Program-made: the position numbers and the translations under genes
The notes under the pieces: model-generated
Seen by the model: the letters and a program-made list of their open reading frames with translations, nothing else
Database searches by the model: none
What the model was told of the DNA's origin: nothing
From: an uncultured Clostridia bacterium
GTDB lineage: Bacteria > Bacillota > Clostridia > Oscillospirales > Ruminococcaceae
Reading direction: 5' to 3'
Assembly (NCBI GenBank): GCA_947629785.1
Contig: CANRFB010000018.1
Location: forward strand, 1 to 42,770
DNA: 42,770 bases
Shown: in pieces, positions 1 through 42,770 of the stretch
How positions within the stretch are numbered: position 1 is the first letter of the stretch
How the letters are laid out: each line of letters begins with the position of its first letter

Positions 1-73
1 TTCTATTAATTTTTCTATTTTCATATTCCTATTTTACCATATCTTTTCTAAAAAGTAAATGCTGTTGCCGTGA
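1..73 (-). mobile_element. End of an insertion sequence (left copy), partial
   Basis: This stretch is the exact reverse complement of 42695-42767 (73 of 73 bases). Read on the minus strand it starts TCACGGCAACAGCA, then carries a -35 TTTACT, a 17-nt spacer and a -10 TAAAAT, then an ATG at position 24 that opens a reading frame MKIEKLIE running off the window. The similarity stops abruptly at base 73, as expected at the edge of a mobile element. I infer the terminal segment of an IS with an outward-reading transposase. The family is not recognisable from eight codons, and the contig probably broke here because the element is repeated. Confidence 0.6.
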
Positions 74-217
74 AAAAGTACAAAATCAAATTTAATAGTG
101 TCGTTCCTTTTCAATAAACTCCAGACACTGCTTCTTCGTTGGAAGTGATAAAATTCCTACTATTTAAGTCGGATTTTTTGAATATTCCTACAAAAATAAA
201 AAAATTGGAAAAATCTC
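74..217. other. Intergenic stretch with a possible gene remnant
   Basis: No complete gene is visible. On the minus strand about 160-92 there is a short open stretch ending in ILSLPTKKQCLEFIEKERHY and a TAA stop. It reads like the C-terminus of a protein but is closed upstream by a stop after about 23 codons. It may be a fragment left beside the IS. It is too short to assign. Confidence 0.2.
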
Positions 218-246
218 TTGACAATGACAAATTACAGGGATATAAT
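218..246 (+). promoter_or_regulatory. Consensus sigma-A promoter of the cysK operon
   Basis: TTGACA at 218-223 and TATAAT at 241-246 are separated by exactly 17 nt. Transcription should start near 253, giving a leader of about 160 nt before cysK. No other promoter is apparent before the terminator at 6762-6790, so this one probably drives all seven genes. Confidence 0.85.
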
Positions 247-267
247 ATCTATATAATCTATTTGTTT

Positions 268-393
268 GATAGGTTTTAAGGCTAAAGCCGTTCTTCCTGC
301 GGATAGAACTCATCTCCCCAATAAATAACCGTTGAACCGTTACGTTTTCCCCTGTTGCTTTGTCCGCAGGAAGAACGGCTTTGAAAACCTATC
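268..393 (+). repeat. Long imperfect inverted repeat in the cysK leader
   Basis: The left arm is 268-303 and the right arm 363-393. Twenty bases next to the loop pair perfectly (284-303 with 363-382), then a small asymmetric internal loop, then ten more pairs (GATAGGTTTT with AAAACCTATC). The loop is about 59 nt and contains AACCGTT twice. It lies wholly within the predicted transcript and ends 9 nt before the cysK Shine-Dalgarno site. The outer part of the right arm (CTATCT, 389-394) can instead pair with AGATAG at 409-414, which abuts the start codon. No T-box consensus or run of U was found. Confidence 0.7.
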
Positions 394-416
394 TATAATA
401 TTAAGGAGAGATAGCT

Positions 417-1346
417 ATGAAAGTTTATGAAAAGATCACCGACCTTATCGGAAACACCCCGCTTATGAAACTTACAAATTACATTTCGGAAAAGAACCTT
501 AACGCGGATATTTACGGCAAACTTGAATATTTCAACCCCGCGGGAAGCGTCAAGGACAGGATCGCAAAAGCCATGCTTGACGACGCGGAGGAAAAAGGTG
601 TTCTCAAGCCGAACAGTGTTATTATCGAACCCACAAGTGGAAACACGGGCATCGGACTTGCAGCCGCTGCCGCAGCGCGGGGATATAAAATTATCCTGAC
701 AATGCCCGAAACAATGAGCATTGAACGCAGAAATCTCCTGAAAGCATACGGCGCACAGCTTGTTCTTACCGAGGGCGCAAAGGGCATGAAAGGCGCAATT
801 GAAAAAGCGCAGCAGCTTGCTTCGGAAACGCCTGACAGCTTTATCCCCAGTCAGTTCACGAACCCTGCAAACCCTGCAATTCACGAAAAAACAACAGGCA
901 AGGAGATTTGGAACGACACCGACGGAAAAGTTGATATTTTCGTTGCAGGTGTGGGAACAGGCGGAACTATAACAGGCGTGGGAAGATATTTGAAACATCA
1001 GAACCCCAACGTTAAAATAGTTGCAGTTGAGCCTGCAAGTTCCCCCGTGCTTTCAAAAGGAACAGCAGGACCTCACAAAATTCAGGGAATAGGCGCGGGA
1101 TTTGTTCCCGATACACTTGATGTTTCGATCTACGACGAGATAATTCCCGTTGAAAATGAAGCTGCGTTTGAAACAGGCAGACTGCTTGCTCGGAAAGAGG
1201 GACTTCTCGTGGGAATTTCCTCGGGAGCGGCTGTATGGGCTGCAACGGAACTTGCAAAACGTCCCGAAAACAAAGGCAAGATCATAGTTGCGCTGCTTCC
1301 CGATACGGGTGAACGTTATCTTTCTACGCCGATGTTTGCGGAATAA
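417..1346 (+). CDS. cysK: Cysteine synthase A (O-acetylserine sulfhydrylase)
   Basis: A 309-residue fold-type II PLP enzyme that makes L-cysteine from O-acetylserine and sulfide in the cytoplasm. The PLP lysine is K46 in NPAGSVKDR. The substrate loop PTSGNTGIG and the glycine-rich phosphate-binding loop [10 protein letters not shown] (about residues 180-189) are intact, and the length is normal for CysK. AAGGAG at 403-408 fixes the ATG at 417. It is the first gene of the operon, 17 nt before the oxidoreductase gamma subunit. Why cysteine synthesis is joined to a 2-oxoacid oxidoreductase and an acyl-CoA ligase is not obvious. A common link to assimilation of reduced carbon and sulfur compounds is only inference. 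Related beta-substituting synthases cannot be excluded from motifs alone. Confidence 0.93.
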
Positions 1347-1363
1347 TTGAAAGAAGTGATATT

Positions 1364-1888
1364 ATGACGGAAATTCTTTGGCACGGACGAGGCGGTCAGG
1401 GAGCTTTCACCGCCGCGCGGATACTCGGAGCGGCATATGCCATGAAAAGCGAAAATAATTTTGCTTTGGCTTTTCCCTCTTTTGGACCCGAAAGGCGGGG
1501 CGCTCCCATAAGAGCATTTACAAAATTAAGCGAACGCCAAGTTTCGGATCGCAGCGAAATTTCAAAAGCCGATTACAGTATTTTTCTGGACGATACGCTT
1601 TTCTCCGAAAACGCATTTTCGGAACTCAAAGACAACGGGATAATTCTTATAAATTCCAAAAAGCAATTTTCCGACAAGCGGATAAAAGCAATTGACGGAT
1701 ATAAAATTTCGGAGGAATTTCTGAAAGTTCCCATAGTAAATACAATAATGCTTGGCGCGTTTTCCGTGTTTTATGACGGAATTTCGGAGGACGATATTGA
1801 AAGAGCAATTTCGGAAAATATGCCCGAAAAGATCAGACAGAAAAATATTTCCGCAATGAAAGCGGCAGGAAAGGAGCTTTTTAAATGA
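1364..1888 (+). CDS. porG: 2-oxoacid:ferredoxin oxidoreductase, gamma subunit
   Basis: A 174-residue PorG-type subunit recognised by its start, WHGRGGQGAFTAARILG, and by SFGPERRGAPIRAF around residues 40-50, which are typical of the gamma domain of pyruvate/2-ketoisovalerate ferredoxin oxidoreductases. It forms part of the four-subunit, CoA-dependent, oxygen-sensitive enzyme that interconverts a 2-oxoacid with acyl-CoA, CO2 and reduced ferredoxin. Its stop overlaps the delta-subunit start (ATGA at 1885-1888), so translation is probably coupled. Family membership is clear. The 2-oxoacid used cannot be read from this subunit, so the symbol names the family rather than pyruvate specificity. Confidence 0.9.
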   Translation: MTEILWHGRGGQGAFTAARILGAAYAMKSENNFALAFPSFGPERRGAPIRAFTKLSERQVSDRSEISKADYSIFLDDTLFSENAFSELKDNGIILINSKKQFSDKRIKAIDGYKISEEFLKVPIVNTIMLGAFSVFYDGISEDDIERAISENMPEKIRQKNISAMKAAGKELFK

Positions 1889-2175
1889 GACCTTATCTTC
1901 GTGAAAAAGCTCCTGCGGCTTTTGATGAGATCCCCGAATTTCCGTCATATGAAGCAGGATTTCTTACAACAAAAAACGCGGGCTGGAGAAATTTCCGCCC
2001 GATAATAGATACAAAAAAATGCAAAGGCTGTATGCAGTGTTATCTGTACTGCCCCGACGGCGTTATTTCTGAAAAGGACGGCAAAGCGGCTGTTGACTAT
2101 GATTTCTGCAAAGGCTGCGGCATTTGCAGAAAGATATGCAAATTCAATGCTATTGAAATGGAGGCGGAAATATAG
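1885..2175 (+). CDS. porD: 2-oxoacid:ferredoxin oxidoreductase, delta (ferredoxin) subunit
   Basis: A 96-residue protein whose C-terminal half carries two [4Fe-4S] cluster motifs: CKGCMQCYLYCPDG, then CKGCGICRKICKFNA. These CxxCxxCxxxC(P) patterns are those of the 2x[4Fe-4S] delta subunit that passes electrons between the TPP/cluster site of the beta subunit and free ferredoxin. The roughly 45-residue N-terminal extension is usual for PorD. AAGGAG at 1871-1876 inside the upstream gene precedes the ATG at 1885. The stop shares one base with the GTG start of the alpha subunit at 2175. Confidence 0.92.
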   Translation: MRPYLREKAPAAFDEIPEFPSYEAGFLTTKNAGWRNFRPIIDTKKCKGCMQCYLYCPDGVISEKDGKAAVDYDFCKGCGICRKICKFNAIEMEAEI

Positions 2176-3341
2176 TGGCACGAAAATTTCTTTCGGGAAA
2201 TGAAGCCTTTGCGGAGGGTATCCGTCTTGCAAGACCCGAAGTTATTTCCGCTTATCCGATAACGCCGCAAACCATTGTAGTGGAACGGCTTTCCGAAATG
2301 GTTGAGGACGGCAGCCTGAATTCGGAATTTATCCACGTTGAGTCGGAACATTCCGCGCTTTCCTGCGCTATGGGCGCGTCTGCGGTGGGAGCAAGGGCGT
2401 TCACGGCAACATCTTCGCAGGGGCTTCTTTATATGGCTGAATGTCTTGTTTACGCATCGGGCGGAAGATTTCCCATAGTAATGATGAATGCAAACCGTTC
2501 CACTGCTTTGCCGTGGAATATTTACGGCGATCAGCGGGATTCCCTTGCGCTTCTTGACAGCGGCTGGATACAGGCTTATGCGGAAAATGCGCAGGAAGCT
2601 CTTGACCTTGCTTTAATGAGTTATTACATAGCGGAAAATAAAAATGTTTCCACGCCGTTTATGGCAAATTTAGACGGATTTGTTCTTACTCACACCTATG
2701 AAGCCGTTGATGTTCCCGAACAGGACGCGGCGGATAAATTTCTTCCGCCTTTTGAAACGGAAAACAAGCTTGATCTTTCCAAGCCGAAAAATATGGCGTT
2801 TTCCGCAGGCCCTGCAAGCAACTATATTTTTAAATATAAAGAACATCTCGGACTGCTTAATGCTGCCGCGGTAATAAATGAAGCTGAAGAAAAATTCTAT
2901 AAAATTTTCGGACGGAAATATCCGGGGCTTATCGAAAAATATCTTACCGATGATGCGGAATATATCCTTATAACCTTGGGAAGCATTTCGGGACTTGTAA
3001 AAGATGTTACGGACGAATTGAGGGAAAAAGGCGGGAAAGTCGGAATGATCCGCATACGTTATATGCGTCCGTTCCCAAATAAAGAAATTGCGGAAACCGT
3101 AAAAAATGCAAAAGCCGCTGCCGTTCTGGAAAAAGATATTTCATTCGGAAATGAGGGAACGGTATTTACAAATGTTAATTCCGCACTTAAAAAATCGGGC
3201 GTAAATATTCCCGTGTCAGATCATATAGGCGGTCTTGGAGGACAGGATATTTCCCGTGCCGATATTGAAAATATTTTTAAAAATATGAAAAAAGGTTTGT
3301 CCGATGTGAATTTTATCGGTATCGGAGGTGACCGTCCGTGA
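2175..3341 (+). CDS. porA: 2-oxoacid:ferredoxin oxidoreductase, alpha subunit
   Basis: A 388-residue PorA-type subunit. The N-terminus GNEAFAEGIRLARPEVISAYPITPQT and the following HVESEHSALSCAMGASAVGARAFTATSS are hallmarks of the alpha domain that forms the substrate/TPP pyrimidine site. The C-terminal third (LITLGSISGLVKDVTDELREKG) is the transketolase C-terminal-like domain. Translation starts at GTG 2175, overlapping the porD stop by one base. The last codons overlap the beta-subunit GTG (GTGA, 3338-3341). The separate four-gene order gamma-delta-alpha-beta matches archaeal and anaerobe POR/VOR enzymes rather than the single-chain bacterial PFOR. The substrate is uncertain. Confidence 0.92.
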   Translation: MARKFLSGNEAFAEGIRLARPEVISAYPITPQTIVVERLSEMVEDGSLNSEFIHVESEHSALSCAMGASAVGARAFTATSSQGLLYMAECLVYASGGRFPIVMMNANRSTALPWNIYGDQRDSLALLDSGWIQAYAENAQEALDLALMSYYIAENKNVSTPFMANLDGFVLTHTYEAVDVPEQDAADKFLPPFETENKLDLSKPKNMAFSAGPASNYIFKYKEHLGLLNAAAVINEAEEKFYKIFGRKYPGLIEKYLTDDAEYILITLGSISGLVKDVTDELREKGGKVGMIRIRYMRPFPNKEIAETVKNAKAAAVLEKDISFGNEGTVFTNVNSALKKSGVNIPVSDHIGGLGGQDISRADIENIFKNMKKGLSDVNFIGIGGDRP

Positions 3342-4216
3342 ACGCTTTAAGCAAAGATGAATTTTTTTACGGACATAAAGCCTGCGCAGGCTGCGGCGGA
3401 AGCCTTGCAGTAAGGATAGCATTAAAAGCTCTGGGAGAACGTTCGATAGCCGTTCTTCCCGCGGGCTGTATGTCTGCGGTGGGATTTAATTTTCCGCAGC
3501 TTTGTTTTGGAAATAACGCGATAATTTCCACATTTGCGGGAACTGCTTCAATGCTTACGGGCATACGCGCGGGTTTAAAAGCAAAAGGAATAGAAGATGT
3601 TCAAACGGTGGGATTTGCAGGCGACGGCGGAACGGCGGACATCGGTTTACAGGCGTTATCGGGGGCAATTGACAGGAATGATGATATTCTGTATATTTGC
3701 TATGATAACGAAGCGTATATGAACACGGGTATTCAAAAAAGTTCGCTGACGCCGTTCGGAGCAAAAACAACTACAACTCCCGCAGGAAAAAATATTCACG
3801 GAAATATGCGCCCGAAAAAGAATATGTTTGAAATTGCCGCGGCACACGGTATACCTTATGCCGCGACTGCAAGCGTGGGATATATAAATGATTTTATTTC
3901 AAAAGTAAAAAAAGCGTCCGGAATAAAAGGCACAAAATATATCCATGTTATTGCTCCATGCCCTACAGGCTGGGGAATTTCCACAGATGAAACGGTGGAA
4001 ATTGCAAAAGAAGCCGTAGACTGCGGAACATGGTATCTTGCGGAATTTGAAAACGGAGAGTTCAGATTGAATTTCAGACCAAAAGAATTTTCCGACATCG
4101 GAGAATATCTGAAAAAGCAAAGCAGATTCAGACATCTTACAGACGAAGATATAAAAATAATAGAAAATTCCCGAAACGCAAAATGGGAATTTATAGATAA
4201 TAATTTCAAGAAATGA
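3338..4216 (+). CDS. porB: 2-oxoacid:ferredoxin oxidoreductase, beta (TPP) subunit
   Basis: A 292-residue TPP-binding subunit. Near the N-terminus HKACAGCGGSLAVR supplies cysteines typical of PorB cluster ligands. The TPP/Mg motif runs from GDGGTADIG (about residues 95-103) through a downstream YDNEAYMNTG. CPTGWG lies near residue 210. It completes the catalytic core with the alpha subunit. The GTG start at 3338 is set by overlap with the porA stop. The next gene begins 10 nt after the stop, so the acyl-CoA ligase is clearly co-transcribed, which favours an aryl- or branched-acyl-CoA substrate over plain pyruvate (inference). Confidence 0.92.
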   Translation: MNALSKDEFFYGHKACAGCGGSLAVRIALKALGERSIAVLPAGCMSAVGFNFPQLCFGNNAIISTFAGTASMLTGIRAGLKAKGIEDVQTVGFAGDGGTADIGLQALSGAIDRNDDILYICYDNEAYMNTGIQKSSLTPFGAKTTTTPAGKNIHGNMRPKKNMFEIAAAHGIPYAATASVGYINDFISKVKKASGIKGTKYIHVIAPCPTGWGISTDETVEIAKEAVDCGTWYLAEFENGEFRLNFRPKEFSDIGEYLKKQSRFRHLTDEDIKIIENSRNAKWEFIDNNFKK

Positions 4217-4226
4217 GGTAACAGAA

Positions 4227-5567
4227 ATGAGCAGAGATATAAACAGCAAATACTGGGACGAGGAACTTGAAACAATGCCTCGTGAAGAGATCGAAAAGCA
4301 TCAGCTTGAAGATCTGAAAGAAATAGTTAAATTTGCGTATGAAAATGCGCCTTATTATAAGCGTTCTTTTGATGCGGCGGGAGTAAAGCCGGAGGACATA
4401 AAAACTCTTGAAGATATACGCAAATTCCCGTTTATTGATAAGAAAACGCAGCGTGATACGCAGGGCGTGGGTTCATTTCTCGGAGAACTTTGTGCGGTTC
4501 CCGAAGAAGATGTTGTGTTTATTTCCACATCGTCGGGTTCAACGGGAGTTCCCACAATGAGTCCGTTTACAAAAAAGGATTTTGACGAATTTCAGGAGAC
4601 CGAAAGCCGCTGGTTCTGGCAGGCGGGAATGAGACCTACCGACAGATATGTTCACGCGCTGAATTTTTCACTTTATGTCGGCGGTCCTGATGTTATCGGC
4701 GCGCAGAATCTCGGTGCGCTTTGTATCTGGGGCGGAACGCTTCCAAGCGAAAGACTGCTTTTTGTTCTGAAAACATATCAGCCCACTATTATATGGACTT
4801 CCCCGTCTTACGCTTGGCAGCTCGGCGAAAAAGCATTAAAAAGCGGAATTGATCCGAAAAAAGATCTGAATATAAAGAAAATTATCGTTGCGGGCGAACT
4901 CGGCGGCTCAATTGATGCGACAAGAAAAGCAATTGAAGATCTCTGGGGCGCGGAAGTTTATGATTTTTACGGACTTTCGGATATTTTCGGTGCCTGCGCG
5001 GCAATGTGCGAAGCAAAGGACGGACTTCATATTGCGGAAAACCACATTCTTGTGGAAACGGTGGATATCCACACGGGAGAAGTTCTTGAACCCGGTCAGG
5101 TGGGCGAACTTGTATTTACGACTCTGCGGAAACACGCACGTCCGCTTATAAGATTCCGCACAGGCGACATCGGCTGGATAGACAATACGCCTTGCTCCTG
5201 CGGACGTACTCACGGCAGAATACATATCAACGGACGTAAAGACGATATGTTTATAGTTTCGGCGGTAAATGTTTTCCCAAGCGATATTGAAGCAGTTATC
5301 CGCGAACAGCAGGGAATTACGGGAGAATATCTTATCCGTGTATTTGAAAAGGATTTTACCTGCAAATATTCCGTTGAAATTGAAAAGAATTCCGACAACC
5401 CCAAAACAGATGAGGAAGTTGCGCAGAGTGTTTCGGACGCATTGAAAGCTCGTATCGGAGTAAAACCTTACAAGGTGGAAGTTCACCCCGACGGCGGTTT
5501 AAATACACGTTCCGAGCATAAATCAAAGCGCTTGATAGACGAAAGAAAGCTTGATTATAACATATAA
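4227..5567 (+). CDS. paaK: PaaK-type acyl/aryl-CoA ligase (phenylacetate-CoA ligase family)
   Basis: A 446-residue adenylate-forming enzyme of phenylacetate-CoA ligase size and architecture. The AMP/phosphate loop is STSSGSTGVPT (about residues 101-111), the acceptor region is YDFYGLSDIFGACAAMCEAKDG, the hinge is RPLIRFRTGDIG, and the C-terminus ends in GGLNTRSEHKSKRLIDER as in PaaK. It would activate an aryl- or alkyl-acetic acid to its CoA thioester with ATP, or release the acid with ATP gain. Placement between a ferredoxin-dependent oxidoreductase and an aminotransferase suggests that its product is the acyl-CoA the oxidoreductase carboxylates. GAGGTA precedes the ATG at 4227. Exact substrate (phenylacetate, indoleacetate, isobutyrate and so on) is not determinable here. 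Confidence 0.87.
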   Translation: MSRDINSKYWDEELETMPREEIEKHQLEDLKEIVKFAYENAPYYKRSFDAAGVKPEDIKTLEDIRKFPFIDKKTQRDTQGVGSFLGELCAVPEEDVVFISTSSGSTGVPTMSPFTKKDFDEFQETESRWFWQAGMRPTDRYVHALNFSLYVGGPDVIGAQNLGALCIWGGTLPSERLLFVLKTYQPTIIWTSPSYAWQLGEKALKSGIDPKKDLNIKKIIVAGELGGSIDATRKAIEDLWGAEVYDFYGLSDIFGACAAMCEAKDGLHIAENHILVETVDIHTGEVLEPGQVGELVFTTLRKHARPLIRFRTGDIGWIDNTPCSCGRTHGRIHINGRKDDMFIVSAVNVFPSDIEAVIREQQGITGEYLIRVFEKDFTCKYSVEIEKNSDNPKTDEEVAQSVSDALKARIGVKPYKVEVHPDGGLNTRSEHKSKRLIDERKLDYNI

Positions 5568-5589
5568 TTTTTAATAAGGAGAAATTAAA

Positions 5590-6759
5590 ATGCCCCGTAT
5601 TTCATCACGAACAGAAACTTTTACCGATTCGGTGATACGCAGAATGACCCGTGTTTCCCTGCAATACGGGGCTGTAAATCTTTCACAGGGATTTCCCGAT
5701 TTTGAACCGCCGAAAGAAATTTTAGACCGTCTTGCGGAAGTCACAAAAGAAGATTTTCACCAATATTCCATAACGTGGGGAGCGCAGAATTTCCGTGAAG
5801 CGCTTGCGGAAAAGCAGTCCCGTCTTATGGGAAGAAAAATTGATCCCAACAGCGAAATTGTCGTGACCTGCGGCAGCACCGAAGCTATGATGGCGGCAAT
5901 GATGACCGTTACCGATCCGGGAGATAAAGTAATTGTTTTTTCGCCGTTTTATGAAAATTACGGCGCAGACGCAATTCTTTCGGGAGCGGAGCCGATATAT
6001 GTCCCGCTCATTCCGCCTGAATTTAATTTTGATGTTGACGTACTTGAAGCGGCATTCAAACAAAAACCCAAAGCGCTGATCCTTTGTAATCCGTCAAATC
6101 CCTGCGGAAAAGTTTTTACATATGACGAACTTAAAATAATTGCAGATCTTGCGGAAAAATACGATACTTTCGTAATTACAGACGAAGTTTACGAGCATAT
6201 TGTTTATGAACCCAACAAGCATATTTATTTTTCATCTTTGCCCAATATGCAGGAACGGACAATTTCCTGTTCGTCCCTTTCAAAAACATATTCAATAACA
6301 GGCTGGCGATTGGGATATATAATTGCGCCTGCGGAAATTATTGACGCAGCAAAAAAAGTACATGATTTTCTCACAGTCGGAGCAGCCGCGCCGCTTCAGG
6401 AAGCAGCAGTTGTGGGATTGAAATCCGGTGATGAATATTACAAGGAATTGCAGGAAAAATACACGCAAAAGCGGGATCTGTTTTTAAAAGGTCTTGATGA
6501 CATCGGGATAACTCACACCGTTCCGCAGGGAGCATATTATGTTCTTTTAGATATTTCGGAATTTGGGTTTGATTCCGATCTGGAATTCTGTGAAACGCTT
6601 GCCTGTGACGTTGGTGTGGGAGCAGTTCCGGGGTCAAGTTTTTTCCGCGAGCCTGTCAATAATTTGATACGTCTGCATTTTGCCAAAAAGGAAGATACTC
6701 TGAACGAGGCTTTGAACCGTTTGGAAAACATACGAAAGAAAATTTCTTCAAGAAAATAA
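5590..6759 (+). CDS. PLP-dependent class I/II aminotransferase
   Basis: A 389-residue fold-type I aminotransferase. The Schiff-base lysine is K232 in SLSKTYSITGWRLGY. Upstream are the substrate and cofactor motifs LSQGFPDFEPP, CGSTEAMMAAM, NPSNPCGK and TDEVYEHIVYE. The C-terminal arginine that binds the substrate carboxylate is in NLIRLHFAK. It most resembles the aspartate/aromatic branch. In this operon it should transfer an amino group onto the 2-oxoacid made by the Por enzyme, or remove it in the catabolic direction. AAGGAG gives a good ribosome site for the ATG at 5590. It is the last gene before the terminator at 6762-6790. Confidence 0.9.
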   Translation: MPRISSRTETFTDSVIRRMTRVSLQYGAVNLSQGFPDFEPPKEILDRLAEVTKEDFHQYSITWGAQNFREALAEKQSRLMGRKIDPNSEIVVTCGSTEAMMAAMMTVTDPGDKVIVFSPFYENYGADAILSGAEPIYVPLIPPEFNFDVDVLEAAFKQKPKALILCNPSNPCGKVFTYDELKIIADLAEKYDTFVITDEVYEHIVYEPNKHIYFSSLPNMQERTISCSSLSKTYSITGWRLGYIIAPAEIIDAAKKVHDFLTVGAAAPLQEAAVVGLKSGDEYYKELQEKYTQKRDLFLKGLDDIGITHTVPQGAYYVLLDISEFGFDSDLEFCETLACDVGVGAVPGSSFFREPVNNLIRLHFAKKEDTLNEALNRLENIRKKISSRK

Positions 6760-6761
6760 CT

Positions 6762-6790
6762 AAAAGGACATCGGTGACGGTGTCCTTTTT
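6762..6790 (+). terminator. Rho-independent terminator of the cysK-por operon
   Basis: AAAAGGACA (6762-6770) pairs with TGTCCTTTT (6781-6789) around a 10-nt loop, followed by T. The A/T-rich arms also make it a plausible terminator for transcripts arriving leftward, such as those from the outward promoter at 7403-7431. Confidence 0.85.
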
Positions 6791-6834
6791 AAATTATACG
6801 ATTTTGTGTGGACAAAATCAGCCATAAACATAAT

Positions 6835-6863
6835 TTGACAAGTCGGTTTTTTTATGATATAAT
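6835..6863 (+). promoter_or_regulatory. Consensus sigma-A promoter
   Basis: TTGACA at 6835-6840 and TATAAT at 6858-6863 are spaced by 17 nt. The predicted start near 6870 lies only about five bases before the ATG at 6875. Confidence 0.75.
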
Positions 6864-6874
6864 CGTACCGTGAT

Positions 6875-7078
6875 ATGATTGAATTTCATGAAAATATGAA
6901 AATACCCACAGATGCAATTATAAAATTCCCATTCCGGAAAATGACAGCAAACAATCCTAACGCTTTTTATGCTTGTCTGAACTATGGAGAAGCGTTTGTT
7001 CCTGATGAGATCGCCGAACGTTCAATTTGTATACATTCGGATATACGTGATGTATTAATGCAAATCTGGAAAATTTAG
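6875..7078 (+). CDS. Hypothetical 67-residue protein, possibly leaderless
   Basis: This open frame begins about five bases after the predicted start of a consensus promoter and has no Shine-Dalgarno sequence. If translated, the message would be essentially leaderless. The product (MIEFHENMKIPTDAII... ending SDIRDVLMQIWKI) is soluble, with no membrane segment, signal peptide or motif that I recognise. An internal ATG at 6896 also lacks a ribosome site. It stands alone between the por operon terminator and the recombinase cassette. It could be a real small protein, the remnant of a larger gene, or chance coding over a non-coding RNA. Confidence 0.35.
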   Translation: MIEFHENMKIPTDAIIKFPFRKMTANNPNAFYACLNYGEAFVPDEIAERSICIHSDIRDVLMQIWKI

Positions 7079-7210
7079 ATCCTATTCATATTTAGTGTGA
7101 GATTTTCTGAATACATATTCTTCAAGATTGTGTCTGACGGCATCTATTCTTGAATTTATGGTCTTGTTAAATTTTTTGCAATTAAATCAGAACAATTTAA
7201 TTCTTTGCAA

Positions 7211-7239
7211 TTGTTAAATTCGATTTCGTATGATATAAT
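7211..7239 (+). promoter_or_regulatory. Promoter of a short terminated transcript
   Basis: TTGTTA at 7211-7216, a 17-nt spacer and TATAAT at 7234-7239, with the TG of an extended -10 close by. Transcription should start near 7246 and meets a terminator about 30 nt later. Confidence 0.6.
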
Positions 7240-7245
7240 TATTTT

Positions 7246-7305
7246 ACAGCCGACTGATTTATATTTAGTGACTGTGAGGGTAAGTCTTTCTTACCCTCTT
7301 TTTAT
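7246..7305 (+). ncRNA. Candidate short RNA or attenuated leader, about 60 nt
   Basis: It runs from the predicted start at about 7246 to a strong terminator: GAGGGTAAG (7276-7284), a 5-nt loop, CTTACCCTC (7290-7298) and a T-rich tail to about 7308. There is no reading frame of note. It may be a free small RNA or the attenuated leader of the recombinase gene, whose start lies 250 nt downstream beyond inverted repeat IRL. The leader reading would put recombinase expression under anti-termination control, but this is inference. Confidence 0.45.
7276..7305 (+). terminator. Rho-independent terminator before the recombinase cassette
   Basis: A perfect 9-bp stem with a TCTTT loop is followed by TTTTTATTTT. 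It faces right only, since no T-run follows in the leftward direction. It insulates the cassette from rightward transcription. Confidence 0.8.
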
Positions 7306-7356
7306 TTTACACTGTAAATAAACACATTTACTGATTAGGTCTTCAAAACCTTTCGC

Positions 7357-7376
7357 AAAGTATACTCTTTTGCGAA
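7357..7376 (+). repeat. Inverted repeat IRL of the recombinase cassette (candidate crossover site)
   Basis: This 20-bp sequence is the perfect reverse complement of 8730-8749. With its flank (7351-7377) it forms a near-palindromic core, arms TTTCGCAAA and TTTTGCGAAA around GTATACTC. This is the usual form of a tyrosine-recombinase core: two arm sites and a 6-8 bp exchange region. The exchange region is inverted relative to the partner site, so recombination would invert the DNA between them rather than excise it. Confidence 0.75.
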
Positions 7377-7402
7377 AAGCAACGACACACCAATTTTTAT
7401 AT

Positions 7403-7431
7403 ATTTTAACATATTATGACATAGTTGTCAA
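7403..7431 (-). promoter_or_regulatory. Strong outward promoter inside the invertible cassette
   Basis: On the minus strand TTGACA (7431-7426), 17 nt, and TAAAAT (7408-7403), preceded by TG as an extended -10. The start would be near 7396, and transcription leaves the cassette leftward across IRL, where no sense gene lies. If the DNA between the inverted repeats were flipped, the same promoter would read right into tadZ with a leader of about 75 nt. The -35 overlaps a small inverted repeat, TGAC-N6-GTCA, that could bind a regulator. Confidence 0.7.
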
Positions 7432-7515
7432 TATGCAAAATATATAATTTTTTTAACATACACTGTTGGCAGACAGCTAATATCACAAAAGTATTGTAAT
7501 TTTGCAAGCCAAAAG

Positions 7516-7533
7516 CCGTCAAAATTACCGTCA
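7516..7533 (+). repeat. Direct repeat before the recombinase gene (possible arm site)
   Basis: CCGTCAAAATTACCGTCA recurs as 8667-8684 just after the gene with two mismatches. Each copy contains CCGTCA/CGTCA twice. Paired direct repeats flanking an integrase gene resemble the arm-type sites bound by the N-terminal domain of Tn916-like integrases. A role in recombinase binding or autoregulation is inferred. Confidence 0.45.
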
Positions 7534-7556
7534 AAAATTTAAAGGAGAGTTTGGAT

Positions 7557-8654
7557 ATGGCAAAAAAAGGAGAAAATATTTACAAGCGAAAAGATGGTCG
7601 TTGGGAAGGACGGTATAAAAACGGTTTCAAACCTGACGGCAAAACAAAATACTCCTCCGTTTACGGGAAAAGTTACTTGGAAGTTCGTTCCATTATATGC
7701 CAAAAAAGGCTTCAGCTTCAGGATAATGCGCCCGTTTGCAGCCTGAAATTCAGCGAACTTGTCATAATGTGGCTTAAAGCTATACGCAATAACGTCAAAG
7801 AGTCAACCTATGCAAATTATCTTATGAAAGTACGCAAGCATATTATTCCAAATATAGGAAATATCCTTTATAAAAATCTGACGGTTCAAAATCTTAATGA
7901 TTTTGTTGCACAGCGCATTTCAAGCGGCTTATCGGTAAAATACACTGCCGATATTGTCATTCTTATCAAATCAGTAACCAAATTTGCTCATCGCCGGTTC
8001 GGATATACTGATATAGCCGAATCCTTGTATTTACCAAAAGATGGAAAGCCAATCGGAAAGCGTTTGCTTACAGATGCGGAACTTGATATTCTGACATCAA
8101 ATCTGCTGAACAACATCAACCCCAGCAATGCGGGTATACTTTTATCGTCTGTTACGGGTATAAGGATAGGCGAACTTTGTGCGCTGAAATGGTCTGACAT
8201 TGACTTTGAAAAAAGTATAATTACCGTCAGAAAAACTTTACAGCGCATAAGCGACAATGAACATTCAACAAAAATAATTGTGACCTCCCCAAAAAGCAGT
8301 ACGTCAATCCGCGAGATACCCATACCCGATATACTTATCCCACACTTAAAAAATATCAGAGCCGATGGCAATAGTTATTTTCTGACAGGTACGGAAAAGT
8401 TTATTGAACCCCGTACAATGCAGTACAGGTTCGCGGCTATTCTCAGAAAACTAAAACTTCCCGAAGTGACTTTTCATTCATTAAGGCATATGTTTGCAAC
8501 TAAATGCGTTACCATCGGGGTAGACGTAAAAACACTTTCTGAAATTCTTGGACACAGTTCGGTAAAAATAACGCTTGACAGATATGTACATTCATCTTTA
8601 GAAAGAAAACGTAATTGTATGAAATTGGTTTCCGACAGCATAAATGTGATATGA
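7557..8654 (+). CDS. Tyrosine recombinase (Tn916-integrase-like), probable invertase
   Basis: A 365-residue site-specific recombinase. The start KKGENIYKRKDGRWEGRYKNG is an AP2-like arm-binding domain of Tn916-type integrases, followed by a SAM-like core-binding domain (about residues 60-150) and a catalytic domain with R203 (TGIRIGE), H307xxR310 (HSLRH), H333 (LGHSS) and nucleophile Y343 (DRYVH). All catalytic residues are present, so it should be active. AAAGGAG at 7541-7547 fits ATG 7557 (9 nt) better than the in-frame TTG at 7551. The gene lies alone between perfect 20-bp inverted repeats, with no excisionase, relaxase or other mobile-element gene nearby. That suggests a dedicated DNA inversion switch for the pilus locus rather than an integrated element. 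A relic of an ICE is the main alternative. Confidence 0.88.
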   Translation: MAKKGENIYKRKDGRWEGRYKNGFKPDGKTKYSSVYGKSYLEVRSIICQKRLQLQDNAPVCSLKFSELVIMWLKAIRNNVKESTYANYLMKVRKHIIPNIGNILYKNLTVQNLNDFVAQRISSGLSVKYTADIVILIKSVTKFAHRRFGYTDIAESLYLPKDGKPIGKRLLTDAELDILTSNLLNNINPSNAGILLSSVTGIRIGELCALKWSDIDFEKSIITVRKTLQRISDNEHSTKIIVTSPKSSTSIREIPIPDILIPHLKNIRADGNSYFLTGTEKFIEPRTMQYRFAAILRKLKLPEVTFHSLRHMFATKCVTIGVDVKTLSEILGHSSVKITLDRYVHSSLERKRNCMKLVSDSINVI

Positions 8655-8666
8655 AAATTTTCTTAA

Positions 8667-8684
8667 CCGTCAGAATTATCGTCA
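8667..8684 (+). repeat. Direct repeat after the recombinase gene (possible arm site)
   Basis: CCGTCAGAATTATCGTCA matches 7516-7533 at 16 of 18 positions in the same orientation and lies between the recombinase stop and inverted repeat IRR. With its partner it is positioned like an integrase arm-binding site. Confidence 0.45.
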
Positions 8685-8729
8685 TATGATAATAATATTT
8701 ATTTCACGGAAATATGAAAAAGTAAATTA

Positions 8730-8749
8730 TTCGCAAAAGAGTATACTTT
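8730..8749 (+). repeat. Inverted repeat IRR of the recombinase cassette (candidate crossover site)
   Basis: TTCGCAAAAGAGTATACTTT is the perfect reverse complement of 7357-7376. It sits 35 nt before the tadZ start codon. Its outer arm (TTTAAGAAA) is degenerate compared with that of IRL, so the two crossover products would differ slightly outside the 20 bp. Confidence 0.75.
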
Positions 8750-8784
8750 AAGAAAATTTATTACATATTTAAGGCGGGTTGAGA

Positions 8785-9825
8785 ATGAAGATAAAGATTG
8801 CAATAGCCGACTCAAACGAAACATATGCTGCAAGACTGTTTGAAGCTTTGCAAAAGCAGGAAAATCTTTCCATTTCTGTTTATACCAATAAGGAAAAAAT
8901 GGAAAAAGAAATAACTTCTGTAAGATACGACATTATATTGTTTGATTATTCCATGTATTCCGGTGATAACTTGTTTAAGAATTCAAAGCTTGCTGTGGCA
9001 CTGTATGATGAGGACGGCGAACTGCCTTCCGGATTTTTGGGTAAATATTCGTTTGTTAAAAAATTCCAGAGAGGCAGTACCATTTATAAGGAAGTTATAG
9101 GCATATATTCGGAATATGTTTCCGACCCGTTTTCAAATTCTACAGGACACTGCAAAGTTATCAGTTTCTATTCTCCGGTAGGCGGAAGCGGCAAAACGAC
9201 CTTATCTTTGTCCATGGCACGATCCGTTGCAAACAAGGGGCGGAACGTTATGTATCTTAATTTTGAATCTATAGCTTCATATGGTGTTTATATGCCGTTG
9301 AAAGGCAGCAAAGGAATGGGCGAATTGATGGCTGCTCTTGATAGCAGCGGAAGTTTCAGTCTCAAGCTCGAAAGCCTTATGAAAAAAACTCCGCAGGGCA
9401 TTATTTATTTTGAAAAATTCGAGAACATACTTGATATTTATGAGATAACTTCCGAGGATATCGAAAAACTTATCCGCAAGATCAATGAAACCGGAACGGC
9501 GGATTACATTATTATTGACATGAGTACGGGATTTGATCCGCTTAATCGCAGTATTCTGGATATTTCAGATAAAATAGTTATGGTAGAAACTCCCAATAAA
9601 ATCGCAAAAGAGAAGATCAAAGCATTTTCCGAACACAGAACGGTAATTCGCGAATATTCCGATAAGATCTGTTCGGTAATAAATTTTTCGCTTGGGACTT
9701 CCGATGTCAGCGCGGCGGGCTACGAAGTTGCAGGGCGCATACCGGAAAAGAAAAGCGATCCGGACGAGCTTGTATCGTATATCAGCAAATATTCTTTGTT
9801 GGATATGGATACGCTGATTTCATGA
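8785..9825 (+). CDS. tadZ: Tad pilus assembly ATPase TadZ/CpaE
   Basis: A 346-residue protein with a receiver-like N-terminal domain (KIAIADSNETYAARLFEAL... YDIILFDYSMY) and a ParA/MinD-type ATPase. The deviant Walker A, SPVGGSGKTT, is at about residues 129-138, followed by IIIDMSTGFDP and a C-terminal MinD-like helix region. TadZ/CpaE places the pilus machine at its site in the cell. The start is ATG 8785, with AAGGCGGG upstream at 8771-8778. An in-frame TTG at 8779 has no room for a ribosome site. It is the first gene of the pilus operon. No recognisable promoter lies between IRR and this start, which matters for the switch model. Confidence 0.85.
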   Translation: MKIKIAIADSNETYAARLFEALQKQENLSISVYTNKEKMEKEITSVRYDIILFDYSMYSGDNLFKNSKLAVALYDEDGELPSGFLGKYSFVKKFQRGSTIYKEVIGIYSEYVSDPFSNSTGHCKVISFYSPVGGSGKTTLSLSMARSVANKGRNVMYLNFESIASYGVYMPLKGSKGMGELMAALDSSGSFSLKLESLMKKTPQGIIYFEKFENILDIYEITSEDIEKLIRKINETGTADYIIIDMSTGFDPLNRSILDISDKIVMVETPNKIAKEKIKAFSEHRTVIREYSDKICSVINFSLGTSDVSAAGYEVAGRIPEKKSDPDELVSYISKYSLLDMDTLIS

Positions 9826-9847
9826 TGTTCCGCATGGAGGTGCTGAA

Positions 9848-11128
9848 ATGATTAGCGGCGATCTTTTCAAGTCAATAACCGTTGATATAAAAAATAAAAT
9901 ACAAGAACTTCCGAACCTTACTCTTATGAGTGACGATGAACTCTATAGCGCTATAGAAGAATTCATGGAGGTAAAGCTTGAAGATCTTGCTTCGTCAGAT
10001 GAAAATTATCGCGGTGAAACGGGTTCCATAACATTTCGTGATAAAAACAGCATAAAAAACAGCGTTTTTGAATCTATACGCGGTCTTGATGTTCTCGGAA
10101 CCATCATTGAGGACAAGACAATAACCGAAGTCATGATAAACGGTTATGATAATATATTCGTTGAACAGAACGGAAAGGTAAAGAAACTTCCGGAAAGATT
10201 TGAAAGTACGGAAGTACTTACCGATATAATCATTAAATTTGTCCGCATGGCAGGACGAAGCGTTGACGAAAGTAATCCTATCGTTGATACAAGGCTTGAG
10301 GACGGTTCTCGTGTAAATGTTGTTCTTCCGCCTGTTGCATTGAACGGTCCGATAGTAACCATCAGACGTTTTCCGCAGGAAGCTATGACTATACAGAAAC
10401 TTCTGGATTACGGCTCCCTTACTCCGGAAGCGGCAGATTTCCTCGAAAAACTTGTAAGAGCAAAGTATAACATATTTGTATGCGGCGGTACGGGAAGCGG
10501 AAAGACAACTTTCCTGAACGCTCTTTCAAATTTTATACCGCAGCATGAAAGAGTTATCACCATAGAAGACAGCGCGGAACTACAGATAAAGAATATACCT
10601 AACCTTGTAAGGCTTGAAACAAAAAATGCAAATTCTGCCGGAAAAGGCGGAATTACAATAAGGGATCTTATCAAATCATCATTGAGAATGAGACCGGAAC
10701 GCATAGTTGTCGGTGAGGTCAGAGGCGGTGAGGCTCTGGATATGCTTCAAGCTATGAATACCGGCCACGACGGTTCTCTTTCCACGGGTCACGCCAATTC
10801 TTCACATGATATGTTAAGCCGTTTGGAAACAATGGTGTTGAGCGGTTCTCCGGGACTGCCGCTTCCGGCAATACGTCAGCAGATAGCTTCGGCTGTGGAT
10901 ATAATAGTGCATCTGTCAAGACTGCGTGATTTTACAAGAAAAACATTGGAAATTTCGGAAGTTGACAAGATCGACGAACACGGGGATATTATTCTGAACC
11001 CGCTGTTTAAGTTTGAAGAATCACCGGAAAGCACTGTAAGTAAAGTTGTGGGCGGTCTTAAACGTACCGGAAATGAAATGATACACCCGGATAAATTTAT
11101 TAATGCGGGTATTTATAATTACCTTTAA
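9848..11128 (+). CDS. tadA: Tad pilus secretion ATPase TadA/CpaF
   Basis: A 426-residue hexameric secretion ATPase of the GspE/VirB11 superfamily that powers pilin assembly at the inner face of the membrane. Visible motifs are the N-terminal region ITEVMINGYDNIFVEQNGK, Walker A GGTGSGKTT (residues about 213-221), the Asp box VITIEDSAELQI, Walker B with RPERIVVGEVRGGEAL, and the His box STGHANSS. Length and motif spacing are normal for CpaF. A GGAGG-type site lies just before the ATG. It is 22 nt downstream of tadZ in the same transcription unit. Confidence 0.95.
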   Translation: MISGDLFKSITVDIKNKIQELPNLTLMSDDELYSAIEEFMEVKLEDLASSDENYRGETGSITFRDKNSIKNSVFESIRGLDVLGTIIEDKTITEVMINGYDNIFVEQNGKVKKLPERFESTEVLTDIIIKFVRMAGRSVDESNPIVDTRLEDGSRVNVVLPPVALNGPIVTIRRFPQEAMTIQKLLDYGSLTPEAADFLEKLVRAKYNIFVCGGTGSGKTTFLNALSNFIPQHERVITIEDSAELQIKNIPNLVRLETKNANSAGKGGITIRDLIKSSLRMRPERIVVGEVRGGEALDMLQAMNTGHDGSLSTGHANSSHDMLSRLETMVLSGSPGLPLPAIRQQIASAVDIIVHLSRLRDFTRKTLEISEVDKIDEHGDIILNPLFKFEESPESTVSKVVGGLKRTGNEMIHPDKFINAGIYNYL

Positions 11129-11142
11129 ACAGGAGAATGGAT

Positions 11143-11925
11143 ATGAGTAATAAAAACGAAGCCCAAATGCCGGATTATAAAAAATGTGCAATGCCTAAAT
11201 GGCAGCATACCCTTATGTACATAGTTTTTGCGGCGGCAGCAACGGTCATATTGAACATATTTTACAAGAATATGATGATCGCACTGATAATTGCCGTGTT
11301 TATCGCTCCTACATTTGAAAGAGAATTTGCAAGGGCACAGGTAAAAAAACGCAAGAAGAAACTCAGGACACAGTTCTGTGATATGCTTGAAGCAATGAGC
11401 GTTGCATCAAGAGCCGGAAATAATGAACTTAAAGCCCTTGAATCCGCATATCACGACCTTCAGATGACCTATAGCGAAAATACGGATATCATCATCGAAA
11501 TGAAAAACATTATCGACAGAAACAGAAACGGCATCCCGCTGAGAACGCTGTTCAAGGATTTCGGCGAGCGCAGCGGCATAGAGGATATAAAAAGCTTCGG
11601 AGAAATATATGAGATAATCGAAGGAAGAAGCGACAGATTTGCCGATATTATAAAACAGACACAGCAGATAATTTCCGACAAAATAGAGATCGAAGAGGAG
11701 ATAGAAACTGTTCTTACCGCTCCGAAAAGCGAAAATAAGATCATGCTCGTTATGCCGGTCCTGCTTGTTGTGCTGCTTGGCGGTGGTGAAGGAGGAGGAG
11801 GTTTCCTCGACTGGCTCTATGCAGATGAAACTAAATTTTACGGTTTCATAGTAATTTCAATATGTGTAGCTGTTTTCATAGGTGCTTATCTGCTTGGTCA
11901 GAAAATGACTGATATAGATGTATAA
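11143..11925 (+). CDS. tadB: Tad pilus inner-membrane platform protein TadB
   Basis: A 260-residue T2SSF-type membrane protein, the partner of TadC in the platform. Two N-terminal hydrophobic segments (about residues 22-60) are followed by a basic cytoplasmic stretch (RAQVKKRKKKLRTQFCDMLEAMSVASRAGNNELKALESA) typical of TadB, then two C-terminal membrane segments. A glycine-rich GGGEGGGG near residue 220 is unusual. AGGAG at 11131-11135 is too close to an ATG at 11137 and fits the ATG at 11143. The protein is shorter than many TadB proteins. Confidence 0.85.
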   Translation: MSNKNEAQMPDYKKCAMPKWQHTLMYIVFAAAATVILNIFYKNMMIALIIAVFIAPTFEREFARAQVKKRKKKLRTQFCDMLEAMSVASRAGNNELKALESAYHDLQMTYSENTDIIIEMKNIIDRNRNGIPLRTLFKDFGERSGIEDIKSFGEIYEIIEGRSDRFADIIKQTQQIISDKIEIEEEIETVLTAPKSENKIMLVMPVLLVVLLGGGEGGGGFLDWLYADETKFYGFIVISICVAVFIGAYLLGQKMTDIDV

Positions 11926-11937
11926 CGGAGGCAAAAT

Positions 11938-12996
11938 ATGGCAACTTTACTGCTGATAATAGCTGTTATAATTACGATAGCTTGGATATATCTGGCGATA
12001 AATATTACAAAAGATGATGTTGTTGAAATAACTATTGCAAAAAGAAAAAATGCCGCTGCAAATGTAAAGCGTATAACTAAGGAAGAACGTAAAAAGATAG
12101 CTGCGCTTATAAAAAGCGGAAGTGATGAAGATGGCAAGGACGTCAAGAAAATACAAAAAAAATATGCCAAGAAGATAGCTGAAGCGCAGAAAAATTTTGA
12201 AAAGGCAAATAATTCCGCACCGGGCATCATGGATATAATGCCTGCTTGCGGGTATGTGGTAATGAGAAAGTTCGGATTCAATGCCGATAATAAGATGTTC
12301 CGTCAACTTGTGGACAATTTTACGCGCACAGACGGTAAGGAAAATGCTTTTGTAAGAGCAAAGCATTTGTTTGCATCAACAATATCATATGCAGTAATAG
12401 GAGTTATGGTAGATGCTTCTGTTATATCAATAATGATGAGCATGGAAAATGAGGATGCTGCTTTAATGGGACTGATAATTTTGATCCTTGTGGCAGTAGT
12501 ATGTTACATTCCTCTCAGTAACCTCAGACAGGAAGCACAGTATCGTGAAGAACGAATTGAGGCGGAATTTCCTAACGTTGTTTCAAAACTTGCTATGCTG
12601 ATAAATTCGGGAATGGAAGTTTCAAAGGCTTGGGAACTGACTGCAAATTCTTCGGAAGATGTTCTTTATGAAGAAATGCAGGTCGTTGTCGCATTACAAG
12701 ACAGCAACGTCAGTCCGGCAAGTGCTTACACACAATTTATGAACAACTGCAATAATAAATATACGTCCAAACTTGCAACGTCCATAATGCAGAACCTTTC
12801 AAAGGGCAACGAGGAAATAGGCTTGCTTTTTATGCAGATGTCAAGCGAGAGCTGGATGGAACGCAAGCATAATGCCAAGCGGCTCGGAGAAAAGGCACAG
12901 TCAAACTTGCTTATTCCAACGATTATGATATTTCTTGGAATAATGGTTTTGGTCATTGTGCCTATATTCGCAGATATGGGCGGCACATTTGGATAA
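11938..12996 (+). CDS. tadC: Tad pilus inner-membrane platform protein TadC
   Basis: A 352-residue protein with a membrane segment at the very N-terminus, a long charged region (KKIQKKYAKKIAEAQKNFEKA, about residues 65-90), a pair of membrane segments about 145-200, and the T2SSF domain (EAEFPNVVSKLAMLINSGMEVSKAWELTANSSEDVLYEEM). It ends in a further membrane segment, LLIPTIMIFLGIMVLVIVPIF. It pairs with TadB to form the platform through which TadA acts. GGAGG lies before the ATG, 12 nt after the tadB stop. Confidence 0.85.
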   Translation: MATLLLIIAVIITIAWIYLAINITKDDVVEITIAKRKNAAANVKRITKEERKKIAALIKSGSDEDGKDVKKIQKKYAKKIAEAQKNFEKANNSAPGIMDIMPACGYVVMRKFGFNADNKMFRQLVDNFTRTDGKENAFVRAKHLFASTISYAVIGVMVDASVISIMMSMENEDAALMGLIILILVAVVCYIPLSNLRQEAQYREERIEAEFPNVVSKLAMLINSGMEVSKAWELTANSSEDVLYEEMQVVVALQDSNVSPASAYTQFMNNCNNKYTSKLATSIMQNLSKGNEEIGLLFMQMSSESWMERKHNAKRLGEKAQSNLLIPTIMIFLGIMVLVIVPIFADMGGTFG

Positions 12997-13024
12997 TTTA
13001 TCAGAAAGGAGGAGTTTGTTGGTT

Positions 13025-13282
13025 ATGAATATTAATAGTCTTACTACACTCGCATATATTAAAGCTTCCATGGCAATGGACAATATAAAAGCTATTATCA
13101 AAGGGGAAGCAGACTCATTCAGCAACGATGAACGCGGCGTTGAAGGCTTTGTTGTTGCTTTGATACTTGTTGGTATAGCAGCAATTGTAGCTGTATTTTT
13201 TAAAGACCAATTAATTGGTCCAAATGGACTTATAACTCAACTTATAAACAAAATTATTAAGCAATTGGAGTTAGATAAGTAA
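13025..13282 (+). CDS. flp: Flp-type major pilin (prepilin)
   Basis: An 85-residue class IVb prepilin and the likely main subunit of the Tad pilus. A hydrophilic leader of about 43 residues ends in NDERG, followed by the hydrophobic helix VEGFVVALILVGIAAIVAVFF, then KDQL and a short tail, as in clostridial Flp proteins. The prepilin peptidase at 18022 should cut after the glycine. The usual Glu at +5 is Val here, with Glu at +2 instead. AGGAGG at 13007-13012 could also serve in-frame TTG codons at 13016 or 13019, so the exact start is uncertain. A strong hairpin with a T-run follows at 13295-13346, which should boost pilin over the downstream genes. Confidence 0.85.
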   Translation: MNINSLTTLAYIKASMAMDNIKAIIKGEADSFSNDERGVEGFVVALILVGIAAIVAVFFKDQLIGPNGLITQLINKIIKQLELDK

Positions 13283-13294
13283 GTAAGTAATTTT

Positions 13295-13346
13295 GCGGCT
13301 GCACTGTTTATTATTGCAGTTGTTAAGTGCAGCCGCGTATTTTTTT
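13295..13346 (+). terminator. Intra-operon terminator/hairpin after the pilin gene
   Basis: GCGGCTGCAC (13295-13304) and GTGCAGCCGC (13327-13336) form a perfect GC-rich 10-bp stem with a 22-nt loop, followed by GTAT and a run of T to 13346. It would terminate part of the transcription after flp, or protect the mRNA 3' end, giving much more pilin than minor components. Confidence 0.8.
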
Positions 13347-13382
13347 AACAAAAATATATACAAAAGGAAGGCAATTAAAAAT

Positions 13383-14033
13383 ATGGCAATCAGAAAAAAT
13401 GAACGCGGATATTTAATGATCGAAGCAGCCATAGTATATCCCATGTTGATGGTGATAGTTGTATTCTTTTTGTATATACTTATGCTTACGGCTCAGAGGG
13501 CGCAAATGATTTCTGCGGCAGAACAGACTATGGTTTATGTGAAATATGTATGCGCAGGGCATTACAGCGTTTACGATGGCGGAGAATTAAATTATTCGAT
13601 CACCGATAATTTGGAACTGCCTGAACCGAGCCTTTATAATGTTTATGCGACTTTGACAGATACTCCATCATCACGTGCGAAAGAACTCAACAGCGGAGAT
13701 GGAGTGAAGAACATCTTTAATAGATATATTAAATCTCCTTTGCTCGGAAATGTTGATAAAAACTATAATGTACACATGGACGTACATAATTATGTTCTTT
13801 TTACGGAAATCGACCTTACCGTTGAATATAAACTGAATAAATTTCTGAATTTTTCATTTATAGGCGGCGAAGCGTTCAATGAACCTACTTTCAAGATAGA
13901 ATTACAGGGTGTTGTTACCGACAATACATCAAATATAAGAATGATGCAATATATTGATTATTTTACCGAAGTATCGGGGATCGACAAATCGATCGGCGAA
14001 GTGAAAAATAAAATAAAAGGCTGGTTTAAATAA
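13383..14033 (+). CDS. tadE: TadE-like minor pseudopilin
   Basis: A 216-residue protein starting MAIRKNERGYLMIEAAIVYPMLM. This is a short leader, a cleavage glycine, Glu at +5 and the hydrophobic helix of TadE pseudopilins, followed by a largely beta extracellular part. It is probably processed by the peptidase at 18022 and acts in pilus initiation or as a minor subunit. The frame extends upstream through the pilin terminator hairpin, but AGGAAGG at about 13365-13371 supports ATG 13383. A second TadE-like protein is encoded at 17111. Confidence 0.8.
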   Translation: MAIRKNERGYLMIEAAIVYPMLMVIVVFFLYILMLTAQRAQMISAAEQTMVYVKYVCAGHYSVYDGGELNYSITDNLELPEPSLYNVYATLTDTPSSRAKELNSGDGVKNIFNRYIKSPLLGNVDKNYNVHMDVHNYVLFTEIDLTVEYKLNKFLNFSFIGGEAFNEPTFKIELQGVVTDNTSNIRMMQYIDYFTEVSGIDKSIGEVKNKIKGWFK

Positions 14034-14050
14034 AATCGGGAGGAAAAATC

Positions 14051-17000
14051 ATGTTGAAATTTATGTACGATCATAAAGGAAATCTTTCGATATTTACATT
14101 GATAATACTTATACCTGTAATGGTCATTTCAGGTATACTCATTGACTTTGCAAGACTTAACGCAATTAAAGCACAGTCTGCTGCCGTAGCTGAAACATAT
14201 GCTAATTCCTATCTTAGCGTATATGATGAGCTTTTCAATGAACTTTACGGGCTTTTTTCTATTTCAGACACAAAAGAGGGGAAAGCAGCACTTGAAGCAC
14301 TTGAAGGTTATATGCAGGCGGCTTATTCTCCCAACAGCAACAAAGTACAAGGAATACTCGGAGAACAAAAAGAAGGCTCAACATGGGCAAGAGGAAACGA
14401 GCAAGTAACAAAAGCTATTGACAATCTTCTAAAAAAATCAGAAAATTTGCCGGATGATGCACTTTCTCTCATGGGAAGCGGTCTTGCCGGAATTGACGTA
14501 ACAGAATTAAGACCGCTTGTATCAGACGGCAATTATGATGCACTGCAAATGCAGATATCCGAATATGTTAAATTTATAGGTCCCACTGAACTTGCGTTCA
14601 ATGTAGGCGGAAAAGTTGCAGATATGCTGAAAACGCAGAATGCAGCTGAAAATCAAGAGGCAAAAGATGTTGCAAACGCTCTTGACGATTCGGGTAAAAA
14701 TCTGGAATTCATTCAGGAGAAGCAACGAGTTGACAACAAAATAGCAGATATAAATGTAGCAATAAAAGACCTTGCAGAAAGCATGGGTAATTACGAAAAA
14801 AAGGTATCAGAACTTTACAATTCAATAAAAGGTTTTGTCGGAGATGAAGTCAATTCATATTCTAATGCAATAAAGTCGACCGAAAGTGCTTACAACAAAT
14901 TCAAGGCTGTACTTACAAATGTAAAATATATAGATCCTGTTTCAAGTACGAGCGGGGAAGAGGAAGAAGGGAGATTGACTTCTCTTGATGATACGGATAA
15001 AAAGGCTTTATCCGCTTTGTTTGACCGGTACACTACACCTGTCGGGGATTATTATGATAAAGTAGGAAGATATTATTCCTACGAAGACAATATGTTTTTA
15101 AATGCCGGCTCTTTTCGTGATACAGGAGCCATTAAAAGTTACGGAAATGTTGCACTGAAAGTTGCTGAATTAGATGCTGCAATAGTAGATCTAAAACTTA
15201 AAGCAGAGTCGCTTAATGGTATCTATAATGGTATAGAACAGGATATAAAAAAACTGATAGATCATGCTCGTGAACTTGAAAATGAAGGTTCTCTCGAAGA
15301 AGGCTTTACAGACCAGTTGGAAAATGGTGAGTACAAGGCACTTCTTGAACCTGATTCCGATAACCCGCTTTACTACATCAAACAATACGATTTTTATCAA
15401 TTGTCACTTAATATTTTGGCTTATACTAATAACGTTATAGATAAAATACTTACTGCAGCACTTTTTGTGTTTACGGGTGATGGCGCAACTTTAGGTTTTG
15501 ATCTTATGTTTATCGGCGATTTTAAGGGCTTATCAACATATGATCTATATCTTGAGAGCACATATGATGATCTTAAGGAATTAAAAAAATATTTATGCGA
15601 TAGTAATAAAAATTTATCAGATCCTGAAGTTGTGAGATTGATAAAAAAGCTGAAACTCTCTAATAATGCAGCTGTACAAAATGATACAACTAACAAATTT
15701 GAGTTAATAACAGGTACTTCTTTCAGCCAAAAATCCAATAAGGAAAATGCTTATCTTCTTAGCAGCAGCACAAAGCTTGATAATTTTTATAAAAAATTTG
15801 AGGATGGTTCGGAAAATAAACTTAATTTTGGCACAGAAATGAAAAATATGTACAAAACATTGAAATCGTATAATGTTACTATTGAGGGAACAGAAAAACA
15901 AAAGGAAAAGCAGAAAAATATAAACAAACTTACATCAGCTTTAGAGAGCTTATATAATACGCTTACTTCTCCGGCGATCCCACGCTGCAGCAGAATACTT
16001 CCGGAAAATATTTCGTCTGTCGGGGCTATGAACAAAAGTGCATCCGTTGATTTTAAAAATGTTGCAAATGGCGGAGATAGTATTCCGTCGATCCAGAACT
16101 GGGGTCTGGATTTTGAAAATAAGATAATGCTTATGATGTATAATTACGGTATGTTTACCTGCCAGACAAGCGATAAAAAATTTGATGAGAGCGAAAATAA
16201 AATTAAAGTTGAAGCCCCCGTGTCATATCAGGGGATCACAATGGCAAAAGACAGCGGAAACGGACTTGAGATAGACGGTTGTGATGTTTCTGATACAAAT
16301 TTTATGCTTTACGGTGAATTGGAATACATTCTTTGCGGAAATCGCAAATATTCTGATAATTTCTACACTGTTGTGGGAATTCTGGCGCTGCTTAGATTTG
16401 TACCGAACTATCTGAGTACATATAAAATAACCGCAATTGACAATATTGCTGTAGGTATAAGAAGTGCGCTTTCATGGTGTCCGATCGCTGCAATAGCTGC
16501 GGAACAACTTTTCAGAGTTGTAATAGCCGGACTTGAAAGTTACGCGGATCTTGCGCTTTTGTATCAAGGACGCGCAGTGGCATTTTTTAAGCGTTCGGCT
16601 TCGGATCTTTCAATGATGGAATTAATTGACAGCGCCGCAAAGGATTTCACAGACGCCGGATTCAGTCTTGATGAACTCAAAAATGATTCAAAAACTCAAG
16701 GCAGCGATGGGAATAATTTTAAGATCACTTACTCACAATATCTGCTTATAGCAACGTTGCTTTTTGTAAATCAAGATACTATGATAAAACGAACGGCTGA
16801 TCTTATAGAGGTAAATATGAACTATGTTATCAATAGCAATATTGGTCATGACCCTGAAGGACTTGAAACTATTAACATGAGTGGTGAAGACGCATTCCTA
16901 CTCAGCAATGCAAATACTGCTGTTGCAGTAACAGTTTACGGTAAAAAAGATCTCATGTTTGTAGGTGATATGGGTACAAGCGTTTTCAACACTTCCGGCG

Positions 17001-17098
17001 ATGAGTATGCTGAAGTGAACGATTTTGCAAGAAGTATGGTCAGTGATACAGATAGATACAATAATACATTCAAATATACTGTTGTAAGAGAATACTGA
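14051..17098 (+). CDS. Very large TadG-like pilus-associated protein
   Basis: A 1015-residue protein. The N-terminus DHKGNLSIFTLIILIPVMVISGILIDFARL is a TadE/TadG-type membrane helix, with Phe in place of the +5 Glu. The remainder is predicted extracellular, with long helical, coiled-coil-like stretches (about residues 195-300 and 345-420), and possible additional hydrophobic helices near residues 455-480, 775-795 and 805-840. It is far longer than the classical TadG. GGGAGG gives a good ribosome site. It lies between two TadE-like genes, so a structural role in the pilus base or tip is likely. The specific function is unknown. Confidence 0.7.
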   Translation: MLKFMYDHKGNLSIFTLIILIPVMVISGILIDFARLNAIKAQSAAVAETYANSYLSVYDELFNELYGLFSISDTKEGKAALEALEGYMQAAYSPNSNKVQGILGEQKEGSTWARGNEQVTKAIDNLLKKSENLPDDALSLMGSGLAGIDVTELRPLVSDGNYDALQMQISEYVKFIGPTELAFNVGGKVADMLKTQNAAENQEAKDVANALDDSGKNLEFIQEKQRVDNKIADINVAIKDLAESMGNYEKKVSELYNSIKGFVGDEVNSYSNAIKSTESAYNKFKAVLTNVKYIDPVSSTSGEEEEGRLTSLDDTDKKALSALFDRYTTPVGDYYDKVGRYYSYEDNMFLNAGSFRDTGAIKSYGNVALKVAELDAAIVDLKLKAESLNGIYNGIEQDIKKLIDHARELENEGSLEEGFTDQLENGEYKALLEPDSDNPLYYIKQYDFYQLSLNILAYTNNVIDKILTAALFVFTGDGATLGFDLMFIGDFKGLSTYDLYLESTYDDLKELKKYLCDSNKNLSDPEVVRLIKKLKLSNNAAVQNDTTNKFELITGTSFSQKSNKENAYLLSSSTKLDNFYKKFEDGSENKLNFGTEMKNMYKTLKSYNVTIEGTEKQKEKQKNINKLTSALESLYNTLTSPAIPRCSRILPENISSVGAMNKSASVDFKNVANGGDSIPSIQNWGLDFENKIMLMMYNYGMFTCQTSDKKFDESENKIKVEAPVSYQGITMAKDSGNGLEIDGCDVSDTNFMLYGELEYILCGNRKYSDNFYTVVGILALLRFVPNYLSTYKITAIDNIAVGIRSALSWCPIAAIAAEQLFRVVIAGLESYADLALLYQGRAVAFFKRSASDLSMMELIDSAAKDFTDAGFSLDELKNDSKTQGSDGNNFKITYSQYLLIATLLFVNQDTMIKRTADLIEVNMNYVINSNIGHDPEGLETINMSGEDAFLLSNANTAVAVTVYGKKDLMFVGDMGTSVFNTSGDEYAEVNDFARSMVSDTDRYNNTFKYTVVREY

Positions 17099-17110
17099 TG
17101 AGGTGAGACA

Positions 17111-17989
17111 ATGATTTTTTCTTCCGATAATGAAAAAGGCGCATTGTTTGTTGAAGGTGCAATTGTTCTTCCTATGATCATGATACTTATGATGATATTC
17201 ATGTACATGGTAAATATTTTTGTTGTACAGACTTATATACAATATGCTTTGAATCAGACAGTATCTGAACTCGGCAACTATACCGAATATCTTAATTATC
17301 TTGGTATAATTGACATTAGTAATGACATTAACAGCAATTTAAAAAAAGCAAGCATAACTTCACAGGATAACATAAAAAAAGTTTCTGATACTTTTAATGG
17401 GATCGTTGGTATGTTTAATGAAAATGACAATTTAGAAAATTCCGAGGCTTCAACTCCTATCAATTGGAATACGTTGTTCAGCAGCAGCGGAACCGTTCAG
17501 GAATTTTATTCAATGGCGACCGAATATAAAAATAAACCGTTCAGTTTGCTTGTACAATTGATCTCAGGGCCGGGTATATCTCTTGCAGATGGAGTACATC
17601 AGTATCTTGGAGCCGCTCTCGGAAAAATGATGATGTTCAAATATGCTGATAATGATATGATCAAAAATTTAGGTGTGGTGTCATGCGATTATAATGGTTA
17701 CAGTTCCGCCGGATATTTGGAAGGCATTGACGGTCTTGATTTTTCAGGCTCAAGCTTTCTTGGAAATGAAGATAGCAGGATAATTGATATAATCGTTGTT
17801 TACAGAATAAAATTCCCTGTAAATATTGCAAGATTTGCAGGCGCTGATGAAGGAAGTAAATTATATAATAATTCTTTATGTGTTGTTCAGCGTGCCACAG
17901 GGTATGGCTGGATAAACGGTGATGGCAAGGCGAAAGGCAGCTATAACGGAAAAGATAAAAAAGGATTAATGAATTCATTGATAAATTAA
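17111..17989 (+). CDS. Second TadE-like minor pseudopilin
   Basis: A 292-residue protein beginning MIFSSDNEKGALFVEGAIVLPMIMILMMIFMYMVNIF. The leader, cleavage glycine, Glu at +5 and hydrophobic helix match TadE-type pseudopilins and resemble the protein at 13383. The extracellular part shows no motif that I recognise. It follows the TadG-like gene by 12 nt in the same operon and is presumably cleaved by the peptidase encoded next. Two TadE-like proteins together with a TadG-like giant suggest a minor-pilin complex at the pilus tip or base. Confidence 0.75.
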   Translation: MIFSSDNEKGALFVEGAIVLPMIMILMMIFMYMVNIFVVQTYIQYALNQTVSELGNYTEYLNYLGIIDISNDINSNLKKASITSQDNIKKVSDTFNGIVGMFNENDNLENSEASTPINWNTLFSSSGTVQEFYSMATEYKNKPFSLLVQLISGPGISLADGVHQYLGAALGKMMMFKYADNDMIKNLGVVSCDYNGYSSAGYLEGIDGLDFSGSSFLGNEDSRIIDIIVVYRIKFPVNIARFAGADEGSKLYNNSLCVVQRATGYGWINGDGKAKGSYNGKDKKGLMNSLIN

Positions 17990-18021
17990 ATTTTTATACG
18001 ATCGGAGAATGTATAAATATT

Positions 18022-18669
18022 ATGAATATACTTATTGCCGCTGCGGCTGCTGTGATATTTTATATTGCTCTTTGCTGTACAATGAACAGGTATTTTGAGA
18101 CCGGGATCAAGCTGCCGGGCTCTCTGATATATTCAGAGAAAAATATTACAATTATTTGTGCCGCGGAAGCAGTAATATCATGCACGGGGCTTTACTTCGG
18201 AACGGACAGCAACTCTTTTTTCAGACTTATATTATTTTATGTACTCTGTATTTTTCTTGCCGCTGCGGCTTTGATCGACATTAAAAAAAGAATAATACCC
18301 AATCGTCTTGTATTTATTCTTTTTTGCGTATGGATATTATATATAGTAATAATGATAATAATATCTTCGGGCAACGGTGTATCCGAACTTATAAATTCTA
18401 TTACCGGAGCAGTTTTTTCAATGTTTGTTTTCGGGATCGGCTATCTCCTTATGAAAAACAAACTTGGCGGCGGAGATGTTAAATTAACGGTGGTTATGGG
18501 ACTTATTCTCACGGGAGACGCTATTTTCGGAGCGCTGATGTATGCGTTGGTGCTTAGTCTAATATTTGCGGCAATTGCTCTTATTTCAAAAAAAATGACG
18601 ATTAAGGATAGTATGCCGTTTGCGCCTTTTTTGTTTTTAGGCACGGCAGCCGCTATTGCTGTAATGTAA
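18022..18669 (+). CDS. tadV: Prepilin peptidase TadV/CpaA (A24 family)
   Basis: A 215-residue polytopic membrane protease of about six helices. The two catalytic aspartates of GxGD aspartic peptidases are D86 in LIDIKKRIIPNRL and D152 in GGGDVKL. It lacks the N-terminal methylase domain of PilD, as expected for TadV. It should cut the Flp pilin and the TadE-like proteins encoded just upstream on the cytoplasmic side of the membrane. GGAGA precedes the ATG by a suitable distance. Confidence 0.92.
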   Translation: MNILIAAAAAVIFYIALCCTMNRYFETGIKLPGSLIYSEKNITIICAAEAVISCTGLYFGTDSNSFFRLILFYVLCIFLAAAALIDIKKRIIPNRLVFILFCVWILYIVIMIIISSGNGVSELINSITGAVFSMFVFGIGYLLMKNKLGGGDVKLTVVMGLILTGDAIFGALMYALVLSLIFAAIALISKKMTIKDSMPFAPFLFLGTAAAIAVM

Positions 18670-18684
18670 AGGAGATATTTTAAT

Positions 18685-19992
18685 ATGCAAAAATATAAAC
18701 TTATGCTTATATTGCCGTTTGTTATACTGGTCATTATCGCATTGGGAAATCTCAGTTCCGGCAATGAAGAAGAGGATTTGTTGGCGCAGCAGGAAACTCT
18801 TATCGAGGAAGCAGACGCGTTTGCTGCGGATCAGATATATACCAGAGCATCGGAACGGCTGAAACAGGCTATTGCTTTGAACGTAGGCGATATTGACGGT
18901 ATTGAAGCAAAACTATGTGAATATTACATTGCCGACGAGAATTATAATGACTGGCTTTCACTTGTTGCAAAGCGCATGAGTAAGGCATCGGCTTCCGAAG
19001 CCGAAATAGTTTCGGCAATAGAATATTATCGCGATGAAAAAAAGTATGATAAAATGCTGTCTACAATTGACAGCGGTCTGGAACTTTATCCCGATTCGCA
19101 AAAAATGGTGGAAATAAGAGACTCTCTGATATATTCGTATTCATATTCCGATCTTAAATATGATGATGCGGCTCCGGCGTTCGACGGAAAAAGAGCTGTG
19201 TCTAAAGACGGAAAGTGGGGGTATAGTTTATCAAATAGCGGCAGTCAGTTTGAATTTGATTATGATAAAGCGGTATCATTCTGTGAAGATATGGCTGCGG
19301 TTTACAGTTCGGGACAGGCGATCATGATAGATGATAATATGAAACGTTATTCGGTGTGCCATGACAATACCGTTGATGGTGTATTTATTTATGACGGAAA
19401 TATGGCTGTCCTTACCGCGGGAAGTAAATATGTTTTATGCGACAAGGAAATGGAAATAGTAGGCGAACCTTATGACTTTATCGGAACAATAGCTGATGGT
19501 CTTCGTCCCGTACAAACCGGAGACAAGTGGATGTTCTTGGACGAAAAAGGCAAAAAAACCGATCTGGACGGATATGATGGCATTGCTCTTAATGATAGGT
19601 ATGAAGCCTTTTTTAACAAAATAGCATTTGTTTCGGAAAACGGATCGTATAAAATGATCGGTACTGACGGTGAACCGATAAATGACGCCGTATTTGAGGA
19701 CGCATATCCGTTTATGGAAAAAAATTCATATGCGGCAGTAAAACAAAATAATAAATGGGGATTTGCAAACGAAAAAGGAGAAATAGTTATCCCATGCCAA
19801 TATGATGAGGCAAAGTCATTTTCATACGGATTGGCTGCTGTAAAAACAGGTGATAAATGGGGATATATTGACCGTAACGGCAAGATAATAATACCTGCGG
19901 AATATTTATCGGCGGAACCGTTCAGAGACAGTCAGGCATTGGTAAAGAGTGACGACGGTCTGGGATCGATATTACTTGATTATTATAAATAA
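18685..19992 (+). CDS. Membrane-anchored WG-repeat protein
   Basis: A 435-residue protein. An N-terminal hydrophobic anchor (MLILPFVILVIIALGNL) is followed by a helical, TPR-like segment (about residues 30-150), then repeated beta units with the WG signature: GKWGYSLS, DKWMFLDEKGKKTDL, NKWGFANEKGEIVIP, DKWGYIDRNGKIIIP. WG repeats form beta solenoids or propellers. The function is not established, but such proteins often lie beside clostridial Tad loci. It is probably exposed outside the membrane, where it could bind pilus or wall components (inference). It lies between the prepilin peptidase and the FHA gene, with GGAGA before the ATG. Confidence 0.75.
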   Translation: MQKYKLMLILPFVILVIIALGNLSSGNEEEDLLAQQETLIEEADAFAADQIYTRASERLKQAIALNVGDIDGIEAKLCEYYIADENYNDWLSLVAKRMSKASASEAEIVSAIEYYRDEKKYDKMLSTIDSGLELYPDSQKMVEIRDSLIYSYSYSDLKYDDAAPAFDGKRAVSKDGKWGYSLSNSGSQFEFDYDKAVSFCEDMAAVYSSGQAIMIDDNMKRYSVCHDNTVDGVFIYDGNMAVLTAGSKYVLCDKEMEIVGEPYDFIGTIADGLRPVQTGDKWMFLDEKGKKTDLDGYDGIALNDRYEAFFNKIAFVSENGSYKMIGTDGEPINDAVFEDAYPFMEKNSYAAVKQNNKWGFANEKGEIVIPCQYDEAKSFSYGLAAVKTGDKWGYIDRNGKIIIPAEYLSAEPFRDSQALVKSDDGLGSILLDYYK

Positions 19993-20014
19993 TGTTTTGA
20001 AAGGAATTGATATT

Positions 20015-21373
20015 ATGAATACGGAAGGCTATAAGATCGTAAATTCTCTTGCTAACAATACCTTGCATATTCCTAAAAAACGAGACGGAAGATATGACGA
20101 GCTGGCTTTGAAAATTTTTCGGAATGACTGCCCATATTTTTCTGCTCCGGTAAATGAAGTTACAATAAACGGCGAATCGTTTTTTAAATATGAACTCGGT
20201 AGTTTCAAACCTATAGAAAACTTGATAATGAAAATGTCCGGAAGTGAATTTATCAAGCTTTTGAAAAATCTTATAAATCCTATGATCGAATGTACCGATT
20301 GGATGATCGACAGCCATTATTTCACGTTGACGCCGCAGCTGGTATTTGTAGGTTCTTATGATTATAATGTAAGATATGTATATTCTTTTGATATTGACAA
20401 TTATTGTTCAGATGCTGAAATATCGGCTTTTTTTGCGGATATTATAAAAAATGTACGATTGACGGATTCCGCGGAACTTAATAATATTTTGCTGCGTATG
20501 GTTGTTGACGGAAATGTTTCTGTAGCATCGCTGCTTGACTTGATAAGAAAATATGATGATAAAAGTGCAAGAGATATTCCTGTACAAAAAGAAATCCCGC
20601 CTCAGAAAGAACCTGTACGTCAACCGCAGCGAACCGTTTCCGAGCCAACGAATATACCTGTTCATAAGGAACAGAAAAATGATGTTAAATTTTCTAAGAT
20701 CATACCTAATTCCATAGCTAAGCCCGAAAAGCAAGAACCTAAGCAAGAACCTGCGGAAACAAGATCCGATCCTAACCCGCTTTCATCTGAAAGAGACAGG
20801 GCTATGGAAGAACTTTTCGGCGGGAAAAAGTCCGCTTCCAAGCCGGTTCAGAAATCGAAAGAAAAAAATAAGGAGAAGAACAAGGATTCTATACTGTCTT
20901 TCCTTAAAAAGGACAAGATCGTTCCGAATAAAGGCCCTGCCGCAAGCAGTAATTTTACGGAAATACCCTCAAATGAAGAAACGGTTTTTGCTGGCGCATA
21001 CGATCAGGACGGAGTTACGGAAATTGCCGGTGCAGACCCTTACCTTATTCTTAAAGAAAATAACGGTCCTCTTGACGCTCCGAAAAGAATTGAACTTTCT
21101 TTTGATGCAAACGGCGAAATGTATATAGGCAGGCAGTCGGAAAGTTCAAATTACTTCGGATATAAATTCAGTGCTGATTTTAAAAAGATAAGCCGCCGTC
21201 ATGTGCTTATAAAGCGTGTTGGTTCGGAATATTCCGTGACGGATATGAATTCGGCAAATAAGACGTTTATCAACGGACAAATTATTCAGCCGAATTCGGC
21301 ATACACAATTTCAGACGGGGATAGCATCGTATTCGGCGACAGCTTGTATGTTTATGAATTCAAAGAAATGTAA
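20015..21373 (+). CDS. FHA-domain protein, phosphothreonine reader of the Tad locus
   Basis: A 452-residue cytoplasmic protein. The N-terminal part (about 1-190) matches the domain typical of FHA proteins next to clostridial Tad genes (DUF6382-like, from memory). A long Pro/Lys/Glu-rich linker (about 190-310) contains QEPKQEP and KSKEKNKEKNK. The C-terminal FHA domain (about 368-440) shows the phosphopeptide-binding residues GRQ, SRRH and NKTFING. A TVFAGAYDQDGVTEIAG stretch just before the FHA domain offers threonines that a kinase could modify. AAAGGAA supports ATG 20015, and the frame's longer form overlaps the previous gene. With the adjoining phosphatase and kinase it forms a phosphothreonine signalling set. 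Confidence 0.85.
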   Translation: MNTEGYKIVNSLANNTLHIPKKRDGRYDELALKIFRNDCPYFSAPVNEVTINGESFFKYELGSFKPIENLIMKMSGSEFIKLLKNLINPMIECTDWMIDSHYFTLTPQLVFVGSYDYNVRYVYSFDIDNYCSDAEISAFFADIIKNVRLTDSAELNNILLRMVVDGNVSVASLLDLIRKYDDKSARDIPVQKEIPPQKEPVRQPQRTVSEPTNIPVHKEQKNDVKFSKIIPNSIAKPEKQEPKQEPAETRSDPNPLSSERDRAMEELFGGKKSASKPVQKSKEKNKEKNKDSILSFLKKDKIVPNKGPAASSNFTEIPSNEETVFAGAYDQDGVTEIAGADPYLILKENNGPLDAPKRIELSFDANGEMYIGRQSESSNYFGYKFSADFKKISRRHVLIKRVGSEYSVTDMNSANKTFINGQIIQPNSAYTISDGDSIVFGDSLYVYEFKEM

Positions 21374-21393
21374 TGTTTCGGAGGAGAGCTGCT

Positions 21394-22095
21394 ATGAATT
21401 ACATATATGGAGCTTTCAGTGATATAGGCATTTCCCGTCCGAATAACGAGGACAGCTTTTTTGCGGGAGAATGCAGTACAGATATACCTATTTTTATTGG
21501 TATTGTCTGTGATGGTATAGGCAGTCTTAGAGACGGTGAGGTTGCTTCGGGAAGCATAACTGAAAGCGTAAAGGAATGGACTTTGCATTTAAAGAGCGGC
21601 AGTACGTTTGAACAGGTCACAATGTCATTTTTGGAGCATATTTATGCGCTTAATGAAAAAATATGCCGCCACAGCAAGGTGAATTCACTTGAAACAGGCA
21701 GTACAATGTCCGCCGTAATTGTCAGCGGAGAAAATTTTATGGCAGCAAATGTAGGTGACAGCAGGGTTTATCACATTCTTAAAAAAATCGAACAGGTTAC
21801 GGAAGATGATGTTTTGCCTTCTGACGGAAATAAGCGGGGCGCATTAAGACAATGTATAGGTTTTAATGAGAAATTGTTTATAAATACTTATTACGGACGC
21901 ATAAATAAAAAAGAAAGCCTGCTTGTGTGTTCGGACGGATTTTACAAACAGATGGATCAGAAGCGTATTGCAAAAAAATGCCGTGGTATCAGTCGTCATA
22001 CCAATGTCGGAAAAGTGATCAAAAAGGAAATAGAACGCATGAAAAAATCCGGTGAACGTGATAATATCACTGCGTATATTATAAAGTGCTTATGA
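21394..22095 (+). CDS. PP2C-family Ser/Thr protein phosphatase
   Basis: A 233-residue PPM/PP2C phosphatase. Metal-binding and catalytic motifs are visible: SRPNNEDSFF, VCDGIGSLRDGEVAS, ANVGDSRVYHI, LLVCSDGFYKQM and RDNITAYI. It should remove phosphate from Ser/Thr in targets of the nearby kinase, including perhaps the FHA protein. GGAGGAG at 21380-21386 supports ATG 21394, not the upstream in-frame ATG at 21373 that overlaps the fha stop. Its stop overlaps the start of the tiny frameshifted ORF (22092). Confidence 0.92.
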   Translation: MNYIYGAFSDIGISRPNNEDSFFAGECSTDIPIFIGIVCDGIGSLRDGEVASGSITESVKEWTLHLKSGSTFEQVTMSFLEHIYALNEKICRHSKVNSLETGSTMSAVIVSGENFMAANVGDSRVYHILKKIEQVTEDDVLPSDGNKRGALRQCIGFNEKLFINTYYGRINKKESLLVCSDGFYKQMDQKRIAKKCRGISRHTNVGKVIKKEIERMKKSGERDNITAYIIKCL

Positions 22096-22237
22096 GTAAG
22101 AGAAAAAAATAATAATATTTATTTTTATAATAGTTCTGATATTACTGATCATCATATTCAGGTATCAAATTTATGGATGGTTTGATGACATATTCGGGAG
22201 GATCGGTCCCGGCGGTCTTTTAGATGATTATACATGA
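22092..22237 (+). pseudogene. Small membrane protein with a frameshift in an A7 run
   Basis: ATG 22092 overlaps the phosphatase stop (ATGA), as in a coupled operon gene, but after MSKRKK it meets TAA. One extra A in the run of seven A at 22103-22109 would open a 48-residue protein: MSKRKK, a very hydrophobic helix (IIIFIFIIVLILLIIIF), then RYQIYGWFDDIFGRIGPGG and LLDDYT before TGA 22235. The basic N-terminus, helix and conserved-looking tail indicate a real gene. The break may be a sequencing error, a null allele, a phase-variable homopolymer or a site of polymerase slippage. Confidence 0.5.
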
Positions 22238-22302
22238 AATGCTTTATTTAAGCGGTAATCGTGTTTTCAGCCCGGAGATCATATTAAGTATTGGAGTGTT
22301 TT

Positions 22303-22458
22303 ATGTTGGATCTTTACGGTGAAGAATTGCTGAACGCAGGCATAGTTTTGCTTGTTATACTTCTGATCGCGGCGGCGATATTTTCGGTATATTTCTTTTT
22401 ATCGGGGGCGCGGCTTAAAAAGCGTCTTGAAGATGAATACGGCAAGAAAAATAAGTAG
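22303..22458 (+). CDS. 51-residue single-pass membrane protein
   Basis: A short frame, MLDLYGEELLNAGIVLLVILLIAAAIFSVYFFLSGARLKKRLEDEYGKKNK. It has an acidic outer N-terminus, one membrane helix at about residues 12-33 and a charged cytoplasmic tail. GGAG lies 6 nt before the ATG, and the stop is 11 nt before the kinase start. Compact operon spacing supports it being real. The topology suggests a small partner or regulator of the kinase or the pilus platform. The family is not recognised. Confidence 0.55.
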   Translation: MLDLYGEELLNAGIVLLVILLIAAAIFSVYFFLSGARLKKRLEDEYGKKNK

Positions 22459-22469
22459 CGGGGGATATT

Positions 22470-25358
22470 ATGTCGGAAATAATTGATTCCACCTATGAAA
22501 TAATAGGTAAACTCGGCGCCGGAGGCGGCGGTGTGGTTTATCTGGCAAATCATATACGCCTTGGCAAGAGAGTCGTTCTGAAAGCCGATAAACGCAGCAC
22601 TAACACGCGGCAGACGCTTTTGCGTCGGGAAGTTGATGTTCTTAAAGAATTGCGGCATACATATATTCCGCAGGTGTATGACTATTTTATTGAAGATGAT
22701 ACTTCATATACGGTAATGGATTTTGTTGACGGCGAAAGCCTTGACAAGATACTGAAAAGGGAAAATAAAATTCCGCAGGCACAGACAATATTCTGGATAA
22801 GACAGCTGCTTGAAGCGCTTGAATATCTTCACAGCCCTACTCACGGAGATCCGCCGCGGGGATATGTTCACAGTGATGTAAAGCCCGCAAATATCATGAT
22901 CCGTCCTGATGGAAATATCTGCCTTATTGACTTTAACATTTCGCTTGCAATAGGCATTGAAACAGTTATCGGCAAAAGTGACGGCTATTCTTCTCCGGAA
23001 CATTATGGTATTGATTATTCGTTTGGCGGAAGCGATACCAATTACAAAAAAGAAAAGAATTTACCTAAAGGCGGCGATGTTACTGAACTTGCCGATAACG
23101 AAAAGACAATGCTTGCTTCGGAAATAAACACCAACGAAAGTTCCGGAGTGAACAGCAGTTATTCATCATCGGTGAAAAAAGTGATCGTTCCTGACGCACG
23201 CTCGGACATTTACAGTGTCGGTGCGACTATGTATCATATGCTCAGCGGCAGAAAACCTGCCAGAGACGCAAAAGATGTTGAACCGCTTTCATATAAGGAA
23301 ATCAGTCCGCTTATAGTTGATATTGTCACAAAAGCAATGAACCCGAATCCCGATCTGAGATTTGGTTCGGCGGAAGAAATGCTGGAAGCAATAAACGGGC
23401 TTTGGAAAAACGATCCCCGCGTCAGACGCAGGAAAAAACAGCTTGTTACTGCGGCGGCACTGTTTTCAGTAATGGCAGTTATCGGCGGAGCGGCTGTATT
23501 TACGGGGATAAAACAGACAGAACGTTTACAGGCGGCACACGTTCTGGCATCGGATTCGGCGGAAGCATTATCAAACGGAAATGTACGATCGGCGATCGAT
23601 CTTTCTATGCAGGCACTTGTTGACGATCCAAAAACATTTGACATTCCGTACACGGCGGAAGCACAGCTTGCGCTTACAAATGCGCTGGGCGTTTACGATT
23701 TGTCGGACAGCTTTAAGTCTCACAGCGTTATTGAACTGCCGTCTGCGCCGTTCAGAATAAAGAAATCGCCGGACGGGAAAAAGCTGGTTATATGCTATGC
23801 CTATGAATTGGCAATTTATGATATAGAAACGGGAAATATAATCAAAACACTTCCCACTCCCGAATCAGCATTATGTGAAGTGGAATTTATTGACGGCAAT
23901 AAAATAATTTATGCGGGGAAAGACGGACTTACCGCATATGACATTCAAGCAGACAATATCCTGTGGCAGGCTGATCCCGCAACGGCAATTACAATTTCGG
24001 GAGACGGCTGTATTGCGGCGGCAATAAACGGGAAAGACGATCTTATAAATTTTTACGATACCGCAACGGGTGAACTTGTTTCATACCGTGAACTTGACGG
24101 CAAGCACCTTAATATTCCCGAAAATGACAAATTTGCCGATGCGGAAAGAGACGTTTTTGAGCTTAACGAGGACGGAAGCCTTTGTGCGGTAAGCCTTGAA
24201 GGCGGATTTCTGGGAATGTTGGATATTTATGATTACGATGGCGATCTTATAATATATGACGCATCGGATTACGCTGATTTCAGCGGGGTATTCTGCGATG
24301 ATCTGTTTACGTTTTCGGCGTTCGGGGGCGCGGATCCCATTTTCGGAATGGCTGATTTTAAAACAGCCGAATACATCGGTGATCTGACGGAAAATGACCC
24401 TGTTGAGCTGAAAGTTTATAACGGTGAACTTTACATCACGCGGAACGACACGGTTTTCAAAGTGGAAACGGAAACCCTTGAACAGATCGAAGCCGCGTAC
24501 ATGGAAAACAAAAATATAACCGCGCTGGACATTTCAGATAAATATATTATCTGTGCGGCGGAAGACGGGTATTCGATATTTTATAAAAATGCCGGACTGA
24601 TGCTGGAAAACAAACGCGGTACAAAGCCGGATTTTGTACTGATAACCGATGAATATGCAGTTATCGCCGACAGAAATTCTCCGTCTGTTGAAATACTGAA
24701 AATGCAGGAACATGACGAAAAATGTATAATAGAATATGATCCGAGCATTTATCACAGCGAAGCCAGACTGCTTGCGGATCGTTCGGGAGTATTTCTTTTC
24801 AGCATAAATAATATTGCATTTGTGAACGCAGACGGAAGCGTTAAAATGACTGCGGATATTCCCGACGCGGATAAGATATACGACCAACAGTATCTGCATG
24901 ACAGCGATGAACTTGAAGTAACGTATTACAGCGGAAAAGCAGTAAGATATTCCGCAAGGACGGGAAAGATAGTTTCGGAAAGCGAGATACCGCCGCCCGA
25001 CGACAGCCTTGACGAGGAGTTTGAAACGGAAAATTACGTTATAAAAGCTCCTCTGCACGGAACGCCGGAGGTATATTCCAAAGCTGATGGCGAAAAGATC
25101 GCCGAGCTTAACAGTGATGACTATCTGACATATATAACCGAAAGCGGGGAGTATATAATTGCACAGTATATTTCCACAGACGGAAAATTTTACGGAGTGC
25201 TTATGAACAGCGACTGTGAACCGATAGCGAAGATACCGTATCTTTGCGATGTGGTTGACGATATGCTTATAAGCGACTATCCGGCGGGAAAAATAAAGCA
25301 AACGCCTGTTTATGAACTTGACGAACTGAAAGAACGGGCAAAAAATTACGGGAATTAA
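22470..25358 (+). CDS. Receptor-type Ser/Thr protein kinase with extracytoplasmic propeller
   Basis: A 962-residue membrane kinase. The N-terminal Hanks-type domain (about 1-300) has the glycine loop GKLGAGGGGVVY, the ATP lysine K38 (VVLKADK), the catalytic loop HSDVKPAN (H134 to N141, Ser replacing the usual Arg) and metal motif DFN (154-156) instead of DFG, with the activation segment ending SPEHYG. An insertion rich in Thr/Ser (about 190-235) lies before PDARSDIYSVG. A membrane helix follows at about 325-345. The outer part reads as repeated beta blades (SPDGKKLVICYAYELAIYD and similar), so a propeller is likely. D136, K138 and N141 remain, so activity is plausible. Its targets are probably the FHA protein and pilus components. 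Confidence 0.88.
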   Translation: MSEIIDSTYEIIGKLGAGGGGVVYLANHIRLGKRVVLKADKRSTNTRQTLLRREVDVLKELRHTYIPQVYDYFIEDDTSYTVMDFVDGESLDKILKRENKIPQAQTIFWIRQLLEALEYLHSPTHGDPPRGYVHSDVKPANIMIRPDGNICLIDFNISLAIGIETVIGKSDGYSSPEHYGIDYSFGGSDTNYKKEKNLPKGGDVTELADNEKTMLASEINTNESSGVNSSYSSSVKKVIVPDARSDIYSVGATMYHMLSGRKPARDAKDVEPLSYKEISPLIVDIVTKAMNPNPDLRFGSAEEMLEAINGLWKNDPRVRRRKKQLVTAAALFSVMAVIGGAAVFTGIKQTERLQAAHVLASDSAEALSNGNVRSAIDLSMQALVDDPKTFDIPYTAEAQLALTNALGVYDLSDSFKSHSVIELPSAPFRIKKSPDGKKLVICYAYELAIYDIETGNIIKTLPTPESALCEVEFIDGNKIIYAGKDGLTAYDIQADNILWQADPATAITISGDGCIAAAINGKDDLINFYDTATGELVSYRELDGKHLNIPENDKFADAERDVFELNEDGSLCAVSLEGGFLGMLDIYDYDGDLIIYDASDYADFSGVFCDDLFTFSAFGGADPIFGMADFKTAEYIGDLTENDPVELKVYNGELYITRNDTVFKVETETLEQIEAAYMENKNITALDISDKYIICAAEDGYSIFYKNAGLMLENKRGTKPDFVLITDEYAVIADRNSPSVEILKMQEHDEKCIIEYDPSIYHSEARLLADRSGVFLFSINNIAFVNADGSVKMTADIPDADKIYDQQYLHDSDELEVTYYSGKAVRYSARTGKIVSESEIPPPDDSLDEEFETENYVIKAPLHGTPEVYSKADGEKIAELNSDDYLTYITESGEYIIAQYISTDGKFYGVLMNSDCEPIAKIPYLCDVVDDMLISDYPAGKIKQTPVYELDELKERAKNYGN

Positions 25359-25403
25359 GCGGAAACGCGTGATTCATACAATTAACGGAAAGGAATGTTT
25401 TTT

Positions 25404-28400
25404 ATGAAGAAAGCAAGAAAGATCGCGGCACTGGTAATGGCTGCGGCAATGTCATTGTGCGTTCTTCCGTCATCGGCGATCGCTGATGAGCTGGTGACTC
25501 CGCCAACGGTCATTGATAACGCAGACGACGGAACCAACAATGGCTCAACAAGCACAGATTACAGCGAAAATTCCGGCGGCGATCAGTCTGACGGCATGGA
25601 CGACAATCAGTCCGGCGACGGAACAACTACAGGTGACGAAGTAACTAACGGTGACGGAACAACAGGTGATGGAACAGAGGGCGAACCTGCCAACAATGAA
25701 ACAGAGGGTGAACCTGCAAACAACGGAACAGAGGGCGAACCAGAAGAAGAAAATAATGATGATCCGGACAATGGTATTTCTTTGATGAGTCTGCTGCCTT
25801 TACCTGAGCATAACAATGAAACTGCAATTATTAACAGAACAGAGGGTGTTCCGTCAGGATTTGAAAAATATTCTGATTATGCTTATTATGTAAAAGAGGT
25901 ATTAGGCGATATACTTCTTAAGTATGGTGAGATCACAGACACAGAAAATTGCAGCAAGACTATATTTTATTCAGAAAATAATCGTGATTATAAAAAAGTT
26001 GAATGGAATGATGTTATTGTTCCTGATAATGTATCATCATATAATTCTTATAAGAGTACAGCTTATTTTATAGTTGGTAACGGAGATCAGCTTGATATTA
26101 ATAATACACGATACAAAATTGAGATAAGCTTTTTAAATATCAATATTGAATTTGAAAACGGTTTAAAATTTAATTTATATGATAAAAACAAAAAATTAAT
26201 TACTCCGGTAAGTTCTCAAATGTATGATGTAAATGTCGATGATCAAATGTATTATAACTGTTATCAAACTGTATCATATGATTATATAAAAGAGCAATAT
26301 CCTATGTTAAGTGTAATTCTTCCGGATGGATATTCAAGCGGAGATGTAAAGATATATGAGAATCTTATATATGATAAAGATTCTTTGACGTCAGCAAACG
26401 AGATAACACAAGATTTAATTGGCGGTAAAATGTACCAATTATCAAATTATTATAAGGAAATGACATTTGCTGTTACTAAATCGTCCGGATATGTAAAATT
26501 GATACCTGTACGTTTTTCTGTTTATACTAATAGTACCATCGGATATTATATTGAATTAAAATCTCTTTCCGGCGACTTAGGTTCAATATATGATCCATAT
26601 GCTGATTCATACTATTATCCCGGTGGATCTGTTTTTTATGAAAAAACAAGCTTTAATGATGTAAACGCAACAATAACAGCAAGTTATAACGGAACCGGCT
26701 ATAAAGGGGCAGAATTTGCTTGCTTTGGTCATTATAACAGTATAGCAGATGCTCGTGCCGCCGGAGAAGCGGATATATCAAGTTCTTTGTTTAGTCCAAG
26801 TGGCGCACCTGTTGATTTTTCAAGATTTACCGAAGAAAATACAGTTATTCATGGTGGAACGCGGATAACAACAAGAAAAATAGATATTACTGTATTTGAC
26901 AAAAACGGCGTTGTTTTTCCTTTAACCTACAACTATTCAATCACACCGCTTGAAAAAAAGATCAAAAAAGATACTTATAACACAGATACATATTTTAATA
27001 TATATGCTGTAGGAATTGATGATACCGCTAAGCCATATCTTCACGATTATGCTGTAAGTTCATATAATGACAGTTATTTTATGAATGGCTATCAGACCGT
27101 TTTTATACTTAATAATGATGATAGTCCCGTTATAAATGGTACAGAAATATACCCGTACTTTAACACAAGTGGTGGAGCAAGAATAAACAGAAGAGATATT
27201 TCCGGAGAACAATTCAGTGGTAAATCGCCTGTAACATTCACTGCTCCGGAAACAGTAGTCAAATATTATGCATCATCAGAAAACAACACAAATTTAAAAA
27301 ATTATTGGGTAACATTTGTTACTCAGCAGGAAGGTCCGCATCTGTTTGTAAACGGAGCAAATATTGAAGAAAATTACAGCACAAATAATAATCCAAAACG
27401 TGAAGTATTTCTGAACAAATCACATAATTATGTACATGATATTTTAATTGCAAATACAGGTAATCAAACACTTACGGGTATTACTGCTACATTAAGTAGT
27501 GACACTAATGGTGTAAAGCTTGACCCATATTGGCAGGTCACCGAAAACAGTATAGGACAGCTGAATCCTTTTACGACAACTTCCTACAGCGGAATTGACA
27601 ATATAGCTAAAATACGTCTTGTTCCTGTAAATGAAGATGATTTCACAGTTATTTCTGGAACGCTTACAATTTCCAGTGAAAACGGTGGTTCGTATGATAT
27701 TGAGCTTTCAGGTATCGCAGGTGTCCCTAAGATCACCACGACACAGGCTGATATTTATGAAGGAGTTAAATATGTACCTTATTCATGCTTTATCGGAACA
27801 AACAATATGTACGAATCGGATAAAATGACATTTAAACTTGTCGGAGATCTTCCCGATGGGCTGACATTGAATGAGCATACAGGAGAAATATACGGCGTTC
27901 CGAAAAAAGCGGGTTCATTCCCTATAACAGTACAAGCGACATATACAGGAAATGTGCCTACAGACAGCGATGAATATACAAGTACAGCTTCATATATACT
28001 TGTTATTAAGGATAATACAGATGATAATGTAGATGCTGTTAATAGCGATAAACAAGGTAAAGAACTTACTAAGAGCATTGACAAATACCTTACTGTATAT
28101 TACAATGGCAAAAACGGAAATTATCCCATAAGCATTGACAGAGTAGAAACGGAAAACGGCGGTCTGCTCAGTAATGAGATCTTTGAGTCACAGGGAAAAT
28201 ATGCCGATGAATTCATGGCATTTTACCTTGACGGTGAAAATCTTAAAGAAGGACAAGATTATAATGCCGTTGAAGGTTCAACTGTCATTACGATAGTTGA
28301 GCAGACATTAAAAAATCTTGCTATCGAAGATAATTCCACACATACGCTTGCAGCAGAGTTCAGAGAAGGTAAAGACCCAAATAAAGCACTTTCAAGATCA

Positions 28401-29021
28401 GCCCAGAATATTCACCTGAAGTATGTAAATTTACACCCCGAAAATGACATTACAACAAACGGCTCCGGCAATTCCGGCAGCACATCAAATCCCGGCAGCA
28501 CGGCAAATTCCGCAAGTTCAACAACAATTGCGCCGGTAACCAAGAGCACAATAACCACTGTAATGAACCTTGTTGACGAAAACGGAAATCCGCTTTCGGG
28601 AATTTCTCTTGAACTTCATTCCGATCCCATGACCGCGGTAACGGACGAGAACGGTGCGGCGGAATTCAAGGAAGTTGACTTCGGAAAACATACTCTTTAT
28701 GTAAAGGACAGCGAAGGAAAAACACTGGCAAAACAGACATTCTATGTTGCTTCCGGAACCGAATTCAAAATAAAGGGAGACGTTATCACTGCTAAGAAAG
28801 GCGAGCCGTTATATCTGTCAGTAAGATTTGACGGTTCGGAAATAACTTTCCTTTCAGCAGGAGAAGATGTTTCCGCCGGAGCAGGAATCGGCAGCACCGG
28901 TGAGATCATTGGCAATTATATGCGCAGCGGAGAATTTTATATAATGCTCGTGCTGATATTGTTCCCGATAATTGGTCTGGCTGCGGCTATGGTTTTGTTT
29001 GCAAAAAAACGCAATAATTAA
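25404..29021 (+). CDS. Giant secreted, membrane-anchored surface protein A
   Basis: A 1205-residue protein with a signal peptide (basic start, LVMAAAMSLCVLPSSAIA), an acidic low-complexity linker containing TEGEPANN repeats (27-bp units from 25674), a long beta-rich body, a putative Ig-like He_PIG unit (DLPDGLTLNEHTGEIYGVPKKAG), and near the C-terminus a Cna-B/carboxypeptidase-regulatory-like fold (VDENGNPLSGISLELHSD). A Ser/Thr/Gly/Asn linker precedes the Cna-B-like unit. It ends in a membrane helix and KKRNN without an LPxTG sorting signal. AAAGGA at 25389-25394 fits the ATG at 25404, not the one at 25395. Position at the end of the Tad locus suggests an adhesin or pilus-associated surface protein. 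Paralogous to the next gene. Confidence 0.75.
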   Translation: MKKARKIAALVMAAAMSLCVLPSSAIADELVTPPTVIDNADDGTNNGSTSTDYSENSGGDQSDGMDDNQSGDGTTTGDEVTNGDGTTGDGTEGEPANNETEGEPANNGTEGEPEEENNDDPDNGISLMSLLPLPEHNNETAIINRTEGVPSGFEKYSDYAYYVKEVLGDILLKYGEITDTENCSKTIFYSENNRDYKKVEWNDVIVPDNVSSYNSYKSTAYFIVGNGDQLDINNTRYKIEISFLNINIEFENGLKFNLYDKNKKLITPVSSQMYDVNVDDQMYYNCYQTVSYDYIKEQYPMLSVILPDGYSSGDVKIYENLIYDKDSLTSANEITQDLIGGKMYQLSNYYKEMTFAVTKSSGYVKLIPVRFSVYTNSTIGYYIELKSLSGDLGSIYDPYADSYYYPGGSVFYEKTSFNDVNATITASYNGTGYKGAEFACFGHYNSIADARAAGEADISSSLFSPSGAPVDFSRFTEENTVIHGGTRITTRKIDITVFDKNGVVFPLTYNYSITPLEKKIKKDTYNTDTYFNIYAVGIDDTAKPYLHDYAVSSYNDSYFMNGYQTVFILNNDDSPVINGTEIYPYFNTSGGARINRRDISGEQFSGKSPVTFTAPETVVKYYASSENNTNLKNYWVTFVTQQEGPHLFVNGANIEENYSTNNNPKREVFLNKSHNYVHDILIANTGNQTLTGITATLSSDTNGVKLDPYWQVTENSIGQLNPFTTTSYSGIDNIAKIRLVPVNEDDFTVISGTLTISSENGGSYDIELSGIAGVPKITTTQADIYEGVKYVPYSCFIGTNNMYESDKMTFKLVGDLPDGLTLNEHTGEIYGVPKKAGSFPITVQATYTGNVPTDSDEYTSTASYILVIKDNTDDNVDAVNSDKQGKELTKSIDKYLTVYYNGKNGNYPISIDRVETENGGLLSNEIFESQGKYADEFMAFYLDGENLKEGQDYNAVEGSTVITIVEQTLKNLAIEDNSTHTLAAEFREGKDPNKALSRSAQNIHLKYVNLHPENDITTNGSGNSGSTSNPGSTANSASSTTIAPVTKSTITTVMNLVDENGNPLSGISLELHSDPMTAVTDENGAAEFKEVDFGKHTLYVKDSEGKTLAKQTFYVASGTEFKIKGDVITAKKGEPLYLSVRFDGSEITFLSAGEDVSAGAGIGSTGEIIGNYMRSGEFYIMLVLILFPIIGLAAAMVLFAKKRNN

Positions 29022-29029
29022 TATCCTGT

Positions 29030-29066
29030 CATAGAAGCAAACCGATAATTTCGGTTTGCTTCTATG
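29030..29066 (+). repeat. 16-bp perfect hairpin between the two surface-protein genes
   Basis: CATAGAAGCAAACCGA (29030-29045) is complementary to 29051-29066 around a 5-nt loop. Few T residues follow on the right, so it is more likely an mRNA-stabilising or partial termination structure than a full terminator. Confidence 0.65.
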
Positions 29067-29098
29067 TATAAACGGTAATTAGCGAAAGGAATGATTTT

Positions 29099-32000
29099 TT
29101 GAAAAGATTGGAGAAGTTTTCAGCCGCAATTCTTGCAGCGGCACTGTCGCTTTGCCTTTTCCCAAGAGTTGTTGCGGACGATATGGCTGTATCTGTTTCC
29201 GAAACTGCCATGGAAACGACTGTTACCGCCGAAAGTGAAACCGCCGTGGAAACGACTGTTTCCGCCGAGAGTGAAACCGCCGTGGAAACGACCGTTTCTG
29301 CCGAAAGTGAAACCGATCCGGAAGCGGAAGATGAAAATTACGGAATAGCTCCGGCAAGTCTGCTTCCCTTGGAACCAACGGAAATTGAAGTGTATCTGGA
29401 GAGATATAATGCTTACGGGCTTGAGGACAAGCCAAAATGTTCTTTTTATGTAAGAGAAGCTCTGGAAAGTGTTCTCGGAGCGGATTATAAGGGAATTATT
29501 GCGTATTCGTATGATACTTCAAATTACAGGAGCAATTATTCGCTTATAGGCTGGAATGATATTATAACTCCGCGCAGTGTTACATATGACAATGATGAGA
29601 AATACGGATATATAAGCTACACAAATGTATATTTTCTCATAGGCGGGGATCAGCTCGATCCGGAAAGTCCATGTTACGATGTGTGCCTGAAATTTAAATA
29701 TTTTGACATTGCAGAGGACAGGGAAGTCCTTATTGATCGTTCACAGGGTATGCCTGTTGAACTTCAGGACAGATCAGATTATACTTTTTTTGTGAAAGAA
29801 GTTCTGAGTGATATAGACGACAGCGTAAAAATTTCATATTCGTTAAATGAAAATTCCGCTTATTCACAGATAAAGCTTGATGATACGCTTGAAATTGACT
29901 GCGATTTTATAGATACTAAAGAAAATATTTATTATGATTATGTATATTTTATTCTGGACGATGGTCAGAACGTTCCGAAAAGATACTGCATAAAAGTAAA
30001 ATTCAAGCTCTTTGACACGTTAAATGATTTTGCGGAAAAAATCCGCATTTACGGTGAGGATAATGAGCGTATAGGCGAATTTTCAAGACGTAATATAACT
30101 TTGTCAAATACAAATTTTGAAAAAGGCGAATACCCCGGAATGCTTATTTCGCTTCCGGAAGGATATTCCGCCGATAATGTGACCGTATATGACGGGTCGT
30201 TCAGTTTGCAGTCCGAACTTGATCCGACAAAGAATATAACCGATAAGATACTGTACACCGGCGCAAGGGATACGCTTCCATATCCGATGGATCATTATGA
30301 TTATTCTGATGACAGCAATGGTTACAGGACGGCGTATAAGAATATTACATTCGCTGTTAAAATGCCGGTGGGAAGCGTTAAATTGATCCGGAGAGAATAT
30401 ACTGTTGAGATCACGTCTAATTATGTCAGCCTGATTCCTGTCAGATATGAAAGTATTAATAATTATTATGAATTTTATAATGAAAAGCTTTATCCTACGG
30501 GAATTGCCTATTCTTATACAGCGGACAGTGTTGAAGACGCAGAGATAAAAATAAAAGCAAATTATTATGATTATATAGGCAGTAAAAAAGCTGATACGGG
30601 AATTACATTTGCGTGCTATGGATCTTATTCAAAAGAAAGTGACGCTAAGGATAAACCCAACATAAAGGAAAGCATTTTTTCATCTGACGGAATTGCTGTT
30701 GACACATCAGTGTTCCGTGAAGAAACCAAGTACGACATTGACGGAAATGAACTGACTTTGTATGCCGTGGATTTTACATTCATAGATATTTATGAATATA
30801 TTTATAATGAAACGATATACTTTATTGTTGTTCCGGAAGAGGAAGAAGAACCTGTTCTGCCGGACGGTACGTCGTTTTATATTGAGGGCGTGAAGAAAAA
30901 GGTCATTGATTCGGAAGGCAAGGAAAAGATGGAATCCTATAACAAATATATTGTTTCTCCGAGTGATGACAGCTATTATTATCAGAAAAATTACCGCACG
31001 GTGTTTATTATGGACGGTGATGAATCCATCACAAGAGGTACAAGTATATATCCTGTTTTCAGTGCATCAAAAGGCTCGGAAGTTTACTGTGACGGAGTAC
31101 CCGTACATTCGGCAGAATCGCCGCTTGATTTTATTTCGGAAATGTCGCACCAGTATACGGTAGCAGCCGGCAATAAGATCAACACGGAAAGTTACTGGGT
31201 GACTTATGTTACACAGGATAAAAACGGTTCTAAACTATTTGTAAACGGAGCAAATGTATGGGATCATTACAGTGAGGATACGCATAAGCCGCAGCGTGAG
31301 GTGTTTTTGGATTCTGCCTCGGATTACCATGATATTCTTTTTGCAAATATCGGCAGCGCTCAGATGACAGGTATCACAGCGGAACTGACTGATGCTTCCG
31401 GAGTAAAACTTGATCCGTATTGGAACATAACGGGAAATGTAAGATCATTGGCAGCATTCACAAGTACGAGTAACCCTAATAATATCGCCAAATTGCGTCT
31501 TGTTCCCGATATTGGTGAAGACGAATTTGCTGTGATCTCCGGACTCCTTACGATCTCGGCTGACGGCAATACACCTGTGGAGATCGAAATTACCGGAACT
31601 GCCGGAACTCCGCGCATTACCACGGAAAATATCATTAGCGGCATAAAATATGTTCCGTATCAGAGTATAATTATGACAAATAGCACTGATAAGGAAAATA
31701 TGATGGAATTTTCCTGCGAGGGCGGACTTCCGGAAGGGCTTTCATTGCTGAAAACAGGTGAAATATACGGAATTCCGAAAGAAGCGGGTGAGTTTACTTT
31801 TAATGTAAGAGCTGATTATAAATACAGTGATGATGAAGTTCTTACAGCGCGCAGAACATTTACAATTACGATCGAAGAAAATGAGGACGCTAATGTTGAA
31901 AGCGCAAATGATGATCCTGATCAGGGTGAAAAACTTATTGACAGCGTTTCAAAAAATATTACTCTGCATTATGACGGAATGGACGGAAATTTACCTAATA

Positions 32001-32899
32001 TAACAGGAATTGACATCGGAAGCAATGTATTCCATTCAGACGGCAAATTTTCCGATTTCAAAGGTTTTTACATTGACGGAAAACTGCTTATGCAGGATAT
32101 GGATTATATCGCCGAGGAAGGTTCTACAAAGATAACCGTTTTGCAGCAGACGTTCAAAAACATAGAAATGCAGAACGGATCGCGGCATACTCTTGCAGCT
32201 GAATTCAAGGACAGCAACGGGAAACTTACAAGATCTGCGCAGAATATTTACCTGAATTATGTTGGCAAGGGAGACGTTCCTGATTACGAAAAAAATCCTG
32301 ACAACAGACCGTCTGATAATGTTGTTCCGACAGATAAAACCGATAAGACAGACGGAGACGGAACAGACGAAACTGACGATTCCGAATCCGGAAGCGGAAA
32401 TTCCAAAAATGAGTATATAACCATTGAAATGAATATAATTTCTCCGGATAATAAACCCATTCAGGGAATATCTGTTGAACTTCATTCGGATCCGATGTAT
32501 GCGGAAACCGACAGTGAGGGAAATGTTTCGTTTGAAAATGTAGAATTCGGACGGCATACTTTATTTATCAGAGATAAAGGAAATAAATCTACCGCATCGA
32601 AAAAGTTTCATTTGATGTCAGGCAAAAAAACAAAAATGAACGGTGATATTATTACTGCAAAATCAGGAGAAACGCTTTCGCTGGCGGTTGAATATGACGG
32701 TTCTAAAATAAAAATAATTTCTGCGGCTGTTGAAGATGTTTCAGCAGAAGCCGGAACGGTCAGAACAGCAGCCGAAACGCTGGACAGTGGTGTTCATAAA
32801 CGTTTTTGGAAATTCCCGATTGTAATTATGTGTGTATGTGTAACAGCGGGTGTTTCTTTAACTATCGTATTTATTATCCGCAAAAAACGTAAGAATTAA
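29099..32899 (+). CDS. Giant secreted, membrane-anchored surface protein B (paralogue)
   Basis: A 1266-residue protein, 30-50% similar by eye to the previous one through the body and C-terminus: SYWVTYVTQ, KLFVNGAN, REVFLD, GVKLDPYW, the Ig-like unit GLPEGLSLLKTGEIYGIPKEAG, and GISVELHSDPM. It has a signal peptide (SAAILAAALSLCLFPRVVA) and three 12-residue tandem repeats (ETAVETTVSAES) at 29201-29308. It contains a second copy of the body's first unit that the paralogue appears to have once. The end is a membrane helix and RKKRKN, again without LPxTG. The start is TTG at 29099 with AAAGGA 9 nt upstream, since the nearby ATG at 29091 is closed after three codons. Probable adhesin or surface partner of the pilus. 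Confidence 0.75.
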   Translation: MKRLEKFSAAILAAALSLCLFPRVVADDMAVSVSETAMETTVTAESETAVETTVSAESETAVETTVSAESETDPEAEDENYGIAPASLLPLEPTEIEVYLERYNAYGLEDKPKCSFYVREALESVLGADYKGIIAYSYDTSNYRSNYSLIGWNDIITPRSVTYDNDEKYGYISYTNVYFLIGGDQLDPESPCYDVCLKFKYFDIAEDREVLIDRSQGMPVELQDRSDYTFFVKEVLSDIDDSVKISYSLNENSAYSQIKLDDTLEIDCDFIDTKENIYYDYVYFILDDGQNVPKRYCIKVKFKLFDTLNDFAEKIRIYGEDNERIGEFSRRNITLSNTNFEKGEYPGMLISLPEGYSADNVTVYDGSFSLQSELDPTKNITDKILYTGARDTLPYPMDHYDYSDDSNGYRTAYKNITFAVKMPVGSVKLIRREYTVEITSNYVSLIPVRYESINNYYEFYNEKLYPTGIAYSYTADSVEDAEIKIKANYYDYIGSKKADTGITFACYGSYSKESDAKDKPNIKESIFSSDGIAVDTSVFREETKYDIDGNELTLYAVDFTFIDIYEYIYNETIYFIVVPEEEEEPVLPDGTSFYIEGVKKKVIDSEGKEKMESYNKYIVSPSDDSYYYQKNYRTVFIMDGDESITRGTSIYPVFSASKGSEVYCDGVPVHSAESPLDFISEMSHQYTVAAGNKINTESYWVTYVTQDKNGSKLFVNGANVWDHYSEDTHKPQREVFLDSASDYHDILFANIGSAQMTGITAELTDASGVKLDPYWNITGNVRSLAAFTSTSNPNNIAKLRLVPDIGEDEFAVISGLLTISADGNTPVEIEITGTAGTPRITTENIISGIKYVPYQSIIMTNSTDKENMMEFSCEGGLPEGLSLLKTGEIYGIPKEAGEFTFNVRADYKYSDDEVLTARRTFTITIEENEDANVESANDDPDQGEKLIDSVSKNITLHYDGMDGNLPNITGIDIGSNVFHSDGKFSDFKGFYIDGKLLMQDMDYIAEEGSTKITVLQQTFKNIEMQNGSRHTLAAEFKDSNGKLTRSAQNIYLNYVGKGDVPDYEKNPDNRPSDNVVPTDKTDKTDGDGTDETDDSESGSGNSKNEYITIEMNIISPDNKPIQGISVELHSDPMYAETDSEGNVSFENVEFGRHTLFIRDKGNKSTASKKFHLMSGKKTKMNGDIITAKSGETLSLAVEYDGSKIKIISAAVEDVSAEAGTVRTAAETLDSGVHKRFWKFPIVIMCVCVTAGVSLTIVFIIRKKRKN
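29201..29308 (+). repeat. Three tandem 36-bp repeats in surface protein B
   Basis: Units 29201-29236, 29237-29272 and 29273-29308 differ at only a few positions and encode ETAxETTVxAES. They are in frame, so gain or loss of units changes only the length of the Thr/Ser/Glu stalk next to the signal peptide. Confidence 0.85.
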
Positions 32900-32911
32900 T
32901 TTTTAAAAGCC

Positions 32912-32937
32912 GCCGCATCTTAAATTTAAGGTGCGGC
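32912..32937 (+). terminator. Terminator at the end of the Tad/surface-protein operon
   Basis: GCCGCATCTTAAA pairs with TTTAAGGTGCGGC (one G-U pair), followed by GTTTCTATTT. T-runs on both sides (TTTTAAAA upstream) allow it to work in both directions. Confidence 0.75.
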
Positions 32938-32959
32938 GTTTCTATTTCCGGCGCTGCTG

Positions 32960-32988
32960 ATCATATCATTAAAATGCCGGCTTGTCAA
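32960..32988 (-). promoter_or_regulatory. Possible leftward promoter facing the operon terminator
   Basis: On the minus strand TTGACA (32988-32983), 17 nt, TATGAT (32965-32960). Transcription from about 32953 would enter the bidirectional terminator 32937-32912 at once, giving a very short RNA, or read antisense into surface protein B. No gene uses it in the sense direction. Confidence 0.4.
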
Positions 32989-33019
32989 ATTTTGCCTGAT
33001 TTCATGGGGGGAATCACAT

Positions 33020-34918
33020 TCACATTTTCATATCAGGAATAATTTTTTTATAATATTCCGCTTGCGCATTCCACAAATTTGTGTAATATCCGTCTTTCGC
33101 CAGAAGTGTTTCATGCGAGCCGCGTTCCACAATTTCACCGTTATTCATAACGGTAATTTCATCGCAGAAACGGCAGGAGGAGAGCCTGTGAGAAATATAT
33201 ATCGCCGTGCGCGTTCCCACTATTCCGTTGAATTTTGTGTAAATATCATATTCGGAAACAGGATCAAGGGCGGCTGTAGGCTCGTCCAGAACGATAAACG
33301 GCGCGCCTTTATAAACGGCTCTTGCAAGGCAAAGTTTCTGCATTTCCCCGCCGGAAATTTCAACACCGTTTTCGTCAAAATCCTTGTACATAATTGTTTC
33401 AATACCATTCTCCATGGTTTTTAAACGTTCTCCGAGACCTGCGCGAATAACACAATCAGTGATCTGTTCGCTGTCATATTCGGTGTCGGCGGCAACATTT
33501 TCCGCCATTGAAAATGAAAATATTTTTGAATCCTGAAATACAACGGAAAATAACGCCATGTAATCTTCATATTTGTATTTTTTAATGTCAATGCCGTTCA
33601 GCGTAATTGTTCCCGATGTGGGATCGTAAAGTCTGCAAAGCAGCTTTACAAGTGTGGATTTTCCGCAGCCGTTCCGTCCCACAAGAGCCATTTTTTCGCC
33701 GATCTTCCATTTTAAATTTATGTCTTTTAAAACGTAATTTTCCGTGCCGGGATATTTAAAATAAACATGGGAAAATTCAAATTCATATTCGTTGTCGTCA
33801 CGCTTTTCGGTGGGCAAAGTTCCCTTGTATTTTTCATCGGGAATTTCCAGAAAATCAAATACCTTTTTGCAGAAAGGCGCGGCTATAAGCATTTGCGAAA
33901 AATGGTCTGAAATGTTGGTTATTCCTTGATTTATCTGATTGAAATACATAACAAATCCCACTATTTCTCCAACTGTCATAGCTCCGCTGACAGCTCTTGC
34001 CACCGTGAAACCGTACAGCAGAATATTTATCAAAAAGGTCGTTAAAATGTTTTCGCCGTTCTTTAAAATAATTTTCCAACAACATTTTGTCCATTTCCTG
34101 TGATATATTTTTGAGCTTTCATTATATTTCCCGAGAACAAGGCTGCTTTCATCATAAATTCTTACATCTTTTCCGCTGCGGTAATTGCTGAGAGCATAAT
34201 TTCTGAAATAACCCTGTGTCCTGTCCGCCTGAAGAAGTTCTTTATCACCGAAAACTTTTCCCACTATTTTTGACGCTTCCGAATCAATAAATTTGGATCT
34301 GAATAAAATAATAGGAATAATTATCAGAAACACCGCTAATGCTCCCCATGGTGAACATATAAATCCCATAAATCCGTCCGTGCTTTCCGACTTTGAAAAT
34401 ACGGCGGGAGCGATCAGGATAATTCCGGTTATCACTGTAATAACCCCCTCGAACATCCATTTAATGTCGCCGATTACGGCAGAAATGCTGACATTATTTC
34501 CGTCCAGATAATTTCTCGCAGCCTGTGCGGAATTTAATGTTTCCGTGTCCTCTGCTTTTACATAATCTATATTTAAAATTTTTTCTGTGATCTTTCTTTT
34601 TGTATTTTCGTTGTAAAGAAAATTATGACGATTATATTTTGCATTTATAATATTCCGCATAAGAGAAACAATTAAATTTATCCCGCAAATTATAACAGCG
34701 GAGAAAATAAGTTCCTCTGCGGGCTTTGCGTTTACAACTCCGTCGATCACCAGAGAAGCAAGGAAAATTCCCGAAAATGTACTTATTATATCGGGCAGCA
34801 AAGATAAAATATCCCGCAAAATTCTTCCCCTGTCTGCGCTGTTTATAAATTTTACGCAGCGTTTTAAAATGATTATTTTTTCTTTGAAAGTCATATCGTC
34901 CGCGTTCTTCTTTTTCAT
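33020..34918 (-). CDS. ABC exporter half-transporter (permease-ATPase fusion), second of pair
   Basis: A 632-residue exporter-type ABC protein. An N-terminal membrane domain of about six helices (about 30-320) is followed by a nucleotide-binding domain with Walker A GRNGCGKST, signature ISGGEMQKL, Walker B FIVLDEPTAALDP and the switch histidine in ISHRLSS. The ATG at 34918 overlaps the stop of the preceding gene (ATGA), so I prefer it to the TTG at 34924. It lacks a peptidase C39 domain, so it is not a bacteriocin-type processing exporter. It probably forms a heterodimer with the upstream protein, exporting a peptide, drug or lipid. The substrate is unknown. Confidence 0.88.
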   Translation of the reverse strand: MKKKNADDMTFKEKIIILKRCVKFINSADRGRILRDILSLLPDIISTFSGIFLASLVIDGVVNAKPAEELIFSAVIICGINLIVSLMRNIINAKYNRHNFLYNENTKRKITEKILNIDYVKAEDTETLNSAQAARNYLDGNNVSISAVIGDIKWMFEGVITVITGIILIAPAVFSKSESTDGFMGFICSPWGALAVFLIIIPIILFRSKFIDSEASKIVGKVFGDKELLQADRTQGYFRNYALSNYRSGKDVRIYDESSLVLGKYNESSKIYHRKWTKCCWKIILKNGENILTTFLINILLYGFTVARAVSGAMTVGEIVGFVMYFNQINQGITNISDHFSQMLIAAPFCKKVFDFLEIPDEKYKGTLPTEKRDDNEYEFEFSHVYFKYPGTENYVLKDINLKWKIGEKMALVGRNGCGKSTLVKLLCRLYDPTSGTITLNGIDIKKYKYEDYMALFSVVFQDSKIFSFSMAENVAADTEYDSEQITDCVIRAGLGERLKTMENGIETIMYKDFDENGVEISGGEMQKLCLARAVYKGAPFIVLDEPTAALDPVSEYDIYTKFNGIVGTRTAIYISHRLSSCRFCDEITVMNNGEIVERGSHETLLAKDGYYTNLWNAQAEYYKKIIPDMKM

Positions 34919-36786
34919 AAACAATCTGCCTCCTTATTAACATTTTCATCACTATAATAACTGCTTTGTATATTGAATAATTCGGCGTATTTACCGCCTT
35001 TCAGCATAAGTTCGGAATGTGTCCCAAACTCGGCGATCGCGCCGTTTTCTATCAGCATTATTTTGTCGCAGAACCGTGTTGAAGCCAATCTGTGAGAAAT
35101 GAAAACGCAAGTCCTTTCCTTAGAAAAATCAAGATAATTCATATACATTTCCTGCTCGGCAATAGGGTCAAGAGCGGCAGTAGGCTCGTCCAGAAGAAGC
35201 ACGGGCGCATTTTTGTAAAGTGCTTTTGCCAGAGCAAGTTTTTGCGTTTCACCGCCTGATAGTTCAATCGAATCCTCATAAATCCCGCGGACTAATTTTG
35301 TATTTTCCTTTTCGGACAGACTGTTTATTTTATCATAAATTCCGGCTTTTTTCATGCAGTCAAAAAGCTTTTTCTCGTTAATTTCAAGACTTCCCGCAAC
35401 ATTTTCCGAAATACTTGCGGCAATAGGAAAAATATCCTGAAATACTGCGGAAAATAATTTAAAATATTCCTCACGGTTGAAATTTTTTACATTTATTCCG
35501 TTAAGAAAAATTTCTCCCTCGGTGGGATCGTAAAGTCCGCACATGAGTTTTACAATAGTGGTTTTTCCAGCGCCGTTAAGTCCCACAAGGGCGAGCTTTT
35601 CACCTTTGTGCAGCGTAAAAGAAAGATTTTTTATTGTAAAATTTTCCGCGCCTGAATATTTATAGCTTACATTTTTAAATTCAATTTCGCATTTTCCGGC
35701 GGGAATTTTTTCACCCTCGCCATGATTTGTCTTATCGGGCATTTCAAGATATTCGCGAATGTAATTTACATTATTAGAGATCCACTGATAACCCGAAAAA
35801 TTATTCAACCAATCCTTTACCGCAGTGGAAAGCCGCATTATTGAATTAAAATACAGTACAAAATCACCTGCGCCGATATTTCCTGACATAACAAGATAAA
35901 TAACATAGATATACGCCGCAAGATCACCGATGAACGCCACTATCGAACCAAAAATATTGTGACGGAATTCCCAAGCGTCCTGCTCGGTATACCATTTAAG
36001 ACGCTCGTCTGCGGAGCGCTTCCACGCTTTATTGAACCAGCTTTGCATATTATAAATACGGGTATCCTTTGCGTTCTGGAAATCGCCGCTTATTTTGTCA
36101 ATGTAACTTATCCGCCTTTCGGACTTCTGCCAAAGATCGGACATATTCCAGACCCAGAGCATTTTGTGACGTTCGCAAAAATATCCTAAAGCGGCAGGAA
36201 TAACTATCACCGGCACAAGACGTATATCAAGCACAGAAAGTATTGCCGAATATGTGAAAAATTCCAGAATGTGACGTATACTTCCGCGCACATTTATCGG
36301 CGTATTTATTGCCGCCACACTTAACGCATTGACCGCTTTGTTAAGTTTATCGGCTTTATCCGAACTTTCGCAGTTTTCATAATCGGTGGTAAGTGTTTTC
36401 TTCATAATTTTTCCGCAAAGATGATCGTTAAATTTTCTAAAGCCGATAAATTCCTTATAATTTCCCGCGCTTTCGGCAATGAATGCGCTTACAGATATTC
36501 CGACCAATATCCCAAGACAGATCAAAATAAGCCGCTTGTCCCCAAAGCCTGCGGCGGCAAGTTCTACTACATATTTGTTGATATATACCGACAAAAGATT
36601 GTCGAAATAATACCCGAAAGCAAACAGAAAAATACATAAAAACATTAATTTATCGAATTTGAAAAGTTCTTTCATAACGAACATAACGTTATTTATAATG
36701 CCGTATTTCAGGGCTTTTATTTCCGCTTTGTAATTTGCCCGATCGGCTTTCTTTTTTGTCTTGCTCCGGTTTGTAACTTTTACCAT
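34915..36786 (-). CDS. ABC exporter half-transporter (permease-ATPase fusion), first of pair
   Basis: A 623-residue exporter ABC protein. A basic N-terminal tail (MVKVTNRSKTKKKADRANYK) precedes a six-helix membrane domain. The ATPase domain has Walker A GLNGAGKTT, signature LSGGETQKL, Walker B VLLLDEPTAALDP and ISHRLAS. GAGGTG gives a strong ribosome site before the ATG at 36786. It is translationally coupled to the second exporter. It lies 86 nt downstream of the histidine kinase gene, across a hairpin and repeat that look regulatory, so the two-component system probably controls this pair. Both ATPase sites appear canonical, unlike many heterodimers with one degenerate site. Confidence 0.88.
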   Translation of the reverse strand: MVKVTNRSKTKKKADRANYKAEIKALKYGIINNVMFVMKELFKFDKLMFLCIFLFAFGYYFDNLLSVYINKYVVELAAAGFGDKRLILICLGILVGISVSAFIAESAGNYKEFIGFRKFNDHLCGKIMKKTLTTDYENCESSDKADKLNKAVNALSVAAINTPINVRGSIRHILEFFTYSAILSVLDIRLVPVIVIPAALGYFCERHKMLWVWNMSDLWQKSERRISYIDKISGDFQNAKDTRIYNMQSWFNKAWKRSADERLKWYTEQDAWEFRHNIFGSIVAFIGDLAAYIYVIYLVMSGNIGAGDFVLYFNSIMRLSTAVKDWLNNFSGYQWISNNVNYIREYLEMPDKTNHGEGEKIPAGKCEIEFKNVSYKYSGAENFTIKNLSFTLHKGEKLALVGLNGAGKTTIVKLMCGLYDPTEGEIFLNGINVKNFNREEYFKLFSAVFQDIFPIAASISENVAGSLEINEKKLFDCMKKAGIYDKINSLSEKENTKLVRGIYEDSIELSGGETQKLALAKALYKNAPVLLLDEPTAALDPIAEQEMYMNYLDFSKERTCVFISHRLASTRFCDKIMLIENGAIAEFGTHSELMLKGGKYAELFNIQSSYYSDENVNKEADCL

Positions 36787-36819
36787 AATATCACCTCTTT
36801 TTTATGATACCACAAAAAT

Positions 36820-36866
36820 GACCTTTCGTGCGGTTTACGGAACGAAAGGTCAAAATAAAGAACGAA
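36820..36866 (-). promoter_or_regulatory. Hairpin and direct repeats between kinase and exporter genes
   Basis: GACCTTTCGT (36820-36829) and ACGAAAGGTC (36842-36851) form a perfect 10-bp inverted repeat. In the minus direction it is followed by ATTTTTG, so it may attenuate transcription from the regulator genes. TTCGTT occurs twice on the minus strand (36866-36861 and 36846-36841), 20 bp apart, about the spacing of paired LytTR-binding repeats. A -10-like TATCAT (36809-36804) without a -35 lies just downstream. This may be the operator of the response regulator encoded upstream. Confidence 0.5.
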
Positions 36867-36872
36867 TGGTAA

Positions 36873-37610
36873 TTATGCTGTCAAAGGTATCATAATTTCG
36901 GCGGCAAAAACGCCCTCTTCATTCTGTCGGTTCACATATCCGCCGTACTTTTTGGCAATTCTGTCAATTCGGAAAAGTCCGTATCCATGCTCTTTGGAAT
37001 CGCTTTTTGTGGAAATATACGCACCCTTTTCTTTGCGAACTTTACCTGCGGAATTCTGCACCGAAAGATAAAGCTGTCCTTTTAATTTACCGATATAAAC
37101 TCGCATAAAACGTTCATTTTCGGGAAGTGACGAGCAGGCTTCAATGGCATTATCAAGCATATTTCCAAGCACCGAACACAGTTCCACATCGGTCATTTTA
37201 AGATGTTCGGGAACATTTGCTTTTACATTCAGACGGACATTTATTTTTTCAGCTGCCGCAAGTTTGCTGTTTAAAATAGCGTCAGCCATGACATTTCCTG
37301 TTTTTATAACTGTATCAACGGTGTCAAGATCGCAGGCAAGCGAATCAAGATATTCGTTAAGTTTGCCGTAATTTCCATCGGCAAGCTGGATCTTCATATT
37401 CTGAATATGGTTCCGGTAATCATGCCGCCAGCCTCGCACCTGACGGTACATATTTTCAATTTCGCGGACTTGCTTTTCGATAAGTTCGCTCTGGAAACGT
37501 TCTATCCTGCGGTCTATCATATTGTATAAAACTCTTTTTAAACAAACAAAGACTGCGCATAAAATCATTGTAATAAGAACTGCGGAAAATGCTATTATAA
37601 ATATCTTCAT
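36873..37610 (-). CDS. GHKL sensor histidine kinase, short AgrC/ComD-like type
   Basis: A 245-residue kinase. One N-terminal membrane helix (MKIFIIAFSAVLITMILCAVF) leads through a coiled linker to the phosphorylated histidine in WRHDYRNHIQNM (about residue 62) and a GHKL ATPase domain with the N-box VLGNMLDNAIEAC and a G-box HGYGLFRI. The core is that of AgrC/ComD kinases, but the five to seven sensor helices of those proteins are missing. It may therefore sense through its own helix or through a partner such as the exporter. Its ATG overlaps the stop of the response regulator (37610), so the two are coupled. Both precede the ABC exporters. Confidence 0.88.
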   Translation of the reverse strand: MKIFIIAFSAVLITMILCAVFVCLKRVLYNMIDRRIERFQSELIEKQVREIENMYRQVRGWRHDYRNHIQNMKIQLADGNYGKLNEYLDSLACDLDTVDTVIKTGNVMADAILNSKLAAAEKINVRLNVKANVPEHLKMTDVELCSVLGNMLDNAIEACSSLPENERFMRVYIGKLKGQLYLSVQNSAGKVRKEKGAYISTKSDSKEHGYGLFRIDRIAKKYGGYVNRQNEEGVFAAEIMIPLTA

Positions 37611-38320
37611 CAGTTTTCTCCCTTTGTATAAAATTCAATAAATCTTTCATTTACTTCTTTGTAAAGCCGTCTTGAAAGAGGGATATTTTCACCGCCGTCA
37701 ATTTCAATTTCTGTTTTAGAAATACTTTTTATAAAGCGCAGATTCACCAGATATGAACGGTGGCAAAAAATAAAATTTTCCCCGAGAATTTTTTGCAGAT
37801 CATTTATTCCCGAATTGCATACCAGAATATTTTCATCAGGAATATGCACTTCGGTTTTCTTTCCTCTTGCTTCACAGTAACGGATATTTTCAAGATCAAC
37901 ACGAATATTTTTATCATCGCAGGAAAGCACCATATCATTCTGAGGATCGTGCTTTTTTGTGTGTCTGTCAAGAACTGCAAAAAGTTTTTCTTTTTCAACG
38001 GGTTTAAGAAGATAGTGGAGTGCTTCCACATCATAGCCCTCGCCAATGTATTCGGAATATCCCGTTATAAAAATTATCGGGAGCATATCTCCGTTTTGAC
38101 GAAGTTTTTTTGCAAGTTCCATGCCGTTTAAATTTTTCATTTCAATATCCAGAAGAATAATATCGCAAGGCTTGTCAGGATATGAAAAAAGGAAACTTTC
38201 CGCACTTGTATATTCGTAAATTATCACGGCAAAAGACTTATTTTCAGACCATTCGTCAAGCATTTTACGCAGGGCGGAAATATGTTCTTCATTATCGTCA
38301 CAAACAGCTATTTTAAACAT
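37610..38320 (-). CDS. LytTR-family response regulator (AgrA-like)
   Basis: A 236-residue regulator. The receiver domain has acidic residues DDNEEH, phospho-acceptor Asp in IILLDIEMKNLNG (about residue 57) and the lysine in YLLKPVEKEK. The C-terminal LytTR DNA-binding domain (about 130-235) contains CDDKNIRVDLENIRYCEARGKKTEVHI and FIFCHRSYLVNLRFIKSI. It is the partner of the kinase encoded next. An in-frame GTG at 38329 would be an alternative start, but the standard MFKIAVCDDNE beginning favours ATG 38320. A TTGACA/18/TATAAT promoter lies about 20 nt upstream of the transcript start. Probable target: the repeats before the exporter genes (inference). Confidence 0.88.
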   Translation of the reverse strand: MFKIAVCDDNEEHISALRKMLDEWSENKSFAVIIYEYTSAESFLFSYPDKPCDIILLDIEMKNLNGMELAKKLRQNGDMLPIIFITGYSEYIGEGYDVEALHYLLKPVEKEKLFAVLDRHTKKHDPQNDMVLSCDDKNIRVDLENIRYCEARGKKTEVHIPDENILVCNSGINDLQKILGENFIFCHRSYLVNLRFIKSISKTEIEIDGGENIPLSRRLYKEVNERFIEFYTKGEN

Positions 38321-38355
38321 TTTTATCACTCACAGACCGGTTTTGCATTTATTAC

Positions 38356-38385
38356 ATTATATCACATATGCTTCTGCTTTGTCAA
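38356..38385 (-). promoter_or_regulatory. Promoter of the two-component system/exporter operon
   Basis: On the minus strand TTGACA (38385-38380), 18-nt spacer, TATAAT (38361-38356). The start would be near 38349, leaving a leader of about 30 nt before ATG 38320. Confidence 0.75.
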
Positions 38386-38464
38386 TATTCATTTGATGAA
38401 GCGGAAATAGTCGAACTTATAAAAAGATATGCCCTGCGCGAGAAATATGAAACTGCGGAAGTTT

Positions 38465-38524
38465 TTATATTCCAACATCTTTAATCCTGCATATGACAGC
38501 AATCTCATTTAAGATTTTTAACAT
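38465..38524 (-). CDS. Candidate 19-residue peptide upstream of the two-component operon
   Basis: The frame MLKILNEIAVICRIKDVGI follows a strong ribosome site, AGAGGTG, 5 nt before the ATG (38524-38522). It is on the same strand as, and about 145 nt upstream of, the LytTR regulator gene. A very short peptide with one Cys next to an AgrC/AgrA-like pair and peptide-type exporters could be a signal precursor or a leader peptide. No promoter was clearly seen for it, and such short frames arise by chance. On the opposite strand its 3' end overlaps a 38-codon frame that I reject. Confidence 0.3.
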   Translation of the reverse strand: MLKILNEIAVICRIKDVGI

Positions 38525-38582
38525 ATTTTCACCTCTGATTTTGTTTATTGTGACAAAATTTATTTAAAAATCCTATTCCTGC

Positions 38583-38611
38583 TTGACAAAGTCAGTGATG
38601 TAATTTATAAT
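38583..38611 (+). promoter_or_regulatory. Promoter of the tetR-type operon with possible autoregulatory operator
   Basis: TTGACA (38583-38588), 17 nt, TATAAT (38606-38611). The palindrome GTTATATAAC (38621-38630), within the wider imperfect repeat TTGTTATATAACTG, lies at the predicted start site, a usual place for a TetR-family operator. Confidence 0.75.
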
Positions 38612-38669
38612 ATAATTGTTGTTATATAACTGTTGCTATTTAAAAATAATTATAAAAAGAGGGAAAGCC

Positions 38670-39242
38670 ATGCCGCCGAAAGCAAAAATTACAAAAGAAA
38701 TGGTCGTTGATGCCGCATTTGAGATCGCTCGTGAAACAGGTGCGGAAAATATCAATGCAAGAACAGTTGCAAAAAAGTTGAAATGTTCTACGCAGCCTAT
38801 TATGTACCATTTTGCAACAATTGAGGAATTGAAAAAAGCCGCCTATGCAAAAGCGGACAGCTATCACTCCGAATACCTTATGAATATTAAAGATCCGCAA
38901 AACGGCATTATGCTCGGTATAGGATCAAATTATATCCGCTTTGCGATGGAAGAACCGCATTTGTTCCGTTTCCTTTTTCAATCAGATTTTTTTAACGGAA
39001 TAACTTTACTTGAAATGATAGATGCCGAAGAACTTTCTCCAGTTATTTCAGCAATTCAGGGAGCAGTCGGAGGAAATACAGAGCAAGTAAAAGAGATCTT
39101 TATAACAATTTTTTTATTTGCTCATGGATATGCGAGTATAATTGCCAATAATTCATTAAAATACGATGAGAAACTTATAATATCTCATCTGGAACGGGCA
39201 TACAAAGGCGCTGTATTGGCGGCAAAGGAGAAAATAAAATGA
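38670..39242 (+). CDS. TetR/AcrR-family transcriptional regulator
   Basis: A 190-residue regulator. The N-terminal helix-turn-helix region (ITKEMVVDAAFEIARETGAENINARTVAKKLKCSTQPIMYHF, about residues 6-47) is typical of TetR proteins, followed by an all-helical ligand domain. The longer frame from 38616 has no ribosome site and overlaps the promoter and operator, whereas AGAGGG lies before ATG 38670. The stop overlaps the next start (ATGA). It probably represses its own promoter and the co-transcribed protease, and maybe the permease further on. The ligand is unknown. Confidence 0.88.
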   Translation: MPPKAKITKEMVVDAAFEIARETGAENINARTVAKKLKCSTQPIMYHFATIEELKKAAYAKADSYHSEYLMNIKDPQNGIMLGIGSNYIRFAMEEPHLFRFLFQSDFFNGITLLEMIDAEELSPVISAIQGAVGGNTEQVKEIFITIFLFAHGYASIIANNSLKYDEKLIISHLERAYKGAVLAAKEKIK

Positions 39243-39907
39243 AGGATCAACAAGTTATTGATAATAAAAAAAGTGTTATACTCACGATCATTGGTGCGTC
39301 AATAATGACATTATTGACGTTAACAAAAGTTGTACCGTCCTCGAAAATAGCAGGATATTCCGTGTTTGTGGGGATCGCATTTTTCTTTATTACAGAAGCT
39401 GTCAGCAAAGTAAAATATTCGGGATTGCGTTTTAATACTATTTTTGCGGATATTAAAAAACCTGGTGTAATTCTTTGGCTGCTGCTGCCAAGCGTAAACG
39501 GAATTGTAACAAATATTGTCGGAAATCTGATTTTTCACGGAGAATTTATTGCCCATGTAATCGGACGAACGGATGATTTCCTGTCTTTTGATAAAATTGC
39601 GCTGCTGATATTTCAAATTATAATTGCGGCATTTGGTGAAGAAATTGCATATCGTGGATTTTTCTTTGGGAAAACTTCAAAAATATTTCCGGTTTGGCTA
39701 TGTGCAGTCGTTTCATCGATTGTTTTTGCAGCGGGGCATATTGCCGCAGGAAACATAGGTATTGTAATTTATGACGTTGCCGCCGTATTTACCGACAGTG
39801 TTATTTTTTCGGTGGTTTACTATAAATCGGACAATTGTATCATAAGTACGCTTTCGCACATTCTCGCAAATTCAATATCTCTTGCTGAAGTATTATTATT
39901 TATTTAA
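39239..39907 (+). CDS. CPBP (CAAX/Abi-type) intramembrane metalloprotease
   Basis: A 222-residue protein with about seven membrane helices. The CPBP motifs are visible: EEIAYRGFFF (glutamates and Arg of motif 1, about residues 138-147), the histidine in FAAGH (motif 2) and LSHILAN (motif 3). Members act as CAAX-type endopeptidases, immunity proteins for bacteriocins, or membrane partners of regulators. The substrate here is unknown. It is translationally coupled to the TetR-type gene. Confidence 0.85.
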   Translation: MKDQQVIDNKKSVILTIIGASIMTLLTLTKVVPSSKIAGYSVFVGIAFFFITEAVSKVKYSGLRFNTIFADIKKPGVILWLLLPSVNGIVTNIVGNLIFHGEFIAHVIGRTDDFLSFDKIALLIFQIIIAAFGEEIAYRGFFFGKTSKIFPVWLCAVVSSIVFAAGHIAAGNIGIVIYDVAAVFTDSVIFSVVYYKSDNCIISTLSHILANSISLAEVLLFI

Positions 39908-39990
39908 AATCAGATAAACTATGTTACGATAAATTCCTGAATTTTACCAAACAGATCGAAAGTTGTCTAAAGATATTCAGGAGGTTTACT

Positions 39991-40345
39991 ATGGAATTTA
40001 TAATGTTAAAAGAAATCAAAGCCCGGAGTTATATCAAGACAGTTATTGAATCCTGATAATTCCAAAAGCAACAGGGTTACGATAACAGAGGTACATCTGG
40101 AAGTCGGAGCAAGTCATCCAAGACACACGCATGAATCTTCAGAGCAAATTTGGTATACTGTTCAAGGACATGGTAAATTACTTCTTGAAAATGATACAGT
40201 CATGCCTTTCTGTGCAGGTGATATTGTACGTTTTGCAGACAATGATGTACATGGCCTGTTGAATGATGGTGAAATTGAATTTATCTATATTTCGGTAACG
40301 TCACCTCCTATAAATTTTGGGTATGCTTATAATAAAGAAAATTAA
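39991..40345 (+). pseudogene. Frameshifted cupin-domain protein
   Basis: AGGAGG at 39979-39984 precedes ATG 39991. The frame begins MEFIMLKEIKARSYIKTV but stops at TGA after 22 codons. Removing one T at about 40043-40044 would join it to the following frame as KTVLNPDNSKSNRVTITEVHLEVGASHPRHTHESSEQIWY and on through VRFADNDVHG, a complete small cupin of about 117 residues. Metal-binding histidines HTH, the Gln/Glu of ESSEQ and the distal His of DVHG are intact. The single-base break near the N-terminus points to a recent null mutation or a sequencing error. A TTG at 40046 could restart translation but has no ribosome site. Confidence 0.7.
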
Positions 40346-40410
40346 ATTCCTTTAATATTATTAGTTAAATTATACCTCTGATAATTCAATTTCAAATTTA
40401 AGGATTTCTT

Positions 40411-40430
40411 AATAATTTTCATGGTACAAT
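40411..40430 (+). promoter_or_regulatory. Possible extended -10 promoter of the permease gene
   Basis: TGGTACAAT, at about 40422-40430, resembles an extended -10. No -35 consensus precedes it. It lies about 27 nt before ATG 40457, which has AAAGGAG as ribosome site. Confidence 0.4.
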
Positions 40431-40456
40431 AAATTTATTGAAAGGAGCGTAAGAAA

Positions 40457-42739
40457 ATGTACCTGAGAATTATCGGAAAAGATCTGAAACGCAAAAAGAC
40501 CATGAACATCATTCTGCTGTTGTTTGTGATACTGTCGGCAATGTTTACGGCAAGCGGCGTGAACAACATCATGGTTGTGGAGAAAGGACTTGACCATTAC
40601 TTTGAAGCGGCAGGCATGGCGGACTACTACATTTTGTCGCACAAAATCAATGGCGTGGATCCCGTTGAAGAGCTGCTCCAAAACAGCGAAAATGCGAAAG
40701 CATACCGGAAGGATGATGTGATTTACACGTCAGAGGACAATTTCAAACGCAGCGGCAAAAAGCTCATGGAATACTCGCAGATTTCAATGGTGCAGTCGCT
40801 AAGCGGTTCGGATTTCAATTTTTTTGATGAAAATGATAATGTCATCAACCATGTGGAACAGGGGAAAATGTACATCACGGGAGCAGTCCCCAAAAGATCT
40901 GATTTGCAGATCGGTGATAAATTCACGCTGAAGATCGGCGAGATCAACATGGAATTTGAATTTGCCGGTACGCTGAAAGATGCCCTGTTCGGCTCTGAAA
41001 TGATGGGCAATCCGAGAATGCTTATCAGCGAGGAAGACTACAAAAAAATTGCAAATGACGATCAGGCAAAAGAGTATACTTCGGGTAGTGTCTACTACAT
41101 TGAAACGGATAATTTATCCGCATTACAATCTCAGATTTCCGATGCGGAAAATATTTATCTGATGATAGATAATGATACTGTCAAGCTGACTTATTTCATG
41201 AATATGATCATTGCAACGATTATTTTAATTTTAAGTATCGGACTTATTATCGTGTCATTTGCGGTACTTTGTTTCACTATCGGTTTTACAATTGCAGAAG
41301 AATTTCGAGAGATCGGCGTTATGAAAGCGATAGGTTTGAAAAATAATTCTATACGCCTATTGTATCTTGCAAAATATTTCTTTATCGCTCTTGCGGGCGC
41401 AGTTATAGGTTATTTTCTGAATATTCCGTTCGGGGAAATGCTGATTGCAAGTATCAGTAAAAATATGGTTCTGGAAAATCAAAATTCTGCTATGATTGGT
41501 ATTTTCTGCTGTATTGCTGTAGTGCTTGTGATACTGTTTTTCAGTTGGAACTGTACGGGGAAAATCAAAAAACTTTCTCCGATTGATGCGGTGAGAAGTG
41601 GGCAGACAGGTGAACGTTTCCATAAAAAAAGCATTCTGCACCTCGGCAAAACAAAATTGAAAAGCACTGCATTTCTTGCGCTAAATGACGTATTCAGCCA
41701 GCCGAAACAGTTTTCTATTATTACAGCAATTTTCGCAATATGTACAGTTTTTGTCATGGTGCTGTCTGTTTCAGCGAACACTCTCGGCAGTGAAAAAATG
41801 CTGAAATTACTCGGCATTACAAAAAGCGATGTTTATTTTATAGATTCAAAAAGAATTACGGACGTTATATCGGGTGCAAAGAATATCGATGAAACCAAAC
41901 AGGAAATTTCCAATATACTTGCAGAAAATAATATGCCTGCGTCTGTTTACATAGAGGAATGGTATAATTTGTCAGTCACGGCAAACGGCAAAAAATACAA
42001 GATGAATTTTGTCTGGTGTGACGATACCGAAACCACTGATTACACATACACGGAGGGTACTGCACCGATTTATGAAAACGAAATTGCACTGACGGAAGTC
42101 ATTGCTGAAAAAATGGGCGTAAAAATCGGTGACACTCTGACAATAGGCATTGACGGTGAGGACAAAGAATTTATTCTTACCGCACTTTTTCAAAGTATCA
42201 TGCAGACGGGAAATGTCGGCAGATTCTGTCATAAATTTGAAATTCCCAATAAATTGATGACGGGTGCTGTCGGGTATCAAATCAATTTTGACGATAATCC
42301 TGATGAAGAAATGATTTCCGAACGTATAGAAAAATTAAAAGATATTTTTGACAATAACAAAAATATTTATGATACACGTGGATTTATAAATGCAATAACA
42401 GGCGTTTCCGACACACTGGAGGGCGTGAGAAATTTTGTATTGCTCATCTCTCTGATTGTCATTATTTTGATAGCAGTTTTAATGGAGCGTTCATTCATTT
42501 CAAAAGAAAAGCCTGAAATTGCCCTGATGAAAGCAATCGGTTTCCAAAATAATGCAATTATGGCACAACATACAGGAAGATTTTTAATTTCAGTAATTTT
42601 AGCACAACTGATTGCAGGAGGACTATGCGTGCCGCTGTTGATGTTATGTATTGACCCGATTTTCTCAACAATGGGCGCAACAGGCGGTATTGAATCACGG
42701 CAACAGCATTTACTTTTTAGAAAAGATATGGTAAAATAG
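40457..42739 (+). pseudogene. FtsX/MacB-type ABC permease, 3' end cut off by an IS
   Basis: A 760-codon frame of the two-module FtsX family: helix about 15-35, extracellular domain, helices about 255-285, 300-330 and 345-370, a second N-terminal helix about 420-445, second outer domain, and helices about 655-680 and 700-730. Both modules keep FtsX signatures such as EFREIGVMKAIGLKNN and EKPEIALMKAIGFQNN. The homologous sequence ends at GATGGIE. From base 42695 the frame runs into the terminal repeat and gains SRQQHLLFRKDMVK before a stop. The last helix and tail are therefore missing. No ATPase partner gene is in the window; it may lie beyond the IS. The protein is probably inactive. Confidence 0.82.
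41066..41081 (+). repeat. Third partial copy of the recombinase core sequence
   Basis: GCAAAAGAGTATACTT is identical to 16 of the 20 bases of IRR (8733-8748), in the same orientation. It is within the permease coding sequence (codons for AKEYT) and lacks a matching outer arm. Confidence 0.3.
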
Positions 42740-42770
42740 GAATATGAAAATAGAAAAATTAATAGAACGG
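42695..42770 (+). mobile_element. End of an insertion sequence (right copy), partial
   Basis: 42695-42767 is the perfect reverse complement of 1-73. It starts exactly where the permease homology ends, after the GAA codon at 42692-42694, so it is an insertion boundary. It carries TTTACT (42709-42714), 17 nt, TAAAAT (42732-42737) and an ATG at 42744 opening MKIEKLIER, which runs off the end and is read outward. The predicted transcript start nearly coincides with that ATG, so translation may be leaderless. The IS family cannot be named from this fragment. Confidence 0.65.

Follow-up and report, generated by a model that had tools for sequence, protein, structure and literature searches.

A candidate self-contained invertible promoter cassette, encoding its own tyrosine recombinase, precedes a Tad pilus operon in an uncultured Clostridia bacterium

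A segment of about 1.4 kb in the genome of an uncultured Clostridia bacterium is probably a self-contained phase-variation cassette placed before a Tad operon, a reading to which we assign a probability of roughly 0.83. In the window (the whole stretch of 42,770 nucleotides that was analysed), two inverted sites enclose a complete tyrosine recombinase gene (7557-8654, plus strand; Phage_integrase family), as the original prediction had stated, together with a promoter that points outwards. The recombinase would bind both inverted core sites and probably, through its N-terminal domain, a set of CGTCA arm repeats as well; it would then invert the DNA between the sites, its own gene included. Inversion would bring the promoter to 75 nt before tadZ, facing the Tad operon (ON).

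The perfect 20-bp inverted repeats on which this idea was first based (7357-7376 and 8730-8749) are indeed present. The best score for a repeat flanking the recombinase was 20 in the window, compared with at most 13 in 50 shuffles, and two perfect 20-mers are repeated in inverted orientation within 2.5 kb, against a mean of 0.0 in 30 dinucleotide shuffles of the window. One of these two pairs is that of the cassette and the other is probably a close-set pair at about 29030-29066, which was also recovered when the repeats of the window were listed with a 14-base seed. The 20-bp repeats are portions of larger sites with near-palindromic arms. The left recombination site (P site, 7351-7377) reads TTTCGCAAA-GTATACTCT-TTTGCGAAA, the middle part being the spacer, and the right one (E site, about 8729-8755) is inverted relative to it. 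Spacer and inner arms are the same in both sites, and in the window the outer arm of the right site differs at two bases (TTTAAGAAA).

The outward promoter, TTGACA-17-TAAAAT with an extended -10, lies on the minus strand (7431-7403), where it had been proposed, and scores 14.5, compared with 6.5 in shuffles. As assembled, it faces left, away from tadZ, so the description of this orientation as OFF holds, with transcription reading through from the recombinase still possible. By eye, the 35 nt that separate tadZ from the right repeat (8750-8784) contain no promoter, and the leader after inversion, anticipated at about 75 nt, was computed as 75 nt to the ATG at 8785. The best hairpin between the recombinase stop codon and the right site (-7.0) falls short of the one obtained from a single shuffle (-10.9), so transcription of the recombinase gene could continue into tadZ. 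A hairpin with a T-run was not found beyond the left site of the window, nor did the window give any Rfam match at the gathering threshold.

The presumed target operon begins with tadZ (8785-9825), for which ATG 8785 is the likely start, since the alternative TTG 8779 reads TTA in the sister species. This gene is followed, all on the plus strand, by tadA (9848-11128), two tadB/tadC-like T2SSF genes (11137-11925, below Pfam's cutoff, and 11938-12996), a weakly matching Flp1-like pilin gene (12956-13282; E 0.009, below Pfam's cutoff) and further genes of the pilus locus (13293-18669), including those for a DUF5702 protein (14051-17098) and an A24 prepilin peptidase (18022-18669). The locus thus holds TadZ, TadA, TadB/C, a Flp-type pilin and a prepilin peptidase, the Flp1-like and first T2SSF matches falling below Pfam cutoffs. 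Genes for a WG-repeat protein, an FHA protein, a PP2C phosphatase, a protein kinase and a large surface-type protein come next (18685-29021, plus strand). A run of same-strand genes extends from 8785 to 32899 and may as a whole depend on this promoter; we infer that those at 18685-29021 belong to the Tad operon.

The recombinase comprises an N-terminal domain, predicted to fold as a three-strand beta-sheet plus helix, a core-binding domain (Phage_int_SAM_3) and a catalytic domain. Judging from the N-termini of family members, it likely starts at ATG 7557 and not at TTG 7551. It reads as intact: R203, K246, H307, R310, H333 and Y343, invariant in the family alignment, are all present, and we take these six residues to be the catalytic set. 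With these presumed catalytic residues, the core-binding and catalytic domains are of the Tn1549/Tn916 type, and in fold and sequence comparison the core was closest, among the matches listed, to the Tn1549 integrase. Pfam AP2 matched 4 of 22 N-termini (best 8.4e-4), and the N-terminal domain alone found no match among PDB sequences. Putative arm-type repeats, CGTCA-N7-CGTCA, occur upstream of the gene (7517-7533, plus strand), and a second putative pair in the same direction follows the stop codon (8668-8684). Such repeats were found upstream in 38 of 73 cassettes (0.06 expected from shuffling), after the stop in 17 of 73 (0.12 expected) and at both ends in 12 of 73. As a member of the Phage_integrase family, the protein is not a serine recombinase of the kind found in Hin-type switches; it is also the only gene between the sites of the window, which therefore do not bound a large element with transfer genes, such as a conjugative transposon.

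The arrangement recurs. The source genome contains five cassettes of this type, and the exact site pattern occurs at five places in it, compared with none for the reversed control. Both flanks were readable in 20 of the 23 close relatives (rows at E <= 3e-70), and in all 20, the window included, inverted sites outscore the shuffled maximum by 5 points or more; for 16 other integrases the scores were 8-12, at most 1 point over their own shuffled maximum. Among further loci, 70 of 98 passed the inverted-site test, 3 were cut by contig ends and 25 failed. Eleven of those 25 score no higher than the shuffled maximum though they are closer than the most distant ones, so the recombinase relatives are not all cassettes of this kind. 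At least 578 stretches encode a recombinase relative (tblastn E <= 1e-3, which may include ordinary integrases), and 62 of the best 80 of them are flanked by inverted sites. In all, 80 distinct cassettes were collected, mostly from Clostridia; as these were chosen for their inverted sites, the site rates are those of the 20/20 and 70/98 tests. The analysis covered 18 of the 32 loci on viral contigs (all but L167-L180) and the best 80 of the relatives, and excluded L048 (G016:C211). Promoters were scored in 79 of the 80, arm repeats in 73, flank hairpins in 79 per side and 3'-end hairpins in 68, and 78 entered the tree, where L117 is an outlier (branch 10), probably from a wrong reading frame. 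The shuffles for sites, promoters, arm repeats and 3'-end hairpins preserve single-base composition only.

An outward promoter (score >8) is present at the same end and in the same direction in 92% of 79 cassettes, compared with 21% of shuffles; at the opposite, shorter end it was found in 13% of 67. A seeming variation among members in the side of the recombinase on which the promoter lies was discarded as an artefact of loci not oriented to the recombinase strand. Beyond the promoter-side site, 37 of 79 cassettes have a terminator-like hairpin (dG <= -11), compared with 9 of 79 beyond the other site, and 28 of 68 have 3'-end hairpins at or below -9. The cassettes are placed ahead of, among others, glycan operons and genes for surface proteins and LytTR regulators; at the other 79 loci, Tad genes (tblastn E <= 1e-6) adjoin only L006 of genome G017. 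At one locus, L127, the recombinase is adjacent to a short segment, not enclosed by it. Within the source genome the two sites of each cassette have a common spacer that is absent from the other cassettes, suggesting that each cassette probably flips only itself. A third near-match to the site (G000:C11, 3 mismatches) was set aside as chance, since it has no partner and by eye appears to fall within a coding sequence. We also found an element of about 290 bp, C92 of the source genome, that has the sites and the promoter without the recombinase.

Direct comparison of genomes indicates that the family does invert: in two pairs of related genomes, L095/L098 and L093/L099, the cassette lies in opposite orientations between shared flanks. 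The proposal of a recombinase-driven invertible promoter is thus well supported by the family, through these pairs and the conserved outward promoter; the search of relatives for both orientations gave a single one at the tad locus itself, which is OFF in both available species with a tad cassette (G000 and G017). No inverted tad cassette was seen among these two, and switching at this locus is what we infer from the family. The left flank of the window cassette is not common to that of G017. With a crude ORF caller, the layout of the 80 cassettes was OFF in 34 and ON in 11, with genes leaving both sides in 26, neither in 2 and 7 unknown. Most pairs with shared flanks agree in orientation, as do four isolates with an identical cassette; together with the excess of OFF layouts, this agreement suggests that flipping may be rare or biased.

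The same observations could reflect a switch that formerly inverted and is now decayed or (nearly) fixed OFF, the Tad genes being expressed, if at all, by read-through from the recombinase or from internal promoters. The two altered bases of the right site's outer arm, the shared orientation of both species and the lack of a clear hairpin between recombinase and tadZ would all fit. We nevertheless consider a locked switch unlikely: the spacer and inner arms are the same in both sites, the recombinase reads as intact with its presumed catalytic residues, and the promoter is near consensus. Moreover, in the sister species the outer arm of the right site (G017) has no changed bases and 26/26 matching site bases are retained, and a single imperfect arm also occurs in cassettes L008, L010 and L022; in cassette C69 the same TTTAAGAA letters form the inner arm.

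Quite unlikely, in our view, is a minimal mobile element resembling an insertion sequence, with ends inverted by chance, a promoter that serves the element and an incidental effect on tad. The closest listed relative of the recombinase core is a mobile-element enzyme, the Tn1549 integrase, and at two loci in related genomes, beside the same kind of neighbours, a single site stands where relatives carry a cassette; one of these genomes has no recombinase match at E <= 1e-30. Likewise, L008 and L035 are sisters in the tree, yet their neighbours differ. Against this reading, the place and direction of the promoter are conserved, genes homologous to one another adjoin the promoter side of some cassettes and the opposite side of others, inverted loci exist, and the tree pairs cassettes of the same locus (L005/L006, at tad, and L009/L029), unlike what frequent hopping would give. 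Mobility and phase switching can, moreover, both be true together. That the segment is what remains of an integrative element, an integrase with attachment sites that regulates nothing, seems very improbable. An integrase-type protein with arm repeats would be expected of such a remnant, and some recombinase relatives adjoin genes that are presumably relaxase-like; an integrated element, however, is bounded by attachment sites in direct and not inverted orientation, the cassette contains nothing beyond the recombinase and a strong promoter directed outwards, and in none of the 16 ordinary integrases did inverted repeats exceed the shuffled maximum by more than 1 point.

We compared the layout with those of known switches, including one in a proteobacterium, Providencia stuartii. 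A recombinase gene inside an invertible segment is known both from Hin and from the fimbrial segment of P. stuartii (PMC5903667), so this anatomy is not new, contrary to the original prediction. In the latter, inverted repeats enclose the recombinase gene in an 844-bp segment beside a fimbrial locus; it differs in its 14-bp imperfect repeats and in serving fimbriae instead of Tad (PMC5903667). In Hin/fljBA of Salmonella, too, the recombinase lies inside the segment and the promoter drives outside genes (PMC5903667, PMC9368917). Hin is described as a serine recombinase (PMC11868660), whereas the window encodes a tyrosine integrase accompanied by arm-type repeats, and here promoter and recombinase gene diverge. 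PMC5903667 calls Mpi serine-type, so its grouping with the tyrosine recombinases must be dropped. RecV of C. difficile, according to the same paper, is a clostridial tyrosine recombinase acting on invertible control elements; one recombinase serves several switches, whereas here each switch has its own (PMC5903667).

By its description in PMC11892184, inverton group 139/invertase group 35 is likewise mostly from Clostridia, with a tyrosine-type recombinase/integrase nearby. Its example, from Clostridium sp. D5, has repeats of about 25 bp and shifts orientation in reads; at about 257 bp, it is too short to hold a recombinase (PMC11892184), and its adjacent arrangement resembles that of L127. 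Tn1549/Tn916 integrases move conjugative elements (PMC5871717), whereas here a 1.4-kb segment carries one gene. Judging by titles and the start of abstracts among the matches listed, we found no Tad locus under an invertible promoter; in the same portions of the listed literature, we found neither this integrase-type family, nor its frequency in Clostridia, nor its place before a Tad locus.

Compared with Bacteroidales, Firmicutes and other gut taxa are reported to have far fewer loci under invertible promoters (PMC8748976). Tentatively, and with more doubt than confidence, we suggest that the cassettes form a distinct, widespread and movable class of self-contained phase switches in Clostridia, in which a Tn1549-type integrase would survive as a reduced, 1.4-kb promoter-flipping cassette able to insert into or leave a single site; each copy would have a private spacer, several independent copies would operate per genome and recombinase-less satellites would be flipped in trans, the Tad pilus being one output. 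Such segments are readily spotted from sequence, and the single-site loci offer a route to asking how a mobile-element integrase turns into a phase switch. If even part of these cassettes switch, gut and rumen Clostridia would possess many on/off controls that act independently and are encoded locally, with pili, surface proteins, glycans and regulators as their targets.

The inverted repeats, the tyrosine recombinase gene inside them (7557-8654) and the outward promoter (7403-7431, minus strand) were all found where the original prediction had placed them. The best inverted-repeat score around the recombinase was 20, compared to at most 13 in 50 shuffles, and the window carries two perfect inverted 20-mer pairs, versus none in 30 dinucleotide shuffles of it. 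The 20-bp repeats are parts of larger sites, in which a 9-nt spacer separates near-palindromic arms: the left site (7351-7377) reads TTTCGCAAA-GTATACTCT-TTTGCGAAA, and the outer arm of the right site, which is inverted, is TTTAAGAAA. Two pairs of putative arm-type repeats, CGTCA-like, lie at 7517-7533 and 8668-8684. The presumed target is the Tad locus, whose first gene, tadZ, probably starts at ATG 8785: where the window has a TTG, the sister species (G017) lacks a start codon. Short dispersed repeats at 6800-6871 and 7194-7303 also occur on other contigs of the window's genome (G000) and of G017.

The window cassette belongs to a family. Its genome (3.05 Mb, 162 contigs) encodes five recombinases of this type (55-100% identity), all located between inverted sites, and the spacer is identical in both sites of one cassette and different between cassettes. 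Recombinase matches at E <= 1e-30 were present in 17 of 61 genomes, own genome counted. Among the close relatives (23 rows at E <= 3e-70, with L024 and L030 cut by contig ends and G016:C211 left out), the 20 with both flanks readable all had inverted repeats scoring at least 5 points over the shuffled maximum; 16 other integrases, used as control, scored 8-12, at most 1 point over it. We then applied the inverted-site test to 98 loci, comprising the best 80 of at least 578 relatives (one genome per species) and 18 of 32 viral loci: 70 passed (62 and 8, respectively), 3 were cut and 25 failed. The failing loci include 8 at 0-2 points over the shuffled maximum, 6 distant viral rows (L161-L166) and 11 at or below that maximum (L085, L086, L102, L123, L127, L133, L135, L140, L153, L155 and L156); some relatives are therefore either truncated or not cassettes of this kind. 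Dropping 10 duplicates left 80 distinct cassettes, and named hosts among the 62 passing relatives include Ruminococcus flavefaciens FD-1, Butyricicoccus pullicaecorum, Blautia glucerasea and Eisenbergiella porci. In Drancourtella massiliensis (L127), a 413-bp inverted-repeat segment (9214-9626) adjoins the family recombinase and is not around it. One contig labelled Alistipes (Bacteroidota; L111) holds a cassette recombinase near-identical to Clostridia ones, through either transfer or mis-binning.

The family shares more than its sites. When all cassettes are read in the direction of the recombinase gene, the promoter is located ahead of this gene, inside the 5'-side site, and is directed outward: the best sigma-70-like score in 79 cassettes had a median of 13.5 (above 8 in 92%), compared to 6.6 in shuffles (21%). 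Outward promoters at the opposite, shorter end scored 5.3 (above 8 in 13% of 67 cassettes), and inward ones 7.0 (34%), barely above the shuffles; expression of the recombinase may thus be weak. The putative arm-type repeats, CGTCA-like pairs 12 bp apart with the same direction, were found upstream of the gene in 38 of 73 cassettes (expected 0.06), downstream in 17 (expected 0.12) and at both ends in 12; in the reverse direction there were none among the 73. Loci L031 and L034 have GGTCA at both ends in place of CGTCA. Terminator-like hairpins (dG <= -11) were located past the promoter-side site in 37 of 79 cassettes, versus 9 of 79 past the other site, as if the promoter in the OFF state (pointing away from its target) ran into a stop; in the window, no such hairpin was found past the promoter-side site.

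The original prediction had suggested a search of related genomes for the repeats in both orientations. Both were seen in the family and not at the tad locus: in G017 the cassette likewise precedes the tad genes (TadZ 91%) and is also OFF, the only orientation present in the two genomes. Elsewhere, two assemblies (L095 and L098) carry cassettes 88% identical, with both flanks in common and swapped in side. The first flank matches over 188 nt (94.7%) from the first base past the site, then over 51 nt (94%) and over 5012 nt (96.5%), the last lying ~2.4 kb further out in L098; the second shares 906 nt, a match that starts at a distance from the site of 20 nt (L098) or 2293 nt (L095). Both flanks are thus common to the pair, but DNA has been gained or lost beside the cassette in each. 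On its promoter side, L098 first has a nucleotidyltransferase gene (ON); on the non-promoter side of L095, a UDP-galactopyranose mutase gene comes first. In a second pair (L093 and L099), the cassettes are 80% identical and both flanks are swapped (80% over 317 nt, 74% over 499 nt). These comparisons are between related genomes, not inside one strain. Pairs sharing flanks in the same orientation (e.g. the tad pair L005/L006, L009/L029 and L074/L077) outnumber the opposite ones, and an identical cassette in four isolates has a single orientation. Across the family, homologous genes were found on either side of cassettes; judged by the direction of neighbouring genes from a crude ORF caller, 34 of 80 cassettes look OFF and 11 ON, 26 have genes leaving both sides, 2 have neither and 7 were uncalled. 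A lone site with one mismatch lies 33 bp from the end of contig C24 of G000 (34407-34431), and further sites lie near the ends of C92, C69 and G010:C272, a pattern that mixed orientations would give in assembly.

In two genomes a single full site, without a cassette, occupies the place where the cassette lies in relatives: G002:C13 (3205-3229; L198) and G010:C165 (3616-3640; L199). On the left, the former matches L070 (72% over 511 nt, stopping 21 nt before the site) and the latter L023 (82% over 2935 nt, stopping 67 nt before it); on the right, the match of the former to L028 (69% over 327 nt) begins 175 nt beyond the site, and that of the latter to L022 (72% over 226 nt) begins 7 nt beyond it. 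G002 has no recombinase match at E <= 1e-30. Converting two inverted sites into one needs recombination in direct alignment, and occasional excision or insertion of the cassette would be plausible because, in the available text on Tn1549, its Int needs no homology in the crossover region (PMC5871717). In G000, a ~290-bp element (C92, 95-383; L196) has two inverted sites of the same type, 264 bp apart start to start, no recombinase between them and, by eye, a promoter-like sequence that faces an operon. Judged from the translations, this operon looks glycan-type, and the element is a candidate satellite, possibly flipped in trans. Looser site matches are not safe, since the pattern with two mismatches hit 17 places in G000 versus 5 for the reversed control. 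In a recombinase tree of 78 rows the two tad cassettes grouped together (support 100/97), and every other paralogue from G000 fell beside a cassette from another genome; the copies are therefore old. Sister cassettes occupy one locus in L005/L006 and L009/L029; the neighbours of the sisters L008 and L035 differ as far as seen, which makes some movement between loci possible.

Pfam was run on 19 chosen first genes beside cassettes, 2 of which had no family. The others encode leucine-rich surface-type proteins (one with dockerin), an InlB-type repeat protein, LytTR regulators, a helicase, a HerA-like ATPase, condensation and AMP-binding enzymes, sugar nucleotidyltransferases, a UDP-galactopyranose mutase, a glycosyltransferase, a non-specific endonuclease and a binding protein. 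The first gene beside cassette L126 encodes a kinase homologous to the one downstream in the window (43% over 965 residues), and part of a further homologue (56% over 186) adjoins L148. In L109 (CANPYZ010000048.1), two divergent large surface-type protein genes flank the cassette (~7673-9265), and at their 5' ends, which take in a signal-peptide-like region, ~181 nt are near-identical in inverted orientation; this layout resembles an either/or switch with a single promoter. Three cassettes (L007, L008 and L103) are directed ON toward a helicase-like gene, possibly a phase-variable defence gene; in L008 and L103, PADLOC matched genes partially to its models for PbeA and type IV restriction.

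PhaseFinder-type searches reportedly restrict segment size and would then overlook segments of 1.4 kb. They rely on EMBOSS einverted (PMC11892184, available text). Parts of the literature describe the Hin gene within its own invertible segment (PMC5903667, PMC9368917) and a Providencia stuartii fimbrial invertible segment with its recombinase inside (PMC5903667), an arrangement common to both and the window cassette. Inverton group 139 of a defined gut community, with 32 of its 33 members in Clostridia, is tied to a tyrosine-type integrase group; unlike the window cassette, which holds a recombinase, the example given in the available text is too short to contain one (PMC11892184). Among the matches listed in our literature search, no report described control of a Tad locus by an invertible promoter. 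By that search, the kind of cassette is already known and its place before a Tad locus would be new, and we therefore count it as a new variety of a known switch type.
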